A stretch of 64,000 nt of DNA. Source: Azospirillum baldaniorum. Lineage in GTDB: Bacteria; Pseudomonadota; Alphaproteobacteria; Azospirillales; Azospirillaceae. Made by a program: the position numbers and the translations under genes. The notes under the pieces are model-generated. The model ran no database searches. It saw nothing but the letters and a program-made list of their open reading frames with translations, and was not told where the DNA came from. The DNA is taken from contig NZ_CP022255.1 of assembly GCF_003119195.2 (NCBI RefSeq), positions 62,001 through 126,000 of the forward strand. The letters are read 5' to 3'. This document shows positions 1-64,000 of the stretch, piece by piece. The stretch's first letter is position 1; each line of letters opens with the position of its first letter.

Positions 1-1410
1 GTCCGATACCGTGGTTGGTGACGTCCGAGGGTCGTAAGCGATGCCCGTATAGTCGGTCCATTGGTGGTTGAAGAATTCCACCCGTCCCCCGGCGTCGGTG
101 ATCCAGACGATCTGCGGCATGGCGTCCGCCATCAGACGAAACCGCGCCTCGCTCTCGCGCAGGGCCGCTTCGGTCTCCCGCCGGACGGTCAGATCGGCCG
201 TGACCGCCAGGAAACGGCGCTCGTCCCCGTTGCTGCCGGGCACGATCGTGATGCCGCTGTTCGCCCAAACGTCCGTCCCGTCGGGCCGCCGGTAGCGCTT
301 GTCGAGCGCCACGGTCTCACCCGTCCGCAAGGCCTGTTCAATGGCCATGCGGCTCGCCGCGAGATCATCGGGGTGGGTGACGTCGGCGACGGACAAGCCC
401 ACGACCTCCTCCCGCGGACGTCCCAGGATTCGGCAGAGTTCGTCGTTCGCGCGGAGAAAGCGGCCATCCGGCGTGAGTTCCGACAGGCCGACCGCCGCGC
501 GGGCGAAGAGGGCGGACAGCCGCGCCTCGCTGCGCCGCAGGGCCTCGTCGGTGCTCCGGCGGGAGGTGATGTTGCTGGCGGTCCCAAACCACTCGCAGAC
601 CTCGCCATCCGCATCCAGGATCGGCACCGCCCGCGAATGCGTCCATCCCAGTGATCCGTCGGCCTGCCGGACCCGATGCTCCAGATCGAAGGCGCTCTTG
701 GTCCGGATGGCTTCCCGTACGGCGTCGAGAAGCTGCGGCTGATCGTCGGGATGGATGTACTCCTCGAGCCACGCCTTGTTGCCGTCGGTCGTGTCGGTGA
801 GGAAGCCGTGCCCGTCAAGCTGCCGCAGTTCCGTCCAGTCGATGTTCATGCGGTAGATGGCGTAGGAGGAGGCCTCCACCAGGGCGCGGTAGCGGCTCTC
901 GCTGTCGCGCAAGGCAAGTTCGGTCCGCTTGCGGCTGGTCACCTCATGCACCGTCACCAGAACACCCGCGATAGCCCCGGCATCGTTGCGGACCGGACTG
1001 TAGGTGAGGTCGAACCAGGTTTCCTCCGCGACGCCGTTGCGCTCGAGGATCAGCTTCTGGTCGTCGAACCCGCGGGACTCACCGCGGAGCACGGCCTCGT
1101 AGATCGGCCCGTTGAAGTCCCAAACCTCGGGCCAACACTCGCGGGTGGGTTGGCCGAGGGCGCGGGGATGTTTGCCGGCGGTGATTTCGGCGTAGCAATC
1201 GTTGTAGATCTGGATGAGGTCGGGTCCCCAGAGAACAATCATGCCAAGCGGGGAGGCGAGAATCAAGTCGACGACAACCCGCAAGGACAGCGGCCAGTCC
1301 GCCTTCGGTCCGAGGGACGTCGCAGCCCAATCATGGGCTCGGATCAACGCTCCCATGGTCCCGCCCCCACTGGGCCAATCCAACTCCGAACCGATGCCGT
1401 CAGGAATCAT
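1..1410 (-). CDS. Multi-PAS sensor protein, N-terminal part (cut by window edge)
   Basis: This frame is open from the start codon to the left edge of the window, so only the first 470 or so residues are visible. They form a chain of PAS domains, roughly residues 40-150, 155-285 and 290-415, with a fourth beginning. Each ends in a linker such as VTSRKR or LTVRRETEAALRESEARFR, typical of PAS/PAC repeats that feed a histidine kinase or GGDEF output. No transmembrane segment is seen, so the sensor is probably cytoplasmic. I chose the ATG at 1410, which overlaps the end of the upstream antitoxin gene by 11 bases; an internal ATG at 1356 is the alternative. The output domain lies outside the window, so kinase versus cyclase cannot be decided. 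Confidence 0.85.
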   Translation of the reverse strand, partial: MIPDGIGSELDWPSGGGTMGALIRAHDWAATSLGPKADWPLSLRVVVDLILASPLGMIVLWGPDLIQIYNDCYAEITAGKHPRALGQPTRECWPEVWDFNGPIYEAVLRGESRGFDDQKLILERNGVAEETWFDLTYSPVRNDAGAIAGVLVTVHEVTSRKRTELALRDSESRYRALVEASSYAIYRMNIDWTELRQLDGHGFLTDTTDGNKAWLEEYIHPDDQPQLLDAVREAIRTKSAFDLEHRVRQADGSLGWTHSRAVPILDADGEVCEWFGTASNITSRRSTDEALRRSEARLSALFARAAVGLSELTPDGRFLRANDELCRILGRPREEVVGLSVADVTHPDDLAASRMAIEQALRTGETVALDKRYRRPDGTDVWANSGITIVPGSNGDERRFLAVTADLTVRRETEAALRESEARFRLMADAMPQIVWITDAGGRVEFFNHQWTDYTGIAYDPRTSPTTVSD

Positions 1411-1597
1411 GGCCGCCGCTTGGGGCAGGGGGCTGGGCAAGCGACGACGGTGGCAGCGCAACACGCTCCTGAAGCAGGCGCAACCCGTCGCGCACCACCT
1501 CGCTGGCCGTCTGGTAGCGGCCGGACGCCACCAGAGTCTGGACGAAGCGGTCGAGTTCCGGGGTGAGGGAGATGCTCTGGCTGATGCGCCTGGACAT
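1400..1597 (-). CDS. Orphan ParD/CopG-like antitoxin
   Basis: A 65-residue protein beginning MSRRISQSISLTPELDRFVQ, followed by ASGRYQTASEVVRDGLRLLQER. This is the ribbon-helix-helix pattern of ParD antitoxins, which dimerise, bind their own promoter and neutralise a ParE toxin. Normally parE follows with a short overlap. Here the next gene is a PAS sensor whose start codon lies inside the last codons of this gene. No RelE/ParE-like reading frame is visible on either side. It may be a solitary antitoxin recruited as a regulator. An in-frame start further upstream would add an uncharacteristic basic leader, so I used the ATG at 1597. Confidence 0.75.
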   Translation of the reverse strand: MSRRISQSISLTPELDRFVQTLVASGRYQTASEVVRDGLRLLQERVALPPSSLAQPPAPSGGHDS

Positions 1598-2420
1598 GTG
1601 ACCATCGCAACGGAAGGGAAGCGGTGCCACAGAGTACGACACCGAGTTAGAGCCCGGAAGTCGACCGAAGGGCATGATGCCTCCGGTCATAGATTTCGAA
1701 CGGGGGGAGGAGCGGCGGCAGTGCAAAAGACAACTCGGTGGGCACGCCTGGGCAGCCGGCTGGGCTGGATCGGGCTTGAATCAAAGACATTGAACGGTAA
1801 GCATTGAGCGGCAATGAAACAGCTCTAAAGCGCCGGATACTGATTTTTGATCGATGATCCGGCTGTGCCCCACCTGTGAAGGTGGCATGAATGGCACCGC
1901 CGCCTTGTCGGTTATCTGGCTGCCGGGAAAAGGTTGGCCCATCAGGCCGCCATGGGCGCGGCAACGCTGCACATGCGGGATTTTGCTGAAGGCACCCCAA
2001 GGAACCAGGCGGGCCTGCGGCGGCGCAAAATATCGTGCCGCCGGAGTGACGAGAAGTGCCCTGCCTGCTGTTGACGCCGGAAAAGGAGGCAGAGGTTTGG
2101 ATGTGGAGGCGGTCGCTCGTGAGAAAAAGGGGCAGCCTCCCCAATGTGGTGGTGAGCAAGTTCCGGTTCACCGATTGGACAGCCGGGCTGCAAGCCATTG
2201 CCGCGGTCCGCCGGTCGGCGGTGCCGGTCACCGGCAACCTACCGCTGCACAATCCCTTTTCCCGGAGGATCTGAAACTGCCCCAGGCCAAAGCCTCCATT
2301 ACGCCCAGCAGCCGGGAGCGACATCGAAAGCGCCATTGAGTACAGCCTGAGGGTCGACCGCAATCCCAGTCCTGGAAGAGGAACGGGGCGACGACAACTC
2401 ACTTAAGCAAGGTAGACGCC
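1598..2420. other. Gene-poor stretch, no supported gene
   Basis: Reading frames here (for example a 161-residue frame from 1854 and a 251-residue frame on the other strand) have no recognisable domain, odd residue composition and no convincing ribosome site. The stretch holds the promoters of the antitoxin gene (leftward) and of the DUF1003 gene (rightward). A short hairpin, CACCTGTGAAGGTG, starts near 1870. It could be a decayed gene or a remnant of a mobile element, but I see no terminal repeats. Confidence 0.5.
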
Positions 2421-3023
2421 ATGAACGCACAGCCGTCCCAACATGGCAGAGATCGCGCGGAGAAGTCCGCAAGCCCACCAACCTACCCACCACCATCCCC
2501 CGGATTGAGTGCCGTGCTCGAACGGAACATTGATGCGCTGCACCAGCGCAGGGAACGGGAGGAGGTCGAGGCGACCGCCGAGGAGCGGATTGCCGACGCG
2601 ATCACCCGCTTCACCGGCAGCATGACGTTCGTTTATCTGCATTTGGCATTCTTTGGTTTTTGGATCGTCGCCAACCTGGGGTGGGTGCCCGGCGTTCCGC
2701 GCTGGGATCCCTCCTTCGTCGTTCTGGCGATGATTGCGTCCGTGGAGGCCATCTTTCTGTCCACCTTCGTGCTCATCAGCCAGAATCGGATGTCCGAGGT
2801 CGCCAGCAAGCGGGCTGATCTCGATCTGCAAATCAGCCTGTTGGCGGAGCACGAAATCACCAAACTGACGGCCCTGGTGTCGTCCATGGCCGATCACATG
2901 GGGGTGAAGACGGACGTTGACTCCGATCTGGACATCATCAAGCAGGATGTCGCCCCTGAAGCGGTGCTCGACCAGATCGAGGCCAAGAAGTCTCCGAAGA
3001 AGCCCACGGACCGGGAGCGGTGA
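2421..3023 (+). CDS. DUF1003 family membrane protein
   Basis: A 200-residue protein with a polar N-terminal 70 residues and two hydrophobic segments, about residues 72-90 (FVYLHLAFFGFWIVANLG) and 102-122 (VVLAMIASVEAIFLSTFVL). After them come QNRMSEVASKRADLDLQI and a helical tail. The order of two helices followed by QNRM and a coiled region is the hallmark of DUF1003. The function of the family is not established; members are inner-membrane proteins sometimes linked to stress or metal transport. The gene stands alone, facing the convergent glycosyltransferase operon 18 bases away. Confidence 0.85.
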   Translation: MNAQPSQHGRDRAEKSASPPTYPPPSPGLSAVLERNIDALHQRREREEVEATAEERIADAITRFTGSMTFVYLHLAFFGFWIVANLGWVPGVPRWDPSFVVLAMIASVEAIFLSTFVLISQNRMSEVASKRADLDLQISLLAEHEITKLTALVSSMADHMGVKTDVDSDLDIIKQDVAPEAVLDQIEAKKSPKKPTDRER

Positions 3024-3041
3024 TGGGCTGTTTGCGCCGCC

Positions 3042-4139
3042 TCATTGAAAGGGCAGTACCACACTGGTATTTTGGCTGGTCCGTCGCATCGCGCACTCCA
3101 GTTCCCGTTCCAACGTTTCCGCGCGATGCGCGGCGGTGTGGTGTTTCAGGATTCGCCGCCGCGCCCTTGCGCCCATCGCTTGGCGGGTGTTCTCGTCCAG
3201 TTGGTGAAGGGCGTGCAAAACGTCCTCGGACGTGTGGGCGAGGATGATCTCGCGGTTCGGCTCCAGCAGCGCGTCCAGGCCGTCCCAACAGTCGGAGATG
3301 ATCGGAGTGGCGCAGGCGGCGGCCTCGAACAGCCGGACGCTGGGGCTGTGGCCCGCGCGGATCATGTCCTCGCGCGTCACGTTCAAGGTGAAACGGCTGG
3401 CCGCATAGAAGGCAGGATGCTCGGCGGGAGGAACATGATGCCGACGTTCGACATTTCCGGGCCAGGCGATCCCGTCGGGGTATTGCGGACCGGCGACGAC
3501 GAAGCGCAGCGACGGCGCGCGCCGGGCCGGTTCCAGCAGCAACCGTTCCAGCGTCGGCTGCCGGTCGGGGCTGTAGGTGCCGAGATAGCTCAGATCCCAG
3601 CGCTTGGGCGCGGGCAGAGGCGCGTAGGCGCCGGCATCCACGGAGCAATGGAGCGCGCGCGCCGCCGGAGAGCCGTAGCGGGACTCCAGCCGCTCCAGCG
3701 TCGGTCCGCCCGTGAAGGAGAAATACACATCATAGCCGGGAATGAGGGCAGGGGAGAGATACTCCTCGTCGCCGCGTTCCAGCTTCGCCAGGGTCACCGG
3801 CGTGTCGATGTCGTAGAAGGCGACGATCCCCTGCGCGGCTTCCTGCGCCCAGCGGCCGACGGCGACGCCGTCGGGCACGTAGGAACCGACGAGCACCGCG
3901 TCGGCCTCCTCGACCATTCCGGCCCACCGCCGCAGGTCGGCAAGGTCCTCGTAGAAGGCCAGCCGGCAATAGCCGGGATCGGTGACATCGCGATTCTGCG
4001 CGTACCAGGGAACGTCGCGCTCCAGGAACAGGATGTCGTGGCCGCGTGCGGCGAACGCCTTGAGAAGGGCGCGGAAGGTGGTGGCGTGGCCGTTGCCCCA
4101 GGAGGAGGACAGGCTCAGCCCCAGGACGACGAGCTTCAC
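3042..4139 (-). CDS. CgeB-type glycosyltransferase 1
   Basis: Predicted 365-residue GT-B glycosyltransferase of the CgeB/DUF3880 family. The N-terminal half begins VKLVVLGLSLSSSWGNGHAT, a Rossmann strand followed by a glycine/asparagine loop. The C-terminal half has the donor-binding block HSPSVRLFEAAACATPIISD, then WDGLDALLEPNREIILA, as in other CgeB proteins. The GTG start at 4139 overlaps the stop of the upstream gene in a GTGA, with AGGAG about eight bases before it. It is the last gene of a six-gene leftward operon and one of three tandem paralogues. Donor and acceptor sugars cannot be told from sequence; the neighbours suggest an inositol-containing acceptor. Confidence 0.85.
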   Translation of the reverse strand: MKLVVLGLSLSSSWGNGHATTFRALLKAFAARGHDILFLERDVPWYAQNRDVTDPGYCRLAFYEDLADLRRWAGMVEEADAVLVGSYVPDGVAVGRWAQEAAQGIVAFYDIDTPVTLAKLERGDEEYLSPALIPGYDVYFSFTGGPTLERLESRYGSPAARALHCSVDAGAYAPLPAPKRWDLSYLGTYSPDRQPTLERLLLEPARRAPSLRFVVAGPQYPDGIAWPGNVERRHHVPPAEHPAFYAASRFTLNVTREDMIRAGHSPSVRLFEAAACATPIISDCWDGLDALLEPNREIILAHTSEDVLHALHQLDENTRQAMGARARRRILKHHTAAHRAETLERELECAMRRTSQNTSVVLPFQ

Positions 4140-5230
4140 GCCGCGCTCCTTTCCCGCCGGGCCGCCAGGGCTTCGCGCAGCAACACGTCGACCTCCGCGC
4201 CGCGCCGTGCGTAGGTGTGTTCCGCAAGGGTACGCCGCCGCGCAGCGTCGCCGATGGCGCGGGCGCGGGCCGGGGTGAGGGCGCGCAGATGATCGGTCAC
4301 GTCCTGGCCGTCGCGGGCGACGAGGATTTCCTCGTCCGGGGTGAGGAACAGTTCGACCCCCGTCCAAGCGTCGGTGATCAGGCAGGCCGCCGCTCCGGCA
4401 GCCTCGAACACCCGCGTGGCGGGCGAGAAGCCGACCTCGGCCATGCTGTCGCGGGCGATGTTCAGAACCGCCAGCGGCGAGCTGTTGAAGGCGTTGTGGT
4501 CGGCGGTGCCGACATGGCCGATGTGGGCGACGTTGGCCGGCAGCCCCTTCGTCTCCCAGCCGCTGCCGCCGATGATGTAACGGCCCTGCGGGTTGCGCGC
4601 GGCGGGCTCCAGGAAGAAGCGTTCCACCCGTTCCTCGCGGTCGGGCAGCCGGTTGCCGAGAAAGCTGAGATCGGCGGCGAAGCGCGGTTGGGGAGGTGCC
4701 GGCTGGTGCGTCGCCGGGTCCAGCGCGTTGTAGATGGGGCGGCACAGGCGGGCGCCCATCGCCTCGTAGGCCGCGACCACCGGCGGGCCGCCGCCGTAGG
4801 TCAGCACGGCGTCGATCCGCGGCAGCCGGCGGCGCAGGGGATGGTCCGGCGCCTGCCGAAGCTCGGCCAGGGTGGCGGGGGCGTCGACGTCCCAATAGAC
4901 ACGCAGGGCGTGGGAACCGGCGGCATCCATCACGCCGTCGAGCAACTCGTCGTCGAAGACGCCGACGCCGTTTGCCTTCACCACCACGTCGGCCTCGGCG
5001 GCGCGGGCGATCACGGTGCGGCAGGCCTCGGCGGTGGCCTCGTACACCACGACGCTGGCCCAGTCGGGCGGCTCGATGTCACGGTGCTTCTGGCGGTCGA
5101 AGGCGTCCGGTTCGTAGAAGGTGACGTCCCAGCCCCGCTTGGCGAGTTCGCTCAACATGCCGCGATAGTAGGTGGCGGCGCCATTCCAGTAGGAGGAAAG
5201 CAGGCTCGAACCGTAGAAGGCCATCTTCAT
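4136..5230 (-). CDS. CgeB-type glycosyltransferase 2
   Basis: A 364-residue paralogue of the flanking genes, starting MKMAFYGSSLLSSYWNGAATYYRG. It shares the SSYWNGAAT-type loop with its neighbours, the GT-B donor block FSPATRVFEAAGAAACLITD and the following WTGVELFLTPDEEILVA. No signal peptide or membrane segment is seen, so it should act in the cytoplasm. Start and stop overlap both neighbours by four bases (ATGA and GTGA), so the three paralogues are translated in series. They probably add successive residues to the same growing saccharide. Confidence 0.85.
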   Translation of the reverse strand: MKMAFYGSSLLSSYWNGAATYYRGMLSELAKRGWDVTFYEPDAFDRQKHRDIEPPDWASVVVYEATAEACRTVIARAAEADVVVKANGVGVFDDELLDGVMDAAGSHALRVYWDVDAPATLAELRQAPDHPLRRRLPRIDAVLTYGGGPPVVAAYEAMGARLCRPIYNALDPATHQPAPPQPRFAADLSFLGNRLPDREERVERFFLEPAARNPQGRYIIGGSGWETKGLPANVAHIGHVGTADHNAFNSSPLAVLNIARDSMAEVGFSPATRVFEAAGAAACLITDAWTGVELFLTPDEEILVARDGQDVTDHLRALTPARARAIGDAARRRTLAEHTYARRGAEVDVLLREALAARRERSAA

Positions 5231-6351
5231 CGGACAGGCTCCAGCATCGAAGAGGGGGTGGGCGTGCCAGCCAGAGCGGCGGCGATGGCGAGCAGCTCCC
5301 TGGTGCGGTGGGCGCAGGTGTGGCGGGTGCGGATCGTTTCCAGGCCGTTGCGGACCAACGCCGCGCGGAGGTCGGCGTCGCCGTCCACGGCGCGCAGATG
5401 GGCGGTCATATGGGCACCGTCGCGGGCGACCAGGAAATCCGTTCCCGGTCGGAACAGGCCTTCGCAATCGCTCCATGGCGCGCTGACCAGCGGGATGCCG
5501 CAGGCCAGCGCCTCGAACACGCGGATGGTCGGGATGCCTGGCAGGGATTCGACGTAGAAACGGCGCGGCACATGGACGGTGACCCGATGGCGGGCGAAGG
5601 TCGCGGGCACCCGGACGTTGGGCAGCCAGCCCTTGTAGGCGATGCCGTGCCGCTTCAGCGTCGCCAGGGCTTCGGCGGGGTAGCGCACGCCATAGACGTC
5701 CAGAGCCAGACCCGCGGCACGGGCGGGAGCGAACAGAAAGCTCCCCAGCTCCTTCGTCCGCTCGCCATCACCCCAATTGCCGATCCACACCGCTCCGCTG
5801 CGCCGCTCCTCCCCGGGCAGCGGGTGGAACAGCCGGACGTCGGCGGCTTCGTGCCAGACGAAGACGCGATCCTCCCAGCCCCAGCGCCGGTACACGGTGG
5901 CCAGAGTTTCGCCGAAGGCCAGGACGCCGTTGTAGCCGGAGAGATCGAAGGCGGAGATGGCCCCCGGATCACTGACCGCGCGATGGTGCGTGTCGTGGAA
6001 CAACAGGGAAAAGCGACCGCCCTGGGCCCGCGCCCGGCCCACCGCCGCGACCAGAGCCGGGTCGTTCCATTCATGGACGATGACCAGATCGGCCCCGTCG
6101 CACAGCGCCGCCGCGTCGGTATCGGTCGTGAAGGTCAGCGAGGTCAACTCCGGATAGGCGGTCCGGTAGGGCACCAGTCCCGCTTCGCCATGATCGGCCA
6201 GCAGGTTCCGCAGGCTCCATGCGCCATCCGGTTCAAGGACGCGGACCTCATGGCCGAGGATGATCAGCTCCCTGAGGACGCCGCGCAGGAAATGGGCGTT
6301 GCCGTGGTTCCAGCAGGACGCCAGCGAATGGGTGAAATAGACGATCCTCAC
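5227..6351 (-). CDS. CgeB-type glycosyltransferase 3
   Basis: A 374-residue protein starting VRIVYFTHSLASCWNHGNAHF, again the CgeB pattern. The donor block reads LPGIPTIRVFEALACGIPLVSA, then WSDCEGLFRPGTDFLVARDG. It is the most divergent of the three tandem CgeB genes and carries an extra FHDTHHRAVSD segment near the middle. The GTG start at 6351 overlaps the upstream stop as GTGA. The upstream in-frame extension to 6576 runs through the neighbouring gene and is not credible. It is presumed to be a cytosolic glycosyltransferase of the cluster. Confidence 0.85.
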   Translation of the reverse strand: MRIVYFTHSLASCWNHGNAHFLRGVLRELIILGHEVRVLEPDGAWSLRNLLADHGEAGLVPYRTAYPELTSLTFTTDTDAAALCDGADLVIVHEWNDPALVAAVGRARAQGGRFSLLFHDTHHRAVSDPGAISAFDLSGYNGVLAFGETLATVYRRWGWEDRVFVWHEAADVRLFHPLPGEERRSGAVWIGNWGDGERTKELGSFLFAPARAAGLALDVYGVRYPAEALATLKRHGIAYKGWLPNVRVPATFARHRVTVHVPRRFYVESLPGIPTIRVFEALACGIPLVSAPWSDCEGLFRPGTDFLVARDGAHMTAHLRAVDGDADLRAALVRNGLETIRTRHTCAHRTRELLAIAAALAGTPTPSSMLEPVR

Positions 6352-7502
6352 GCAACGGCCTCCTTGCGGGAGGGGGTGGAGGTGTGACGCGCCAGAACGC
6401 TGCGGTAGAGACCGCGCATGCCGGAGGCCATCGGCTCCATGCCGTATTGCCCGGCCTTGAGCCGCGCCGCCTCGCCGAGGCGCCCGGCCTCCCCCGGATC
6501 GTCCAGCAGGCGGCGGATCGTGGCGGCCAGGGCTGCGCTGTCCCTCGGTTCCACGAAGAGTGCGGCGCCGTCCCACAGCTCGCGGAAGGTCGCGATGTCC
6601 GACAGCACCAGCGCGCAGCCGGCCTGCGCGGCTTCAAGCACCGTCAGGCCGAACGGCTCGTAGAGCGCGGCGGACGCGAAGACCGGTGCCCGCGCCAGCC
6701 ACGCCGCGATCGACGCCGCATCCAGGCGCCCGAGCGTCGCGGCGTGACGCAGGGTCCGGTGATTCCCGCCCGGACCCTCCAGCGAGCCGGCGGCGACCAC
6801 CGGTGCCTCCAGCAGCGCCGCCGCCGCGTCCAGCGTTGCGATGTTCTTTCCATCGTCCCACAAGCGTCCGGCGGTGAAGACGAAACGCTCCCGTCCGCCC
6901 AGCCCCCCGCCCGGAGGAGGACGGCGTCCATTGCGCACCACGACCGGTGGCGGCAAACCGTAGGCGGCGGCGGTGGCCTGCGCGAAGGCGGTGCTCGGGG
7001 CTGCCAGCGCATCGCAGGCACGGTAGCCCCGCGCCAGAACCTCGATCCGCCAGAGGAAGTCGCCCGGCAGGGCGCCGCCGCGCAGGGTGGCCCACCACGT
7101 CGCCAGACAGGAATGGCAGACCCCCACGACCGGAACCGTGAAGCCGGCATCCGCCGCCAGGGCCGGGCTGTTGAGGTGGACGAGATCCACCCCCAACCGC
7201 CGAGCGAGCGTTCCCAGCGCTTCGGCGCCGCGCCGGATCGCGGCCGGGTCCTCCGCCATCCAGTCCAGCGGGAGGCCGGTGTCGATCAGTTCCAGGCCGG
7301 GGATGGCGCGCGCCGCCGCGGTCTGGTCATCCTGCGGTGACGGCCCAAGCACCGCCAGGGTAACGCGCAGGCCGCCTGCCGCCAGTTCCTGCGCGAGATC
7401 GAGCGCGTAGGTCCACACGCCACCCACGCTGTCCGCCGTCATCAACAGATGCGTGGGGACTGGATGCGCGGGGGCTGCCGGGGGCGTCACCGGCAACCGC
7501 AT
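6348..7502 (-). CDS. GT4-family glycosyltransferase
   Basis: A 384-residue GT-B enzyme of the glycosyl transferases group 1 type. Near the N-terminus it has MTADSVGGVWTYALDLAQEL, the glycine-rich acceptor-side loop. In the C-terminal half it has RFVFTAGRLWDDGKN (nucleotide-sugar site) and SAALYEPFGLTVLEAAQAGCA, the E-x7-E retaining-enzyme motif. It overlaps the radical SAM gene upstream by 16 bases and the CgeB gene downstream by four. It is the only GT4 member in the operon and may start the chain on inositol or inositol phosphate; that is inference from context. Confidence 0.9.
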   Translation of the reverse strand: MRLPVTPPAAPAHPVPTHLLMTADSVGGVWTYALDLAQELAAGGLRVTLAVLGPSPQDDQTAAARAIPGLELIDTGLPLDWMAEDPAAIRRGAEALGTLARRLGVDLVHLNSPALAADAGFTVPVVGVCHSCLATWWATLRGGALPGDFLWRIEVLARGYRACDALAAPSTAFAQATAAAYGLPPPVVVRNGRRPPPGGGLGGRERFVFTAGRLWDDGKNIATLDAAAALLEAPVVAAGSLEGPGGNHRTLRHAATLGRLDAASIAAWLARAPVFASAALYEPFGLTVLEAAQAGCALVLSDIATFRELWDGAALFVEPRDSAALAATIRRLLDDPGEAGRLGEAARLKAGQYGMEPMASGMRGLYRSVLARHTSTPSRKEAVA

Positions 7503-8797
7503 GCGGCCTCCAGCTCATGCAAGGGCAGGGGCTCCTCCGCCTGAATGTCGCTCAGTCGCGCGAACTGGCGCAGATAGTGCTCGTGCGCCCTTTCCCATGC
7601 CCGGTCGTCCGGTTCGCCCCACAGGCGGCGGTAATCGGGCGAGGCGGGGTAGGGGTAGAGCGGCACCGGATCGTTGGCCCAGACACCGGCACCGTGCAGC
7701 CTCTCCCGCCATCGCGCGACGAGCCCGGCGTCGTCGCCGGCCATGGCGATCAGGTTGGCCTGGACGAAGGGCACGCTGCGCCGGGCGTGGATCAGGCGGT
7801 CGGCCAGTGCGTCGGTGCTCATGCGGCAGTTCTTGTCGAGCGCTGCGCGACCCTCCTCGGTCAGGCTTTCCACCCCGGCCTCGATCGACACGCAGCCGGC
7901 GGCCCCCAGGAGATCCAGCAGATCGGGCTTCCACAAGTCGATGCGGGTCTGGATGCCGAACTCGACCGGACGCTCCACCAGCGCTTCCAACAGGTCGCGG
8001 CGGGGCAGGAAGATCTCGTCGATGAAATAGACGTAACGCACGCCGGCGGCGGTCAGCCGGTCGATCTCCTCCAGCACGACAGCGGTGTCGCGGCGGCGGT
8101 ACTGGTCGCGGAAGTCGATCTTGGCGCAGAAGGAACAGGTGTAGGGGCAACCGCGCGACGCCTCGACCTCGGCCCCCGCACCGAGCGGTTCGGTGCCGTA
8201 GCGGTGGTGATGGTGGGGGTGGCGGTTCAGCCATTCGGCGGGCCAGGACAGCGCTGGCAGATCGACGAAGCGGCCGGTGTGCGGGCCGCCGGTGAGGACT
8301 GTTCCGCCGCCGCTGCGGAAGGCCAGCGCCGGAACGTCGTCCAACCCTGGCTGGCCGGAATCCAGCCGGTCGGCAAGCTGTTTCACGACCTCCTCGCATT
8401 CGCCCCGCACGACGACGTCCAGGCCCAGCTTCTCCAGGGCTGCACCGGGGGTGGTCGATCCATGCGGACCCACCGCGACGGTCCGGCCGCCGCGTCCGTC
8501 CAGCGCCAGCAGGAAATCACGGGGAATGCGCAGCTCCGGCGGGGCGCAACGCCAGAACAGGTAGGTCGGCGCGGTCGTCACCACGGTCATGCCGGGCGCG
8601 AAGCCGGCCACCCGATCCGCCAGTTCGCTGTTCGACAATCCCGTCAACAGCCCATCGAGCAGCAGGACCTCATGTCCGGCCTGCTCCAGCAGCGCCTTGC
8701 CGTAGCCCAGTTCGAGGGGCAGATGCGGCTCGCGGCAGCCGAAATAGATGCTGTGCGCGAAGGTCCAGGCCGGATTGACCAACGCCACACGCATCAT
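7487..8797 (-). CDS. B12-binding domain radical SAM enzyme
   Basis: A 436-residue protein. Residues 1-180 form a Rossmann-like cobalamin-binding domain (MMRVALVNPAW, GHEVLLLDGL, VVTTAPTYLFW, VRGECEEVV). No DxHxxG loop is visible, as is common in this class. The radical SAM core carries CPYTCSFC with Cys217, Cys221 and Cys224 for the 4Fe-4S cluster, followed by YFIDEIFLPRRDLLEAL and SIEAGVESLTEEGR. Such enzymes often methylate unactivated carbon or phosphorus. GGAGG lies five bases before the first of two ATG codons. Within a glycosyltransferase operon it probably C-methylates or rearranges a sugar or cyclitol. I recall a TIGRFAM for rSAM proteins of a rhizobial twelve-gene cluster, but could not check membership. 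Confidence 0.9.
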   Translation of the reverse strand: MMRVALVNPAWTFAHSIYFGCREPHLPLELGYGKALLEQAGHEVLLLDGLLTGLSNSELADRVAGFAPGMTVVTTAPTYLFWRCAPPELRIPRDFLLALDGRGGRTVAVGPHGSTTPGAALEKLGLDVVVRGECEEVVKQLADRLDSGQPGLDDVPALAFRSGGGTVLTGGPHTGRFVDLPALSWPAEWLNRHPHHHHRYGTEPLGAGAEVEASRGCPYTCSFCAKIDFRDQYRRRDTAVVLEEIDRLTAAGVRYVYFIDEIFLPRRDLLEALVERPVEFGIQTRIDLWKPDLLDLLGAAGCVSIEAGVESLTEEGRAALDKNCRMSTDALADRLIHARRSVPFVQANLIAMAGDDAGLVARWRERLHGAGVWANDPVPLYPYPASPDYRRLWGEPDDRAWERAHEHYLRQFARLSDIQAEEPLPLHELEAACGCR

Positions 8798-8831
8798 GTC
8801 GCCTCCACCAAGGCCGGTCCGGACCGGCGGT

Positions 8832-9944
8832 TCATGCCACCAGCCCCCGCGCTTCGAGTTCGCCCCGGGCCTCGGCGACGTGGTCCTGCGCCTCATGCCG
8901 GGCAACCCATTCGGCGAGTTCGGCCAGCCCTTCGGCGAAATCCTGCCGCGCTTCGTAGTTCAGGACTGTCCGCGCCCTGCCCAGGTCGGGGATGTTGTGG
9001 CGGATGTCGCCAGCGCGCGCTTGGCCGGTGATGTCCGGAGCCAGGTCGGACCGGCCCATCGAGGCGGCCTGGAGCCGCGCCACCTCCTCCACGGTGCGGT
9101 CCTCGCCGGACCCGACGTTGAACACCTCACCGTTGGCGGTCGGCTGGTCGAGCGCCAGCAGGAACGCGCGTGCCACGTCGCCGACATGCACGAAGTCGCG
9201 CCGCTGTTGGCCATCCTCGAAGATCATCGGCCGTTGACCGTTGGCGATGCGCGAGGCGAAGATCGCCAGCACCCCGGTGTAGGGGTTCGACAGCGCCTGC
9301 CCGGGGCCGTAGACGTTCCACAGCCGCAACGCCGCCCCTTCCATCCCGTACTGCGCGGTAAGCGTCAGGGTCAGCCGCTCCTGCACGTATTTGCCGATGG
9401 CGTACACGGACCTGAGGGCCGGGCGCTTGCTCTCGGGCGTGGGGACGGGGATCAGCGGCCGTCCATCGTAATCGAGCGGGTCCCAGGAGCCGTCCGGGTT
9501 GCGCGGGCCGCGCACCACATCCTCCATCGGCGTGCCGTCGGCGGTCCGGTACAGCCCTTCGCCGTAGATGCTCATCGAGGAGGCGACCACCACCCGGCGG
9601 ACCGGTCGGTCGATCAACCGCTGGAACAGCACGGCCGTCCCGTGGTCGTTCACCGAGGTGTAGCGGTCCACCGCGTACATGCTCTGGCCGACACCGACCT
9701 CGGCGGCGAGGTGGATCACGGAGTCCATACCCTCCAGCGCCCGAGCGACCATGGCCTCGTCGCGTATGTCCCCGATCAGCAACTCGATGTCCGGGCCCAG
9801 TTCATCGGGCCGCGTCCGGGTGGGATGGACCTGCGCGATCAGACTGTCGAGAACCCGAACCCGGTCGCCGCGGGCGAGAAGTGCCCTGGCGACGTGGCGG
9901 CCGATGAAGCCGGCGCCACCGGTGACAAGAACGGATTCTCCCAC
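8832..9944 (-). CDS. NAD-dependent sugar epimerase/dehydratase (extended SDR)
   Basis: A 370-residue extended short-chain dehydrogenase. The NAD fold starts at once with VLVTGGAGFIGRHV (G9, G12, G15), then DIRDEAMVARAL and HLAAEVGVGQS. The active site has SSMSIYGEG and the YAIGK catalytic Tyr/Lys pair. RLWNVYGPGQ and the C-terminal substrate domain follow, as in UDP-glucose 4-epimerases and related nucleotide-sugar enzymes. I chose GTG at 9944, preceded by CGGAGGGG; the ATG at 10022 would add a leader rich in Lys, Asn and His inside the AT-rich control region. It is the first gene of the leftward arm and probably supplies an activated sugar to the four glycosyltransferases. Confidence 0.88.
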   Translation of the reverse strand: MGESVLVTGGAGFIGRHVARALLARGDRVRVLDSLIAQVHPTRTRPDELGPDIELLIGDIRDEAMVARALEGMDSVIHLAAEVGVGQSMYAVDRYTSVNDHGTAVLFQRLIDRPVRRVVVASSMSIYGEGLYRTADGTPMEDVVRGPRNPDGSWDPLDYDGRPLIPVPTPESKRPALRSVYAIGKYVQERLTLTLTAQYGMEGAALRLWNVYGPGQALSNPYTGVLAIFASRIANGQRPMIFEDGQQRRDFVHVGDVARAFLLALDQPTANGEVFNVGSGEDRTVEEVARLQAASMGRSDLAPDITGQARAGDIRHNIPDLGRARTVLNYEARQDFAEGLAELAEWVARHEAQDHVAEARGELEARGLVA

Positions 9945-10256
9945 GAGCCCCTCCGCTGATGGACGGTGATGTTTATGGCAGCCATTTTTGGTTGTGTTGT
10001 TTATGCATAAAGTTATCGGCAATCGTCGCGGTTCTTGTTTGCAAAGAAATACAGCTTTTCACTTACATGCGTGAGAAACCGCTGTGTTCGCTTCGTGAAA
10101 AGAAGCGCGATCACATCAATGTTAACATCGCTTTTGGACTTTCGACACCTTACCCAAAAGGCGTGGTCAGATTGGACGATCTTCCATCAATTATTTTTCC
10201 AAGATACAAATACCATTCCGGTCCATTAAGGAAATTTTCAGAACGAGGAGAATTTC
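9945..10256. promoter_or_regulatory. AT-rich divergent control region of the glycan cluster
   Basis: This 312-base gap separates the two divergent arms of the cluster. It is far richer in A and T than any coding DNA around it, with runs such as TTGTTGTTTATGCATAAAG and CAATTATTTTTCC. No credible gene lies in it. A small hairpin, CGCTTC with GAAGCG seven bases later, is present near 10087-10105. The region must hold both promoters; I could not settle on a -35/-10 pair. GAGGAG at 10245-10250 is the ribosome site of the inositol phosphate synthase gene. Confidence 0.6.
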
Positions 10257-11360
10257 GTGACTGGGAAAAAGCTGCGGGTGGCGATTGCCGGTGTTGGAAA
10301 TTGCGCTTCATCCTTCGTGCAAGGTGTAAGCTATTATGCCGATGCTCACGCTAATGAGCCGCCGCCCGGGCTGATGACGCTCGATCTCGGTGGCTATCGG
10401 GTCAGCGACATCGAAATGTCCGCCGCCTTCGACGTAAGCGCCGCCAAGGTCGGGCGGGACTTGTCCGACGCCATCTTTGCCCCTCCGAACAACACGTGCC
10501 GCTTCGCAAGCCCGCGTGCTTCGGGAGTGCAAGTGGAGCGCGGTCCGACACTGGACGGCATCGGCCGCTATTTGGCCGATGACATTGAGGAGTCGGGGGA
10601 GGCGCCGGTTGCCATCGCCGAGTCTCTGCGCCGCTCAGGCACCGATATCCTGGTGTCTTACCTGCCGGTCGGTTCGCAGCGGGCCACGGAGTTCTATGCC
10701 GAGCAGGCGCTGGAGGCCGGCTGCGCCTTCGTCAACTGCATCCCGGTCTTCATAGCCTCCGACCCAAGCTGGGCGAAGCGGTTCGAGCGACGCGGCCTGC
10801 CGGTCATCGGCGACGACATCAAGAGCCAGATGGGTGCCACCATCATCCACCGCACGCTGGCAAACCTGTTCCGCGAGCGCGGCGTCCGGCTCGACCACAC
10901 CTATCAGCTGAACTTCGGCGGCAACACCGACTTCAAGAACATGCTGGAACGCGAACGCCTGGAATCGAAGAAGATTTCGAAAACCCGCGCCGTCACCAGC
11001 CAATTGGACGTGCCGCTCGACGCGGACGACGTCCATATTGGCCCCAGCGATCATGTCCCCTGGCTGGCCGACCGGAAATGGGCGCACATCCGGCTGGAGG
11101 GCACCGCCTTCGGGGGCGTGCCCTTGAGCGTGGAGCTGAAGCTGGAGGTCTGGGACAGCCCGAACTCCGCCGGCATCGTGATCGACGCGGTGCGCTGCGC
11201 CAAGCTGGCGCTCGACCGGAAGATGGCCGGGCCACTGATCGGACCGTCGAGCTACTTCATGAAATCGCCTCCCGAGCAGTTCACCGACCATGAAGCGCGC
11301 GAGCGCACGCTGCGCTTCATCGCCGGCGAGGCGGCGGACGGCCCGCGCTTCCGGGCGTGA
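10257..11360 (+). CDS. ino1: Inositol-3-phosphate synthase
   Basis: A 367-residue enzyme of the myo-inositol-1-phosphate synthase family, which turns glucose 6-phosphate into inositol 3-phosphate with bound NAD. Key features are [15 protein letters not shown] at residues 10-24 (NAD fold), [15 protein letters not shown], and [20 protein letters not shown] with the catalytic lysines. Length and motifs match the short actinobacterial/archaeal type, such as the mycobacterial enzyme, rather than the roughly 530-residue eukaryotic form. The GTG start has GAGGAG six bases upstream. It opens the rightward arm and overlaps the next gene by four bases. Its product is the likely core of the saccharide made by the cluster. 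Confidence 0.95.
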
Positions 11361-11965
11361 GCGGCGGCGTGGAAACGATCCTGGTCCTGCTGCGTCACGC
11401 GTCGCATGACCGGCTGGGCTCCGTGTTGTGTGGACGCATGCCCGGCGTGACGCTCAGCGAGGCCGGCCGACGCGAGGCCGACGCGCTGGCCGTCACATTG
11501 GTGTGTCACCGGTTCGCGGCCGTGCTGTCCAGCCCGTTGGAGCGCGCGGTGGAAACGGCGGCCGCCATCGCCGCGTCACAGGCCTTGGCCGTGGAGGTGG
11601 AGGAGGATCTCAACGAACTCGATCTCGGTGCCTGGGCCGGCATGCGCTTCGAGGACCTGCGCGGCGACCCGGCTTGGAATGTGTGGAACAGCGCGCGGTC
11701 GCACGCCCGCCCGCCTGGGGGCGAAACGATGCTGGAGGCCCAGGCCCGGATGACGCGCTGCATCGAGCGGTTGCGCCGCCGGTACGCTGGCCGGACCGTC
11801 GCGCTGGTCAGCCACGCCGACGTCATCAAGGCGGCGCTGTCCCACGCCTTGGGGCTTTCCGTGGATTTCCACGCCCGGTTCGAGATCGCTCCGGCGTCCC
11901 GCAGCGTGCTGATCGCCGGGGAATGGGGCCTGAAGGTCCACAGCATCAACGAGGCGGCGGAATGA
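11357..11965 (+). CDS. Histidine phosphatase family protein
   Basis: A 202-residue phosphoglycerate-mutase-like phosphatase. The catalytic RHA (LLRHASH, His14) is at the N-terminus, [15 protein letters not shown] follows, [11 protein letters not shown] supplies the acid region, and [10 protein letters not shown] supplies the second histidine. Relatives include cobalamin ribazole-phosphate phosphatase and sugar-phosphate phosphatases. The GTG start overlaps the inositol phosphate synthase stop as GTGA, so the two are coupled. The cluster has no classical inositol monophosphatase, so this protein may release free inositol or dephosphorylate a later intermediate; that is inference. Confidence 0.88.
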
Positions 11966-12801
11966 CGAATCTGACGACCGACCAAATCCGCGCCCGGGTC
12001 GCCGCGCTGGGGGACTGGTTCCACAACATCGATCTGAACGGCGTCAGCACCGCCCCCGACCACTTCCTGCACGATTACCCGAACGTGAAATGGCGACGGT
12101 TCGCCCATGCGGTCCCGCAGGATCTGAGCGGCCTGACGGTGCTCGACATCGGCTGCAACGGCGGCTTCTACTCCATCGAGATGAAGCGGCGCGGCGCCGA
12201 GCGGGTGGTCGGGATCGACTTTGACGATCGTTATCTCGCACAGGCGCGCTTCGCCGCCGAAGTGACCGGCCAGGATATCGAATTCCGCAAGCTGTCGGTT
12301 TACGATCTGGCGCGGCTGGGGGAGCGGTTCGACGTCGTCTTGTTCATGGGGGTGCTTTACCATCTGCGCCACCCGCTGCTGGCTCTCGACCTGATCCACG
12401 AGCATGCCGCCCGTGATCTGATGATCTTCCAATCGATGCAGCGCGGCTCCGAGACGGTCGAACCGGTGGGCACCGATTACGACTTCCGTCAGCAGGACCA
12501 TTTCAACGCGCCCGGCTATCCGAAGCTGCATTTCATCGAACACCAGTATTCCGGCGACTGGACGAACTGGTGGGTCCCGAACGCCGCCTGCGCCGAAGCC
12601 ATGCTGCGCAGCGCCGGCTTTCGGATCGTCGAGCATCCGGAGCAGGAGGTCTATGTCTGCCGCCGCGCTCCACGGCCGACCGAGGCGGGCGCCGTCTATC
12701 CCGCCCGGCCACCCACCGCCGCACCATCCGCCGCACCATCCGCCGCACCATCCGCCGGACGGGCACCGGCAAACCACGTCAGGACGGGAAGCCAGGGATG
12801 A
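11962..12801 (+). CDS. SAM-dependent methyltransferase with repetitive C-terminal tail
   Basis: A 279-residue class I methyltransferase. SAM motif I is VLDIGCNGGFYSIEM, motif II is VVGIDFDDRYLAQAR, and motif IV is FDVVLFMGVLYHLRHPLLALD. The C-terminal half has NWWVPNAACAEAMLRSAGF, seen in tRNA cmoB-like and natural-product enzymes. After about residue 237 the protein ends in an Ala/Pro/Ser tail made by a 12-base tandem repeat (AAPS three times). Start and stop overlap both neighbours by four bases. Its form fits a family I recall as Rta_06860-type methyltransferases of a sporadic sugar cluster, unverified. The likely substrate is the growing saccharide. Confidence 0.88.
   Translation: MTNLTTDQIRARVAALGDWFHNIDLNGVSTAPDHFLHDYPNVKWRRFAHAVPQDLSGLTVLDIGCNGGFYSIEMKRRGAERVVGIDFDDRYLAQARFAAEVTGQDIEFRKLSVYDLARLGERFDVVLFMGVLYHLRHPLLALDLIHEHAARDLMIFQSMQRGSETVEPVGTDYDFRQQDHFNAPGYPKLHFIEHQYSGDWTNWWVPNAACAEAMLRSAGFRIVEHPEQEVYVCRRAPRPTEAGAVYPARPPTAAPSAAPSAAPSAGRAPANHVRTGSQG
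12717..12752 (+). repeat. 12-bp tandem repeat, three units, in frame
   Basis: CGCCGCACCATC occurs three times head to tail, then a partial unit. Because 12 is a multiple of three, copy-number change would lengthen or shorten the AAPS linker at the end of the methyltransferase without breaking the frame. Confidence 0.95.
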
Positions 12802-13724
12802 TCGAAGCCGCCAAGATCTGGAACGAGCCCAACAACAAGTCCCACTGGAATCCCGATCTCGATCCGGAATGGGATCTGTTCGCCCGCATGACGATCCTGT
12901 CCGGACAGGCGATCCGGGCGGAGAATGGCGCGCTCACGCGCGTGTTGGGCGGCATCTCGCCCATCGATCCCTCCTTCATCCGACGTCTGGACGAACGCGG
13001 CGCTCTGGACCATGTGGACGTGGTTGCGGTGCATGGCTTTCCGCTCGACTGGAATCTCTGGCAGATCCACGAATGGCCGGACAAGATCGAGGAGATTCGC
13101 GCCGTCACCGGCAAGCCGGTCTGGGTGACGGAGGCCGGCGTTTCGTCCTTCGGCGCCGAGGAGGTGCAGGCCTGGGGCGTCACCCGCACCGCGGAGCTGC
13201 TGATCGGCCGGGTTCCACGCATTCACTGGTACAGCCTCTACGATCTGCCCAGCGCTTGGGAGGCGACGACGCGCCACAAGGAGGCGGAGGGCTCCTCCTA
13301 CTACCGTCATTTCCATATGGGGCTTCTGCGGGCGGACGGCACGCCCAAGCCGGCGCTCGACGCCTACGCGCCCTATGCGGCCGAGATGGGGATTTGCCAA
13401 TGGTTCCACTTCGAGGATCACCGGCTGGACGAGGCGGTGGCCTGGATGAAGCGGTTGGGTGTCCGGCACCTGCGCACCGGCCTGTCCTGGGCCGACAGCT
13501 TCCGGCCGAACGCGCTCGCCTGGTTCGACCGTCAGATGGAAGCGCTGGCCGATTTCGATGTCACCATAACTTTCTGCTTCACGCCCGAGCATCGTGGAAT
13601 CGAACCACACCACACCAGCCCGCCCCAGGTCGCCGAGGAGTTCGCGGATTTTTGCGCCGCCATGGTCCGCCGCTACGCCAGCACCGCTCCGGCCGCGCCG
13701 TTCCCCCTGCTGGCGATGGGATAG
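12798..13724 (+). CDS. Clan GH-A glycoside-hydrolase-like protein, apparent permuted barrel
   Basis: A 308-residue TIM-barrel protein resembling beta-xylosidases. It begins almost directly with IWNEPNN (Glu10, the acid/base found at the end of strand 4 in clan GH-A). VDVVAVHGFPLDW, PVWVTEAGVSS (Glu112, nucleophile position of strand 7) and IHWYSLYDLP (strand 8) follow. Segments that read like strands 1-3 (LGVRHLRTGLSWADSF, VTITFCFTPEHRG) come after these, at residues 219-263. This order suggests a circularly permuted barrel. There is no signal peptide, so it should be cytoplasmic. ATG overlaps the methyltransferase stop as ATGA. It may trim or transfer glycosyl groups in the pathway. Confidence 0.8.
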   Translation: MIEAAKIWNEPNNKSHWNPDLDPEWDLFARMTILSGQAIRAENGALTRVLGGISPIDPSFIRRLDERGALDHVDVVAVHGFPLDWNLWQIHEWPDKIEEIRAVTGKPVWVTEAGVSSFGAEEVQAWGVTRTAELLIGRVPRIHWYSLYDLPSAWEATTRHKEAEGSSYYRHFHMGLLRADGTPKPALDAYAPYAAEMGICQWFHFEDHRLDEAVAWMKRLGVRHLRTGLSWADSFRPNALAWFDRQMEALADFDVTITFCFTPEHRGIEPHHTSPPQVAEEFADFCAAMVRRYASTAPAAPFPLLAMG

Positions 13725-13768
13725 GAGGCGGTAGGCCAAGACACTTCGCCGCGCGGAGCGGTTGAACC

Positions 13769-15523
13769 ATGCTGGTTTACGGCGATCGCGACCGTCTCGA
13801 GAACCCGTGCGTCGCCGTGGCGCGGATCGCCGCCGCCCATCGTACAGCCGCCGCCAAGCCTGACGGGCTGATCCGTCATGCCATGCTGGTGTCCTTGTTC
13901 ATCGAGGCGGCGGAGCTTGCGCAGGGCCTCGCCGATGCGGAATTCGCGGCGCTGGGGGAGGACGATTGCACCCCATGCCGCGATGCGGCGATGGCGGTCG
14001 TGATGGGGCTGGCCCGCGCCGTCGCCCGGTCCTGGCGCGGCGAGCCGCAGCCGGGCGCTTGCGCGCTGGCGGCTGACCTGGAAACGTTGTCGGCGCAACC
14101 CTTGCCCGAAACCGTGCGAATACGCCGATCCGAAGGCTATGCCTTCTATGGCCTCTATCCGGAAGCCTATCTGGAGGCTGCGGCCCGGCTTCCGCCGGAC
14201 CTGCCCGCTCCGCTCGTCGTGATTGGCCTGCGCAGCATCGGAACCGGACTGGCGGCGATGGCGGCGGTTGCGCTGGACGCAGCGCCTCCGGTCACTCTGC
14301 GTCCGATCGGTCATCCGTTCCAACGCGCCGTCCGCCTGTCGGCTCGCCTGCGGGCCGCCCTGCTGGCCGACGCGGGCGCGTCCTATGTGATCGTCGATGA
14401 AGGGCCGGGCCTGTCCGGCAGTTCGTTCGGCGCCGTCGCCGATTGGTTGGAGGCGGCGGGCGTGCCGTCCCGGCGGATCGCGTTCCTTCCCAGCCATAAG
14501 GGCGATCCGGGACCGCGCTCCTCCGACCGGCACCGCCGCCGCTGGGCCGAGGCGGTGCGCCCGGTGATCGACTTCAATGAACTGGTGCACGCTGCGCATG
14601 GCCCGGTGCCGCCGTTGGAGCGCTGGTTCGAGGACACGCTCGGCCCTGCGGTCGCACCGTTGCGTGATCTGTCGGGTGGCGCATGGCGGACGGCATCGGC
14701 GGAATTGGCGGCGAATGTTGCGGCGGACTGGCTGCCGGTCCATGCGCAGCAGGAACGCCGCAAGTTCCTGCTGCGCACTGCCTCCGGCTCCTGGCTTTTG
14801 AAGTTCGCCGGCCTCGGACGCCTGGGCGAGGCCAAGCTGGACCGGGCCCGCGCGTTGCATCAGGCGGGTTTCACGACGAAACCCATGGCACTCCGTCATG
14901 GCTTCCTGGCGGAGCGCTGGTTGGACGGCGCGCAACTGCCCTCCACCATGCCTCTGGAGCGCTTGGCCGACTATCTCCTGTTCCGCGCCCAACGCTTTCC
15001 GGCGGAGCGTGACACGGGCGCCAGCCTTCCGGACCTGTTGGCGATGGCGCATGTGAACATCGGCGAAGCGCTTGGCGCCGCCGCGACCGTCCCCTTGGAT
15101 CGCTGGACGCGGGACATCCTGAGTGAGCTGGACGCCGGGGTCCGGCGCGTCGTCACCGACAACCGCCTTCACATCTGGGAGTGGCTGCGCACCACCGACG
15201 GCCGGGTGCTGAAGACCGACTCGCTCGATCACGCCGACGCGCATGACCTGATCGGTTGCCAGGACATTGCTTGGGACGTGGCGGGGGCCATCGTCGAATT
15301 CGGCCTTGCGGAGGCGGAAGCCGACCGGCTCTGCGACGCAGTGGGCGCTTCAAAGCGGCTGGTGGCCTTCCATCTTCCCTGCTATCTCGCCTTCCAGATC
15401 GGCTGCTGGTCATTCGCCTCCTCCGATGCGGGAGCGGCGTCCATGCGCCGCTTCTACGAGGAGGCTTGGAAACGGCAAGCGAGCCGTGGTGGGCGCTTCC
15501 CACCTCCCGCCGGCACATCATAA
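13769..15523 (+). CDS. Phosphoribosyltransferase-like / kinase-like fusion protein
   Basis: A 584-residue protein I do not recognise by name. After a helical N-terminus, residues 150-162 (VVIGLRSIGTGLA) and 206-219 (YVIVDEGPGLSGSS) resemble the pyrophosphate loop and the PRPP loop of type I phosphoribosyltransferases. From about residue 330 the protein resembles an aminoglycoside-phosphotransferase-like kinase. It has WLLKFAGLGRLGEAK (N-lobe lysine), FLAERWLDG (hinge), then DHADAHDLIG and DIAWDVAGA, which resemble the catalytic HxD loop and the metal-binding Asp. It is the last gene of the rightward arm, 44 bases after its neighbour. Both activities are inference from motifs; the substrates are unknown. 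Confidence 0.75.
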   Translation: MLVYGDRDRLENPCVAVARIAAAHRTAAAKPDGLIRHAMLVSLFIEAAELAQGLADAEFAALGEDDCTPCRDAAMAVVMGLARAVARSWRGEPQPGACALAADLETLSAQPLPETVRIRRSEGYAFYGLYPEAYLEAAARLPPDLPAPLVVIGLRSIGTGLAAMAAVALDAAPPVTLRPIGHPFQRAVRLSARLRAALLADAGASYVIVDEGPGLSGSSFGAVADWLEAAGVPSRRIAFLPSHKGDPGPRSSDRHRRRWAEAVRPVIDFNELVHAAHGPVPPLERWFEDTLGPAVAPLRDLSGGAWRTASAELAANVAADWLPVHAQQERRKFLLRTASGSWLLKFAGLGRLGEAKLDRARALHQAGFTTKPMALRHGFLAERWLDGAQLPSTMPLERLADYLLFRAQRFPAERDTGASLPDLLAMAHVNIGEALGAAATVPLDRWTRDILSELDAGVRRVVTDNRLHIWEWLRTTDGRVLKTDSLDHADAHDLIGCQDIAWDVAGAIVEFGLAEAEADRLCDAVGASKRLVAFHLPCYLAFQIGCWSFASSDAGAASMRRFYEEAWKRQASRGGRFPPPAGTS

Positions 15524-15623
15524 CCGCCGCTTCGAGCATCACCTTCGGACCTGGCGCGTTCCTGACAACCGGCGAACTCGAGCACAGCCGATCTGGGGCC
15601 GCGCCTTCGAAAACCGACAGCGT

Positions 15624-16706
15624 TTACTGGCCTTCTGCCGTCTCGTCACTGTGCGCCGGACTGATCACGAGCAACAGGTCTCCGGGCTGGATGATATGGC
15701 GGTGGCGTTCCGTGAAGGGAATGGCGCGGCCATTGCTGTGGATCTGCACGATCACGCCGACGGTTGCCTCCGCCATGGTCTTGCCGACTTCGTCCCGGGC
15801 CGCCGGGCGCTCCGTCAGCACCATTTGGCCACCCACCGACATCAGGTCGCACAGGAAGGGTGTCGCATGGCTGGTTTCCACGGCATCGGCCATGAGATAG
15901 CCACCGATCCTGGGCGGCGACACCACCAGGTCGGCGCCGCTCAGCTTGGCCAGCTTGATGTTCTCCTCCTGCTTGATGTTGCCGACGATCTTGGTGTCGG
16001 CGGACAGATGGCGGACGGTCAGGATCACCAGAATGGTGGTGTCGTCCCGGCCCGAGCTGACGATCACCGCCTTGGCGCTTCCCACGCAGGCCCGGGTCAG
16101 CATCTCTTCGCTGGTGGCGTCGCCGAGCAACCCGATGAACCCCGCCTCGGCCGCCAGCCGGATGCGTTCCTTCGACTGGTCGATCACGACGATCCGTTCG
16201 CCCGGATGTCCCTTGGCGACCGTCTCCTGCGCGGCGATGAACCCACTGTGACCAAAGCCGCACAGCACGATATGCCCCTGCAGATGCTTCTGAATTCGGC
16301 TCATTCGGAAATCCTCGATGATCCGCTGCACAACGAATTCGTAGGCGGTGCCCAGGAAGATGAACCATATGAAGATGCGGATGGGCGTGACCGCGAAGGC
16401 GTCGATCAGCCGCGCCGTGTGGCTGACCGGAACGATGTCGCCGTAACCCACGGTGGTGACGGTGATCATCGCGAAATAGAGGATGTCAGGGAAGCTGACG
16501 TGGCCGTCGATCTGGTCCTTCAGGCCATCGCGGTCGAACCAGAACACCGCGATGACCAGGGCGATCAGGACGACGACGAGCCCGACACGAAGGGCGAGCG
16601 TCTGTTCCGCCGACATCCCGGAGCGGACATGAAGAACCCGGCCCCGCCGGGGCGCCGACTTGATCCGCCACGTCTCGTTGCCATTGCGCTCGCCAAGCTT
16701 CGGCAT
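15624..16706 (-). CDS. Potassium channel with RCK domains
   Basis: A 360-residue two-helix potassium channel. The first helix is at residues 38-57, the selectivity filter TVGYGD at 85-90 and the second helix at about 102-121. A cytosolic RCK/TrkA-N domain follows, with HIVLCGFGHSGFIAAQE as its nucleotide fold and VIDQSKERIRLAAEAG, then a TrkA-C-like end (IQPGDLLLVI). Such channels gate potassium flow in response to nucleotides or ions bound to RCK. I chose ATG at 16706 over a GTG at 16727. It converges on the glycan cluster and appears unrelated to it. Confidence 0.92.
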   Translation of the reverse strand: MPKLGERNGNETWRIKSAPRRGRVLHVRSGMSAEQTLALRVGLVVVLIALVIAVFWFDRDGLKDQIDGHVSFPDILYFAMITVTTVGYGDIVPVSHTARLIDAFAVTPIRIFIWFIFLGTAYEFVVQRIIEDFRMSRIQKHLQGHIVLCGFGHSGFIAAQETVAKGHPGERIVVIDQSKERIRLAAEAGFIGLLGDATSEEMLTRACVGSAKAVIVSSGRDDTTILVILTVRHLSADTKIVGNIKQEENIKLAKLSGADLVVSPPRIGGYLMADAVETSHATPFLCDLMSVGGQMVLTERPAARDEVGKTMAEATVGVIVQIHSNGRAIPFTERHRHIIQPGDLLLVISPAHSDETAEGQ

Positions 16707-16795
16707 GGGCCATCCATCGAATGACACTCCCGGCCATCATAACGGGGATCGCCGCGTGTCGCTCCACAAGGTGGCCATGTGGAGCGACTGTCCGC

Positions 16796-19700
16796 TCAGG
16801 CCGTGCCGATCGGCGGAAGCTGATCGAGCAGGGCGCGCGCGTTGTTCAGGATCTCCGACGGTCCATCGGCGCCCAGCGCAAAGACGAGGCGGTCGTCTGT
16901 CCGACGCACCTGTCCGGTCCACAGACGCTCCAGCGCCGCTTCGCGCATGGCCCGGCAGGGCGTGTCGTTCAGGGTCAGCGAGACACCCGAGGGTCCGGCG
17001 GCCAGGGCGGCGACACCCAGCCGCCGGCAGCGCGCGCGGAGCGCAGCGGCCGCCAGCAACAGCTCGACCTCCTCCGGCAACGGCCCGAAGCGGTCCTCGA
17101 TCTCTTCGCGCAACGGCTCGACCGCCGCTTCGTCGCGCAGACGCGAGAGGCGGCGGTGCAGGCCGATGCGCAAGTCCTCCTCCGGAAGGTAGGCGGCGGG
17201 AATGGTCTGCGGCACGCCCAGGCGCAGTTCGGGGGAATCGTCCGTCTCGGCGCCGGCCAGCGCGCGGGCCAGAAGATGCTGGTACAGCTCGGTTCCGACC
17301 AACCGCAGATGGCCGCTCTGATCGGTTCCCAGCAGGTCGCCCGCCCCGCGCTGGTCGAGATCGAGCAAACTGAGGGCGAAGCCGCCGCCCAGGCTTTCGA
17401 TCGCCTCAAGCGAGCCCAGCCGCCGCTCGGTTCGCTCGTTGAGCGGAGTGTCCGGATCGGTCAGGAGATAGGCGTAGGCCTGCGTTCCCCCGCGCCCGAC
17501 CCGGCCGCGGAGCTGATGGAGCTGCCCGAGCCCGAACAGGTCGGGGCGGCGGATCACGATGGTGTTGGCACGGGGAATGTCGATGCCGGTCTCGATGATG
17601 GGGGTCGAAACCAGCACGTCGACCGTTCCTTCCGCCACATCGAACATGACCTGATCGAGTTCGGCAACGGGGAGGCGGCCGTGCGCGACGGCGACCGACA
17701 GACCGGGGGCGAGCGCGCGCACCTCGGCCTCCAGCGCCGGCAGGTCGGCGATCCGCGGGGCGACGCAGAAGCTCTGTCCGCCCCGCGCCTTTTCGCGCAT
17801 CAAGGCGGACCGCAGAACCGAAGGGTCATAGGGGACGACCCGCGTGCGCACCGGGCGCCGCCGCACCGGAGGGGTATCGATGACGCTGACTCCGCGCAGC
17901 CCCGCCAGCGCCCCCTGCAGCGTCCGCGGAACCGGCGTGGCGCTGAGCGCCAGACAGTGGACGCCGGCCGAAAGCCGGGCCAACGCCCGCTTCTGCACGG
18001 TGCCGAAGCGCTGCTCCTCGTCGACGACGACCAGCGCCAAGTCGGCGAAGCGCACCGTCTTCGACAAGAGGGCGTGGGTGCCGATCGCGATCGCCACCGA
18101 TCCGTCGGCGAGGCCTTCGCTTACGGCTTTTGCGGCCGACGCGGCCATGCCGCCGGTCAACGGCTCGATGCGCAGGCCCAAACCAGCCAGCCGCCGTCGG
18201 AACACCTCCAAGTGCTGGCGGGCAAGCACGCTGGTCGGAGCAAGAACGGCGACCTGCCGGCCGGTGAAGGCGACCGCCGCCGCGGCGCGCAACGCCACTT
18301 CGGTCTTGCCGTAGCCGACGTCGGCGCAGACCAGATGGTCCATGGGCCACCCGCTGGCGAGTTCGGCCATCACGGCGCTGATGGCGCGCCGCTGGCCCGC
18401 GGTCTCCTCGTAGGGGAAGCGGGCGGCCACGCGCCGCATCGGTCCGGCTGGCGGCGCGATCACGGGGGCTTCCGTGCGGGTCCGGCGCTCGGCCTGGCGC
18501 ACGAGGCTTTTCGCGGTTCGGCCGATCTCGCGCTCCAACTCCGCACGGCGGGCGATCCAATTTCCGCCCTTGAGCCCATCGAGCGCCACCCGGGCGTCGC
18601 CGCTGCCGTAGCGCCACACGCGGTCGAGGTCGGCCGCCGGCACCAGGAGCCGATTCTCGCGGGCATACTCCATCACCAGAACGTCTTCCGGCTGGCCTCC
18701 GGCCTCAACCGTGTCGAGCCCGCGCACCGCACCGATCCCATAGTCGAGATGGACCGCAAGATCGTCGCACGACAGGTCGACGGGTGCCAGCGGGGCGGCC
18801 GGGCCGGCTCCGCCTTCCGGACGGGGGCGTTGGGCGAGCACCGTCACGCCGTCGAACGTGAAGCCCGTCGCGACCCGAAGCACCAGGGCTGCCGGCGTCA
18901 CGGGAGGCCCGTCCACCGGCCACCGGTCGAGCACCGGCACCGGCCGGCCGGTCGCCACCGCCACCCGCTCCGCCATCCTGGCCGCGTCGGCGGCGTTCGC
19001 GGCGGCAATGATCACGGATTCACCCGCGGCAATCCTCTCCCCGGCGAGGCGGGGGAGGGTGCGTTCGGACACCGCCGGCGCCTCGCTGGACGAGGCTTGC
19101 CCGTCGGGCTCAAGGGTCAGTACCGCGCGCCCCCGCAACCCTGTCTCCCACGCGTCGCGGTCGAGGTGCATGGCGGACGCGTCGGCGCCCTCCAACTCGT
19201 CGAACCACGCCTCCAGCCGGTCGCCAACCCCCTCGTCCATGACGACCGGATTGTCGGCAAGAAGCTCAAGCACGCTCGGCAAGCGGTCGTAGGCCAGGGG
19301 CAGCAGGCGCTCGAAGGCGTAGGGGCGTCGTCCGGCGGCGAGTTCCTCCGCGAGCCCTGCGGCCATCGGGTCTCTGCGGCTCTCCAGCCCTTGGATCAAC
19401 CGTGCGACGATCTCCGGTGCCGCCGGGATTTCGGTCACCGGATGAACGGTGATCCGGTCGCAGTCGCCCGTCGAGCGCTGGCTTGCCGGATCGAAGGTCC
19501 GTATCCGTGCGACCCGGCCATCGACGATGTCGCAGCGGACGGGACGGTCGGCATCGCCCGGAAAGATCTCCACGACGGAACCGCGGAATGCGGCCTCCCC
19601 CGGTTCGTCGATCCGTTCGTCGAGGATGTAGCCGCCGGCAATCAGGCGCTTTCGCCACGTCTCCTCGTCATAGAGGGTGTCCGTCGCGATGGCCAGCGCG

Positions 19701-20101
19701 ACGTCGGGCCAAGCATCGGGGGGCGGAAGACGTTGCAGAGCCGCCTCGGCGGTCGCGAGAACCAGCCGCCCGGCGCCTTTGGCCGGTCGGGACAAGGCGG
19801 CGATGGCGGCGGCGCGCTGCCCAAGCACAGCCCGCGATGGCTGGTCCCGCTCGCCAAGGGGGACGTCCCAACCTGGAATAAGCACGACATCGAGGTCCGG
19901 CGCGGCGTCCCGGATCGCCCTGGCGAGCCGGACAGCCCGGGTGTCGCTGCGGGTTACGACCAATGGCGCCGCCTGTGAACAGGCGGCGCATCTGGCAAGC
20001 GCGATTGCCAGGGAGCCTTCGGCCGGGGCGGCGCAGGTCATTGACCGGTCCAACCGGAAAGCGGCGCGGTCGGATTGCATCAAAGATGCAGAATCAGGCA
20101 T
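16796..20101 (-). CDS. Mfd-like transcription-repair coupling translocase
   Basis: A 1101-residue protein with the whole Mfd layout. First is a UvrB-like N-terminal part, then a CarD-like RNA polymerase interaction domain (HLDYGIGAVRGLDTV, LLVPAADLDRVWRYGSG). The RecG-like motor follows, with ADVGYGKTEVA (Walker A), VVVDEEQRFG (DEEx), SATPVPRTL and GLGQLHQLRGRVGRGG, and a TRCF C-terminal domain ends the protein. Mfd removes stalled RNA polymerase and recruits UvrA. It is shorter and more divergent than typical alphaproteobacterial Mfd (about 1150-1170 residues), so it may be a second copy (Mfd2). The start is uncertain, with ATG at 20101 or 20080. The long open frame on the opposite strand is a codon-bias shadow. 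Confidence 0.88.
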   Translation of the reverse strand: MPDSASLMQSDRAAFRLDRSMTCAAPAEGSLAIALARCAACSQAAPLVVTRSDTRAVRLARAIRDAAPDLDVVLIPGWDVPLGERDQPSRAVLGQRAAAIAALSRPAKGAGRLVLATAEAALQRLPPPDAWPDVALAIATDTLYDEETWRKRLIAGGYILDERIDEPGEAAFRGSVVEIFPGDADRPVRCDIVDGRVARIRTFDPASQRSTGDCDRITVHPVTEIPAAPEIVARLIQGLESRRDPMAAGLAEELAAGRRPYAFERLLPLAYDRLPSVLELLADNPVVMDEGVGDRLEAWFDELEGADASAMHLDRDAWETGLRGRAVLTLEPDGQASSSEAPAVSERTLPRLAGERIAAGESVIIAAANAADAARMAERVAVATGRPVPVLDRWPVDGPPVTPAALVLRVATGFTFDGVTVLAQRPRPEGGAGPAAPLAPVDLSCDDLAVHLDYGIGAVRGLDTVEAGGQPEDVLVMEYARENRLLVPAADLDRVWRYGSGDARVALDGLKGGNWIARRAELEREIGRTAKSLVRQAERRTRTEAPVIAPPAGPMRRVAARFPYEETAGQRRAISAVMAELASGWPMDHLVCADVGYGKTEVALRAAAAVAFTGRQVAVLAPTSVLARQHLEVFRRRLAGLGLRIEPLTGGMAASAAKAVSEGLADGSVAIAIGTHALLSKTVRFADLALVVVDEEQRFGTVQKRALARLSAGVHCLALSATPVPRTLQGALAGLRGVSVIDTPPVRRRPVRTRVVPYDPSVLRSALMREKARGGQSFCVAPRIADLPALEAEVRALAPGLSVAVAHGRLPVAELDQVMFDVAEGTVDVLVSTPIIETGIDIPRANTIVIRRPDLFGLGQLHQLRGRVGRGGTQAYAYLLTDPDTPLNERTERRLGSLEAIESLGGGFALSLLDLDQRGAGDLLGTDQSGHLRLVGTELYQHLLARALAGAETDDSPELRLGVPQTIPAAYLPEEDLRIGLHRRLSRLRDEAAVEPLREEIEDRFGPLPEEVELLLAAAALRARCRRLGVAALAAGPSGVSLTLNDTPCRAMREAALERLWTGQVRRTDDRLVFALGADGPSEILNNARALLDQLPPIGTA

Positions 20102-20234
20102 GGCACATTCGTCAGGGGAAACGGGAAGGGTTGGCTCTTAACAGCCGGACGCCCATTCATTCCCAACGGAGTGGACAAATTCGTTGGACGTTCCGTACGC
20201 GATGCGCCCTTGTGACCGGTCCGCGTGCTGAACA

Positions 20235-20256
20235 AGGGGCGGCGACGGCCGCCCCT
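20235..20256. terminator. Hairpin terminator after the DUF2382 operon
   Basis: AGGGGCGGC and GCCGCCCCT pair as a nine-base stem with a four-base loop. A T-rich tail follows on the plus strand (TTTATCTTTG) and a shorter one, TTGTT, on the minus strand. The only gene reading into it is the leftward DUF2382 operon ending at 20285. Confidence 0.65.
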
Positions 20257-20284
20257 TTATCTTTGTGAGGCACCACTGTGAGCG

Positions 20285-21214
20285 TTACCGCTCGATGTCG
20301 TCCCGGCGCACGGTGTTCTCCACCCCACCGCGCGACGTTCCGGTTCGGCTGTCCTCAACCTCAACCTCGGTGCGGCGAACCGTATCCGACACGGTCTGGG
20401 CGCGTTCCTCGACATCCTTGCGGATGACCACCTCTTCCTTGACCACCGCGCGCTTCTGGACCACCGCCTCCTCGTCGGTTTCGCTCACTTCGATGGTGCG
20501 TTCACGGAACGCGTCGGCCGGAACGTCTCCAACCTCGCGCATGATAGGACGGCGCTCGACCGAGACCGTCTCGTCGCGAAGACGAACCTGCTCCTCGACC
20601 GGTGTTTCGATCACATAGGTGCGCACGCGCACGACCCCGCGCTCCACGGCGCGCTTGCCGATGGACAATTCCTCTTCGGTGACCGGAACCACCTCTTCGC
20701 GTTCGCTGCCAACCCCGGTGTTCATCGTGGCATCCGCTGTGGTGTCGGTCGTGTTCACGCTGCGGAACGCTTCGGCCGCGTTGCCGAGCTGGGCATTGCT
20801 TCCCGCCCCGCCAACCGCATAGCGTGCCCGCTCCTCGGCAGCCGACGCTTCGTCATATGGCGCTGCCGTCTCGTCGTAACCCGTCCATCCGGACGAGCGG
20901 TACGCCTCGCCCCGGTGTTCGATATCGACAACGGTGCCGCGCTCCAGAACCGCAATGGCCCGGTCGACGTCCTCATCGTCCAACCGCAGCTTCAGAAGCG
21001 TGCCGCCACGCCGCATCCCCTCGGCATAGACGTGAGCATCGGTGTCCGGGACGTTCCAATTGCTCAGGCGGGACAGGAAGCCACCGCCGCCACCGGCGTC
21101 GCTGTGCGAGACGATCTCACCGACGCTGCGGTCGAAGCCTTCGGCTTCGAGATCCCGCAGGGCCGCTTCGGCGTCGGCGCGCGTATCGTAAAGGGCAATG
21201 ATGGTCTTGTTCAT
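20285..21214 (-). CDS. DUF2382 (YsnF/AvaK) stress protein, long form
   Basis: A 309-residue protein. Residues 1-105 form a general-stress GsiB/YflT-like domain (MNKTIIALYDTRADAEAALRDL), as in heat induced stress protein YflT. A linker follows, and then a DUF2382 domain from about residue 175 with the repeated charged pattern VVPVTEEELSIGKRAVERG and VVQKRAVVKEEVVIRK. Members are soluble stress proteins of unknown activity; many are induced by osmotic or oxidative stress. ATG at 21214 follows the upstream gene by four bases, so the two DUF2382 genes are one transcript. Confidence 0.88.
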   Translation of the reverse strand: MNKTIIALYDTRADAEAALRDLEAEGFDRSVGEIVSHSDAGGGGGFLSRLSNWNVPDTDAHVYAEGMRRGGTLLKLRLDDEDVDRAIAVLERGTVVDIEHRGEAYRSSGWTGYDETAAPYDEASAAEERARYAVGGAGSNAQLGNAAEAFRSVNTTDTTADATMNTGVGSEREEVVPVTEEELSIGKRAVERGVVRVRTYVIETPVEEQVRLRDETVSVERRPIMREVGDVPADAFRERTIEVSETDEEAVVQKRAVVKEEVVIRKDVEERAQTVSDTVRRTEVEVEDSRTGTSRGGVENTVRRDDIER

Positions 21215-21218
21215 GAGC

Positions 21219-21635
21219 CTAGTCCTCGTTGGGTTGGTCGGTCCTGGCACCACGCTCCCCAGGTTCGTCAATGAATTCGACGATGGCTTCTTCCGAACGG
21301 AGGGTGATCGGCTGCTCGGCTTGGACGGTGCTCGTGGTCTTGCGCAGATGGATCTCTTCCCGCAAAACCAGCCGCCGTTCGACCACCAGCATCTCCTCGA
21401 CCACCGGGATGATGGTTGTGGTGCCATCCTGGCGGATGTCCGGACGGGCATCGATGGGACGGTTCACCGGGACCCGAACGATCTCGACATCTTCACGCTT
21501 CAGCGCCTGCCGGACGAGTTCCTCGTGCTCGGTGACTTTGGTGGTCACCCGCACACGACCGCGCTCGATCTGGCGCTTGCCAACCGAGGCGGTTTCCTCA
21601 TGAAGCGGAACGACCTCTTCGCGGTCGCTGGCCAT
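21219..21635 (-). CDS. DUF2382 (YsnF/AvaK) protein, short form
   Basis: A 138-residue protein that is almost entirely a DUF2382 domain. It has EVVPLHEETASVGKRQIERG, VNRPIDARPDIRQDG, and VVEEMLVVERRLVLREEIHLRK. It is a clear relative of the domain in the next gene but lacks the N-terminal stress domain. The ATG at 21635 lies eight bases after the stop of the small membrane protein gene. The function is unknown; it may pair with the longer protein. Confidence 0.87.
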   Translation of the reverse strand: MASDREEVVPLHEETASVGKRQIERGRVRVTTKVTEHEELVRQALKREDVEIVRVPVNRPIDARPDIRQDGTTTIIPVVEEMLVVERRLVLREEIHLRKTTSTVQAEQPITLRSEEAIVEFIDEPGERGARTDQPNED

Positions 21636-21643
21636 GACGCACC

Positions 21644-21772
21644 CTAGCGCAAGAAAAAGTACAGAAGGATCGCGAGCACAATCAGCCCGACGATGATCCA
21701 CGTCCAATTGAGACCACCTGCGCTTGCAGCTTCATAAACACCGAACTTTTTGGGACCTCGATCGTTCGCCAT
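21644..21772 (-). CDS. 42-residue single-pass membrane protein
   Basis: This gene is short and easy to overlook. It starts MANDRGPKKFGVYEAASAGG and continues LNWTWIIVGLIVLAILLYFFLR, one hydrophobic helix (about residues 23-41) ending in Arg at the C-terminus. The stop is eight bases before the DUF2382 start, so it leads a three-gene operon. The polar N-terminus has the GPKKFGVYEAA segment, which looks like a conserved cytosolic tag. It probably anchors or assists the two DUF2382 proteins at the membrane; that is inference from position. Confidence 0.8.
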   Translation of the reverse strand: MANDRGPKKFGVYEAASAGGLNWTWIIVGLIVLAILLYFFLR

Positions 21773-22178
21773 GACGTCATCTCCGGCTGGGCCACTGGGG
21801 TCTTAACAGCAGCTCCTCTTCACCGTTCCAGTAAGGAAAGGAGAGATGAAAACAGGGCGTGGTCTTTTGGCCTGGATAGGCTGGGAGCCCAGCCGTTGTG
21901 GCCTTCGATCGGTGCAACGATGTGCAAAGACCAGATAAAAAATGGCCCAACCGCACATCCGGCAACGTTGGTGAAAGAGGTCCGGTTCTACCCGCTCTCC
22001 GCCATTGCGAAAACGCTGCGACAGCGCCGGCAGCGCTGAGGCGGACGGCATCCGTCCCCTGGTGAACGTCACGATGGACCGTCATGCGGCTGCACCCAAC
22101 GCCACCAAGCCCGACGTCAACGGTGGCCTGATGGAGCGGGATTCCAGCTGAGCAGGAATGAGGCAGGTCGAAGAATTT
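21773..22178. other. Intergenic stretch, no supported gene
   Basis: About 400 bases upstream of the DUF2382 operon and downstream of the hybrid kinase. Short frames here (for example 102 residues at 21777-22085) have no domain and unlikely composition. The stretch should hold the promoter of the leftward stress operon. I saw no clear repeat or terminator. Confidence 0.5.
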
Positions 22179-24149
22179 TCAACCGCTGCGCAACATTGCA
22201 TTCACCTGGGCGAGGAACTGGTCAATGGCAATGGGCTTGCTCAAAAGCCGTGTGTGTGGCGCCAGCAGTTCCTTGTCCAGAACGGCATTGCAGGCGTAGC
22301 CGGTCAAAAATATGATTTTCAGGTCCGGCCGCAATGACCGGGCTGTTTCCGCGACCCGTTGTCCGGTGATGCCTGGCAAGCCGACATCCGTTACCAGAAG
22401 GTCGATCCCCACCGGGGAGTTGAGGATGGTCAAGGCTTCGTTTCCATCCTCGGCCTCCAAGACCGTCGCCCCCTGCTCCCGGAGCGCTTCCACAAGCAGC
22501 ATGCGGACAATCGGTTCGTCCTCCACCACCAGCACGGTTCCCGGCACCGGCTGCTGCGGCTGATCGGGGACCTTCACAGGGACGGAACCGAGATTTTCCG
22601 CATGGTGAGAGCGAGGCAGGTACAGTTTCACGGAGGTTCCATGGCCCACTTCGCTGTCGATCCGGACATACCCGCCCGACTGGCGAGCAAAGCCATAGAT
22701 CTGACTCAACCCCAGCCCCGTTCCCTGACCAAGCGGTTTCGTCGTGAAGAATGGTTCGAAGGCACGCTCGAGAACGTCCGGCGGCATGCCGGTGCCGGTG
22801 TCGGCCACCTCAAGCAGTGTGTAGTCGCCGGGCAGCACTCCGGTTTCCGAAGCCGCCGCGGTCGCATCCAGATGGATGTTGACGCCCTGGATGGTGAGTT
22901 GTCCGCCATGGGGCATTGCATCGCGGGCGTTGATGGCCAGGTTCAGCAGCGCAGCCTCGACCTGATTGGCGTCCGCCCAGATTGGCCACAGCTCGGGAGC
23001 CAGCCGTGTCTCGACCCGGATCGCCTCGCCGACCGAACGCTCGATCAGGTCCCGCAGTCCATCCACCAGCGTCTTGAGGTCGGTGCGCTCGGGTTGAAGC
23101 GGTTGTCGGCGGGAAAAGGCGAGCAGCCTCTGTGTCAGAGTCTTCGCCCGATCAACCGAGGTTCTGGCGGCGGTCACATACGCCTGGATGTCGCCTTGTC
23201 CCGTCATGAGCCGCCGTTCGATGACCTCCAGACTGCCGCCAATGGCCTGAAGCAAATTGTTGAAGTCGTGCGCGATGCCGCCGGTCAGTTGGCCCACGGC
23301 TTCCATCTTCTGCGCCTGGAAGAGTGCCGCACGGGTTTCTTCCAACGCTTCCTGCGCCAGCTTGCGTTCGGTGATGTCGCGGGTGACTTTGGCAAAACCG
23401 ACGAGGCGCCCATTGTCATCCCGGATCGCGTCAATGACGACGCTGGCCCAGAAGCGGGTGCCATCCTTGCGGAGCCGCCAGCCTTCGGTTTCGAATTTTC
23501 CGGTTTGCTCAGCGGTGCGCAATCCCTGCATCGGGACACCGTTGGCGCGATCCTCGGCGGTGTAGAAGCGGGAGAAATGCTCTCCGATGATCTCCTCGGC
23601 AGCGTAGCCCTTCATTCGCTGGGCACCGGAATTCCAGTTCGTGATATGCCCGGTTGTATCGAGCATGAAGATCGCGTAGTCGATCACTCCCTGGACCAGC
23701 AGGCGAAAGCGCGCCTCGCTCTGTTGCAGAGCCTCCTGCGCCTGCTTGCGCTCGGTGACGTCGCGCGTGATCTTGGCAAATCCAATCAGCTTCCCGGCGT
23801 CGTCACGGATCGGATCGATGATGACGTGGGCCCAAAAGCGCGTGCCGTCCTTGCGAACCCGCCAACCTTCCGCCTCGAATTTTCCTTCGATCGAGGCGAT
23901 GGAGAGCGCCCGTTGCGGCACTCCGGCGCGCTGATCGTCATCGGTGTAGAAGCGCGAGAAATGCTGGCCGATGATTTCCGCGGCCGTGTATCCCTTGAAC
24001 CGCTGGACTCCCGGATTCCAGCTGGTCACGATTCCGTGTGGGTCGAGCATGTAGATGGCGTAATCGTGGACGCTGTTGACGAGCAGTTCGAATCGCCGCT
24101 CGCCCGACAGTGGCTCCCCGCCAACGCCGGTCGGCAACTCACTCTCCAC
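22179..24149 (-). CDS. PAS-PAS hybrid histidine kinase with receiver domain
   Basis: A 656-residue cytoplasmic sensor kinase. It has two closely similar PAS/PAC domains (about residues 15-135 and 140-260), each with SRFYT and FAKxTRDxTERK. A HisKA-type domain follows with the phosphorylated histidine in GGIAHDFNNLLQ, then a HATPase domain (NLAINARDAMPHGG, DTGTGMPPDVLERAFEPFFTTK, GTGLGLSQIYGF). A C-terminal receiver has VLVVEDEPIVR and LLVTDVGLPG. No membrane segment is seen. I prefer the GTG at 24149, with GGAG six to eight bases before it, over the farther GTG at 24209. No separate response regulator lies next to it. Confidence 0.92.
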   Translation of the reverse strand: MESELPTGVGGEPLSGERRFELLVNSVHDYAIYMLDPHGIVTSWNPGVQRFKGYTAAEIIGQHFSRFYTDDDQRAGVPQRALSIASIEGKFEAEGWRVRKDGTRFWAHVIIDPIRDDAGKLIGFAKITRDVTERKQAQEALQQSEARFRLLVQGVIDYAIFMLDTTGHITNWNSGAQRMKGYAAEEIIGEHFSRFYTAEDRANGVPMQGLRTAEQTGKFETEGWRLRKDGTRFWASVVIDAIRDDNGRLVGFAKVTRDITERKLAQEALEETRAALFQAQKMEAVGQLTGGIAHDFNNLLQAIGGSLEVIERRLMTGQGDIQAYVTAARTSVDRAKTLTQRLLAFSRRQPLQPERTDLKTLVDGLRDLIERSVGEAIRVETRLAPELWPIWADANQVEAALLNLAINARDAMPHGGQLTIQGVNIHLDATAAASETGVLPGDYTLLEVADTGTGMPPDVLERAFEPFFTTKPLGQGTGLGLSQIYGFARQSGGYVRIDSEVGHGTSVKLYLPRSHHAENLGSVPVKVPDQPQQPVPGTVLVVEDEPIVRMLLVEALREQGATVLEAEDGNEALTILNSPVGIDLLVTDVGLPGITGQRVAETARSLRPDLKIIFLTGYACNAVLDKELLAPHTRLLSKPIAIDQFLAQVNAMLRSG

Positions 24150-24209
24150 TAAGATTCTCCGCAGGACGTCGAATGATGACAGCCATACTATCGCTGTTGC
24201 TGACGTCAC

Positions 24210-24407
24210 TCAACGCCACTGCCCTTTGGGAAACCCAGGGTTGCTCGCAAATCGCACCAAGCCGCTGATCTCGCCCGTGGCATTCGGCGCAGGCACGCCG
24301 ATCCGGTCCGACGAGACATAGACCCCGGCAGAACGCTCCATGGCCGTCACCTGATGCGCGGGTCCGCTCCGCTCGACTCCCGTTTTCGCATCGGCGGTGG
24401 CTGCCAT
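24210..24407 (-). CDS. Small hypothetical protein (doubtful)
   Basis: A 65-residue frame (MAATADAKTGVERSGPAHQV at the start, GEISGLVRFASNPGFPKGQWR-like end) just before the hybrid kinase. It has plausible amino acid composition but no recognised domain and a weak ribosome site. It would be transcribed with the kinase. It could equally be leader sequence. I keep it because it fills the gap cleanly between the ferritin-like gene and the kinase. Confidence 0.35.
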   Translation of the reverse strand: MAATADAKTGVERSGPAHQVTAMERSAGVYVSSDRIGVPAPNATGEISGLVRFASNPGFPKGQWR

Positions 24408-24432
24408 GTATCAATGCTTAAGCTCGGCAGTA

Positions 24433-25335
24433 TTACCCCCTCGTCTCGATCCGCTCCGCCAGCAGCGCGAGGTGTCCCACCACGGCCTCCTGAAGGCGCA
24501 GGGATTCGGTCAGGACCAGTTCGTCGATCGCCTGGGCCGCCACGTCGCCGAAGGCTTCGGCGAGCCGTTCGGAGGCAGTGACCGCCGCGCGCAGGCAGGC
24601 GGGCACGGTGTCGGGAACGGCGGCCTGCGACGCCGCCGCGTCGGAGCCGGCCGGAATCAGCGCCCGCTCTTCGCCGACGATTCGGTTCAGCAGCGTGGCA
24701 CCGTCACCGTCGCCCAGGGCGAGCAGGTGCGCCGCCAGCGCGCTGTGCTCCGCGGCGGTGGCGGACAGCAGGGCGACGGCCAGCCGTTCCAGCTCCGCCG
24801 GCGTGTCCGCGCGGGTCGGCTTGTGCTCCGCCCGGCCCCGTTCGCGGCGGTAGGCCTTGCGGCGCTCGCGGCGGAGCAGGGCGGCGTGGCGCAGCTCCTC
24901 GCGGGCCAGCGCCTCGGCGTGGGTGCGGATCGGCTCGTCCGGGGCGCTGGCGGCGATGTAGCTGTAGAAGGCGAAGGCGCGCTGCTCGTTGACCACCGCC
25001 AGTGACAGCGCCTGATAGGGCGTCAGCCGCGTGCGCTCGGTCAGCTCCTCCCAGGAGGCGGCAAGCTCCGGCGGCAGGCGCCAGAGGAAGGCCGGAGCGT
25101 CGGGGGTGGGGCGGCCGAGGCGGTGCGCCCAGCCGTCCACCGCCTGCACATGGTCCTGCTCCTCCGCGATCAGGGCGCGGAAGGTTGTGGCGGTGTCGGT
25201 CTCGCCACGGCGGTCCATCAGGGCCGCCAACTGGGTGTAGCGGCGCACCGCCTCCTGTTCCAGCGCCAGCGCAATGCCCAGAAGCTCGTCCAGCGAGCGG
25301 ACCCCACCCTGTGGTTCGTGGCGCAGCAACGGCAT
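24433..25335 (-). CDS. Ferritin-like/rubrerythrin-domain protein
   Basis: A 300-residue, almost wholly helical protein. The N-terminal half has the di-iron pattern LALEQEAVRRY and AEEQDHVQA, then NEQRAFAFYSYIA and LAREELRHAALLRRERRKAYRRE, giving two E-x2-H pairs as in rubrerythrin/ferritin folds. The C-terminal half (residues 180-295) is another helical bundle with EHSALAAHLLAL. No rubredoxin-type cysteines are present. It may handle peroxide or oxygen, or sense them. It is divergent from nosR and shares its control region with two FNR-type boxes, so co-regulation with nitrous oxide respiration is likely. Confidence 0.8.
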   Translation of the reverse strand: MPLLRHEPQGGVRSLDELLGIALALEQEAVRRYTQLAALMDRRGETDTATTFRALIAEEQDHVQAVDGWAHRLGRPTPDAPAFLWRLPPELAASWEELTERTRLTPYQALSLAVVNEQRAFAFYSYIAASAPDEPIRTHAEALAREELRHAALLRRERRKAYRRERGRAEHKPTRADTPAELERLAVALLSATAAEHSALAAHLLALGDGDGATLLNRIVGEERALIPAGSDAAASQAAVPDTVPACLRAAVTASERLAEAFGDVAAQAIDELVLTESLRLQEAVVGHLALLAERIETRG

Positions 25336-25448
25336 GGAAACCCCCGGTCGCGAGTGAACTTCGCCTAAAATGCAATCGATAGTCCCGCCCGATCAGCAAT
25401 CGTACGGACCCTGGGGAGGAGGATAGTCCAGCTTCATTTTTCCGCGAC

Positions 25449-25462
25449 TTGACGACGGTCAA
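25449..25462. promoter_or_regulatory. FNR/DNR-type box, distal nosR site
   Basis: TTGACGACGGTCAA: TTGA and TCAA half-sites with a six-base spacer, the layout of Crp/Fnr-family operators. It is centred about 95 bases before the nosR start and lies between nosR and the divergent ferritin-like gene. A start of transcription near 25497 would put it at about -41. Confidence 0.75.
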
Positions 25463-25517
25463 GAACAGCGGCCCGAACCTGCGGTCTCATGGGTGCGTCA
25501 ACGGGGCATACGGCCCC

Positions 25518-25531
25518 TTGATCAAGATCAA
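25518..25531. promoter_or_regulatory. Consensus FNR box, proximal nosR site
   Basis: TTGATCAAGATCAA matches the FNR consensus TTGAT-N4-ATCAA exactly. It ends only 18 bases before the nosR ATG, so it is unlikely to be a class II activation site. It could repress, or the true start could differ. Confidence 0.75.
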
Positions 25532-25549
25532 GACTTCAAGGCAAGGGCG

Positions 25550-27805
25550 ATGGTTGCGGACTTCTTGCGGGGAACACGCGCGCTGGTGGTGGGGCTGCTG
25601 ATCCTGCTGGCCGGTCTCGGCACGGCGGACGCCGCCGAAGCGCTGCTGGCGCGGTATCTCGGCACGGTGCAGCCGGGCGATCTCGCCGCCGGGGCGGACC
25701 GCTTCGGCGCCCCCCTGCCGAACGCGCCGCTGGTTCCCGTCTACAAGGGCGACGCGCTGGTCGGCCACGCCTTCCTGACCTCCGACTTCGTGAACACGAC
25801 CGGCTATTCGGGCCGTCCGATCCATGTGATGGTCGGTCTGGCGCCGGACGGCACGGTGACCGGGGCGAAGCTGGTGGACCATCACGAGCCCATCGTCCTG
25901 ATCGGCATCCCGCCCGCCAAGGTCAACGCCTTCATCGACGGCTACGTCGGCAAGAACGTGCTGACCCTGGCCTCGCAGAGCGCGTCCAGCCCGCCGGTGG
26001 ACATCGTGTCCGGCGCCACCGTGACGGTGATGGTGATCGGCGATTCGATCATCCGCTCCGGCAAGAAGGTGTTGCAGGCGCTGGGTACGCCGGGAGCGGC
26101 GGAGGCCGCGCCGACCGTGACCCGCAGCCTCGACCTGTCCAAGACCGGAACCGAAGACTGGGCCACGCTGGTCGGCGACGGCTCGGTGCGCCGCCTGGCG
26201 CTGACGGTGGGCGAGGTCAACGCCGCCTTCGAGCGCACCGGCAAGGCCGAGGCCGCCGCCCGTCCCGAGGCCGGCGACCCGAACGACAGCTTCATCGACC
26301 TCTACGCTGCGCTCGCCACCATTCCCGCCGTCGGCCGCTCCCTGCTGGGCGACGCGGAGTACGAGGCGCTGGTGCAGCGGCTGAAGCCGGGCCAGCACGC
26401 CATCGTCGTGGCGGGGCAGGGGCGCTATTCCTTCAAGGGCTCGGGCTATGTGCGCGGCGGCATCTTCGACCGTTTCGAGCTGGTCCAGCACGAGGGCGCC
26501 ATCCGCTTCCGCGACCGCCTGCACAAGCGCCTGGGCTCCCTTGCCGCGGCCGGCGCGCCGAATTTCCCCGAGATCGGCCTGTTCGTCATCCCCGAAGAGG
26601 TCGGCTTCAACCCCGCCGATCCGTGGCGCCTGCAGCTGCTGGTCCAGCGCGCGACCGCGGCGCTCGACAAAGCCTTCGTCACCTTCGACCTCGGCTATCA
26701 GCCGCCGGAGAAGTTCCTGAAGGTCGAGCCGGTGGCCGCTCCTGCCGCTGCCGCTGCCGCGACCGTGGCGCCGGTGCCCGCCGCCCTGGCGGATCAGGAT
26801 GCCGCCGACGAGATCCCGCTGTGGCGGCGCATCTGGGAGAACCGCCTGTTCGACGTCGCCGTGCTGGCGAGCGCGATCCTGCTGCTGACCGGGATCTTCT
26901 TCTTCCAGGACCAGCTCGTGAAGCGTCCGGCTCTCTACGAGCGGGTGCGCACCGGGTTCCTCGTCTTCACGCTGGTCTGGCTCGGCTGGTACGCAACGGC
27001 GCAGCTGTCGGTGGTCAACGTGCTGACCTTCGCCAACGCGCTGCGCACCGACTTCCGTTGGGACTATTTCCTGATGGACCCGCTGGTGTTCATCCTGTGG
27101 TTCTCGGTCGCCGCGTCGCTGCTGTTCTGGGGCCGGGGCGCCTTCTGCGGCTGGCTGTGCCCGTTCGGCGCGCTGCAGGAGCTGGCGTCCAAGGCCGCCA
27201 AGAAGCTCGGCGTCCGCCAGATCGCCGTTCCCTTCGGGCTGCACCAGCGGCTGTGGCCGATCAAGTACATGATCTTCCTGCTGCTGTTCGGCCTGTCGCT
27301 GACCTCGCTGGCGACGGCGGAGAAGGCGGCGGAGGTCGAGCCCTTCAAGACCGCGATCATCCTGCACTTCGTCCGCGACTGGTGGTTCGTCCTGTTCGCC
27401 GTGGCCCTGATCGTCGCCGGCCTGTTCATCGAGCGCTTCTTCTGCCGCTACCTGTGCCCGCTGGGCGCGGCGCTGGCCATCCCCGGCCGGATGCGGATGT
27501 TCGACTGGCTGCGCCGCTACAAGGAATGCGGCAACCCGTGCCGGCGCTGCGCCAACGAATGCCCGGTCCAGGCGATCCACCCCGACGGGTCGATCAACCC
27601 CAACGAATGCATCCAGTGCCTCCACTGCCAGGTGCTCTACCACCACGACCGCAAATGCCCGGTCATGATCCAGAAGCGCCTGAAGCGGGAGCGCCGCGAC
27701 GCCACCCAATCCACAGCTACGGCCGCCGAACCCAAACCCCGCGCCGCCGTGCTGACCACCGATCCCGCCACCGGGCACCTGTCCGCCCGGCCGGAAGGAC
27801 TTTGA
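25550..27805 (+). CDS. nosR: NosR, flavin and iron-sulfur membrane protein for N2O reduction
   Basis: A 751-residue polytopic protein needed for electron supply to, and expression of, nitrous oxide reductase. After a signal-like helix (residues 9-29), a periplasmic FMN-binding domain carries the covalent-flavin motif VSGATVT. About five or six membrane helices follow from residue 430. Two CX3CP motifs (FCGWLCPFGA, FCRYLCPLGA) and two ferredoxin-type clusters (CRRCANECP and CIQCLHCQVLYHHDRKCP) face the cytoplasm. I chose ATG at 25550; an in-frame GTG at 25493 would place the consensus FNR box inside the gene. It is the first gene of a long rightward operon. Confidence 0.96.
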   Translation: MVADFLRGTRALVVGLLILLAGLGTADAAEALLARYLGTVQPGDLAAGADRFGAPLPNAPLVPVYKGDALVGHAFLTSDFVNTTGYSGRPIHVMVGLAPDGTVTGAKLVDHHEPIVLIGIPPAKVNAFIDGYVGKNVLTLASQSASSPPVDIVSGATVTVMVIGDSIIRSGKKVLQALGTPGAAEAAPTVTRSLDLSKTGTEDWATLVGDGSVRRLALTVGEVNAAFERTGKAEAAARPEAGDPNDSFIDLYAALATIPAVGRSLLGDAEYEALVQRLKPGQHAIVVAGQGRYSFKGSGYVRGGIFDRFELVQHEGAIRFRDRLHKRLGSLAAAGAPNFPEIGLFVIPEEVGFNPADPWRLQLLVQRATAALDKAFVTFDLGYQPPEKFLKVEPVAAPAAAAAATVAPVPAALADQDAADEIPLWRRIWENRLFDVAVLASAILLLTGIFFFQDQLVKRPALYERVRTGFLVFTLVWLGWYATAQLSVVNVLTFANALRTDFRWDYFLMDPLVFILWFSVAASLLFWGRGAFCGWLCPFGALQELASKAAKKLGVRQIAVPFGLHQRLWPIKYMIFLLLFGLSLTSLATAEKAAEVEPFKTAIILHFVRDWWFVLFAVALIVAGLFIERFFCRYLCPLGAALAIPGRMRMFDWLRRYKECGNPCRRCANECPVQAIHPDGSINPNECIQCLHCQVLYHHDRKCPVMIQKRLKRERRDATQSTATAAEPKPRAAVLTTDPATGHLSARPEGL

Positions 27806-27857
27806 CCCACCAGGTCGAAACAAGAGCCCCGCAAGGGGACATCGAAGGAGCTGACTC

Positions 27858-29801
27858 ATGTCGGAAACAAAGGCGTCGAACATCAAGGTTGAGCGGACGG
27901 GCGTGAACCGCCGCGATCTTCTCGGGGGCACCGCCAAGGCGGCGGCGCTGGCCGGGATCGCCGGCGCGGTGGCCGGCGGCACGGCGGGCGGTGCGCTGTT
28001 CGGCGCCGGGCCGGCCGCGGCCGCGGGGTCGGGCAACCAGAAGTACGAGGTCAAGCCGGGCGATCTCGACGAATACTACGTCTTCCATTCCGGCGGACAG
28101 TCGGGCGAGCTGCGCATCCTCGGCCTGCCCAGCATGCGCGAGCTGCATCGCATCCCGGTGTTCAACCGCTGCAGCGCCTCGGGCTGGGGCCTGACCAACG
28201 AGAGCCGCAAGATCCTGACCGAGGGTCTGACCGAGGAGAACCGGACGTATCTGGCCAACCACGGCGGCACCTGGCTGAACGGTGACCTGCACCACCCGCA
28301 CATGTCCTTCACCGATGGCACCTACGACGGGCGCTACATCTTCGTGAACGACAAGGCGAACACCCGCGTCGCCCGCATCCGCTGCGACATCATGAAGGTC
28401 GACAAGATCATCGACATTCCGAACGTCTCGGCGATCCACGGCCTGCGCCTGCAGAAGTACCCGCGCACCGGCTACGTCTTCGCGAACGCCGAGCAGCTCG
28501 TGCCGATGCCGAACGACGGCAAGAACCTCGACCCGAAGAACTACCGGACGCACTTCTCCGCCATCGACGGCGACAGCATGAAAGTGTCGTGGCAGGTCCG
28601 GGTGGACGGCAACCTCGACAACACCGAGGCGGACTATCAGGGCAAGTACGCCTTCTCGACCTGCTACAACTCCGAAGGCGGCGTGACCACCGCGGAGATG
28701 ACGGCGAACGAGCAGGACTGGATCGTCATCTTCAACATCAAGCGCATCGAAGAGGCGGTGAAGGCCGGCAAGGTCGAGGTGATGCACGGCGTCCCGGTCG
28801 TGGACGGCCGCCACGGCTCGCCCTTCACCCGCTACGTCCCGATCCCCAACAGCCCGCATGGCGTCAACGCGGCGCCGGACGGCATCCACGTCACCATCAA
28901 CGGCAAGCTGTCGCCGACGGTGTCGGTGATGGACGTCCGCCTGCTCGACGACCTGTTCGAGGACAAGATCAAGCCGCGGGACGTCATCGTGGCAGAGCCG
29001 CAGCTGGGCCTCGGGCCTCTGCACACCGCCTATGACGGGCGCGGCAACGGCTACACCACGCTGTTCCTCGACAGCCAGATCGTGAAGTGGAACATCGACA
29101 AGGCCAAGCGCGCCTACAAGGGCGAGAAGGTCGATCCGATCATCCAGAAGCTGGACGTGCACTACCAGCCGGGCCACACCCATTCCTCGATGGGCCAGAC
29201 CAAGGACGCCGATGGCAAGTGGCTGATGGTGCTGAACAAGTTCTCCAAGGACCGCTTCCTTAACGTCGGTCCGAGCAAGCCGGAGAACGACCAGCTCATC
29301 GACATCTCGGGCGACGAGATGAAGCTGGTGCACGACGGCCCGACCTACGCCGAGCCGCACGACACGCTGATCGTCCACCGTTCCAAGCTGAACCCGAAGA
29401 GCGTCTTCACCCGCGACGACCCGATGTGGGAGGAGGCCCGCCAGCAGGCCAAGAAGGACGGCGTCAACCTGGACGACGACGCCAAGGTGATCCGCGAGGG
29501 CAACAAGGTCCGCGTCTACATGTGGCAGCGCGCTCCGGCCTACGGGCTTGAGGAGTTCACGGTGAAGCAGGGAGACGAGGTGACGCTCTACATCTCCAAC
29601 ATGGACGATGTGGACGATCTGACCCACGGCTTCACCCTGTCGAACCACGGCATCGCCATGGAGATCGGGCCGCAGCAGACCAGCTCGGTCACCTTCATCG
29701 CCGAGCGTCCGGGCGTGCATTGGTACTATTGCCAGTGGTTCTGCCACGCCCTGCACATGGAGATGGGCGGCCGCATGATCGTCGAGCCGCGCGCCACCTG
29801 A
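27858..29801 (+). CDS. nosZ: Nitrous oxide reductase NosZ, clade I
   Basis: A 647-residue periplasmic enzyme that reduces N2O to N2. The Tat signal ([17 protein letters not shown]) marks it as clade I and exported folded. Histidines for the CuZ cluster are in [22 protein letters not shown] and GHTHSSMGQ. The CuA domain ends in [12 protein letters not shown], with Cys625, Cys629, His633 and Met636 as ligands. An AAGGAG site precedes the ATG, about 50 bases after nosR. It is full length with all copper ligands visible, so it should be active. A large palindrome separates it from nosD. Confidence 0.98.
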
Positions 29802-29810
29802 GGCGCCGTT

Positions 29811-29896
29811 TGCCCCCACCCTAACCCTCCCCCGCTTCGCAGGGGAGGGGACTCCCTCCCTCCCCCGCCCAGCGGGGGAGGGCCGGGGTGGGGGCA
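29811..29896. repeat. GC-rich palindromic repeat between nosZ and nosD
   Basis: The outer arms TGCCCCCACCC (29811-29821) and GGGTGGGGGCA (29886-29896) are perfectly complementary. Inside are two further C-rich/G-rich hairpins (CCTCCCC...GGGGAGG and CCCCCGC...GCGGGGG). It resembles dispersed extragenic palindromes also seen near 45660 and 49030. It could stabilise the nosZ message or reduce read-through into nosD. Confidence 0.85.
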
Positions 29897-29924
29897 ACAC
29901 GCCGCACACAATCAAGGCAAGCCA

Positions 29925-31292
29925 ATGCCCCATCACTCCCCACTCCCCCTCTTCGCCGCGGCGCTGGTCTTCGCCGCCGGGACGGCCTGCGCCGCCACGG
30001 TGACGGTGGCGCCGGGGGGGCTGGACGGCGCGCTCGCCGCGGCAGCGCCCGGCGACACGCTCGTCCTCGCCCCCGGCACGCACCCCGGCCCCGTCGTGGT
30101 CCGCAAGCCGGTGACGCTGCTCGGCGAGCCGGGCGCCGTCATCGACGGGGGAGGGGCGGGGAACGCCGTGACGGTCTTCGCCCCCGACGTGACCGTGCGC
30201 AACGTCGAGGTCCGCAATTCCGGCATCAGCCTGTCCGAGCAGAACACCGGAATCTTCCTCGGCAAGGAGGCGCACCGCGGTGTGATCGAAGGCAACCGGC
30301 TGCGCGACAACCTGATCGGGATCTATGTCTGGGGCGCCCACGATGTGCTGGTCCAGCGCAACGATGTCATCGGGCGCACCGATCTGCGCCTGTCCGAACG
30401 CGGCAACGGCATCCAGCTGTGGAACGCGCCGGGCACGCAGGTGGTGGACAACAATGTCCAGGACGGGCGCGACGGCATCTTCACCACGACGTCGAAGAAG
30501 AACCTGTTTGCCCGCAACCGGTTCGAGCGGGTGCGCTTCGCTGTCCATTACATGTACACGAACGATTCTGAGGTGTCGGACAACGTCTCGGTCGGCAACC
30601 ATGTCGGCTACGCGATCATGTATTCCAACAACCTCGTGATCCGGAACAACCGCTCGCAGGGCGACCGGGAGCATGGGCTGCTGCTGAACTACGCCAACAG
30701 CGCGCTCATCGAGGGCAACGTGATCGACGGCCATCTGTCGCCCGAACAGGCGGCGCCGGTGGAGGTGGTGGCCGACAAGGACATGCCGGTGGCGACCGAC
30801 GGCCCGGTGGAGGGCCAGCGCACCGGCACCTGGAAATGCGTCTTCATCTACAACGCCAACAAGAACCGCTTCACCGGCAACCGGTTCGAGGGCTGCGAGA
30901 TCGGCGTGCACTTCACCGCCGGGTCGGAGCGCAACACCCTGACCGGCAACGCCTTCATCGGCAACCGCACCCAGGTCAAGTATGTCGGGACGCGCCATCT
31001 TGACTGGTCGGAGAAGGGGCGCGGCAACTACTGGTCCGACAACGCCGCCTTTGACCTGAACGGCGACGGCGTCGCCGACGAGGCCTACCGTCCCAACGAC
31101 GTCGTCGACCGCGTGATGTGGGCCTATCCGGCGGCGAAGCTGCTGATGAACAGCCCCGGCGTGCAGGTGATCCGCTGGGCGCAGAAGCAGTTCCCGGCGC
31201 TGCACCCCGGCGGCGTGATCGACAGCGCTCCCCTGATGAGCCCACCGCCGTCTCCGGCGCTGCCCCAAACGGCGGAAAGGAACGCCCAATGA
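29925..31292 (+). CDS. nosD: NosD, periplasmic copper-site maturation protein
   Basis: A 455-residue exported beta-helix protein required to build the CuZ cluster of NosZ, probably by sulfur delivery with NosF and NosY. It has a signal peptide (about 1-24, ending ACAA) and a right-handed beta-helix with the repeating N-G-I pattern (NLIGIYVWGA, NGIQLWNA, VGYAIMYSNN, HGLLLNYA). RGNYWSDNAAFDLNGDGVADEAYRPNDVVDR follows, a region typical of NosD/CASH proteins. It overlaps nosF by four bases. Confidence 0.96.
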   Translation: MPHHSPLPLFAAALVFAAGTACAATVTVAPGGLDGALAAAAPGDTLVLAPGTHPGPVVVRKPVTLLGEPGAVIDGGGAGNAVTVFAPDVTVRNVEVRNSGISLSEQNTGIFLGKEAHRGVIEGNRLRDNLIGIYVWGAHDVLVQRNDVIGRTDLRLSERGNGIQLWNAPGTQVVDNNVQDGRDGIFTTTSKKNLFARNRFERVRFAVHYMYTNDSEVSDNVSVGNHVGYAIMYSNNLVIRNNRSQGDREHGLLLNYANSALIEGNVIDGHLSPEQAAPVEVVADKDMPVATDGPVEGQRTGTWKCVFIYNANKNRFTGNRFEGCEIGVHFTAGSERNTLTGNAFIGNRTQVKYVGTRHLDWSEKGRGNYWSDNAAFDLNGDGVADEAYRPNDVVDRVMWAYPAAKLLMNSPGVQVIRWAQKQFPALHPGGVIDSAPLMSPPPSPALPQTAERNAQ

Positions 31293-32158
31293 CCGACACA
31301 CCGACCATCCGTGTGGAGGGAGTCTCCAAGCGCTATGGCGACGCCTTTGCCGTGCGCGAGGTGGATCTCGACCTCGCCGCCGGTGAATGCGTGGCCATGG
31401 TCGGCCACAACGGCGCCGGCAAGAGCTCGCTGATCAAGCTGATGCTCGGGCTGACCACGCCGACCGCGGGCAGTATCCGCGTGCTGGGCGGCGACCCGGC
31501 GAGCGCGGCCGCCTCGCACATCCGCCGGCAGGTCGGCTTCCTGCCCGAAAGCGTCGCCTTCCATCCCAGCATGACGGGGCGGGAGACTCTGGACTTCTAC
31601 GCCCGGCTGAAGCGGGTGCCGCGCGACGGCAACGACGCGCTGTTCGACCGGGTGGGGCTGGAGCCTGCCGCGGTGAAGCGCCGCGTCGGCACCTATTCGA
31701 AGGGCATGCGGCAGCGGCTGGCGCTGGCCCAGGCGCTGCTCGGCGGGCCGAAGGTGCTGTTCCTCGACGAGCCGACGACCGGCCTCGACCCGGCGCTGCG
31801 CCAGAGCTTCTACGAGATCGTGCGGAGCTTGCGCGACGCCGGCACCACCGTCCTGCTGTGCAGCCACGCCCTGACCGAGCTGGAGGGGCAGGCCGACCGC
31901 GTCGTGGTGATGAACCGCGGCCGCAAGGTCGCCGACGGCTCGCTCGCCACGCTGCGCGGGCTGGCCCAACTGCCGGTGCGCATCCGCCTGACCCTGCCGT
32001 CCGGGGAGGTCGTGGAGACGGCCTGCGCCAACGACGACAAGGTGGCGACGCTCCGCCAGATCGCCTGCGAAGGCCCGGAGCTCGCCGACATCGAGGTCGT
32101 CCAGCCGAGCCTGGACGAGATGTACGCCCACTTCCTGCGCCGGGAGGCTGCGGAATGA
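31289..32158 (+). CDS. nosF: NosF, ABC transporter ATPase
   Basis: A 289-residue ATPase of the NosDFY complex. Walker A is GHNGAGKS (residues 39-46), the ABC signature is YSKGMRQRLAL, Walker B is VLFLDEPTTGLD, and the H-loop is LLCSHAL. It powers NosY in moving a sulfur species or conformational signal to NosD in the periplasm. The ATG overlaps the nosD stop as ATGA, and its own stop overlaps nosY the same way, so expression is tightly coupled. Confidence 0.97.
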   Translation: MTDTPTIRVEGVSKRYGDAFAVREVDLDLAAGECVAMVGHNGAGKSSLIKLMLGLTTPTAGSIRVLGGDPASAAASHIRRQVGFLPESVAFHPSMTGRETLDFYARLKRVPRDGNDALFDRVGLEPAAVKRRVGTYSKGMRQRLALAQALLGGPKVLFLDEPTTGLDPALRQSFYEIVRSLRDAGTTVLLCSHALTELEGQADRVVVMNRGRKVADGSLATLRGLAQLPVRIRLTLPSGEVVETACANDDKVATLRQIACEGPELADIEVVQPSLDEMYAHFLRREAAE

Positions 32159-32985
32159 ACACGCTTCTGACGATCGCCGCCAAGGAGGTGCGCGACGGCT
32201 TGCGCAACCGCTGGGTCGTCGCCACCACGCTGCTGATGGCGGCGCTGGCCCTGACGCTGAGCTTCCTGGGGGCCGCCCCGACCGGGACGGTCGGCGTCGG
32301 CCGGGTGGAGGTGACCATCGTCAGCCTGTCCAGCCTGACCATCTTCCTTCTGCCGCTGATCGCGCTGCTGCTGTCCTTCGACGCGGTGGTGGGCGAGATC
32401 GACCGCGGCACCATGACGCTGCTGCTGTCCTACCCGGTGGCGCGCTGGCAGGTGCTGATCGGCAAGTTCCTCGGCCATGCCGCGATCATCGCCTTCGCCA
32501 CCGTACTGGGCTACGGCGCCGCCGGGGTGGCGCTGGCGATGAGCGGGACCGAGATCGGGCCGGAGAGCTGGCGCGCCTTCGCCGCCATGATCGGATCGAG
32601 CGTCCTGCTGGGCGCCGCCTTCACGGCCATGGGCTACCTCGCCTCCACGCTGGTCCGCGACCGCGGCACGGCGGCGGGCATCGCCGTGGCGATCTGGCTG
32701 GTGCTGGTCCTGCTCTACGACATGGCGCTGCTGGGGCTGCTGGTGGCCGACGGCGGCAAGACGGTGAACGCCGGCCTGCTGAACGGTCTGCTGCTCGCCA
32801 ACCCGGCGGACGCCTTCCGCCTCTTCAACCTGACCGGCTTCAAGAGCGTCAGCCAGTTCGCCGGCACCGCCGGGCTGGCCGCGCAGGTGCAGGTGTCGGC
32901 CTCCGTCCTGCTGGCCGTGCTGGCCGGCTGGGTCGCCGCACCGCTGGCGCTGGCCGCCGTCCTCTTTTCCAGAAGGCAGATCTGA
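32155..32985 (+). CDS. nosY: NosY, ABC transporter permease
   Basis: A 276-residue integral membrane protein with six predicted helices. The first follows MNTLLTIAAKEVRDGLRNRW, the usual cytosolic start of ABC-2 permeases, and FDAVVGEIDRGTMTLLLSYPV is the characteristic coupling region. The helices continue to LALAAVLFSRRQI. It pairs with NosF and NosD to mature the copper-sulfur centre. The stop codon shares one base with the nosL start. Confidence 0.96.
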   Translation: MNTLLTIAAKEVRDGLRNRWVVATTLLMAALALTLSFLGAAPTGTVGVGRVEVTIVSLSSLTIFLLPLIALLLSFDAVVGEIDRGTMTLLLSYPVARWQVLIGKFLGHAAIIAFATVLGYGAAGVALAMSGTEIGPESWRAFAAMIGSSVLLGAAFTAMGYLASTLVRDRGTAAGIAVAIWLVLVLLYDMALLGLLVADGGKTVNAGLLNGLLLANPADAFRLFNLTGFKSVSQFAGTAGLAAQVQVSASVLLAVLAGWVAAPLALAAVLFSRRQI

Positions 32986-33584
32986 TGAACACCTCCCTGA
33001 GAGCCACGCTGCTGGCCGCCTGCCTGCTGCTGCCGCTGTCCGCCTGCCAGCAGCAGAAGGCGGAGACCGCCCCGCCGCCACCCGTCGCCATCACCGCCGA
33101 CGCGATCGGCCACTATTGCGGCATGAACCTTGCCGACCATCCCGGCCCGAAGGGGCAGATCCTGGTCGGCGGGCGCGACCGTCCGGTCTGGCTGTCCTCC
33201 GTCCGCGACACCTTCGCCTTCACCATGCTGCCGGAGGAGGAGAAGGACGTCCGCGCCATCTACGTGACCGACGTCGGCCAAGCCCCTGACCCGCGCAAGC
33301 CCGACCTGACCGTCTGGATCGAGGCGCGCAAGGCTTGGTACGTGGTGGGCAGCCGCCAGCGCGGCGGCATGGGCGAGGCCGAGCCCTTCCCCTTCGGCGA
33401 CGAGGCCGCCGCCCGCCGCTTCGCCGCCGATAACGGCGGCGCAATCAAGCGCTTCGCCGAGGTGACCGAGGACGAGATCCTCCACCCCACGCTTCCCTCG
33501 GAACAGACCGCAGCGGACGAGCCGGCGGAGCAGGGCGGCAATCATGGTGGCGGCCACGGCGCCGGGCATGGAGGCACGCCATGA
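32985..33584 (+). CDS. nosL: NosL, copper(I)-binding lipoprotein
   Basis: A 199-residue lipoprotein with lipobox LSAC (Cys21). After processing it faces the periplasm and delivers copper(I) to apo-NosZ. The NosL domain has HYCGMNLADHPGPKGQI (Cys and Met as likely copper ligands) and GSRQRGGMGEAEPFPF. The C-terminus adds a His/Gly tail (NHGGGHGAGHGG) that could bind metal and is not universal in the family. It overlaps nosX by four bases. Confidence 0.95.
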   Translation: MNTSLRATLLAACLLLPLSACQQQKAETAPPPPVAITADAIGHYCGMNLADHPGPKGQILVGGRDRPVWLSSVRDTFAFTMLPEEEKDVRAIYVTDVGQAPDPRKPDLTVWIEARKAWYVVGSRQRGGMGEAEPFPFGDEAAARRFAADNGGAIKRFAEVTEDEILHPTLPSEQTAADEPAEQGGNHGGGHGAGHGGTP

Positions 33585-34567
33585 CCACCCGCCGCCGCTT
33601 TCTCGGCATCGCCGCGGCTGCCGCCGGGCTGGCGCTGCTGCCGGGCGGCAGCCGGGCGGCGGGCGTGCCGGTGCGGACGTGGCGCGGCGTCGCGCTGGGG
33701 GCGGATTCCGTTCTCCAGCTGGCGCACCCGGATCCCGCCGAGGCCGACCGGCTGATCGCCCTGTGCCTGGAGGAGGTCGCGCGGCTGGAGCGGGTCTTCA
33801 GCCTCTACCGGACGGATTCGGCGCTGGCCCGCCTGAACCGCGACGGCGTTCTCGACGCGCCGCCGGCCGATCTGGTCCGGCTGCTGTCCGAGGCCGCAGC
33901 CGTCAGCCGCCGCACCGACGGCGCCTTCGACCCGACGGTGCAGCCGCTGTGGCAGCTCTACGCCGGCCATTTCGCCCGCCCCGGCGCCGATCCCGCCGGC
34001 CCGCCGGAGGCCGTTCTCCGCGCGGCCAGGGAACTGGTGGACTATCGCAAGCTTCGTGTCGAACCGGGCCGCGTCGCCTTCGCCGGGCGCGGCATGGCGG
34101 TGACGCTGAACGGCATCGCCCAGGGCTACGTCACCGACCGCGTGTCCGAACGGCTGCGGGCGGAGGGCATGACCGACGTGCTGGTCGATCTGGGCGAAAT
34201 CCGCGCGCTCGGCCACCATCCCTCGGGCCGCCCCTGGTCGGTCGGCCTCGCCGATCCGCTCGTGGACGGTCGCAACGCCGGCACGCTGGAGATTGCGGAC
34301 CGGGCGGTGGCGACGTCGGGCGGCTACGGCACGCCCTTCGATCCCGCCGGGCGCTTCACCCACCTGTTCGACCCGGCGACGGGCGGCTGCGCGCGGGAGT
34401 GGCTGGCGGTCACCGTGCTCGCCCCCGACGCCACCACCGCCGACGCCCTGTCCACCGCCCTGTCGGTCGCGCCGGAAGCGCGGGCGGCCGTCCTGCTCGA
34501 CCGTTTCCCGGGCACCGCCGCCCGCCTCACCCGCCGCGACGGCAGCGTCCTCGCGCTGCGCGCCTGA
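33581..34567 (+). CDS. nosX: NosX, ApbE-like FMN transferase
   Basis: A 328-residue periplasmic flavin transferase that attaches FMN to a Thr of NosR. The Tat signal is TRRRFLGIAAAAAGL. ApbE features include FSLYRTDSALARLNRDG, TDGAFDPTVQPLW, VTLNGIAQGYVTDR, LVDLGEIRALG and TSGGYGTPFDPAGRFTHLFDP. Its target motif SGATVT is present in the NosR encoded upstream, which supports the match. It closes the nosRZDFYLX series, 27 bases before tatE. Confidence 0.95.
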   Translation: MTTRRRFLGIAAAAAGLALLPGGSRAAGVPVRTWRGVALGADSVLQLAHPDPAEADRLIALCLEEVARLERVFSLYRTDSALARLNRDGVLDAPPADLVRLLSEAAAVSRRTDGAFDPTVQPLWQLYAGHFARPGADPAGPPEAVLRAARELVDYRKLRVEPGRVAFAGRGMAVTLNGIAQGYVTDRVSERLRAEGMTDVLVDLGEIRALGHHPSGRPWSVGLADPLVDGRNAGTLEIADRAVATSGGYGTPFDPAGRFTHLFDPATGGCAREWLAVTVLAPDATTADALSTALSVAPEARAAVLLDRFPGTAARLTRRDGSVLALRA

Positions 34568-34594
34568 CCGCCCCTCACCCAGGAGACCATCGTC

Positions 34595-34783
34595 ATGGGA
34601 AGTTTCAGCCTGATGCATTGGGCCATCGTCCTGCTGCTCGTCCTGCTGCTGTTCGGGGCGGGCAAGCTGCCCAAGGTCATGGGCGACCTCGCCAAGGGCG
34701 TGAAGTCCTTCAAGGCCGGCCTGAAGGATGATGACGCACCGGTTTTGGTTGAGGCGCCGCGCAAGCCCGCCTCCGACGCCTGA
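34595..34783 (+). CDS. tatE: TatA/TatE-type translocase subunit
   Basis: A 62-residue protein with one short N-terminal helix ([19 protein letters not shown]), the FGAGKLP hinge and an amphipathic helix ([15 protein letters not shown]). This is the full TatA/E signature. Both NosZ and NosX carry Tat signals, so a dedicated translocase subunit in the nos operon makes sense. AGGAGA precedes the ATG. An extra copy may serve low-oxygen export; the main tat genes must be elsewhere. Confidence 0.93.
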
Positions 34784-34805
34784 CCGCGACACCAGAGCCT
34801 GGACG

Positions 34806-35522
34806 ATGAGACAGGGCGCCCTGACGCTGATGCGCGACCTCCCGCTGTTCGAGGGAGTCGCCGACGAGACCCTGGAAGCGCTGACCTACGGGGCGCTTCT
34901 CCAGTGGTTCCCGCGCGAGACACGGCTGTTCGCGGAGGGCGAGATCCCCGACTTCCTGCACATCCTCGTCGAGGGCACGGCGATGCTGGCCGGCTGCGAC
35001 GAGGCGGGGCAGGAGACGGTGATCGACATCGTGCGCCCCGGCGATTGCTTCGTGCCGGCGGCGGTGCTGGCCGACGCGCCGTACCTGATGTCGGCGCGGA
35101 CGCTGGAATCGTCGCGGATTCTGATGCTGGCCGCTCCCGTCCTGCGCGCGCAGGTCGCCCGCGACCACGCGCTGGCGCTGCGGGTGATGAGCACGCTGGT
35201 CGGGCAGTGCCGCGGGCTGGTGCGCGAGGTCAAGAATCTGAAGCTGCGCACGACGACCCAGCGGCTCGCCGCCTTCATCCTGTCGCAGGTCGATCCGTCG
35301 CCTCGGGACGAGACGGAGGACGGCGCGACGGTCGAGTTGCCGGTCAGCAAGCGCGTGCTGGCCAGCCGTCTCGGCATGACGCCGGAACAGCTGTCCCGCA
35401 CCTTCACCAAGCTGAGCCCCCACCAACTCCACGTCACGGGCAACACCGTCCGGGTGCGGTCGGTCGAGCAGCTTCGGCGGCACTGCAACGTCGGCCATCC
35501 CAACGGTCATCACACCTCATGA
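34806..35522 (+). CDS. Crp/Fnr-family regulator, DNR-like
   Basis: A 238-residue transcription factor. The cyclic-nucleotide-type sensor domain (LPLFEGVADETLEAL, FAEGEIPDFLHILVEGTAML, PGDCFVPAAVL) is followed by a long dimer helix. A winged helix with VSKRVLASRLGMTPEQLSRTFTKL ends the protein. It lacks the N-terminal cysteines of oxygen-sensing FNR, so it may respond to NO through heme, like DNR/NnrR. It lies between tatE and nnrS in the nos operon and is the obvious candidate to bind the TTGAYGRCGGTCAA boxes; that is inference. Confidence 0.9.
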   Translation: MRQGALTLMRDLPLFEGVADETLEALTYGALLQWFPRETRLFAEGEIPDFLHILVEGTAMLAGCDEAGQETVIDIVRPGDCFVPAAVLADAPYLMSARTLESSRILMLAAPVLRAQVARDHALALRVMSTLVGQCRGLVREVKNLKLRTTTQRLAAFILSQVDPSPRDETEDGATVELPVSKRVLASRLGMTPEQLSRTFTKLSPHQLHVTGNTVRVRSVEQLRRHCNVGHPNGHHTS

Positions 35523-35550
35523 TCCAGCCCAGGCGGAGCGGGGCCTGACG

Positions 35551-36597
35551 GTGCCGTTCCGTCCCTTCTTCCTGCTGACGGCGTTGGACGCGCTGCTGGC
35601 GGTGGGGCTGTGGGTGCCGGCACTGCTGGGGTGGGACGTGTCCGGCGTGATCGCCGATCTTCCGGGGTGGCACGGGCGGGCGCTGCTGTTCGGCACGCTG
35701 CCGGCGATGATGGCGGGATTCCTGCGCACCGCCCTGCCACGCTGGACCGGGCGGCCGCTGGTCGGCGCGCGCCTCTGGCCGCTCCTCGTGCCGCTCTGGC
35801 TGGCGGGACGGGTGCTGTCGCCCTGGGTGGTTCCCGCGCACGCGCCGTTCCTCGCCGCGCTGGCCCTGCTCGTGACCGCACAGGTCGTCGCCGCGCGGGA
35901 CCGGCGCAACGCCGTCGTCGCGGCCCTGGTCGGCGCGCTGGCCGGGGCGGCGCTGTGCGACGCCGTCCCCTCCGCCTTGGCGCTGTCGCTCGGGCTGGTC
36001 ATGGTGCTGGGCGGGCGCATCGCGCCGAGCCTGACCGCCACTCATCTCGGTCTGTCCGCCAAGTCGGAGTTGTTCACCGAGCGCCCTTGGTTCGAACGCG
36101 CCGCCGCATTGATCGCGGCCTGCGCGCTGGTCGGCTGGCTGGCCGAGCCGGATTCTGGAGCGACCGCCGCAGCAAGCCTTCTTGCCACGATGATGCAGAC
36201 GGCGCGTTTGCTGCAATGGCGCGGCTGGCGGACGCTCGACCGGCCATCGGTCCTCACCGTGCACGCCGCCTACGCCTGCATCCCGCTGGGTTTCACCGCC
36301 GTGGCGGCGTCGCCCGGCATGGCGGTCCATCTCTGGACGGTCGGGGCGCTCGGGCTGATGGGCTTCGCGGTGATGTCGAGCATGATCCGCAAGCACGCCG
36401 GAAACGCCTTCGGGCGGTCGGCGGTGGTGACGGGCTGCTACGCGCTGATCGGCTTCGCCGTTGTCCTGCGGGCGGCTGCCGCGGTGGTGGGGGAGGGCCG
36501 CTCCCTGTGGCTGTTGGCCGCGGCCGGCGCCTGGGGCGTGGCAGTGGCCCTGTTCCTGGCCGCCTTCGGCCGCCTTCTCGTCCGCGGCCGTTCTTGA
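35551..36597 (+). CDS. nnrS: NnrS-family membrane protein
   Basis: A 348-residue protein with about ten hydrophobic helices. It begins FRPFFLLTALDALLAVG (the NnrS RPFF start) and contains WHGRALLFGTLPAMMAGFLRTALPRWTGR and MMQTARLLQWRGW. NnrS is a heme- and copper-containing inner-membrane protein that protects cells from nitric oxide. The start is GTG, with a purine-rich GGCGGAGCGGGG upstream. It ends the rightward denitrification operon. Confidence 0.9.
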   Translation: MPFRPFFLLTALDALLAVGLWVPALLGWDVSGVIADLPGWHGRALLFGTLPAMMAGFLRTALPRWTGRPLVGARLWPLLVPLWLAGRVLSPWVVPAHAPFLAALALLVTAQVVAARDRRNAVVAALVGALAGAALCDAVPSALALSLGLVMVLGGRIAPSLTATHLGLSAKSELFTERPWFERAAALIAACALVGWLAEPDSGATAAASLLATMMQTARLLQWRGWRTLDRPSVLTVHAAYACIPLGFTAVAASPGMAVHLWTVGALGLMGFAVMSSMIRKHAGNAFGRSAVVTGCYALIGFAVVLRAAAAVVGEGRSLWLLAAAGAWGVAVALFLAAFGRLLVRGRS

Positions 36598-36601
36598 AAG
36601 G

Positions 36602-36634
36602 AAAAAAGCCCACCGGCGAAGAACCGATGGGCTT
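36602..36634 (-). terminator. Rho-independent terminator of the cytochrome c transcript
   Basis: Read on the minus strand, AAGCCCATCGG and CCGGTGGGCTT form an 11-base stem with one G-U pair and a seven-base loop, followed by a run of T. It lies beyond the cytochrome c stop and just after the nnrS stop, so it may serve both convergent transcripts. Confidence 0.8.
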
Positions 36635-36729
36635 GGAGGGGGCAGAAAAACGGGAGGGTACTCGTCCAGCGGGGACGCAACCGATCAACGATTGTGTGGT
36701 TATCCTAGCGGCTGGTCGCCCTCCCATCC

Positions 36730-36743
36730 TTGACGGCGGTCAA
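36730..36743. promoter_or_regulatory. FNR/DNR-type box between convergent genes
   Basis: TTGACGGCGGTCAA has the same TTGA-N6-TCAA form and nearly the same spacer as the boxes before nosR and ubiT. Its place, downstream of both nnrS and the cytochrome c gene, is odd for an activator site. Confidence 0.6.
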
Positions 36744-36769
36744 GCCGCCAAGGAAAACGGACGATTTCG

Positions 36770-37138
36770 TCAGCTGTTCTTTTTCAGATAGGCGATCAAG
36801 TCCTTGCGGGCCTGCTCGTTCTTCACGCCGGCGAAGGCCATCTTGTTGCCGGGGACGGCGCTCTTCGGGTCCGCCAGATAGGCGTCGAGCGTCGCCTCGT
36901 CCCAGGCCCCGGCGTTCTTCATGGCATCGGAATACTTGTAGGTTTCGACGGCACCGGCCTTGCGGCCGACGACGCCATGCAGGTTGGGGCCGACGCGGTT
37001 CGGGCCGCCGGCTTCGATGGTGTGGCAGGCCTTGCACTGGTTGAACACCTTCGCACCGGCATCGGCGTCCTGCGCGGCGGCGAGGCCGGGGGACGACGCG
37101 ACCAGCCCGAAGGCGAGCAGGGCAAACATGCGCTTCAT
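36770..37138 (-). CDS. Periplasmic class I cytochrome c
   Basis: A 122-residue cytochrome with a signal peptide (about 1-22, ending AAAQ), heme motif CKACH (Cys35, Cys38, His39), GPNLHGVVGR after it and the axial Met in GNKMAF. Its length and layout match cytochrome c2/c550 proteins, which carry electrons in the periplasm, here plausibly to NosZ. AGAGGAAA precedes the ATG. It lies downstream of ubiV on the same strand, about 100 bases away. Confidence 0.95.
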   Translation of the reverse strand: MKRMFALLAFGLVASSPGLAAAQDADAGAKVFNQCKACHTIEAGGPNRVGPNLHGVVGRKAGAVETYKYSDAMKNAGAWDEATLDAYLADPKSAVPGNKMAFAGVKNEQARKDLIAYLKKNS

Positions 37139-37241
37139 AGGGGTTTCCTCTTTAAGCGGACTCAAAAGTTTCAACGGACTCAAAGGTCTGCCGGGCCGCG
37201 CAAGAAAGCGGCGGTCCGGCGGACGTCGGATGGCGGGCGCG

Positions 37242-38150
37242 TCAGGCGGCCGGGGCGTCGGCGTAGGCCGCACCCGCCATGTTGTGGAAGAAGCCGTTCT
37301 CCAGCGGGACGGTGGTCATGCCGCGCAGCTCCGCCATCACCTCCTGTCCGCTGCGCTCGCCGTCCAGAACGGAGCGGAAGGCCGTGGCGACGGCGACCAT
37401 GTCGAGGTCCTGCGGCGACAGGCGGAAGCGCTGGATGCCCATCGCCCGCAGGCGGTCGATCTCCGCCGCCAGCGCCAGATAGCCGTGCGACATCGTCTGC
37501 GTGCCGTTGACCGACAGGAAGGGCTGGCCGTCGACGGTGCTCACCGGCATGCCGTCCGGATCGTTGGCGCAGACGAACTGGCAGCCATCCTTGTGCAGCG
37601 CGTGCGCCCGCGCGTGGTAGCAGCGGGCGGAGATGGCGAGCGGCGCCCTCCCGAACACCTGCACCTCCATGGACAGGCCGAGCGCCGCCCCCGTCTTCGC
37701 CATCACGGCGACCGAGGCGGCAGGAAGCTCCGCCGGCAGCGACACCGCGACGGCGCCGCGCCCGGCCAGCCAGGACAGGGTCGCCTCGTTGTAGCTGTTG
37801 ATGAAGGGGCCGACGGCGTGACGGCGTCCCTCCAGCAGGGCCAGCGCGCCCATGTCGTTGGCCTCCACCGGCAGGAGGTCGCTCTCCACGAGGTCGCGCA
37901 TCGCCGCGCGCTCGCGGTCGCTGCCCACCAGGATCGGGCTGGCGAGCCAGACCTCCTTCCCGGCGGCGGCCAGACGGGCGATCACCTCGTCCATGACCGG
38001 GGCGAGGAAGGGGGCGCGCTTGGAGCAGACGATCTCGCCGACGACGACGGCGTCGACCGGCGCCTCGTCGGCGATGCGGGCGTAGAAATCGCGCCAGCGC
38101 TCCGCCGGCCAGTTGAACAGGACGGGGCCAAGGGTCAGGGTGGGTTTCAT
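37242..38150 (-). CDS. ubiV: UbiV, oxygen-independent ubiquinone synthesis (U32 family)
   Basis: A 302-residue member of the U32 peptidase-like family. With UbiU it forms a 4Fe-4S heterodimer that hydroxylates ubiquinone precursors without oxygen. Cysteines that can hold the cluster are in EIVCSKRAP, SARCYHARA and CQFVCAND. LGPVLFNWPAERWRDFY and PFINSYNEATLSWLAGRGAVAVSLP are typical. It lies 12 bases after ubiU. Older names are YhbV or collagenase-like protease, but no protease activity is implied. Confidence 0.93.
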   Translation of the reverse strand: MKPTLTLGPVLFNWPAERWRDFYARIADEAPVDAVVVGEIVCSKRAPFLAPVMDEVIARLAAAGKEVWLASPILVGSDRERAAMRDLVESDLLPVEANDMGALALLEGRRHAVGPFINSYNEATLSWLAGRGAVAVSLPAELPAASVAVMAKTGAALGLSMEVQVFGRAPLAISARCYHARAHALHKDGCQFVCANDPDGMPVSTVDGQPFLSVNGTQTMSHGYLALAAEIDRLRAMGIQRFRLSPQDLDMVAVATAFRSVLDGERSGQEVMAELRGMTTVPLENGFFHNMAGAAYADAPAA

Positions 38151-38162
38151 GAACGCAACTCC

Positions 38163-39161
38163 TCAGCGCCACGCGCGGGTGTAGGCGCCGGTGGTCTGGG
38201 CCCCGCCCTCGACCATGGCCTCCAGGTCGAGCGCCGGCACGGGCAGCCCGCGCTCGAACGCGTCCAGCGCCCGGCGGTAGGCGCCGACCACGGCGGCGAT
38301 GTAGGCCTTGCCGCGCTGGCGGCCTTCGATCTTCAGGGCGCACACCTTGGCGGCCTTCAGCTCCGGCAGCAGGGCCAGCGCGTTGAGGCTGGTCGGCTCC
38401 TCGAACAGGTAGGCCGGGTCGCGGGAGGTGCCGCCGCCGGGCACGAAGCGGCCCTTGCACAGAGTCGGGTAGCCCGCCGGCTCCCCGGCGCCGAAGACGT
38501 TGATGGTGAAGCCGCCGAGGCGGGAGGCCAGTGCCTCGCCGCGCGGCTCGTAACGCACATGGCTGGCCGGGGAGCAGACGCCCTGCTTGTTGGGCGAGAG
38601 CCCGGTCGCGTAGGAGGACAGGGAGCAGCGCCCCTCCGCCATCGGGCAGAGGCCGCCGAAGACGAAGACCTCGGTCTCCACATCGACCTCGGCGTTCAGC
38701 CGGGCGATCTCCGGCACCGTCAGCACGCGGGGCAGCACGACCCGCCGCACGCCGAAGGCCTCGCGGTAGAGCCGGATCGCCTCGGCATTGGCGGCGGACG
38801 CTTGGACGGACAGGTGAAGCCGCAGGTCGGGGTGGTGCTTCGCCGCATAGGCGAGCAAACCGAGGTCGGCGAGGATGACCGCGTCCGCCTTCAGCTGCGC
38901 GGCGTCGTCCACCGCGCGCTGCCAGGGGGCGAGGTTGCCGGCCTGGGGGTAGGTGTTGATGGCGACGAAGACCTGGACCGACCGCGCGTGAGCGTAGGCG
39001 ATGGCCTCGGCCAGCTCCGGCCGTGAGAAGTTCAGGCCGGGGAAGTTGCGCGCGTTGGTCTCGTCGCGGAAGCCCAGATAGACGGCGTCGGCGCCTGCGT
39101 CCACGGCGGCGCGCAGCGCGGCGGGGTTGCCCGCCGGGCAGATCAGTTCGAAGGACCCCAT
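38163..39161 (-). CDS. ubiU: UbiU, oxygen-independent ubiquinone synthesis (U32 family)
   Basis: A 332-residue U32-family protein starting MGSFELICPAGNPAALRAAV, with GADAVYLGFRDETNARNFPG. The cluster cysteines are in GLCPMAEGRCSL, GVCSPASH and LCKGRFV. It works with UbiV as an oxygen-free hydroxylase; prephenate is the proposed oxygen donor in the family. The start is four bases after the ubiT stop, with GGGAG nine bases before the ATG. The order ubiT-ubiU-ubiV reads as one operon. Confidence 0.94.
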   Translation of the reverse strand: MGSFELICPAGNPAALRAAVDAGADAVYLGFRDETNARNFPGLNFSRPELAEAIAYAHARSVQVFVAINTYPQAGNLAPWQRAVDDAAQLKADAVILADLGLLAYAAKHHPDLRLHLSVQASAANAEAIRLYREAFGVRRVVLPRVLTVPEIARLNAEVDVETEVFVFGGLCPMAEGRCSLSSYATGLSPNKQGVCSPASHVRYEPRGEALASRLGGFTINVFGAGEPAGYPTLCKGRFVPGGGTSRDPAYLFEEPTSLNALALLPELKAAKVCALKIEGRQRGKAYIAAVVGAYRRALDAFERGLPVPALDLEAMVEGGAQTTGAYTRAWR

Positions 39162-39165
39162 GCCG

Positions 39166-39813
39166 TCACGCTCCCTGCCGCGGGCCGATGAGCCGCCGCT
39201 CCAGAACGGCCATGCCCCAGCGCACCGGCGGCGGGGCGAAACGGCGCGCCGTGGCGAGCAGGTCGAGCGCCCGCCCGGCGTTGCGCCGCGCCACGGGCAG
39301 GGCGTGCCGCAGCGGACCGGCCGCGGCGGCGACGTCGCCGAACAGGTCCATCTCCTCGCCGTCCAGCGTGTTGCGGAGCGCCAGGATCAGGGCGGTGTCG
39401 CCCTCGATGGAGAGTTCGCGGCGGAAGAACAGCGCGTCGCCGTCGATGCGCCCTTCCAGCAGGTCGAGAAGCCGCGCGCAGGGGCCGCGCACCGTGGCCT
39501 CCGCCTCGGCGGTGCGGTCGCAGACCCGCAGGGCGAGGCCGGGGCCGACGCGGAGCAGCAAGGCGGCGGGCGCGTCCACCGGGTCGATGAGCAGGCGGGC
39601 GTCGGGCAACTCGCCGAGGGCGGTGAAGGCGCGCGGATGGCGCGCCTCCAGAATCCGCAGCAGCCGGTCGAACAGCAGGCCGCCGGCCCGGTCGCCGAGC
39701 CGCCGCGCGAACCCCAGCCCGGCCCGCGTCAATTGGACTTCGACGTCGCGGGCACGGGGGTCCGGGGCCGTCTCATTGGCCTGATCCTGAACCATGAATC
39801 CGGGATCGCGCAT
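39166..39813 (-). CDS. ubiT: UbiT, SCP2 lipid-binding accessory protein
   Basis: A 215-residue protein with an SCP2 domain (GRIDGDALFFRRELSIEGDTALILALRNTLDGEE), the signature of UbiT (YhbT). This protein binds quinone precursors for the anaerobic pathway. It lacks obvious membrane helices. AAGGAG lies eight bases before the ATG at 39813. An FNR/DNR-type box is centred about 93 bases upstream, which suggests induction under denitrifying conditions. Confidence 0.9.
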   Translation of the reverse strand: MRDPGFMVQDQANETAPDPRARDVEVQLTRAGLGFARRLGDRAGGLLFDRLLRILEARHPRAFTALGELPDARLLIDPVDAPAALLLRVGPGLALRVCDRTAEAEATVRGPCARLLDLLEGRIDGDALFFRRELSIEGDTALILALRNTLDGEEMDLFGDVAAAAGPLRHALPVARRNAGRALDLLATARRFAPPPVRWGMAVLERRLIGPRQGA

Positions 39814-39899
39814 ACGCCTGTCTCCTTCCCTTCGGAATGGTCGTGTGGCGGGCGGAGCCCGCCGGGCTTCGGCAATACAGCCCGGTGGTCATACCATCC

Positions 39900-39913
39900 T
39901 TGATGACGGTCAA
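39900..39913. promoter_or_regulatory. FNR/DNR-type box upstream of ubiTUV
   Basis: TTGATGACGGTCAA differs by one base from the distal nosR box. It lies between the DUF2249 gene and ubiT, at a distance fitting class II activation if the leader is about 50 bases long. Confidence 0.75.
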
Positions 39914-39944
39914 GCCCAAGGTCCCGAAACGCCGCCTGGGGCGA

Positions 39945-40457
39945 TCAGCCGCACATGCCCCCGCAGCAGGAGCCGGAGCGCCGGGCGACCAGACGCTCGT
40001 AGGACAGGTGCAGCTGCCCGGCCGGCGGGATGACCCCCTGCATCAGGTCGAGCACCTGCTCCGCGGTCGTGCCGAGCGGGCAGTCGGTGATCTCGCAGAC
40101 CAGCCCGCCGTCCGCCACGCCGAGCGGCGTCTCGGCGGCGACCGCGCTCGCCTGCCCGCCGCGCCCGATGCGCACCCGCAGGGAGGTTGCCGGCGCGGTC
40201 CCGGACTCGGGCCGCCCGATGCGAACCCGCCAGCGCTCCGGCCCGCGCTCCAGATAGGTCCAGCTCACCGCATCGCCGAACAGCGCCTGGATTTGGAGGG
40301 AGAGCGGGCGCGGGTCATGGTCGTTGATCAGCACGAAGCCGCGGCCCGGCGCCAGATCCTGCGTGGCCTGGAGGATCAGCGGGTGGCGCTGGTGGGGCGG
40401 AATGGACTGGACGTCGATGACCGGCTCGGCCGCGGTGGACTGTTCGGCGATTTGCAT
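39945..40457 (-). CDS. DUF2249 domain protein
   Basis: A 170-residue protein. The DUF2249 domain is seen in VIDVQSIPPHQRHPLILQA, the LINDHDPRPLSLQIQ stretch and TYLERGPERWRVRIGR. It ends in SCCGGMCG, a cysteine cluster that could bind metal. DUF2249 proteins are commonly encoded beside denitrification and hemerythrin genes; their role is not settled. It is divergent from the second Crp/Fnr regulator, with a 219-base gap. Confidence 0.85.
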   Translation of the reverse strand: MQIAEQSTAAEPVIDVQSIPPHQRHPLILQATQDLAPGRGFVLINDHDPRPLSLQIQALFGDAVSWTYLERGPERWRVRIGRPESGTAPATSLRVRIGRGGQASAVAAETPLGVADGGLVCEITDCPLGTTAEQVLDLMQGVIPPAGQLHLSYERLVARRSGSCCGGMCG

Positions 40458-40676
40458 GGGGGAGGTCCGGAGGGTTGCGATGTGGTGGCAAGCCTAAAGG
40501 ACTGGTCCTATCGGCTCTTTGTTCCAGGACAAATTGCGACCTTGGTTCCGTCTTTGAGTCTCAAGCGGAGCGCAGGCGGGTTGCGGCGCGGCGCGCGGGC
40601 GGTCATCTTGGAAGGCAACTTTTCCGTGACAGCTGCCCGCAGGGGTGGGCGGGCACGGCCTTTTGAGGATGGTCCG

Positions 40677-41417
40677 ATGACGCCGCTTGCCCCCGATCCC
40701 GCCAGTCTGCATGGCCTGCGGCTGTTTTCCGGTCTGGACGCGGCGGCTTTGGCCGAGATCGTCCGGTCCGCCCACACCCGGCGGATCGAGAAGGGAACCA
40801 CCATCTTTTCCCAGGGCGACCGGGCGGCCCTCTGCCACGCGCTGATCGACGGGCGGGTCAAGATCGTCCAGACCGGGGCCGACGGGCAGCAGCTGGTGGT
40901 CCGCTACATCGGCGCGGGGGAGATGTTCGGCACGGCGGCGGTCTTCTCGGGCGGCATCTACCCCGCCGACGCTCTCGCCATGGTCGATTGCGTCGGCGTC
41001 CATTGGACCGCCGCCACGATGGGCGAGCTGATGGAGCGCTACCCCCGCATCGCGCTGAACGCCCTGGACATCGTCGGCCGCCGCCTGCAGGAGGTGCAGA
41101 CCCGCCTGCGCGAGCTGTCCACCGAGCGGGTCGAGCGGCGCGTCGCCCACGCGCTCCTGCGTCTGGTGCGTCAGGCGGGCCGCCGGGTCGGGAACGGCGT
41201 CGAGATCGACTTTCCGCTGTCCCGCCAGGACATCGCGGAGATGACCGGGACCACGCTGCACACGGTGAGCCGCATCCTCAGCGGCTGGGAGGGGCAGGGG
41301 ATCGTCGAGGGCGGGCGCCAGCAGGTGACGATCCGCCAGCCGCACGCCCTGGTCGCCATCGCCGAGGATCTGCCCAAGCCGGAAAAGCCGGAAGTGGCCT
41401 CGAAACCAGAGAAGTAG
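40677..41417 (+). CDS. Crp/Fnr-family regulator, NnrR/DNR-like
   Basis: A 246-residue regulator. The sensor domain has LRLFSGLDAAALAEIV, GTTIFSQGDRAALCHALIDGRVKI and GAGEMFGTAAVF. The DNA-binding domain has SRQDIAEMTGTTLHTVSRILSGWE, whose TxxxVSR helix closely fits recognition of TTGA half-sites. It lacks the N-terminal cysteine cluster of FNR, so a heme or NO sensor like NnrR/DNR is more likely. GAGG precedes the ATG. It probably controls the nos and ubi promoters together with the other regulator. Confidence 0.9.
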   Translation: MTPLAPDPASLHGLRLFSGLDAAALAEIVRSAHTRRIEKGTTIFSQGDRAALCHALIDGRVKIVQTGADGQQLVVRYIGAGEMFGTAAVFSGGIYPADALAMVDCVGVHWTAATMGELMERYPRIALNALDIVGRRLQEVQTRLRELSTERVERRVAHALLRLVRQAGRRVGNGVEIDFPLSRQDIAEMTGTTLHTVSRILSGWEGQGIVEGGRQQVTIRQPHALVAIAEDLPKPEKPEVASKPEK

Positions 41418-41488
41418 GCGGGGTCGAACCTCCGTTCCGTTTGCGCGGGCGCAAAGAAACGCGCGCGCCGGTGCGCTAGGGTGCCGGG

Positions 41489-41725
41489 ATGATCGCCCCG
41501 CCATCACACTGCGCCACCGCGGCCTTGCCCTCGTCCTCCGACCTTGTCGAGGATGTGCTGGAGCGCTGGCCGTCGACCATTCCCGTGTTCCTCAAGCACC
41601 GGATGGCCTGTCCGGGCTGCCCCATGGCGCGTTTCCAGACGATCGCCGAGGTGGCGGACGACTATGGCCTGGACACCGACGCTCTGCTCGACGAGTTCGC
41701 CCGGGCCATCGCGGCGGAGGGGTGA
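41489..41725 (+). CDS. DUF1858 redox-disulfide domain protein
   Basis: A 78-residue protein whose core, VEDVLERWPSTIPVFLKHRMACPGCPMARFQTIAEV-like, is the DUF1858 fold with the CPGC redox pair near residues 42-45. These small domains accompany hybrid-cluster and NO-metabolism proteins. It follows the regulator by 71 bases on the same strand. I used the ATG at 41489; a shorter start is possible. Confidence 0.88.
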   Translation: MIAPPSHCATAALPSSSDLVEDVLERWPSTIPVFLKHRMACPGCPMARFQTIAEVADDYGLDTDALLDEFARAIAAEG

Positions 41726-41778
41726 GGCCCTCGCCGCCGGCCCGCCATGGGGGGCGCGGCGGTTCGGGGGAGGCGCCC

Positions 41779-42234
41779 TCAGCGGTTCGCCGTCTTATCG
41801 GCGAGGGCGGCGCGGTCGATGACGTCGTACAGCTCCAGATCCTCGCGGGCGATGCGGTGCTTGAGCGCGGTCACCACCTCCCGCGTTTCGCGGACGAAGG
41901 TTTCCGGGTCCTTGGAGACCGCCAACGGGCCGGGCCAGCTGGACCGGTAGCGGTCGAAGCGGGCCCGCAGGCTGCCCATTTCGGCCTGGAAGCGCGCCGC
42001 CGTTGCCCGCAGCGCCGGGGTCGGGTGCGCCAGCAGGCGCGGGTAGAGCGCGCTGTCCTCCAGCGACAGGTGGACGGTGAACACGCCGAACAGGTCGCGG
42101 ACCGCCGTGGCGAGAGCGGCGGCGTTTGCCACCGGGGACGGCGCCGCCAGCAGGGAGTCGATCCGGTCGACGAGCTGCCCGACGGTGGCGTGGTGATGGC
42201 GGTACAGGGTGGTGCTGATGGCTGCACTGGACAT
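41779..42234 (-). CDS. Hemerythrin HHE-domain protein
   Basis: A 151-residue four-helix protein with diiron ligands in STTLYRHHHATVGQLVDRID, TVHLSLEDSALYPRLL and ALKHRIAREDLELYDVID. Hemerythrin-like proteins bind oxygen or NO, or repair iron-sulfur centres under nitrosative stress, and are often found in denitrification islands. It converges on the DUF1858 gene and is probably the island's right border. Confidence 0.85.
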   Translation of the reverse strand: MSSAAISTTLYRHHHATVGQLVDRIDSLLAAPSPVANAAALATAVRDLFGVFTVHLSLEDSALYPRLLAHPTPALRATAARFQAEMGSLRARFDRYRSSWPGPLAVSKDPETFVRETREVVTALKHRIAREDLELYDVIDRAALADKTANR

Positions 42235-42423
42235 GACGGGGTCTCCAACCGGGGCCGCCAGCGAATGGGCGGTGCGTGACGGTGAGAGTGCCGGCGGAAG
42301 GGTCGCCGTTCGTTGTGCCAGAGCAAGCAGGGGGAGGGGCGGCGAAGAAACGACGCGGCGGGGAGCGGGGCGCTCGGCCCCGGCTCCCCGCCGCGGTTAA
42401 GGCGACGGTTCTCTCAGGGGCGT

Positions 42424-45400
42424 TCAGTCGTCCCCATGCCCGTGGGCGAGCGCCGGACCGGTCGGCACCGCCGCCGGCTTGCCGGCCCCGACCATCGTGC
42501 GCAGCAGGACGTAGAAGACCGGCGTCAGCATCAGGCCGAACAGGGTGACGCCGATCATCCCGGCGAACACCGCCACGCCCATCGCGTGGCGCATCTCGGC
42601 GCCGGCGCCGGTGGAGGTGACCAGCGGCACCACGCCCATGATGAAGGCGATGGAGGTCATCAGGATGGGGCGCAGCCGCAGCCGGCTGGCCTCGATGGCG
42701 GCCTGCACCACGCTGCGCCCCTGATGCTCCAGTTCGCGGGCGAACTCGACGATCAGGATGGCGTTCTTCGCCGACAGGCCGACCAGCACCATGAAGCCGA
42801 TCTGCGTGAAGATGTTGTTGTCGCCCCCCGTCAGCCACACCCCGGCCAGCGCCGACATCAGGCTCATCGGCACGATCAGCAGGATGGCCAGCGGCAGGGT
42901 CAGGCTCTCGTACTGGGCGGCCAGCACCAGGAAGACGAGCAGGATGCTGATGGGGAAGATCCACAGCGCCGCGTTGCCGGCCAGGATCTCCTGATAGGTC
43001 AGGTCGGTCCATTCGAACCGCACGCCGCGCGGCAGGGTTTCCTGGGCGATGCGCTCCGCCGCCGCCTGGGCCTGGCCCGACGAATAGCCGGGGGCCGGCC
43101 CGCCGTTGATGTCGGCGGCGGTGTAGCCGTTGTAGCGCACCACCATCTCCGGCCCGTAGCTCTGCTTGACGGTGACCAGCGAGGAGAGCGGCACCATGTC
43201 GCCCTGGGCGTTGCGCGTCTTCAGCAGGCCGATGTCGGCGGATTCGGCGCGGAAGGGCGCGTCGGCCTGGACCCGGACCTGGTAGACGCGGCCGAAGCTG
43301 TTGAAGTCGTTCACATAGAGCGAGCCCAGATAGATCTGCATGGTGTCGAACACCTCGCCGATGGGCACGCCCTGCTGCTTGGCCTTCACGCGGTCGAGAT
43401 CGACATCAAGCTGCGGCACGTTGATCTGGTAGCTGGAGAAGGCCGGTCCCAGCTCCGGCGTTTCCATGGCCTTCTTCAGGAAGGAACCGACCGCCGCGTT
43501 CAGCGCCTCGTAGCCCAGCGCGCCGCGGTCCTCGATCTGCATCTTGAAGCCGCCCAGCGTGCCGAGGCCCATCACCGGGGGCGGCGGGAAGATGGCGACG
43601 AAGGCTTCCTTCAGGCCGGCGTAGCGCTTCTGCAGATCACCGGCGATGGCGGCGGCGGAAAGCGACGGGTCCTTGCGCTCGGCGAAGGGCTTCAGCGTGA
43701 CGAAGACGATGCCGGCGCTGGAGCTGTTGGTGAAGCCGTTGACCGACAGGCCGGGGAAGGCGACGGCGCTCTGCACGCCGGGGCGGGCCAGCGCGATGTC
43801 GGTCATCTCGCGGATCACCGCCTCCGTGCGGTCGAGCGAGGCGCCGTTGGGAAGCTGGGCGAAGCTGATGAGGTATTCCTTGTCCTGCGCCGGGACGAAG
43901 CCCATCGGCACGGTGCGGCCGAGCAGCACGGTGACGCCGAGCAGCCCGACATAGACCAGCATCATCAGCCCCTTGTGCCGCACCACCCCGCCGACGCCGC
44001 GGCCGTAGCCGGTCGAGGCGCGGTGGAAGACCCGGTTGAACAGCCGGAAGAAGCCGCCGAAGACCTTGTTCATCGCACGGGTCAGCCAGTCCTGCGGCTG
44101 GTCGTGGCCGCGCAGCAGGACCGCCGCCAGGGCCGGCGACAGGGTCAGCGAGTTGAAGGCGGAGATGACGGTGGAGATCGCGATGGTCATCGCGAACTGC
44201 TTGTAGAACTCGCCGGTCAGGCCGCTCATGGCCGCCAGCGGGACGAAGACGGCGACCAGCGTCAGCGCGATGGCGATGATCGGGCCGCTGACCTCCTGCA
44301 TGGCGCGGTAGGTGGCTTCCTTGGCTGACAGGCCGTTCTCGATGTTGCGCTCGACGTTCTCCACGACGACGATGGCGTCGTCCACGACGATGCCGATGGC
44401 CAGCACCATGCCGAACAGCGACAGCGCGTTGATCGAGTAGCCGAGCCCCAGCATCAGCGAGAAGGTGCCGACGATGGACACCGGGACCGCCAGCAGCGGG
44501 ATGATCGAGGCGCGCCAGGTCTGGAGGAAGATGATGACCACCAGCACGACCAGGGCGACCGCCTCCAGCAGGGTGCTGATCACCGCGTCGATGCTGGAGC
44601 GGACGAACTGCGTCGGGTCGTAGACGATGCTGTAGTCGACGCCGTCGGGCATGTCGGCCTTGAGGTCGGCCATGGTCGCCCGGATGGCGTCGGAAATGGC
44701 CAGCGCGTTGGCGCCCGGCGACTGGTTGATGCCCAGCGCCACCGCCGGCTTGTTGTCGAGCAGCGAGCGCAGGCCGTACTGCGCCGCCGCCAGCTCGACG
44801 CGGGCGACGTCGCGCAGCAGGGTGACACCGCCCTGCTCGCCGGTCTTCAGGATGATCGCGCCGAACTCCTCCGGCGTCGTCAGGCGCCCCTGCGCGTTGA
44901 TCGAGAGCTGGAGGGGCGTGTCGGGCAGCGACGGCGAGGCACCGATGACGCCCGCCGCGACCTGGACGTTCTGTTCGCGGATCGCCGCCACCACGTCGGA
45001 CGCGGTCAGGCCGCGCTGCGCGACCTTGTTGGGGTCGAGCCAGACGCGCATGGAATAGTCGCCGGCCCCCCACACCTGCACCTCGCCGACGCCGCTGATC
45101 CGGCTCAGCCGGTCCTTGACGTTCAGGATGGCGTAGTTGCGCAGGTAGGTCATGTCGTAGCGGTCGTTGGGCGACAGCAGATGCACGACCATGGTCAGGG
45201 TGGGCGAGCTTTTGACCGTCGTCACGCCCAGCCGCTGCACGTCCGACGGCAGGCGCGGCAGCGCCTGCGCCACCCGGTTCTGCACGAGCTGCTGCGCCTT
45301 GTCCGGGTCGGTGCCCAGCCGGAAGGTCACGGTCAGCGCCATGTTGCCGTCGCTGTTGGCCTGCGACTGCATGTACAGCATGTTCTCGACGCCGTTGATC

Positions 45401-45609
45401 TGCTCCTCCAGCGGGGAGGCGACCGTTTCGGCGATGACCTTGGGGTTGGCGCCCGGGAACTGGGCGCGCACGACGACCGACGGCGGAACGACCTCCGGGT
45501 ATTCGGAGATGGGCAACTGGAACAGCGAGATCGCTCCCGCCAGGAACAGCGCCACCGACAGCACGCCCGCGAAGATCGGGCGGTCGATGAAGAATTTCGA
45601 GATGTTCAT
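42424..45609 (-). CDS. RND multidrug efflux pump, inner-membrane subunit (HAE1/AcrB type)
   Basis: A 1061-residue proton-driven exporter. It starts MNISKFFIDRPIFAGVLSVA, the usual first helix, and has twelve helices with two large periplasmic loops. GINQSPGANALAISDAI and GIVVDDAIVVVENVERN (the proton-relay Asp pair in helix 4) are visible, as is FVPAQDKEYL in the second half. It forms a trimer with the adaptor gene upstream. No outer-membrane channel gene is next to it, so a shared TolC-like channel is expected. I took ATG at 45609 rather than the upstream in-frame start. Confidence 0.95.
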   Translation of the reverse strand: MNISKFFIDRPIFAGVLSVALFLAGAISLFQLPISEYPEVVPPSVVVRAQFPGANPKVIAETVASPLEEQINGVENMLYMQSQANSDGNMALTVTFRLGTDPDKAQQLVQNRVAQALPRLPSDVQRLGVTTVKSSPTLTMVVHLLSPNDRYDMTYLRNYAILNVKDRLSRISGVGEVQVWGAGDYSMRVWLDPNKVAQRGLTASDVVAAIREQNVQVAAGVIGASPSLPDTPLQLSINAQGRLTTPEEFGAIILKTGEQGGVTLLRDVARVELAAAQYGLRSLLDNKPAVALGINQSPGANALAISDAIRATMADLKADMPDGVDYSIVYDPTQFVRSSIDAVISTLLEAVALVVLVVIIFLQTWRASIIPLLAVPVSIVGTFSLMLGLGYSINALSLFGMVLAIGIVVDDAIVVVENVERNIENGLSAKEATYRAMQEVSGPIIAIALTLVAVFVPLAAMSGLTGEFYKQFAMTIAISTVISAFNSLTLSPALAAVLLRGHDQPQDWLTRAMNKVFGGFFRLFNRVFHRASTGYGRGVGGVVRHKGLMMLVYVGLLGVTVLLGRTVPMGFVPAQDKEYLISFAQLPNGASLDRTEAVIREMTDIALARPGVQSAVAFPGLSVNGFTNSSSAGIVFVTLKPFAERKDPSLSAAAIAGDLQKRYAGLKEAFVAIFPPPPVMGLGTLGGFKMQIEDRGALGYEALNAAVGSFLKKAMETPELGPAFSSYQINVPQLDVDLDRVKAKQQGVPIGEVFDTMQIYLGSLYVNDFNSFGRVYQVRVQADAPFRAESADIGLLKTRNAQGDMVPLSSLVTVKQSYGPEMVVRYNGYTAADINGGPAPGYSSGQAQAAAERIAQETLPRGVRFEWTDLTYQEILAGNAALWIFPISILLVFLVLAAQYESLTLPLAILLIVPMSLMSALAGVWLTGGDNNIFTQIGFMVLVGLSAKNAILIVEFARELEHQGRSVVQAAIEASRLRLRPILMTSIAFIMGVVPLVTSTGAGAEMRHAMGVAVFAGMIGVTLFGLMLTPVFYVLLRTMVGAGKPAAVPTGPALAHGHGDD

Positions 45610-45654
45610 GATGGCCTTCCCAGCGGGCGGCATGGAGTTTGGCGTGGAGTTTGG

Positions 45655-45741
45655 ATGCAAGGCCCCCTCCGTCCCCCACGGTGCGGGGGACGGTTGGTCG
45701 TGGACGGCGTCCCCCGCGACGCGGGGGAGAGGGCGGGGCCG
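45655..45741. repeat. GC-rich palindromic element between adaptor and RND genes
   Basis: The element contains CCCCCAC...GTGCGGGGGA-type and CCCCCGCGACGCGGGGG hairpins. It is similar in style to the repeats at 29811 and 49030 and lies in the 132-base gap between the two pump genes. Confidence 0.65.
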
Positions 45742-46923
45742 TTACTGGTTCGCGGCGGTCTCGATGGCGTCCGCCGGCTTGCCCATCGCCACGGTCTTCG
45801 GGCTGATGCGGGCGCCGGGGCGGGCGTGCTGGAGGCCGTTGACGACGATGCGCTCCCCGGCGGCGAGGCCGCTCTTCACCACTCGCAGCCCGTTCTGCGC
45901 GGCACCCGGGATGATCTCGCGGTACTGCACGGTATCGTCGCCGCCGACAACCAGGACGAATTTCTTGTCCTGGTCGGTGTTGATGGCGCGGTCCTCGACC
46001 ATCAGTGCGTCGTGCGGGGTGCTGCCGCCGACCTTGACGCGGGCGTAGAGGCCGGGGACCAGCATGCCGTCGGGATTGTCGAACTTGGCGCGCACGCGGA
46101 TGGTGCCGGACACGGCATCGAGCCGGTTGTCCACATGCTCCACCGTGCCGCCGCGCGAATAGCCGCTCTCGTTGGCGAGGCCGAGTTGCACCGGCACGTC
46201 GGCGGAGTCCTTCACGCTGGCGATGTGGCGCAGGTAGGTCTGCTCGTCGACGTCGAAGGAGGCGTAGATCGGCGAGACCGAGACCAGCGTCGTCAGCGGG
46301 GCGGCGGAGGCGCCGGACGCCACGACGTTGCCCACCGTCACCTCGGCGCGCGAGACGCGGCCGGAAATGGGTGCGGTGACCTGGGTGTGCTCCAGGTCGA
46401 TGCGGGCGAGATCGAGGGCCGCCTGCGCAGCCTTCAGGTTGGCGCCGGCCTCGCGGGCGGCGTTCTCCTTCTCGTCGAGCGTCTGGCGCGAGACGGTGTT
46501 GTTCTGCACCAGCCGCTGGGCGCGGTCGAGGTCGGCGGTGGTGAAGCGCACCGCGGCCTGCGCGGCGGCGACCTGGGCCTCGGCCCTTGCCACCTCGGCG
46601 ACGTGGGGGCGCGGGTCGATGGTGAAGAGGGGATCGCCCTTCTTCACCAGCGCGCCGTTGCGGAAATGCACGGCGGTGATGGCGCCGGACACCTGCGGCC
46701 GGACCTCCACCCGGTCGACCGCCTCCAGGCGGCCCGAGTAGGACTGCCAGTCGGTGATCTTGCGGGCGACGACCGGCGCCACATCCACCTCGGGCGGCGG
46801 CGGGGCGGCGGCAGACGCCGCGGGGGCGTCGGCGTGGCCCTGGGTGGAGACGACACCGGCGACACCGGCGGTCGCGGCGCCGACGGCGAGAAGAAGGGCG
46901 AGCTTTGAAGGAGACAATGACAT
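45742..46923 (-). CDS. RND efflux periplasmic adaptor (MFP)
   Basis: A 393-residue membrane-fusion protein. It has an N-terminal signal/anchor (LALLLAVGAATAGVAG) and a biotinyl-like half, VRPQVSGAITAVHFRNGALVKKGDPLF. A helical hairpin follows (residues about 95-170), then VTAPISGRVSRAEVTVGNVV and the beta-barrel domain. It links the RND pump to an outer-membrane channel. It sits 22 bases after the alpha/beta hydrolase gene. Confidence 0.94.
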   Translation of the reverse strand: MSLSPSKLALLLAVGAATAGVAGVVSTQGHADAPAASAAAPPPPEVDVAPVVARKITDWQSYSGRLEAVDRVEVRPQVSGAITAVHFRNGALVKKGDPLFTIDPRPHVAEVARAEAQVAAAQAAVRFTTADLDRAQRLVQNNTVSRQTLDEKENAAREAGANLKAAQAALDLARIDLEHTQVTAPISGRVSRAEVTVGNVVASGASAAPLTTLVSVSPIYASFDVDEQTYLRHIASVKDSADVPVQLGLANESGYSRGGTVEHVDNRLDAVSGTIRVRAKFDNPDGMLVPGLYARVKVGGSTPHDALMVEDRAINTDQDKKFVLVVGGDDTVQYREIIPGAAQNGLRVVKSGLAAGERIVVNGLQHARPGARISPKTVAMGKPADAIETAANQ

Positions 46924-46945
46924 GGGACCACTCTCCTGGGGAGGA

Positions 46946-47818
46946 TCAGACGGGGACGCCGCGGCCGTCCGCGGGGGACAGGCGGCGGCGAAAAAAGTCG
47001 GCGACCGCCAGCAACGCCGGGCGGTGGCCCGGCAGGGCGGCGTGCGAAATGGCGGGGAAGCGGGTGACCTCGGTGGGCACGCCGGCTCCGATCAGGTTGG
47101 CGGCGTACTGCTCCGCCTCGATGCGCAGGACGTCCTTCTGCGCGGTGACGATCAGCGTCGGCGGCAGCCCGGCCAGCCGGCGCGAATCCAGCGGTGCGGC
47201 GTAGGGGTGCACGCGCTGCGCGGCGTCGGGCAGATAGGCGCGGTAGCAGCGGGCGTAGGCGGTGGCCGGAACGTCGCACTGCATGGCCTGGGCGTCGCCT
47301 GCGCGGGTCAGGCTGGGGTCCAGCATGGGGCCGAGCAGGGCCTGCGCGCGGATGTCCACCTCGCCCTGGTCGCGGGCGAGGAAGGTCAGCGAGGCGGCGA
47401 CATGACCGCCCGCGTCGTGCCCGGCCACGCCCAGCCCGCCCGTGGCGATGTTCAGGTCGCGGGCTTCGGCCAGGGTCCACAGCGCCGCCTGATGGGCGTC
47501 GTGGGCGGCGGTGGGGAAGCAGTGGGCCGGGGCCAGCGAATAGCCGACCGAGACGACGAGCGCCGGCACGCTCTCCGCGATGGCGGCGGCGGCGGTCTCG
47601 GCCTCCTCCAGCGAACCGGAGGTGAAGCCGCCACCGTGCAGGTACAGCAGGGCCGGGACGGTCAGCCCGATCAGCGGCCGGTAGAGCCGCAGCCGGATGT
47701 CCTGGGCGTGGCCGGCGATGGTCCGGTCATCGACCGAAAGCCGGCACGGCTCCATCCCGGTACTGCGTGTGTTCGACTGATCCGACGAGCGGCCCATGAT
47801 CCGACGGTGCCCCGGCAC
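46946..47818 (-). CDS. Alpha/beta hydrolase of the HSL family with Asp at the nucleophile site
   Basis: A 290-residue alpha/beta-hydrolase fold-3 protein. The oxyanion motif HGGGF is at residues 61-65. The nucleophile elbow reads VAGHDAGG, where the family has GDSAGG, so Asp135 replaces the catalytic Ser. Acid and base are seen as QKD (Asp229) and ISH (His259). The codon is a clear GAC in the sequence. It may be inactive, bind a ligand, or use Asp as haloalkane dehalogenases do. The start is uncertain: GTG 47818, ATG 47797 or ATG 47755. It is encoded in line with the efflux adaptor. Confidence 0.85.
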   Translation of the reverse strand: MPGHRRIMGRSSDQSNTRSTGMEPCRLSVDDRTIAGHAQDIRLRLYRPLIGLTVPALLYLHGGGFTSGSLEEAETAAAAIAESVPALVVSVGYSLAPAHCFPTAAHDAHQAALWTLAEARDLNIATGGLGVAGHDAGGHVAASLTFLARDQGEVDIRAQALLGPMLDPSLTRAGDAQAMQCDVPATAYARCYRAYLPDAAQRVHPYAAPLDSRRLAGLPPTLIVTAQKDVLRIEAEQYAANLIGAGVPTEVTRFPAISHAALPGHRPALLAVADFFRRRLSPADGRGVPV

Positions 47819-47933
47819 CCCTCCCGCATTGCAACAGGAGGGAGTGTGGGCGTTTGACCGGTCGGAATAAATACGCGGTCAACGGCAACACAATTCGGAT
47901 CGCATGAACAATCCGATCCACAGGAGGCCTGGG

Positions 47934-48932
47934 TCACACCACGCAGAGACGGGCGCCCTCCGGTTCCGTGGTGGCGGGAGCCGGCTTGGGTTTCTCCCGG
48001 TCCGGGCACTCGTAACCGTCGATCTCCTCGCCCTGCATCAGCGGGCAGCCCTCGAACAGCTCGGCGACCCAGTCGACGAAGGCGCGGACCTTGGGCGACA
48101 GGTGGCGGTTGTGCGGGTAGAGCGCGGAGATCGGCATCAGGGCCGGGCGCCACTCCTTGAGGATCTCCACCAGAGCGCCGCTGCGCAGGTGGGGCAGCGC
48201 CATGAAGCGGGCGGTCTGCCCGATGCCCAGCCCCTCCAGCGCGCAGGTGACGTAGGCGTCGGCGTCGTTGACCGAGACCGGGCCGTTCAGCTTCACCTCG
48301 TGGATGACGCCGTCGCGCTCGAAACTCATCTCGTGCATCTTGCCGGTGCGCGTGAAGTAGTTGACGGCGCTGTGGCCCTCCAGCTCCTCGATGGTCTTGG
48401 GCGTGCCGTGGCGGGCGAGATAGGCCGGGCTGGCGACGGTCACCGGGCGGAACGCGCCGACCCGGCGGGCGATCAGGCTGGAATCCACCAAGTCGCCGAC
48501 GCGCAGCACGCAGTCTACCCCCTCCTGGATCAGGTCGATGGGGCGGTCGCTCATCCCGATCATGATTTCGATGTCGGGGTAGCGGGCGTGGAACTCGTGG
48601 ATGGTCGGGATGATGATGAGCCGCCCGACCGAGCCCGGCATGTCCACCCGCAGCCGCCCGCGCGGCGTCTTGCGGGCGCTGGTGAAGGAGGTCTCGATCT
48701 CCTCCAGGTCGGACAGGATGCGGGTGGCGCCCTCCAGATAGGCGGCGCCGTCGAGCGTCAGGCTCAGCTTGCGGGTCGTCCGCTGGAGCAGGCGCACGCC
48801 GAGCGCCGCCTCCAGATTCTGGATGGTCGTCGTCACCGAGGCGCGCGGCAGGCCCAGCGTGTCGGCGGCCTTGGTGAAGCTGTTGACCTCGACGACGCGG
48901 ACGAAGACGCGCATCGCGTGCAGTTTGTCCAT
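47934..48932 (-). CDS. LysR-type regulator upstream of the efflux operon
   Basis: A 332-residue LysR protein. The winged helix is at 1-60 (MRVFVRVVEVNSFTKAADTLGLPRASVTTTI), and the effector domain follows from about 90 (GRLRVDMPGSVGRLIIIPTI). It resembles the CrgA/AaeR subgroup. A longer than usual tail ends in a Lys/Pro-rich segment (DREKPKPAPATTEPEG). It is on the same strand as the hydrolase and pump, 115 bases ahead, so it may be co-transcribed or autoregulated. Confidence 0.93.
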   Translation of the reverse strand: MDKLHAMRVFVRVVEVNSFTKAADTLGLPRASVTTTIQNLEAALGVRLLQRTTRKLSLTLDGAAYLEGATRILSDLEEIETSFTSARKTPRGRLRVDMPGSVGRLIIIPTIHEFHARYPDIEIMIGMSDRPIDLIQEGVDCVLRVGDLVDSSLIARRVGAFRPVTVASPAYLARHGTPKTIEELEGHSAVNYFTRTGKMHEMSFERDGVIHEVKLNGPVSVNDADAYVTCALEGLGIGQTARFMALPHLRSGALVEILKEWRPALMPISALYPHNRHLSPKVRAFVDWVAELFEGCPLMQGEEIDGYECPDREKPKPAPATTEPEGARLCVV

Positions 48933-49030
48933 GGTCGGTCCATCGACGCAGTGGGGGCGGCCCGCACATATACGGAGCGGGCCGGGTTGCGCCTATCTAA
49001 GCACAGCCCGGCGCGAAGTCGATGGGGCTT

Positions 49031-49220
49031 TAATTGTCCCCTCTCCCCTCCGCTCACGCGCAAACGCAGTTTGCGCTGACGCGACAGGCGGACCTTCGGT
49101 CCGCCGAAAGCGGGGAGAGGGTTGGGGTGAGGGGGTTGCGCTTTTGCCGAACGTGCCGCTACGCGCAACCCCCTCACCGGCCCTTCGGGCCACCCCCTCC
49201 CCAGAGGGGAGGGGGCTACT
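49031..49220. repeat. Multi-hairpin intergenic repeat element
   Basis: The 318-base gap between the LysR and MFS genes holds a chain of perfect inverted repeats. These are GCGCAAAC/GTTTGCGC (49058-49076), GGCGGACC/GGTCCGCC (49087-49105), GGTGAGGGGGTTGCGC at 49126-49141 with its exact complement at 49163-49178, and GGCCCTTCGGGCC (from 49179). C-rich CTCTCCCCTC and G-rich GGGGAGAGGG ends flank them. No gene is present. It looks like a dispersed extragenic palindrome. Confidence 0.85.
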
Positions 49221-49251
49221 GCGCCAACGCGGGAGTCTTGAATGGGCGCCC

Positions 49252-50538
49252 TCAGGTGGCCGGCGCCGGCTTGGCGGCCGGGGCGCGGCCCAGCGTCGGG
49301 ACCAGCAGCGCGGCCCCCAGGCAGAGCAGCCCGGCGATGAAGAAGGCCGGCAGGTAGCTGTCCAGCGTGCTGCGGGCGTAGCCGGCCCCGAAGGCGGCGC
49401 AGGCCGCACCGATCTGGTGCCCGGCGAAGACCCAGCCGAAGACGAGGTTGGCGCGCTCCCGCCCGAAGCGTTCCGCCGTCAGCCGGACGGTCGGCGGCAC
49501 GGTGGCGATCCAGTCCAGCCCGTAGAACACCGCGAACAGCGACAGGCCGTAGAGGGTGAAGTCGGAATAGGGCAGGAACAGCAGCGACAGCCCGCGCAGG
49601 CCGTAATACCAGAACAGGAGCCAGCGGTTGTCGTAGCGGTCGGACAGCCAGCCCGAGGCGACGGTGCCGACGAAGTCGAAGACGCCCATCAGCGCCAGCA
49701 GGCCGGCGGCCCGCACCTCCGGCACGCCGAAATCGACGCAGAGTGGGATCAGGTGGGTCTGGATCAAACCGTTGGTGCTCGCCCCGCAGACGAAGAAGGT
49801 GGCGAACAGCACCCAGAAAACCCGTGTCTTCGACGCGTCGCGCAGGGCGCCCAGGGCGGCGGCCACCACCGATCCGGCGGGCGGCGGCGGGGCGGTCGCC
49901 GCACCCTCCTCGCCATAGGCGGCCAGCCCGAGGTCGGACGGACGGTCGCGCATCAGGGCGAGCACGGCCAGCGCCGCCACCCACAGCAGCCCGCACAGCA
50001 GCGCCAGCGCGACGCGCCAGCCCATCTGCTCGGTCAGCATCGACAGCAGCGGCATGAAGACGAGCTGCCCGGTGGCCGAACTGGCGGTCAGCAGGCCGAC
50101 GACCAGCCCGCGCCGCCGGCTGAACCAGCGCGTCGCCACGGTGGCGCCCAGCACCATCGCGGTCAGGCCGGTGCCGAACCCGACGACGAAGCCCCACAGC
50201 AGGATCAGCTGCCAGACCTCGCGCATGGCGAGCGACAGCAGCAGTCCGCCGCTGACCAGCGTCAGCGAGGACAGCACCATCCGCTTGACGCCGTAGCGGT
50301 TGATGAGCGCGGCGGCGAACGGCCCCATCAGGCCGAACAGCAGCAGGCGGATGGCGAGCGCCACCGAGATGTCGGCGGTGGACCAGCCGAACTCGCGCTG
50401 CAGGGGCAGCAGCAGGACGCCGGGGGCGCCGACCGCGCCGGCGGACACCAGCATGGTCAGGAAGGTGACGCCGACGACGGCCCAGCCGTAATGGACGTTG
50501 CGCCGCGCCAGCGCGGCGGCGACGGGGGAGGACAGCAT
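49252..50538 (-). CDS. MFS transporter
   Basis: A 428-residue major facilitator protein with twelve predicted helices. It starts ARRNVHYGWAVVGVTFLTMLV, and the loop between helices 2 and 3 has NRYGVKRMVL. FSRRRGLVVGLLTASSATGQ lies before helix 5, and SDRYDNRWLLFWYYG is the second-half loop. It resembles the oxalate/formate and monocarboxylate transporter group. It is the third gene of an SDR-thiolase-MFS operon, so it probably imports the acid that the two enzymes metabolise. Confidence 0.92.
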   Translation of the reverse strand: MLSSPVAAALARRNVHYGWAVVGVTFLTMLVSAGAVGAPGVLLLPLQREFGWSTADISVALAIRLLLFGLMGPFAAALINRYGVKRMVLSSLTLVSGGLLLSLAMREVWQLILLWGFVVGFGTGLTAMVLGATVATRWFSRRRGLVVGLLTASSATGQLVFMPLLSMLTEQMGWRVALALLCGLLWVAALAVLALMRDRPSDLGLAAYGEEGAATAPPPPAGSVVAAALGALRDASKTRVFWVLFATFFVCGASTNGLIQTHLIPLCVDFGVPEVRAAGLLALMGVFDFVGTVASGWLSDRYDNRWLLFWYYGLRGLSLLFLPYSDFTLYGLSLFAVFYGLDWIATVPPTVRLTAERFGRERANLVFGWVFAGHQIGAACAAFGAGYARSTLDSYLPAFFIAGLLCLGAALLVPTLGRAPAAKPAPAT

Positions 50539-50566
50539 GGATGGGGTTCCGGTCTGGCGGAAAGGG

Positions 50567-51757
50567 TCAGGCGGGCCGTTCGACCGCGATGGCGGTGGCC
50601 TCGCCGCCGCCGATGCACAAGGAGGCGACGCCGCGGCGCAGCCCCCGCGCGGCCAGCGCGTGCAGCAGCGTCACGATTAGCCGCGCGCCGGTGGCGCCGA
50701 TGGGATGGCCGAGCGCGCAGGCCCCGCCGTTGACGTTCAGCGCGTCGCGCGGAATGCCGAGGTCCCGCTGCGCCGCCATGGCGACGACCGCGAAGGCCTC
50801 GTTGATCTCGAACAGATCGACGTCGCCGATACCCCAACCGACGCGGTCGAGCAGCTTGCGGATCGCCGGGATGGGTGCGGTGGTGAACCAGGCCGGGTCC
50901 TGGCTGTGGGTGGCGTGGCCGAGGATGGTCGCCAGCACGGGCAGCCCCTCGCGCTCGGCCAGCGAGCGGCGGGTGAGCAGGAGCGCCGCCGCCCCGTCGG
51001 CGTTGGCCGAGGAACTGGCCGCGGTGATCGTGCCGTCGCGGCGGAAGGCCGGCTTCAGGGCGGGAATCTTCTCCGGCGCGACCTTCAGCGGGTTCTCGTC
51101 GTCGGCGACGGTGCGCTCGCCACCTTTGACGGCGAGGGTGACGGGCGCGATCTCGGCGGTGAAAGCGCCGCTCGCGATGGCGGCGCGGGCGCGGGTCAGC
51201 GTCTCGACGGCGTAGGCGTCCTGCTCGGCGCGGGTGAAGCCGTAGAGGTCGGCGGTCGCCTCGCCGAAATCGCCCATCGGGCGCCCGCCCTCATAGGCGT
51301 CCTCCAGCCCGTCGAGCATCAGGTGGTCGAGGATGCGGTCGTGCCCGATGCGGTAGCCGCCGCGCGCCTTGGCCAGCAGATAGGGCGCGTTGGACATCGA
51401 CTCCATGCCGCCCGCGACCACGAGGTCGGCGGAGCCGGCGCGGATCAGGTCGTGGGCGAGCATCGTCGCCTTCATGCCGGAGCCGCAGACCTTGTTGACG
51501 GTGGTGGCGCCGGTGGCGTCGGGCAGACCGGCGCCGCGCGCCGCCTGCCGGGCCGGCGCCTGCCCCTGGCCGGCGGGCAGCACGCAGCCGAGCAGCACCT
51601 CGTCCACGCGCTCCGGCGCCAGACCGGCGCGGCTCAGGGCGGCGCGGACCGCGTGGGCGCCCAGCGCGTGGGCGGGCAGAGCCGACAGCTCCCCCTGGAA
51701 ACGGCCGAGCGGTGTGCGCGCGGCGGACACGATGACGACGGGGTCGAGGGTATCCAT
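50567..51757 (-). CDS. Thiolase (acetyl-CoA C-acyltransferase)
   Basis: A 396-residue thiolase. The acylated cysteine is Cys91 in NKVCGSGMK. The other active-site parts are GGACALGHPIGATGARL and the C-terminal SLCIGGGEATAIAVE (second Cys). It splits beta-ketoacyl-CoA or condenses acetyl-CoA. AGGAG lies nine bases before the ATG. It is 29 bases after the SDR gene in the same operon. Confidence 0.95.
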   Translation of the reverse strand: MDTLDPVVIVSAARTPLGRFQGELSALPAHALGAHAVRAALSRAGLAPERVDEVLLGCVLPAGQGQAPARQAARGAGLPDATGATTVNKVCGSGMKATMLAHDLIRAGSADLVVAGGMESMSNAPYLLAKARGGYRIGHDRILDHLMLDGLEDAYEGGRPMGDFGEATADLYGFTRAEQDAYAVETLTRARAAIASGAFTAEIAPVTLAVKGGERTVADDENPLKVAPEKIPALKPAFRRDGTITAASSSANADGAAALLLTRRSLAEREGLPVLATILGHATHSQDPAWFTTAPIPAIRKLLDRVGWGIGDVDLFEINEAFAVVAMAAQRDLGIPRDALNVNGGACALGHPIGATGARLIVTLLHALAARGLRRGVASLCIGGGEATAIAVERPA

Positions 51758-51786
51758 GATCGCGAACTCCTAGGATGGGGTGGGGA

Positions 51787-52542
51787 TCACTGCACCGTCA
51801 GCCCGCCGTCGACGTTGATCGACTGGCCGGTGATGAAGGACGCGGCGTCGGAGCACAGCCAGACCACGGTGTCGGCGACCTCGCGCGGCTGGCCGACGCG
51901 GCCGACCGGGTGCAGCGGGCCGAGCGCCGCGTTGACCGCCTCCTCCCCGCCGAAGGACCCGGCGCTCATCGGCGTCTGGATGATCGCCGGGCAGACGGCG
52001 TTGACGCGCACGCCGGACTTGGCGACCTCGATGGCGACGCTGCGGGTCATGCCCTCGACCGCCGCCTTGCTCGCGGAATAGACGCTGTTGCCGGCCAGCC
52101 CGATCTGGCCCAGCACCGACCCGGTGGACACGATGGCGCCTTTGCCCTGCCGCAGCATGATTGGCAGCTCGTGCTTCAGGCACAGCCAGACGCCCTTGAT
52201 GTTGACGGCGACCATGCGGTCAAAGTCGGCCTCCGTCGTGTCGGCCACCGAGCGGCCGAAATGGATGCCGGCGTTGTTGAAGGCGTAGTCGAGCCGGCCG
52301 TGGTCCCGCTCGATCCGGGCGAACAGGGCGGCGACCTCCTCGGCGTCGGCGACGTCCGCCTGGACGAAGACGGCGCGCCCGCCGGCCTGCCGGACGAGGT
52401 CCACCGTCTCCAGCCCCTCCGCCTCGCGCCGTCCGGTGACGATGGCCGTGGCGCCTGCCTTGGCGAAGGCCAGCGCGGTCGCCCGCCCGATGCCCGAGGT
52501 GCCGCCGGTGACCAGGGCCACGCCGCCGCTCATATCCGTCAT
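51787..52542 (-). CDS. Short-chain dehydrogenase (SDR)
   Basis: A 251-residue classical SDR. It has [14 protein letters not shown] (cofactor loop), [17 protein letters not shown] (catalytic Ser), YSASK (Tyr and Lys) and [13 protein letters not shown] at the C-terminus. It oxidises or reduces a hydroxy or keto group, possibly a 3-hydroxyacyl substrate given the thiolase neighbour. I chose ATG at 52542, with GGAGAGG just upstream; ATG at 52554 is also possible. It is divergent from the tetR-like gene. Confidence 0.93.
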
Positions 52543-52579
52543 TGTCCTCTCCATGCTCGCTGGGTTATGATGATGACCA

Positions 52580-52615
52580 TCATGAATGGACTTATTCATG
52601 ACGTCCATCATGAAT
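52580..52615. promoter_or_regulatory. Operator palindrome for the TetR regulator
   Basis: ATTCATGA, six bases, then TCATGAAT (52594-52615) form a perfect inverted repeat, with a further TCATGAAT half-site at 52580-52587. It lies midway between the divergent SDR and tetR-like genes, as expected for a TetR operator. Confidence 0.75.
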
Positions 52616-52668
52616 ACCGCCGCGACCTCCCATGATGAGGGCGTGGCAGCCATGCACAAGGTGACGAC

Positions 52669-53265
52669 GTGAAGGTTTCCAAAGAAAAGGCGGCGGAGAA
52701 CCGGGCCGCCATCGTCAAGGCGGCGGGACGCCTGTTCCGCGAGCGCGGGTTCGACAAGGTCGGGGTGGCGGAGATCACCAAGGCCGCCGGGCTGACCCAC
52801 GGCGGCTTCTACGGCCATTTCGCCTCGAAGGACGCGCTGGCCGCCGAGGCGTGCGAGGCCGCCTTCGCGGAAAGCCTCGGCCGGCTGCCCGCCGACGAGG
52901 CGTCACCCGAGGGGGCGCTCAACGCCTTTCTGACGCGCTACCTGAGCGACCGGCACCGCGACCGGCCGGACGCCGGCTGTCCGATGGCCGCCTTCGCCGG
53001 AGAGGTGGCGCGGCAGGACCCGGCGGTGCAGGAGCGCTTCGGGACCGGAGTCGAGCGCTTCTTCGCGGCGGTGGAAGAGCGCTTGCCGGAGCGGGGCGGG
53101 GAGGGTGACGCCGGCCGCCGCGACCGAGCCATCGCCATCGTGTCGGCCCTGATCGGCGGCATGGCGCTGGCCCGCGCCACCGCGCAGGCCGACCCCGACC
53201 TGTCGGTGGAGATCCTGACGGCGTTGCGCGGTCAGCTCGGGATCATGGGAGGCGATGGGGATTGA
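52669..53265 (+). CDS. TetR-family repressor
   Basis: A 198-residue TetR/AcrR protein. The helix-turn-helix is at about residues 12-55 ([42 protein letters not shown]). The ligand domain has [16 protein letters not shown], as in YxaF/LmrA-like members. The start is GTG. It is divergent from the SDR-thiolase-MFS operon with a palindrome between them, so it probably represses that operon and itself. Confidence 0.93.
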
Positions 53266-53426
53266 GCATTCTCCCGCGTGAAGGTCAGTCCCTGGGGCTC
53301 GATGGCGGCGACGAGCCAGTCCGCAGCGGCGGCGGGGGTGCCGGGGAGGAGGTTTCGGGGAATCGCGGTGTCGCAGAAGAAGCGGGGCATCGGTCCCGCC
53401 AGAGCACCCGACCGGCGGCCCGACAT
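53232..53426 (-). pseudogene. Possible C-terminal gene remnant
   Basis: A leftward frame ending at 53232 has protein-like composition (MPRFFCDTAIPRNLLPGT, then ADWLVAAIEPQGLTF). It continues upstream without a usual start codon until a stop near 53535. It overlaps the end of the TetR gene by 34 bases. It could be the end of a broken gene or chance. I recognise no family. Confidence 0.3.
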
Positions 53427-53635
53427 GAGGTTTGGGCTGTGGAGGATGTGCAGGCTGGTCTGCTGGCTGAAGCAGGTCAGCGCCTCGGCAGGATTGACCT
53501 CCGGCCCGGCGATGGCGTTCTCTGTCTGGAATCAGACCGGGTGAGGACCAGTTCGGGGATGCCGCGCGCTGGTTCGCCCGGGTTGGCTTTGCGGACCGAA
53601 TGGACGGTTGCCGCTTTCCCGGAGACCGCCCGCCC
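53266..53635. other. Intergenic stretch with only a doubtful remnant
   Basis: Apart from the possible remnant on the minus strand, I see no supported gene, terminator or repeat in these 370 bases. The 3' part must hold the promoter and leader of the next gene. Confidence 0.5.
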
Positions 53636-54574
53636 ATGCCCCACACCGATCCCCTCCGTCCGCCGACGGGCGCCGAAACTCCGTTGGATCGCCAGTTGCG
53701 GCTCTGGCAGGGCCACCGCCGCCTGGTTCCGCCCGACGAGCGGATGCGGGCCCTGACGGAGCGGTGGCTCGGCCGCCATCTTGCCGCCCTGGAAGCGCTG
53801 ATGCTGGAGCTGCGCCACGGCGTCGACCGGGACCGGGACGAGGGCCGGCTGAGCTTCCCGAAGCGCCGCAACCCTTACCCCAAGGGCTTCTGCCGCGAGA
53901 TCAGCGACGCCGTCTTCGAGCGGTTGCGCCGCCGGATCGCCGCACCGGACACGCCGGTCACGCAGGCCCTGGCGGCCTTCGTCCGCGAGGGCGGCCACCT
54001 CTCGCCGATCTGGGGGGCGCTGCGCGGCAGCTATTTCCAGAACGCCATGCAGATCGGCGCGCTGTATGTCGATGCGGCCAACGACACCGTGACCGTCACC
54101 AAGCCCAAGGTCGAGATTCTGCCCCTGGAGGCGAGCGGACTCGAACCCGTCGTCGAAGTGGCCCATTTCGCCCGGATCGCCCAGGTCTATTGGGGCGGTA
54201 CCCTTTGGGCGAACACGCTGTTTCCGCGGCTCGCGCCGGTCTTTCCCATCCTCTACATCGACCCGGACGGACGCCCCCGCCTGCACCCAGACAGCCTCGG
54301 GGTCTTCGCCGAGAACATGGTCGGCGGTTGTCGGTCGGCCCTGGCCTTCCTGGAGCAGGAACGCGACGGCGGGCGCGTTCTGCCGGCCGACGTCGCGGCG
54401 GCGCTCGCTTCATGGCGGAGCCATGGCCCCTGGTTCGAGGAGATGTGCCCGGCGCCCGACTGGGACCGGCTCCGCACCTGTTTCGCCCAGGCGGCCGATC
54501 CGCAGGGGCCGTACCGCTCGCCCCAGGGCTTTCAGGGGATGATCGAGGCGGTCAAGCGCGCAGCGGCGGTGTAA
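53636..54574 (+). CDS. Unrecognised soluble protein
   Basis: About 312 residues, no family recognised. It is rich in Arg, Pro and Ala, with several motifs that look conserved. These are FPKRRNPYPKGFCREISD, LSPIWGALRGSYFQNAMQIG, YVDAANDTVTVTKPKVEIL and ENMVGGCRSAL. There are no membrane segments or signal peptide. The ATG at 53636 has a GGAG about ten bases upstream; an ATG at 53600 would add 12 residues. It stands alone between the TetR and LysR genes. Codon use looks normal for the replicon, so it is probably a real gene. Confidence 0.7.
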   Translation: MPHTDPLRPPTGAETPLDRQLRLWQGHRRLVPPDERMRALTERWLGRHLAALEALMLELRHGVDRDRDEGRLSFPKRRNPYPKGFCREISDAVFERLRRRIAAPDTPVTQALAAFVREGGHLSPIWGALRGSYFQNAMQIGALYVDAANDTVTVTKPKVEILPLEASGLEPVVEVAHFARIAQVYWGGTLWANTLFPRLAPVFPILYIDPDGRPRLHPDSLGVFAENMVGGCRSALAFLEQERDGGRVLPADVAAALASWRSHGPWFEEMCPAPDWDRLRTCFAQAADPQGPYRSPQGFQGMIEAVKRAAAV

Positions 54575-54689
54575 CTAACACTCTCCACGCCCCGGCCTCT
54601 TTACGGAGCGGTGCCCCGACGATAAGCTGGAGCCATTGAATTTTGCTATGACCGCTCCGGCAGCGGTGCTGCGGGGCAGGACGGTCCGA

Positions 54690-55916
54690 ATGAACGGCAT
54701 TCCCAACATCCGGCATTTGCGGGCCTTCCGCGAGGTGGCGCGGCGCGGCAGCATCAGTCAGGCGGCGGAGCATGTGCATCTGTCCCAGCCCGCCATCACC
54801 CAGGCCATCGCCAAGCTGGAGGAGGAGGTCGGCACCCCCCTGTTCGAGCGGCGGCCGGACGGCATGGCGGTGTCGGCCATGGGCGTGCTGTTCCTCGACC
54901 GGGTGGAGCGCGCGCTGGACCGCCTGCGCACCGGCACGCGCGAGGCCGTCCGCATCGGCGGGCGCAAGGGCGGCCTGCGCGGTGTGGCGGATTTCGACCA
55001 GCTGCTGACCGCGGCGCAGATCCGGGCGCTGGCCGCGGTCGCCGACGCCGGCAATTTCAGCCTCGCGGCGCGCACCGTCGGCATCTCGCAACCCACCCTG
55101 CACCGCGCCGCCCGTGATCTGGAGCGGTTGGCGGGCATGGCGCTGTTCGCGCGGACCGCCGCCGGCATCGCGCTGACCCCCGCCGCCAAGGCGCTGGTCC
55201 AGCATGTGAAACTGGCGATCACCGAGCTGGAGCAGGGCTTCGCGGAGGTCGGCGAAGGGCTGGGCGGCGACACCGCTCGCATCGTCGTCGGCAGCATGCC
55301 GCTGTCGCGCCCCTTCATCCTGCCGACCGCCGTCAACGCGCTGGTGCGCGAGCGTCCGGACGTCCAGTTCGACGTGCTCGACGGCCCCTACGACGACTTG
55401 TTGCACGGGCTGCGCCACGGCGAGATCGACGTGCTGATCGGCGCGCTGCGCGATCCGCTGCCCATCGACGACGTCGTGCAGGAACCCCTGTTCGAGGACC
55501 CGCTGGTCGTGGTCGCGCGCGCCTTCCACCCGCTGTCCCGCCGGTCCAGGCTGACGCTGGAGGAGCTGGCGGGGTGCCAATGGGTGGTTCCGCGCCGTGG
55601 CACGCCGACGCGCGACCGGTTCGAGACGCTGTTCGCCGCAGCGCCACCGCGTGGGCTGGTCGAGACCAGTTCCCAGATCCTGGTGCGCGGCCTGCTGCTG
55701 GGCAGCGACCGTCTGACCCTGATCTCGGCGCACCAGATCCGGCATGAGCATGAGCTGGGCCTGCTGGTCATCCTGCCCGTGGAGTTGGCCAACACCGAGC
55801 GCACCATCGGCCTCACCGTGCGCCGGGGATGGCGCCCGACCGCGACGCAGGCGCATTTCCTCGACCTGCTGCGCGAGGCCGGGAAGCAGGCCGTCTCGCC
55901 GGTCCCCCGCCCATGA
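54690..55916 (+). CDS. LysR-type regulator with two helix-turn-helix domains
   Basis: A 408-residue protein. Residues 8-65 are a LysR winged helix (HLRAFREVARRGSISQAAEH, LSQPAITQAI). Residues 109-168 are a second one (IRALAAVADAGNFSLAARTV, ISQPTLHRAARDLERL). A standard effector domain follows from about 190 (RIVVGSMPLSRPFILPTAV). Ordinary LysR proteins have one such domain and about 300 residues. I chose the ATG at 54690; TTG 54636 and ATG 54648 are alternatives. It may regulate the oxidoreductase gene 142 bases downstream. Confidence 0.9.
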   Translation: MNGIPNIRHLRAFREVARRGSISQAAEHVHLSQPAITQAIAKLEEEVGTPLFERRPDGMAVSAMGVLFLDRVERALDRLRTGTREAVRIGGRKGGLRGVADFDQLLTAAQIRALAAVADAGNFSLAARTVGISQPTLHRAARDLERLAGMALFARTAAGIALTPAAKALVQHVKLAITELEQGFAEVGEGLGGDTARIVVGSMPLSRPFILPTAVNALVRERPDVQFDVLDGPYDDLLHGLRHGEIDVLIGALRDPLPIDDVVQEPLFEDPLVVVARAFHPLSRRSRLTLEELAGCQWVVPRRGTPTRDRFETLFAAAPPRGLVETSSQILVRGLLLGSDRLTLISAHQIRHEHELGLLVILPVELANTERTIGLTVRRGWRPTATQAHFLDLLREAGKQAVSPVPRP

Positions 55917-56058
55917 CCAGCTGTTCAGAACACCGTCGAGGCGCTATTCAAAAATTGGATAGGACGATCCGTCATTGAATGACGCCGGGGGGGTGTCGGC
56001 GTGTTAGCGATGCCCAGTCGAGGGGAAGTGGACTCCCGGCGCACGGACGGAGGCGGCG

Positions 56059-56979
56059 ATGACGGTGCAGGATCGGCGGACGGCCAAGGTGGCCTTCATC
56101 GGATTCGGGGAGGCGGCGTCGGCCTTCCGCTCCGGCTGGCGGGGCGCCGGGCTGGCCGACACGGTCGCCGCCTTCGACGTCAAGACCGCGTCCGCCGACG
56201 CGGTGGTGCGCGCCCGCAAATGGGCCGACTACGTGACGGCCGGGGTGACCGGCGCCGAGCGGGTCGAGGATGCCCTGGCTGGGGCCGCGTTGGTCTTCTC
56301 GCTGGTCACCGCCGATCAGGCGCAGGCCGCCGCCCGCAACGCCGCCGCCCATCTTGCGCCCGGCGCCCTGTTCTTCGACGGCAACTCCTGCGCGCCCGGC
56401 ACCAAGCGGGAATCGGCGCAGGCGGTCGAGGCGGCGGGCGGGCGCTACGTCGATCTGGCGGTGATGGCGCCGGTCCATCCGAAGCTCCACAAGACGCCGC
56501 TTCTGGTCGCCGGCCCGCACGCCGCCGAGGCTCTGGCCGCCCTGTCGGCCCTGGAGATGAGCGCCGGGGAGGCGGCGGGACCGGTCGGCACCGCCTCCTC
56601 GATCAAGATGATCCGCAGCGTCATGATGAAGGGGCTGGAGGCGCTGTTCCTCGAATGCGTGCTGGCCGGGCGCAAGGCCGGGGTGGACGAGGTGGTGCTG
56701 GATTCCCTGGACGTCACCTATCCCGGTTTCGGCTTCAAGGAGCGCGCCGCCTACATGCAGGAGCGGGTCATGACCCACGGCGTCCGCCGCGCCGCCGAGA
56801 TGCGCGAGGTCGCGCGCACCGTCGACGAACTGGGTTTGGCCGGTGGCATGGCCCGCGCCGCCGTCGACTGGCAGCAGCGTGTCGGCGACCTCAAACTGGA
56901 CGCCCGCGCCATCGGGGAAGGCGATTACCGGGCGCTCGCCGACGCCATCCTGGCGCGGCTCGACCCGGTTGAGCGGTGA
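56059..56979 (+). CDS. DUF1932 NAD(P)-dependent dehydrogenase
   Basis: A 306-residue beta-hydroxyacid-dehydrogenase-like enzyme. The cofactor fold is VAFIGFGEAASAFRSGW. FFDGNSCAPGTKRESAQAVEAAGGRYVDLAVMAP follows. The catalytic lysine region is SSIKMIRSVMMKGLEAL, and the C-terminal DUF1932 domain has DVTYPGFGFKERAAYMQERVMTHG. GGAGG precedes the ATG. The substrate is unknown; aromatic-acid catabolism is plausible from the P450 and PobR-like neighbours. Confidence 0.88.
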   Translation: MTVQDRRTAKVAFIGFGEAASAFRSGWRGAGLADTVAAFDVKTASADAVVRARKWADYVTAGVTGAERVEDALAGAALVFSLVTADQAQAAARNAAAHLAPGALFFDGNSCAPGTKRESAQAVEAAGGRYVDLAVMAPVHPKLHKTPLLVAGPHAAEALAALSALEMSAGEAAGPVGTASSIKMIRSVMMKGLEALFLECVLAGRKAGVDEVVLDSLDVTYPGFGFKERAAYMQERVMTHGVRRAAEMREVARTVDELGLAGGMARAAVDWQQRVGDLKLDARAIGEGDYRALADAILARLDPVER

Positions 56980-56992
56980 CGAACGGTCCTCG

Positions 56993-57910
56993 CTATTCGG
57001 AGCGCGCCTCGCGCCGGAAGGCGGCGGGCGTCTTCCCGGTCAGCTTCTTGAAGACGCGGTTGAAGTAACCGGGGTCCTGGAAGCCCAGCTCATAGGCGAT
57101 CATCGCCACCGGTGCGGCGATGTACACCAGACGGCGCTTCGCTTCGAGCAGCAGGCGGTCCTGCACCACCTCGAAGGCGGAGCGGCCGGCGAGATGCCGG
57201 CACAGGCGGTTCAGCCGCGATTCCGTGATCCCCAGCGCGTCCGCGTAACGCGGGATCGTCCAATGATCGGTGAAATGGTCCTCGACCAGCGCGCGGAAGC
57301 GGGCGAACAGCTCGGTGCGCACGCGCTCCGCCGGGTCGGCGCCGGCGGCCGCCGCGCGCTGGCGCTCCAGCAGCAGCAGGACGCCGCGCAGCAGCCACTC
57401 GCACATCGCCGACCGGCCGAGCTGCGGCCAGCGGAATTCCGTCATCAATTGATCGAGCAGCGTTGAGACGCGTTCCGCCGCCGCCGGGGCGTCGGTGAAA
57501 TCGATCAGGTAGGGGCGCAGGAACAGCGCCTCGAACAGCGGCCGGCTCTGCGCGCTGGCCCCGTCGAACAGCATCACCTCGGCCACCGTCAGCACATAGC
57601 CGTGGCTGCCCGGCTGGAACTGGAAGGAATGCACCACCGCCGGGGGAACGACGATCACACAGGGGGCTGCGACCTCCGCCACCCGGTCGTCGATCTGCAC
57701 GCGCCCCCCGCCGTCGAGCACCGCCACCAGCTGGAACAGCCCCCGGTGGGTGTGGGAGCCGATGCCCCAATCGTAGAGGCGGCTGCGGCTTTCGATGTCC
57801 TCGATGTGGATGAATTCGGCGTCGGTGAGCCGGGCCTCCTCGCCGTAGAGCGCGAACAGCGGCACCGCGCCGGACCGTGTCTGCGCCGTCCCTTCCGCAG
57901 GCTGCTCCAT
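56993..57910 (-). CDS. AraC-family regulator, PobR-like
   Basis: A 305-residue AraC protein. The N-terminal cupin has SHTHRGLFQLVAVLDGGGRVQIDD, the effector pocket. The C-terminal double helix-turn-helix has WTIPRYADALGITESRLNRLCRHLAG and IAYELGFQDPGYFNRVFKKLTGKTPAAFR. Similar proteins (PobR) respond to 4-hydroxybenzoate. It is divergent from the P450 gene and converges on the DUF1932 gene. The much longer frame through 59461 runs antisense through the P450 and is not real. Confidence 0.92.
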   Translation of the reverse strand: MEQPAEGTAQTRSGAVPLFALYGEEARLTDAEFIHIEDIESRSRLYDWGIGSHTHRGLFQLVAVLDGGGRVQIDDRVAEVAAPCVIVVPPAVVHSFQFQPGSHGYVLTVAEVMLFDGASAQSRPLFEALFLRPYLIDFTDAPAAAERVSTLLDQLMTEFRWPQLGRSAMCEWLLRGVLLLLERQRAAAAGADPAERVRTELFARFRALVEDHFTDHWTIPRYADALGITESRLNRLCRHLAGRSAFEVVQDRLLLEAKRRLVYIAAPVAMIAYELGFQDPGYFNRVFKKLTGKTPAAFRREARSE

Positions 57911-57938
57911 GCCGTCCTCCCCCGCGCCTTCGTTTGTC

Positions 57939-57956
57939 GGAAAAGTACAATTTTCC
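57939..57956. promoter_or_regulatory. Candidate operator between araC-type and P450 genes
   Basis: GGAAAA and TTTTCC form a perfect inverted repeat with a six-base spacer, 29 bases before the regulator start and about 140 before the P450 start. It is AT-rich against a GC-rich background. Assignment to the AraC protein is inference. Confidence 0.45.
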
Positions 57957-58093
57957 TTCCGCTTCGTCCATTCCGCCGCAAAGGCGAATCTGTCTAGGAT
58001 GCAATTGTTCGCGACCTGAACGGTTCGCGTCAATCCAAACCAAAAACCGCCAATTGGCCGCCCGCTGCCGCGGGTGTCGGAGGACTGCGCCCG

Positions 58094-59257
58094 ATGTTCC
58101 GTTTCGATCCCTACTCCCCGGCCGTCGATGCCGATCCGTTTCCTTTCTACAAGACCTTGCGTGACGAGCATCCCTGCTTCTGGAGCGAGGAGGCCAACAT
58201 GTGGGTGCTGTCGCGTTACGACGACATCGTCACTGCGCTGAACGATTGGGAAACCTATTCTTCGGCCAAGGGCAACCTGATGGACGAGATGCCCAACCGC
58301 GCCGGCAACACGCTGGGCACCACCGATCCGCCCCGCCACGACCGCCTGCGCAGCATCGTCCAGTTCGCCTTCACCAAGAAGGCGGTGGAGGGATTGACCG
58401 AACCGGTGCGCGCCTCGGCCAACCGGGCGCTGGACGCCGTGCAGGGGGAGAGGACCTTCGACTTCGTCAGCGACGTCTCCAGCAAGGTCACGGTGGACGT
58501 GCTGTTCGGCCTGTTCAACCTGCCGCGCGAGAACGAGCGGATGGTGCGCGACAAGGCGGTGCTGATGGTGCAGTCCGACCCCCGCACCCGCCAGAAGGGG
58601 CCGGAGCATCTCGCAGCCTTCCAGTGGATGAGCGAATACGCCAAGGAGCTGGTGGAGCTGCGCAAGCGCGAGCCCGGCGACGACCTGATCACCGCCCTGA
58701 TCCAGGCCGAGGTCGCCGGCGAGAAGCTGGCCGACCGCGAGGTGCAGATGACCATCACCACGCTGATCATGGCCGGCATCGAATCCCTGTCGGGCTTCCT
58801 CGCGATGTTCGCCCTGAACCTCGCCGACCACGCCGACGCGCGCCGCCGGCTCGCCGCCAACCCGGCGCTGATCCCCGACGCCATCGAGGAATCGCTGCGC
58901 TTCAACACCTCGGCCCAACGCTTCCGCCGCTGCCTGCAGAAGGACGTCGAGCTGCACGGCCAGACGATGCGCGCCGGCGATTTCGTCTGCCTCGCCTACG
59001 GGTCGGGAAACCGCGACGAGCGGCGCTTCGCCAACGCCCATCTCTACGACATCGACCGCAAGCCGAAGGGGCATCTGGGATTCGGCGGCGGCGTCCACGC
59101 CTGCCTCGGCACCGCCTTCGCCCGTCTGGCCGCCCGCGTCGCCTGCGAGGAGTTCCTGAAGCGCGTGCCGGAGTTCGTCCGGGTGCAGGACCAGCTGCCC
59201 TGGATGCCCTCCACCACCTTCCGCAGCCCGACCCGCCTCGAACTGGCGGTCGGCTGA
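58094..59257 (+). CDS. Cytochrome P450
   Basis: A 387-residue soluble P450. The heme cysteine is Cys337 in [10 protein letters not shown], the ExxR is EESLR, and the I-helix reads MAGIESLSG, with Ser where most members have Thr. It begins [20 protein letters not shown]. The class is bacterial class I; its arrangement with a 2Fe-2S ferredoxin and FAD reductase resembles CYP199-type enzymes acting on para-substituted benzoates. The PobR-like regulator agrees with that. GGAGG lies ten bases upstream of the ATG. Confidence 0.95.
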
Positions 59258-59354
59258 TCGCGGGGACGACGGCGCGGCCGGGGGAGGCTCCGGCCGCGCC
59301 AGGACGCAGAACACGGTTTTCGCAGAACACGGTTTTCCAAAGGAAGTTTCGGTC

Positions 59355-59678
59355 ATGGCGAAGGTCACCTTCATCGAGCACGACGGCCTGGAGCAGGTCG
59401 TGGACATCCCGACGGGTTGGACCCTGATGCAGGGCGCGGTGCAAAGCGGCGTCGCCGGCATCGAGGGCGAGTGCGGCGGCTCCTGCGCCTGCGCGACCTG
59501 CCACTGCTACGTGGACGAGGCGCTCGTCGACTCCCTGCCGCCGCCCAGCGAGACAGAGGAGGAGATGCTCGACTGCACGGCGTCGGAGCGCCGCAGCAAC
59601 AGCCGCCTGTCCTGCCAGATCCGGGTGAGCGACGCGCTGGACGGCATGGTGGTGCGCCTGCCGGAGGCCCAGAGCTGA
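59355..59678 (+). CDS. 2Fe-2S ferredoxin, putidaredoxin type
   Basis: A 107-residue adrenodoxin-type ferredoxin. Cluster ligands are Cys40, Cys46 and Cys49 (CX5CX2C), with the fourth Cys in RLSCQIRV. It carries electrons from the reductase encoded next to the P450 encoded before it. AAAGGAAG precedes the ATG. The stop and the next start share one base (TGATG). Confidence 0.96.
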
Positions 59679-60931
59679 TGGGCGGCCCGGCGCAAGCGGA
59701 ACCCGCGGACGGGGGAATGGTCATCGTCGGGGCGGGGCAGGGCGGCTTGCAGGTCGCCGAATCCCTGCGCGCCGAGGGCTACGACGGTCCCATCACACTG
59801 ATCGGGGAGGAGGCTTCGGCCCCCTATCACCGGCCGCCGCTGTCCAAGGCGATTCTCGCCGGCACGATGGAGGAGGCGCAACTCGCCATCCGCGGCGCCG
59901 AGTTCTTCGAACGGCAGCGCATCGCCCTGCTGACCGGCACGCGCGTCGCCGCCATCGACCGCTCCGCCCGCCATGTGCGCTTGGAGGACGGGCGCCGCCT
60001 GGAGTATCGCGGGCTCGCTCTCGCCACCGGCGCGCGGGTGCGCCGTCTGCCGGTCGCCGGGGATGAGTTGGACGGCGTTCTGGGCCTGCGGTCGCTGGAC
60101 GACGCGCGGCGGATTCGCGTGGCGCTCGACCGGGCGGCGCGGGTGGTGGTGATCGGCGGCGGCTACATCGGGTTGGAGGTCGCGGCGGCGGCGCGCAAGC
60201 GCGGCCTGGAGGTGACCATCCTGGAGGCGGCGGACCGGCTGCTCGCCCGCTCGGCGACGCCGTTCCTGGCGGCTTTCTACGCCGACTTGCACCGCTCGCA
60301 GGGCGCGCTGGTCGAACTGGGGGCCAAGGTCGTCGCGCTGGACGGGCAGGGGGGCCGCGTCACCGCCGTGCGCACAGCCGACGGGCGCTCGCATCCGGCG
60401 GATCTGGTGGTGGTCGGCGTCGGAATCGTCCCCGACACGGCGCTGGCCGAAGGCTGCGGGCTGGCGTGCGACGGCGGCATCTTGGTGGACGACAGCGCCC
60501 GCACCGACGATCCGGCCATCGTCGCGGTCGGCGACTGCACGGCCCGTCGCACCGGCACGGGGACCCCGCTGCGGCTGGAGTCGGTGCAGAACGCCGTCGA
60601 GCAGGGCAGGTCGGCCGCCGCCGCGCTGCTGGGGCGGGAGCGTCCCTTCACGGCGGCGCCCTGGTTCTGGTCCGATCAGTATGACGTGAAGCTGCAGATC
60701 GTCGGCCTGTCCGCCGATCATGACCGGATGGTGCTGCGCGGGTCGCCGGAGGATCGCCGCTTCTCGGCCTTCTACTTCCGCCGGGACGCGCTGGTCGCCA
60801 TCGATTCCATCAACCGTCCGGCCGATCATATGGCCGGCCGCAAGCTGTTGGACCATAAGACCATGATCACGCCCGAACAGGCGGCCGACGAGAGCCTTCC
60901 GCTGGCTTCCTTGATGAGACCAGGGCGCTGA
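59678..60931 (+). CDS. FAD-dependent ferredoxin reductase
   Basis: A 417-residue NADH-ferredoxin reductase of the putidaredoxin-reductase type. The FAD fold is MVIVGAGQGGLQVAESLR, YHRPPLSKAIL is the family motif, and the NAD fold is VVVIGGGYIGLEVAAAARKRG. The second FAD motif is VAVGDCTAR, and APWFWSDQYDVKLQIVG lies near the C-terminus. It completes a self-contained P450 electron chain. The upstream in-frame extension is antisense noise; ATG at 59678 is coupled to the ferredoxin stop. Confidence 0.95.
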   Translation: MGGPAQAEPADGGMVIVGAGQGGLQVAESLRAEGYDGPITLIGEEASAPYHRPPLSKAILAGTMEEAQLAIRGAEFFERQRIALLTGTRVAAIDRSARHVRLEDGRRLEYRGLALATGARVRRLPVAGDELDGVLGLRSLDDARRIRVALDRAARVVVIGGGYIGLEVAAAARKRGLEVTILEAADRLLARSATPFLAAFYADLHRSQGALVELGAKVVALDGQGGRVTAVRTADGRSHPADLVVVGVGIVPDTALAEGCGLACDGGILVDDSARTDDPAIVAVGDCTARRTGTGTPLRLESVQNAVEQGRSAAAALLGRERPFTAAPWFWSDQYDVKLQIVGLSADHDRMVLRGSPEDRRFSAFYFRRDALVAIDSINRPADHMAGRKLLDHKTMITPEQAADESLPLASLMRPGR

Positions 60932-61233
60932 CGGACGCGGCGCTCAATCATGGACGTCGTCGACGCTTTGCGGCATCGTTGTGAGCCATGGCGTGGTGTG
61001 CAGCCGGTCGGAGGGGATCATCCAGCGCCGATGCAAACGATCTTCGGCACTTGGATGCGCGGTTGTGGCTGGCGCCGCGCTGCGGGCATCATGAGAACAA
61101 CACCGGCGTGATCGGAGCGCCGGCACACTCAGAGACGAAGCGCACCGTGGGCACTCTGGATGCCGCCCACGGTGCCGTTCCGGAAGCCGAACAACCAATC
61201 CGACGACCGGCGTTCAGTCTTTCCTGGCAAGCC
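60932..61233. other. Intergenic stretch, no supported gene
   Basis: These 302 bases lie between the convergent ferredoxin reductase and lyase genes. An 84-residue minus-strand frame is compositionally unlikely (rich in His, Arg, Ser and Cys). No hairpin with a T run was found. Confidence 0.5.
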
Positions 61234-62595
61234 TCAGCCGCGCACGGGATTTTTGACACGGTCCAGAACACGATCGACCATCACCCCGGACTGGCCCAGG
61301 TAATTGGCCGGATCGCAGAGCTTGGCCAGTTCGGCGCGGCTGAGGCAGGCGCTGATCTCCGGTGTCTCGGCCAGGAGGTCGAGCAGCGGCCGGTTCTGGC
61401 GCACCGCCTCGCGGCAGAGGTCGTAGACGAGGTCGTGGGCGTACTCGCGCCCGATGTGGCGGCCGAGCCCCATCATCACCGCCTCGGACGCCACCAGCCC
61501 GTTGGTCATCTCCAGGTTGGCGCGCATCCGTTCGGCATCCACCTCGAGGCCGCTCACCACGAACCGCGCCTGTTTCAGGGCGCCGGCCAGCAGGCAGAAG
61601 GCCTCCGGCAGGACGATCCACTCGATCTCCCACGGGCCGGTCGACCGTTCGTGGTCGGCCACCATGGCGTCGAGCAGGGCCGCCGTGTGCTGGCGCAGCA
61701 CGGAGATCGACGCGTGGATGTAGCAGCTGGAGATCGGGTTGCGCTTCTGCGGCATGGTGCTGCTCGACCCGCGGCCATGCGCGAAGGGCTCGTAGACCTC
61801 GCCGACCTCCGTCTGCATCATCAACTTCACGTCCATCGACAGCTTGCCGAGCGTGCCGCCGACCAGGCCCAGGAAACAGCCCACCTCGGCGATGGTGTCG
61901 CGGATGGTGTGCCAAGCGATCACCGGCTGGGCGAGGTCCAGCTCCTCCATCAGCCCGGCCTGGGTCTCCATGGCGCCATGCTCCAGGGAGGCCAGCGTGC
62001 CGGACGCTCCGGCGAACTCGCCCATCAGCACGCGCGGACGGAGCTGCGCCAGCCGCTCGCGATGGCGCTCCACCGCCGACAGCAGCCCGGCCATCTTGTA
62101 GCCGAAGGTCACCGGCACCGCCTGCTGCAGGTTGCTGCGGCCGATCATCGGCGTGTCCCGGTGGCGCTTGGCGAGAGTCGCCAAGGCCGCCGACAGGCCC
62201 GCCAGATCCTCGTCCACGAGGTTCAACGCCTCGCGCATCTGCAGGACCGTGGCGGTGTCGGTGATGTCCTGCGTGGTGGCCCCCCAGTGGCAGTATTCGC
62301 CGAGCCGGTCGCGGCACAGCGCGTTGAGCTGCGAGACGACGCCCAGCACGGGATAGCCGATGCGCTCCGTCTGCGCCTTCAGCGTCGCCATGTCGATCCT
62401 GTCGAGGGAGCAGTTGGCGACGATCTCGTCGGCGGCCTCCTGCGGGATGATGCCCAGGCGGCCCTGGACGCGGGCGAGTGCGGCCTCGATGTCCAGGTAC
62501 TTGCGCGTTCGGTTCTCGTCCGACCAGACGGCGCGCATGGCCGGGGTGCTGAAGATGTCGCCGAAGATGGCGGAGTCGATGATCGTGGACGGCAT
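61234..62595 (-). CDS. Fumarase/aspartase-superfamily lyase (adenylosuccinate lyase/PcaB-like)
   Basis: A 453-residue lyase. The superfamily signature is SSSTMPQKRNPISS. YCHWGATTQDITDTA holds the second conserved region and RSNLQQAVPVTFGYK the third. PcaB-type cycloisomerases and adenylosuccinate lyases both fit. Since it lies in an operon with a CoA-transferase and a MaoC-like hydratase, it probably adds or removes a small group on a dicarboxylic acid rather than working in purine synthesis. ATG at 62595 is 44 bases after the CoA-transferase stop. Confidence 0.88.
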   Translation of the reverse strand: MPSTIIDSAIFGDIFSTPAMRAVWSDENRTRKYLDIEAALARVQGRLGIIPQEAADEIVANCSLDRIDMATLKAQTERIGYPVLGVVSQLNALCRDRLGEYCHWGATTQDITDTATVLQMREALNLVDEDLAGLSAALATLAKRHRDTPMIGRSNLQQAVPVTFGYKMAGLLSAVERHRERLAQLRPRVLMGEFAGASGTLASLEHGAMETQAGLMEELDLAQPVIAWHTIRDTIAEVGCFLGLVGGTLGKLSMDVKLMMQTEVGEVYEPFAHGRGSSSTMPQKRNPISSCYIHASISVLRQHTAALLDAMVADHERSTGPWEIEWIVLPEAFCLLAGALKQARFVVSGLEVDAERMRANLEMTNGLVASEAVMMGLGRHIGREYAHDLVYDLCREAVRQNRPLLDLLAETPEISACLSRAELAKLCDPANYLGQSGVMVDRVLDRVKNPVRG

Positions 62596-62639
62596 GGTGC
62601 TGGTCCTCCCAAAAAATGGCGTTCCGTTCGCGGCGCGGC

Positions 62640-63821
62640 TCAGATCGCCTTCGCGTCGCGCAGCCGGGCGATGTCGCCGGGCGCGTAGCCCAGCTCGGCA
62701 AGGATGCGGTCGGTGTGCTGGCCGAGCGCCGGCACCGGGTCCATGCGCGCGCTCCCGTCGCTCGCTACACCCGGCGGCAGCAGGGCCGGCACTGGCCCGT
62801 TCTGGGTCTCCACCGTGCGCCAGCGGTCGCGGGCCGCCAGTTGCGGGTGGTTCCAGACGTCCTGCATGGTGTTGGCCTGGGCGTTGGCGATGGCGGCCTG
62901 CTCCAGCCGGGCGACCACCTGCTCGGCGGTCAGGCCGGCGAAGGCCGCCACGATGATCCCGCGCAGCTCGTCGCGCGCCGCGTTGCGGCGGGAGTTGCTG
63001 GAGAAACGCTCCTCGCGCGCCAGCTCGGGGCGTTGCAGCACCGTCTCGCAGAAGGCCACCCATTCGCGCTCGTTCTGCAGGCCGAGCAGCACCGTCTTGC
63101 CGTCGCCGGCCGGAAACGGGCCGTAGGGGTAGATGGTCGCGTGGCTGGCGCCGGTGCGGGCCGGCGGCGGCGCGCCGTCGAAGGCGTAGTAGAGCGGGTA
63201 GCTCATCCACTCCACCAGCGATTCCAGCATGGAGACGTCGATGCGGCAGCCGCGACCCGTCTGCTGGCGTTGCAGGAGGGCGGCCAGGATGTTGGTGTAG
63301 GCGTACATGCCGGCGGAGATGTCGGCGATGGACGGGCCGGCCTTGGAGGGCGTCTCCGGCGTGCCGGTCACCGACAGGAAGCCGGACTCGCCCTGGATCA
63401 GCAGGTCGTAAGCCTTCTTGTCGCGGTAGGGACCGTCGCCGCCGTAGCCGGAAATGTCGCAGACGATGATTTCCGGCTTCCCGGCGGACAGCGCCTCGTA
63501 GGACAGGCCGAGGCGGGCCGCCGCGCCGGGCGCGAGGTTCTGCACCACCACGTCGGCCTGCTCGCGGATCAGGCGTTTGAGGATCGCCTGCGCCTCCGGG
63601 TGCTTGACGTCGAGCGTCAGGCTTTCCTTCGAGCGGTTGGTCCAGACGAAGTGCGAGGCGACGCCTCGCACCCTCTCGTCGTAGCCGCGGGCGAAGTCGC
63701 CGACGCCGGGACGCTCCACCTTGATGACGCGGGCGCCGAGGTCAGCGAGCTGGCGCGTCGCGAAGGGGGCGGCGATGGCGTGTTCCAGGGTGACGACGGT
63801 GATTCCAGACAGCGGTCTCAT
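62640..63821 (-). CDS. CaiB/BaiF family III CoA-transferase
   Basis: A 393-residue class III CoA-transferase starting MRPLSGITVVTLEHAIAAPFATRQLADLGARVIKVE, the usual N-terminus. The catalytic Asp is expected in KKAYDLLIQGESGFLSVTG. WMSYPLYYAFDG and GRGCRIDVSMLESL are typical. It moves CoA between carboxylic acids. ATG at 63821 has GAGGA eight bases before it; a GTG at 63836, overlapping the upstream stop, is the alternative. Mesaconyl- or citramalyl-CoA transfer is possible given the neighbours. Confidence 0.93.
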   Translation of the reverse strand: MRPLSGITVVTLEHAIAAPFATRQLADLGARVIKVERPGVGDFARGYDERVRGVASHFVWTNRSKESLTLDVKHPEAQAILKRLIREQADVVVQNLAPGAAARLGLSYEALSAGKPEIIVCDISGYGGDGPYRDKKAYDLLIQGESGFLSVTGTPETPSKAGPSIADISAGMYAYTNILAALLQRQQTGRGCRIDVSMLESLVEWMSYPLYYAFDGAPPPARTGASHATIYPYGPFPAGDGKTVLLGLQNEREWVAFCETVLQRPELAREERFSSNSRRNAARDELRGIIVAAFAGLTAEQVVARLEQAAIANAQANTMQDVWNHPQLAARDRWRTVETQNGPVPALLPPGVASDGSARMDPVPALGQHTDRILAELGYAPGDIARLRDAKAI

Positions 63822-63832
63822 AGGGGGCGTCC

Positions 63833-64000
63833 TCACGTCAGGACCGCGGTGGCGTCCATGGTCAGCCAGCCTTCATGGTCCTTGGCCCACAGGTGGACCG
63901 TCTTGCCGTCGGCGAGCGGCGTGCCGCACACCGAGAAAGGGTTGATGTCGAAGGTCGGCCGCGCCGCCTTGAAGCGGAAGGAGGCGACCTCGGCTTCCGG
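63833..64000 (-). CDS. MaoC/FAS1-like hydratase, C-terminal end (cut by window edge)
   Basis: Only the last 55 codons are inside the window. They read VASFRFKAARPTFDI, FSVCGTPLADG and WAKDHEGWLTMDATAVLT, which match the end of FAS1-like dehydratase/MaoC proteins such as mesaconyl-C4-CoA hydratase. The stop overlaps the alternative GTG start of the CoA-transferase gene, so the three leftward genes form one operon. Confidence 0.8.
   Translation of the reverse strand, partial: PEAEVASFRFKAARPTFDINPFSVCGTPLADGKTVHLWAKDHEGWLTMDATAVLT

Follow-up and report, generated by a model that had tools for sequence, protein, structure and literature searches.

Which product is made by the eleven genes that lie in two divergent arms (3042-9944 on the minus strand and 10257-15523 on the plus strand) of the Azospirillum baldaniorum DNA analysed here, a stretch of 64,000 nucleotides referred to below as the window, and do the two arms serve a single pathway? 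A sequence-only reading had placed an eleven-gene divergent cluster for an inositol-containing, methylated saccharide at 3042..15523; both the cluster and its gene inventory were confirmed at that place, the named parts being recovered by profile (TIGR04295, TIGR04290, PF13524 and others).

3042..4139, minus strand: GTa, PF13524 glycosyltransferase (PF13524, 141 bits)
4136..5230, minus strand: GTb, PF13524 glycosyltransferase, used as core-arm marker (PF13524, 130 bits)
5227..6351, minus strand: GTc, PF13524 glycosyltransferase (PF13524, 120 bits)
6348..7502, minus strand: GT4-type glycosyltransferase (PF13439, 67.7 bits; PF13692, 58.2 bits; PF00534, 52.5 bits)
7487..8794, minus strand: rSAM, B12-binding-type radical SAM protein, TIGR04295 (702.8 bits, curated cut-off 400)
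8832..9944, minus strand: EPI, NAD-dependent NDP-sugar epimerase/dehydratase, head of the minus arm (PF01370, 173 bits)
9945..10256, no strand: divergent promoter region; blocks on its plus-arm side are conserved in 17 Azospirillum-type loci and the window, and the window has no EcfG motif
10257..11360, plus strand: INO, inositol-3-phosphate synthase, head of the plus arm (PF01658, Inos-1-P_synth, 123 bits)
11357..11965, plus strand: PHOS, histidine phosphatase, branch 1 (PF00300, His_Phos_1, 155 bits)
11962..12801, plus strand: MT, SAM methyltransferase, TIGR04290 (388.1 bits, curated cut-off 300)
12798..13724, plus strand: GH, circularly permuted GH39/PslG-like TIM barrel (profile match, strand order, invariant Glu10 and Glu112)
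13769..15523, plus strand: PRK, putative PRTase-like N-terminal part (by motif) and choline-kinase/APH-fold C-terminal part (by fold)

Proteins of the cluster

The genes within each arm are tightly packed, with the four-base overlaps described earlier at six of the nine within-arm junctions; at the other three, GT4 and rSAM overlap by 16 bases and the two remaining gene pairs are separated by 37 and 44 bases. The sporadic NCBI families to which the sequence-only reading had pointed are real, since both TIGR04295 (B12_rSAM_oligo) and TIGR04290 (meth_Rta_06860) are exceeded at their curated cut-offs, whereas the label 'rhizo-twelve' was found in no database record obtained and nowhere in the literature searched. 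Both NCBIfam entries are 'hypothetical equivalog' models with no stated function, neither covers the two-arm pathway, the promoters or the permuted enzyme described below, and neither accession was found in the literature searched.

In the minus arm, GTa had no match among PDB sequences at E<=0.01, and the best PDB relatives of EPI are epimerase/dehydratase SDRs, including UDP-glucose 4-epimerases. Four transferases would also suit a surface glycan. The rSAM protein is likely a tailoring C-methylase, judged from its family; the cysteines of its radical SAM CxxxCxxC motif (216, 220 and 223) are invariant in 14 of 14 sequences, and the B12-binding family PF02310 scored 25.4 bits, below its cut-off of 32.1. 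In the plus arm, INO reached 530.4 bits against the mycothiol-type inositol-3-phosphate synthase model TIGR03450, short of the equivalog cut-off of 638; PHOS exceeded the cut-off of no NCBIfam family; and the PDB relatives of MT were weak (a methyltransferase-region match named ToxA protein, 52.7 bits; CmoB, 43-48 bits; EvdMO1, 40.8 bits). An inositol-3-phosphate synthase, a GT4 transferase and a phosphatase together resemble the starting steps of mycothiol (Ino1, MshA, phosphatase). The differences are that INO lies below the mycothiol-type cut-off, that GT4 matches the MshA model at 29.5 bits (E 3.5e-07) against an equivalog cut-off of 462.5, and that none of the eleven was recognised as a later mycothiol enzyme.

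PRK gave no match to Pfam or to PDB sequences. Its residues 268-578 match the choline kinase/APH fold, for which the catalytic motif is HxDxxxxN; in an alignment read by eye no such stretch stands at the aligned place in PRK, and Asp464 and Asp484 are invariant. The putative PRTase half was assigned solely from the motif VDEGPGLSGSS, in which the PRPP-loop-like DEGPGLSGSS is invariant.

The GH-like protein is a circularly permuted GH39/PslG-like barrel, its chain ends having been swapped in evolution. In GH39 and clan GH-A the Glu of NEP is the acid/base and a second Glu the nucleophile; both catalytic-type residues (Glu10 and Glu112) are invariant in 35 of 35 sequences, and in the structural model the NEP Glu stands right after strand 1 and the second Glu at strand 4, an arrangement that departs from the canonical barrel strand order. 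The half holding both glutamates matches PslG (sequence profile, 28.7 bits, E 7e-06), and for the other half there is a weak match (17.7 bits, E 0.016) to a beta-glucosidase, in its N-terminal half. An ordinary-order version exists in eight genomes without free GH, where it forms the N-terminus of a CDP-tyvelose-2-epimerase-like protein (EPI2), and the GH profile matches this version in one piece only after rotation.

Two arms of one pathway

Across 82 genomes of the same family, GTb and the glycosidase-like protein (free or fused) were both present in 39 (37 with the free permuted form and two with the fused form) and both missing in 43. This complete co-occurrence speaks for one pathway, supporting the cohesion proposed earlier for the two arms, and TIGR04290 was present in 38 of the 39 GTb genomes. 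The arms are unlinked in 18 of the 39 pathway genomes, all among the 37 with GTb and free GH, and thus stand apart in fewer than half of these, where separation in most genomes had been set beforehand as refuting. The gene order of the window is repeated in related loci of several families, except where loci are cut by contig ends, and the arrangement is therefore not chance; the closest named loci are those of Azospirillum, and homologues of the TIGR04295 and TIGR04290 proteins lie close together in many relatives. The two arms are thus one pathway, widespread yet uncharacterised, to which the B12 radical SAM gene is dispensable, being missing in four of the 39 family genomes that keep the pathway.

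Relatives carry genes that the window's cluster does not: EPI2, a fourth PF13524-like transferase, a nucleotidyltransferase and a UDP-xylose synthase (UXS). The EPI2 of one relative scored 260.6 bits against the CDP-tyvelose 2-epimerase 9rl0. On pSymB of Sinorhizobium meliloti 1021 (~242-258 kb) and p42b of Rhizobium etli CFN 42 (55.6-64.9 kb) the core order is EPI-EPI2-GT4-GTc-GTb-GTa, together with UXS and MT; both stretches differ from the window in lacking rSAM, in the additional EPI2 and UXS, and in having EcfG motifs upstream of the heads. The S. meliloti locus also has PRK, INO, PHOS and the permuted GH, as in the window, whereas in R. etli GH is of the fused type and the examined stretch lacks INO. 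INO is likewise absent from the ~20-kb loci of all eight fused-type relatives, which means that inositol may not be the acceptor everywhere, and from the whole genome in both fused-type genomes checked (G044 and G075). Six family genomes without the pathway carry an inositol synthase of their own (~51-57% identical). The inositol-containing product of the sequence-only reading was accordingly not established.

EcfG-type promoters in relatives

The motif GGAAC-N16-18-GTT was searched upstream of the operon heads EPI and INO; the published EcfG consensus is GGAAC-N16-CGTT for R. etli (PMC3892343) and GGAAC-N17-20-GTT for S. melonis (PMC6599016). An EcfG motif alone is no proof of regulation. Of 197 distinct regions upstream of head genes, 97 held the motif, whereas 400 permuted motifs occurred in 2.2 on average and in 18 at most; in reverse orientation it occurred in 34 of the 197, and upstream of operon-internal genes the top rate was 7/121 (GTc), with four genes at zero. 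It preceded INO in 18/18 unlinked inositol arms and EPI in 15/15 unlinked core arms examined (11/11, and a further 4/4 without rSAM), and stood upstream of both heads in 14/14 Mesorhizobium loci (some being one genome drawn twice) and on S. meliloti 1021 pSymB. Methylobacteriaceae (EPI 3/22, INO 0/14) and Acetobacteraceae (EPI 2/10, INO 3/10) were mostly without it, and fused-type Azospirillaceae core arms had none (0/2).

No strict motif was present upstream of either head in the window or in 17 linked-arm Azospirillum loci, and the Methylobacterium consensus gave 0/18 in the same set. With one mismatch allowed, matches appeared upstream of INO in 10/18 and of EPI in 4/18 linked-arm loci, the window's own heads having none; because internal genes (~2 to 18%) and PRK (16/34) gave similar rates, these matches are indistinguishable from noise. 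From these motifs, many related bacteria appear to switch the pathway on with the general stress response, and EcfG-type promoters on both operons in many lineages make it likely that the product belongs to that response. The operons of the window's lineage are arranged head to head and have no recognisable EcfG promoter; that the window itself is under stress control is something we infer.

The product and its place in the stress response

We give roughly even weight to the reading that one conserved alphaproteobacterial pathway leads to a soluble, methylated hetero-oligosaccharide, probably built on an inositol acceptor, cytoplasmic and stress-linked. Judged from the enzyme families, INO would turn glucose 6-phosphate into inositol phosphate and PHOS would take off a phosphate. 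GT4 and the three PF13524 transferases could then attach sugars from NDP-sugars shaped by EPI and, in relatives, also by the CDP-tyvelose-2-epimerase-like enzyme and UDP-xylose synthase; the CmoB-like MT and the B12 radical SAM enzyme would carry out O- and C-methylation. Having both catalytic-type glutamates, the permuted GH39-like enzyme might act in trimming or transglycosylation, and the PRTase/kinase fusion may add, then phosphorylate, a ribosyl unit. Within the general stress response the product would most simply be a protectant.

A surface polysaccharide (capsule, exopolysaccharide or lipopolysaccharide side chain), built or decorated under stress control with flippases encoded elsewhere, is unlikely. 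Four glycosyltransferases with NDP-sugar epimerases would suit it, as would PslG, the nearest sequence relative of GH, which belongs to the Psl exopolysaccharide system. Profile searches of the window's eleven genes, however, recognised no polymerase, flippase, initiating transferase or exporter, and clustering (above 30% identity) of unassigned ORFs of at least 110 aa around 120 loci gave no family present in more than 14; the earlier statement that no export genes are visible holds for the eleven. By Kyte-Doolittle analysis (19-residue window) ten of the eleven proteins never exceed 1.53 and have no TM-like stretch, PRK peaking at 1.84 internally, and a hydrophobic N-terminus, as an exported polysaccharide hydrolase would have, is absent from GH. 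In S. melonis some of the genes for glycosyltransferases and exopolysaccharide are EcfG-dependent (PMC6599016), which may also favour a surface glycan.

A secreted or signalling secondary metabolite, such as an aminoglycoside- or orthosomycin-like pseudo-oligosaccharide, is less probable still. It would account for the inositol synthase, the B12 radical SAM protein, the distant relation of MT to EvdMO1 and the sporadic distribution of TIGR04295 (14/385 genomes of the class), and the PRTase with a phosphatase is reminiscent of BtrL/BtrP of butirosin; but neither an aminotransferase nor an export gene was recognised among the eleven, and a house role is the better fit for a pathway conserved, with stress-type promoters, in several families. 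A glycolipid head group or protein glycosylation, to which the next-best families of rSAM (BchE, 90 bits; HpnR, 63 bits) and the CgeB-like PF13524 transferases might point, is improbable, since none of the eleven was recognised as an acyltransferase or a lipid-linked enzyme, nor do the 120 loci widely share a gene family that could be the target.

Returning to the soluble oligosaccharide, we tentatively propose, with somewhat less than even confidence, that Alphaproteobacteria make a new class of methylated inositol-linked oligosaccharide as a dedicated EcfG output. The pathway would have two interchangeable forms, one in which an NDP-hexose 2-epimerase carries the GH39-like domain by fusion and the locus lacks inositol synthase, the other with the free permuted enzyme, inositol synthase and phosphatase, and the window would hold a reduced variant with head-to-head operons, its standard stress promoter lost.

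New here are the arms as one pathway, the stress promoters in relatives, the permuted GH and the dispensable rSAM. Many targets of the alphaproteobacterial general stress response have no assigned use, and one biosynthetic pathway, roughly a dozen genes long and found in model symbionts such as S. meliloti 1021 (pSymB) and R. etli CFN 42 (p42b), is here tied to that response. A clan GH-A-like barrel that has been circularly permuted in nature, while exchangeable clusters keep its ordinary-order form, is a clean case for how such rearrangement arises, and rSAM, present in some operons and absent from others that are otherwise alike, provides a natural pair for finding its substrate.

The cluster and its conserved core

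Coordinates and profile scores confirmed the sequence-only reading of this region as eleven genes in two divergent arms, with overlapping genes and the protein families it had named. The cluster and the neighbouring features are as follows.

3042 to 15523, core arm on the minus strand and inositol arm on the plus strand: eleven-gene cluster, two divergent arms, 312 bases between arms
2421 to 3023, plus strand: DUF1003 protein, flanking the cluster
15624 to 16727, minus strand: TrkA-domain ion channel, flanking the cluster
16796 to 20101, minus strand: Mfd-like transcription-repair coupling helicase with TRCF, CarD and DEAD domains
42424 to 45660, minus strand: RND efflux permease (NF000282, 1489 bits, above cut-off), with no relation to the cluster

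The window sits on contig C3 of a 7.68 Mb genome in 7 contigs; a DUF1003 gene was also found near the S. meliloti ABS7 locus. Four-base overlaps occur at 6 of the 9 junctions inside the arms. The B12-type radical SAM protein (rSAM) scored 702.8 bits against TIGR04295 (cut-off 400) and the methyltransferase (MT) 388.1 bits against TIGR04290 (cut-off 300), both of which are curated NCBI families with no function given. The inositol-3-phosphate synthase (INO, head of the inositol arm) was clearly assigned by Pfam (123 bits) and fell below the mycothiol-type equivalog cut-off (530 vs 638), while PDB sequence searches with the PRTase/kinase-like fusion (PRK) and with the glycosyltransferase GTa returned no match. 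Among the best 80 of 385 confirmed named loci, the closest were from Azospirillum, with radical SAM protein identities of 95 and 94%.

Comparison of 120 loci with a TIGR04295 homologue (40 from genomes and the best 80 of 385 confirmed named ones) repeatedly revealed the core order EPI-EPI2-rSAM-GT4-GTc-GTb-GTa, headed by the epimerase gene EPI, in Azospirillum, Methylobacterium/Methylorubrum, Mesorhizobium, Acetobacteraceae, Inquilinus, Caulobacteraceae and others. The EPI2 of relatives is CDP-tyvelose-2-epimerase-like (260.6 bits) and is absent from the cluster of the window and its nearest relatives. Some loci hold in addition a UDP-glucuronate decarboxylase (UDP-xylose synthase; 363 bits), a fourth PF13524-like transferase or a nucleotidyltransferase (NT). 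A different replicon of the window's genome carries a 56% relative of the missing EPI2 (locus L176, G000:C5:816500-836400), together with a UDP-xylose-synthase relative and several SDRs; this gene is at most a possible stand-in, its surroundings resembling a separate saccharide cluster, and L176 is probably a second such cluster of this genome.

Two components vary among relatives. The PRTase/kinase-like gene, present in 22 of 82 Azospirillaceae genomes, 21 of them GTb-positive (the remaining one, G030, has a short partial match only), is an optional part of the pathway. The radical SAM step is likely to be a tailoring reaction, judging from gene content: four family genomes with GTb and the GH-like gene (G001, G053, G065 and G077) had no TIGR04295 match above cut-off, their core operons reading EPI-EPI2-GT4-GTc-GTb-GTa with zero rSAM matches, and the gene is also missing from the class genome G403 and from the S. 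meliloti and R. etli loci. At the G403 locus (L180), a cluster without the radical SAM gene, the inositol synthase lies downstream of the GH gene.

A permuted barrel and its fused counterpart

Profile alignments and a structure model show the GH-like protein to be a circularly permuted barrel. It begins with MIEAAKIWNEPNN, and its C-terminal helix is the one that directly precedes that motif in the ordinary form; the model is a complete barrel (pLDDT 82, pTM 0.85). Profile searches aligned residues 3-165 with residues 132-302 of PslG (28.7 bits), and a weak match paired residues 207-296 with residues 55-154 of a beta-glucosidase (17.7 bits); the two halves therefore stand in swapped order. In eight relatives a homologous domain of ordinary order is N-terminal on EPI2. 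Against seven of the ordinary-order forms, the permuted-family profile scored 92-110 bits in its native order (best single match) and 144-184 bits when rotated to start at residue 190, with the peak at or near 190. The catalytic-type glutamates were invariant in 35/35 permuted proteins and their motifs were present in the seven ordinary-order ones. A fold search with the model returned assorted barrels, and GH39 was absent among the matches listed, a result that is neutral either way.

The 47 TIGR04295-positive genomes compared (35 in the family and 12 further in the class sample) comprised 8 with an intact fusion and no free GH gene, 38 with a free GH gene and one, G151, that was undecidable because it has no free GH gene, is 82% complete and has EPI2 at a contig end. 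An intact fusion was found in 0/24 free-GH genomes whose core locus was read, the window's included, vs 8/8 in the fused group (Fisher p 9.5e-08, kinship ignored); for the other 14 free-GH genomes the evidence is that just one GH hit per genome was listed at E<=1e-20, a limit near which fused forms score. Three loci (L036-L038, from G080, G081 and G079, with a free GH gene elsewhere) carry a diverged GH-like remnant before EPI2 (30-34 bits), which was left out of the intact fusions; rotation of the profile made no real difference to the L038 remnant (35 vs 34 bits). As far as seen, the free and fused forms are mutually exclusive.

The inositol synthase accompanies the free GH form: it is absent from all eight fused-type loci and genome-wide from G044 and G075, the two of the eight searched whole. 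R. etli CFN 42 p42b likewise has the fused form. Next to its locus, at 8771-12370 of L187, lie genes for a nucleotidyltransferase, a Gfo/Idh/MocA oxidoreductase and a zinc-binding dehydrogenase, all three pointing away from EPI, and several genes there are flanked by the EcfG motifs described below; these neighbours may substitute for inositol synthesis.

Co-occurrence of the two arms

The two arms are one pathway. Among the 82 family genomes, GTb was found in 39, TIGR04290 in 38, the free GH gene in 37 and TIGR04295 above cut-off in 35; the GTb set consists of all 37 free-GH genomes together with G044 and G075, which have a fused GH, and the other 43 have neither GTb nor GH. This holds although the arms are unlinked (on different contigs or >200 kb apart) in 18 of the 37 and adjacent in 19, in one of these across both ends of its contig. 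The inositol synthase occurs in 43 of the 82, namely the same 37 and six genomes without the pathway, whose proteins show about 51-57% identity and include some fragments. Among PLSDB plasmids, GTb was found in 148 records and a GH-like match in 147, with equal numbers in Sinorhizobium (66), Rhizobium (48), Roseomonas (10), Azospirillum (5) and Paracoccus (5), the comparison being of counts per genus and not of record against record.

Promoter motifs and overall account

The motif GGAAC-N16-18-GTT precedes operon heads in many loci and matches the EcfG promoter type, published for R. etli as GGAAC-N16-CGTT (PMC3892343), for S. melonis as GGAAC-N17-20-GTT (PMC6599016) and for M. extorquens as GAAC-N16,17-C/GGTT (PMC4814048). 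Distinct upstream regions were counted because one genome can occur in both locus sets, which include the best 80 of 385 named loci; matches starting past query residue 30, stretches <150 bases and EPI identities <50% were left out.

Distinct upstream regions with the motif (PHOS, phosphatase; GT, glycosyltransferase; the GTd row is mostly GTa counted again)
Heads: EPI 51/108; INO 46/89
Internal, none: rSAM 0/114; GT4 0/113; PHOS 0/80; MT 0/78; PRK 0/32
Internal, rare: GTa 1/119; GTb 1/115; GH 2/84; GTc 7/121
Further rows: GTd 2/117; NT 1/29

The heads together had the motif in 97/197 regions, whereas 400 permuted motifs averaged 2.2 and reached at most 18. It also occurred in reverse orientation in 34/197 head regions, which we read as the region common to divergent neighbours. 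Unlinked Azospirillaceae had it in 11/11 core arms and 18/18 inositol arms, Mesorhizobium in 14/14 at both heads, Inquilinus in 2/2, and the rSAM-less core operons in 4/4, 56-189 bases upstream of EPI; in S. meliloti 1021 it lies ~65 bases upstream of EPI and of INO. Counts at the two heads were 3/22 and 0/14 in Methylobacteriaceae, 2/10 and 3/10 in Acetobacteraceae, 1/3 and 1/3 in Caulobacteraceae and 18/32 and 10/18 in other lineages, with 0/2 in fused-type Azospirillaceae core arms and 0/17 at each head of linked-arm Azospirillum loci.

Upstream of the window's own heads neither the strict EcfG motif nor the Methylobacterium consensus was found, and allowing one mismatch gave no hit there. 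The one-mismatch form also matches internal control genes (e.g. GTb 22/119) and linked-arm INO regions (10/18) and was therefore not used as a test. The profile PF22029 (PhyR_sigma2), which may also match related sigma factors, was found in 82/82 family genomes at E<=0.001 (above cut-off in 78, the window's included), and the regulator family is therefore present. Since the motif is present in some lineages and absent from the window, stress control of the pathway is well supported by promoter sequence in the former and unproved in the window's cluster. Directly upstream of INO (9945-10256), blocks around TTAACA, CCAAAAG, GATCTTCC and TACAAATAT are kept in linked-arm Azospirillum without the EcfG motif, and are a candidate site for another regulator, or a candidate leader; no RNA element reached the gathering score in the window.

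In the literature accessible to the search, judged by titles and the opening parts of abstracts, neither the pathway nor its regulation nor the permutation was described; these genes may already be named in a published list of RpoE2 or EcfG targets, of the kind given in supplementary tables. Protein families and promoters together point to the chemistry of the pathway and to a protective role, and the best-supported account is of a cytoplasmic pathway to a methylated, probably inositol-linked hetero-oligosaccharide, which would belong to the general stress response of many Alphaproteobacteria.
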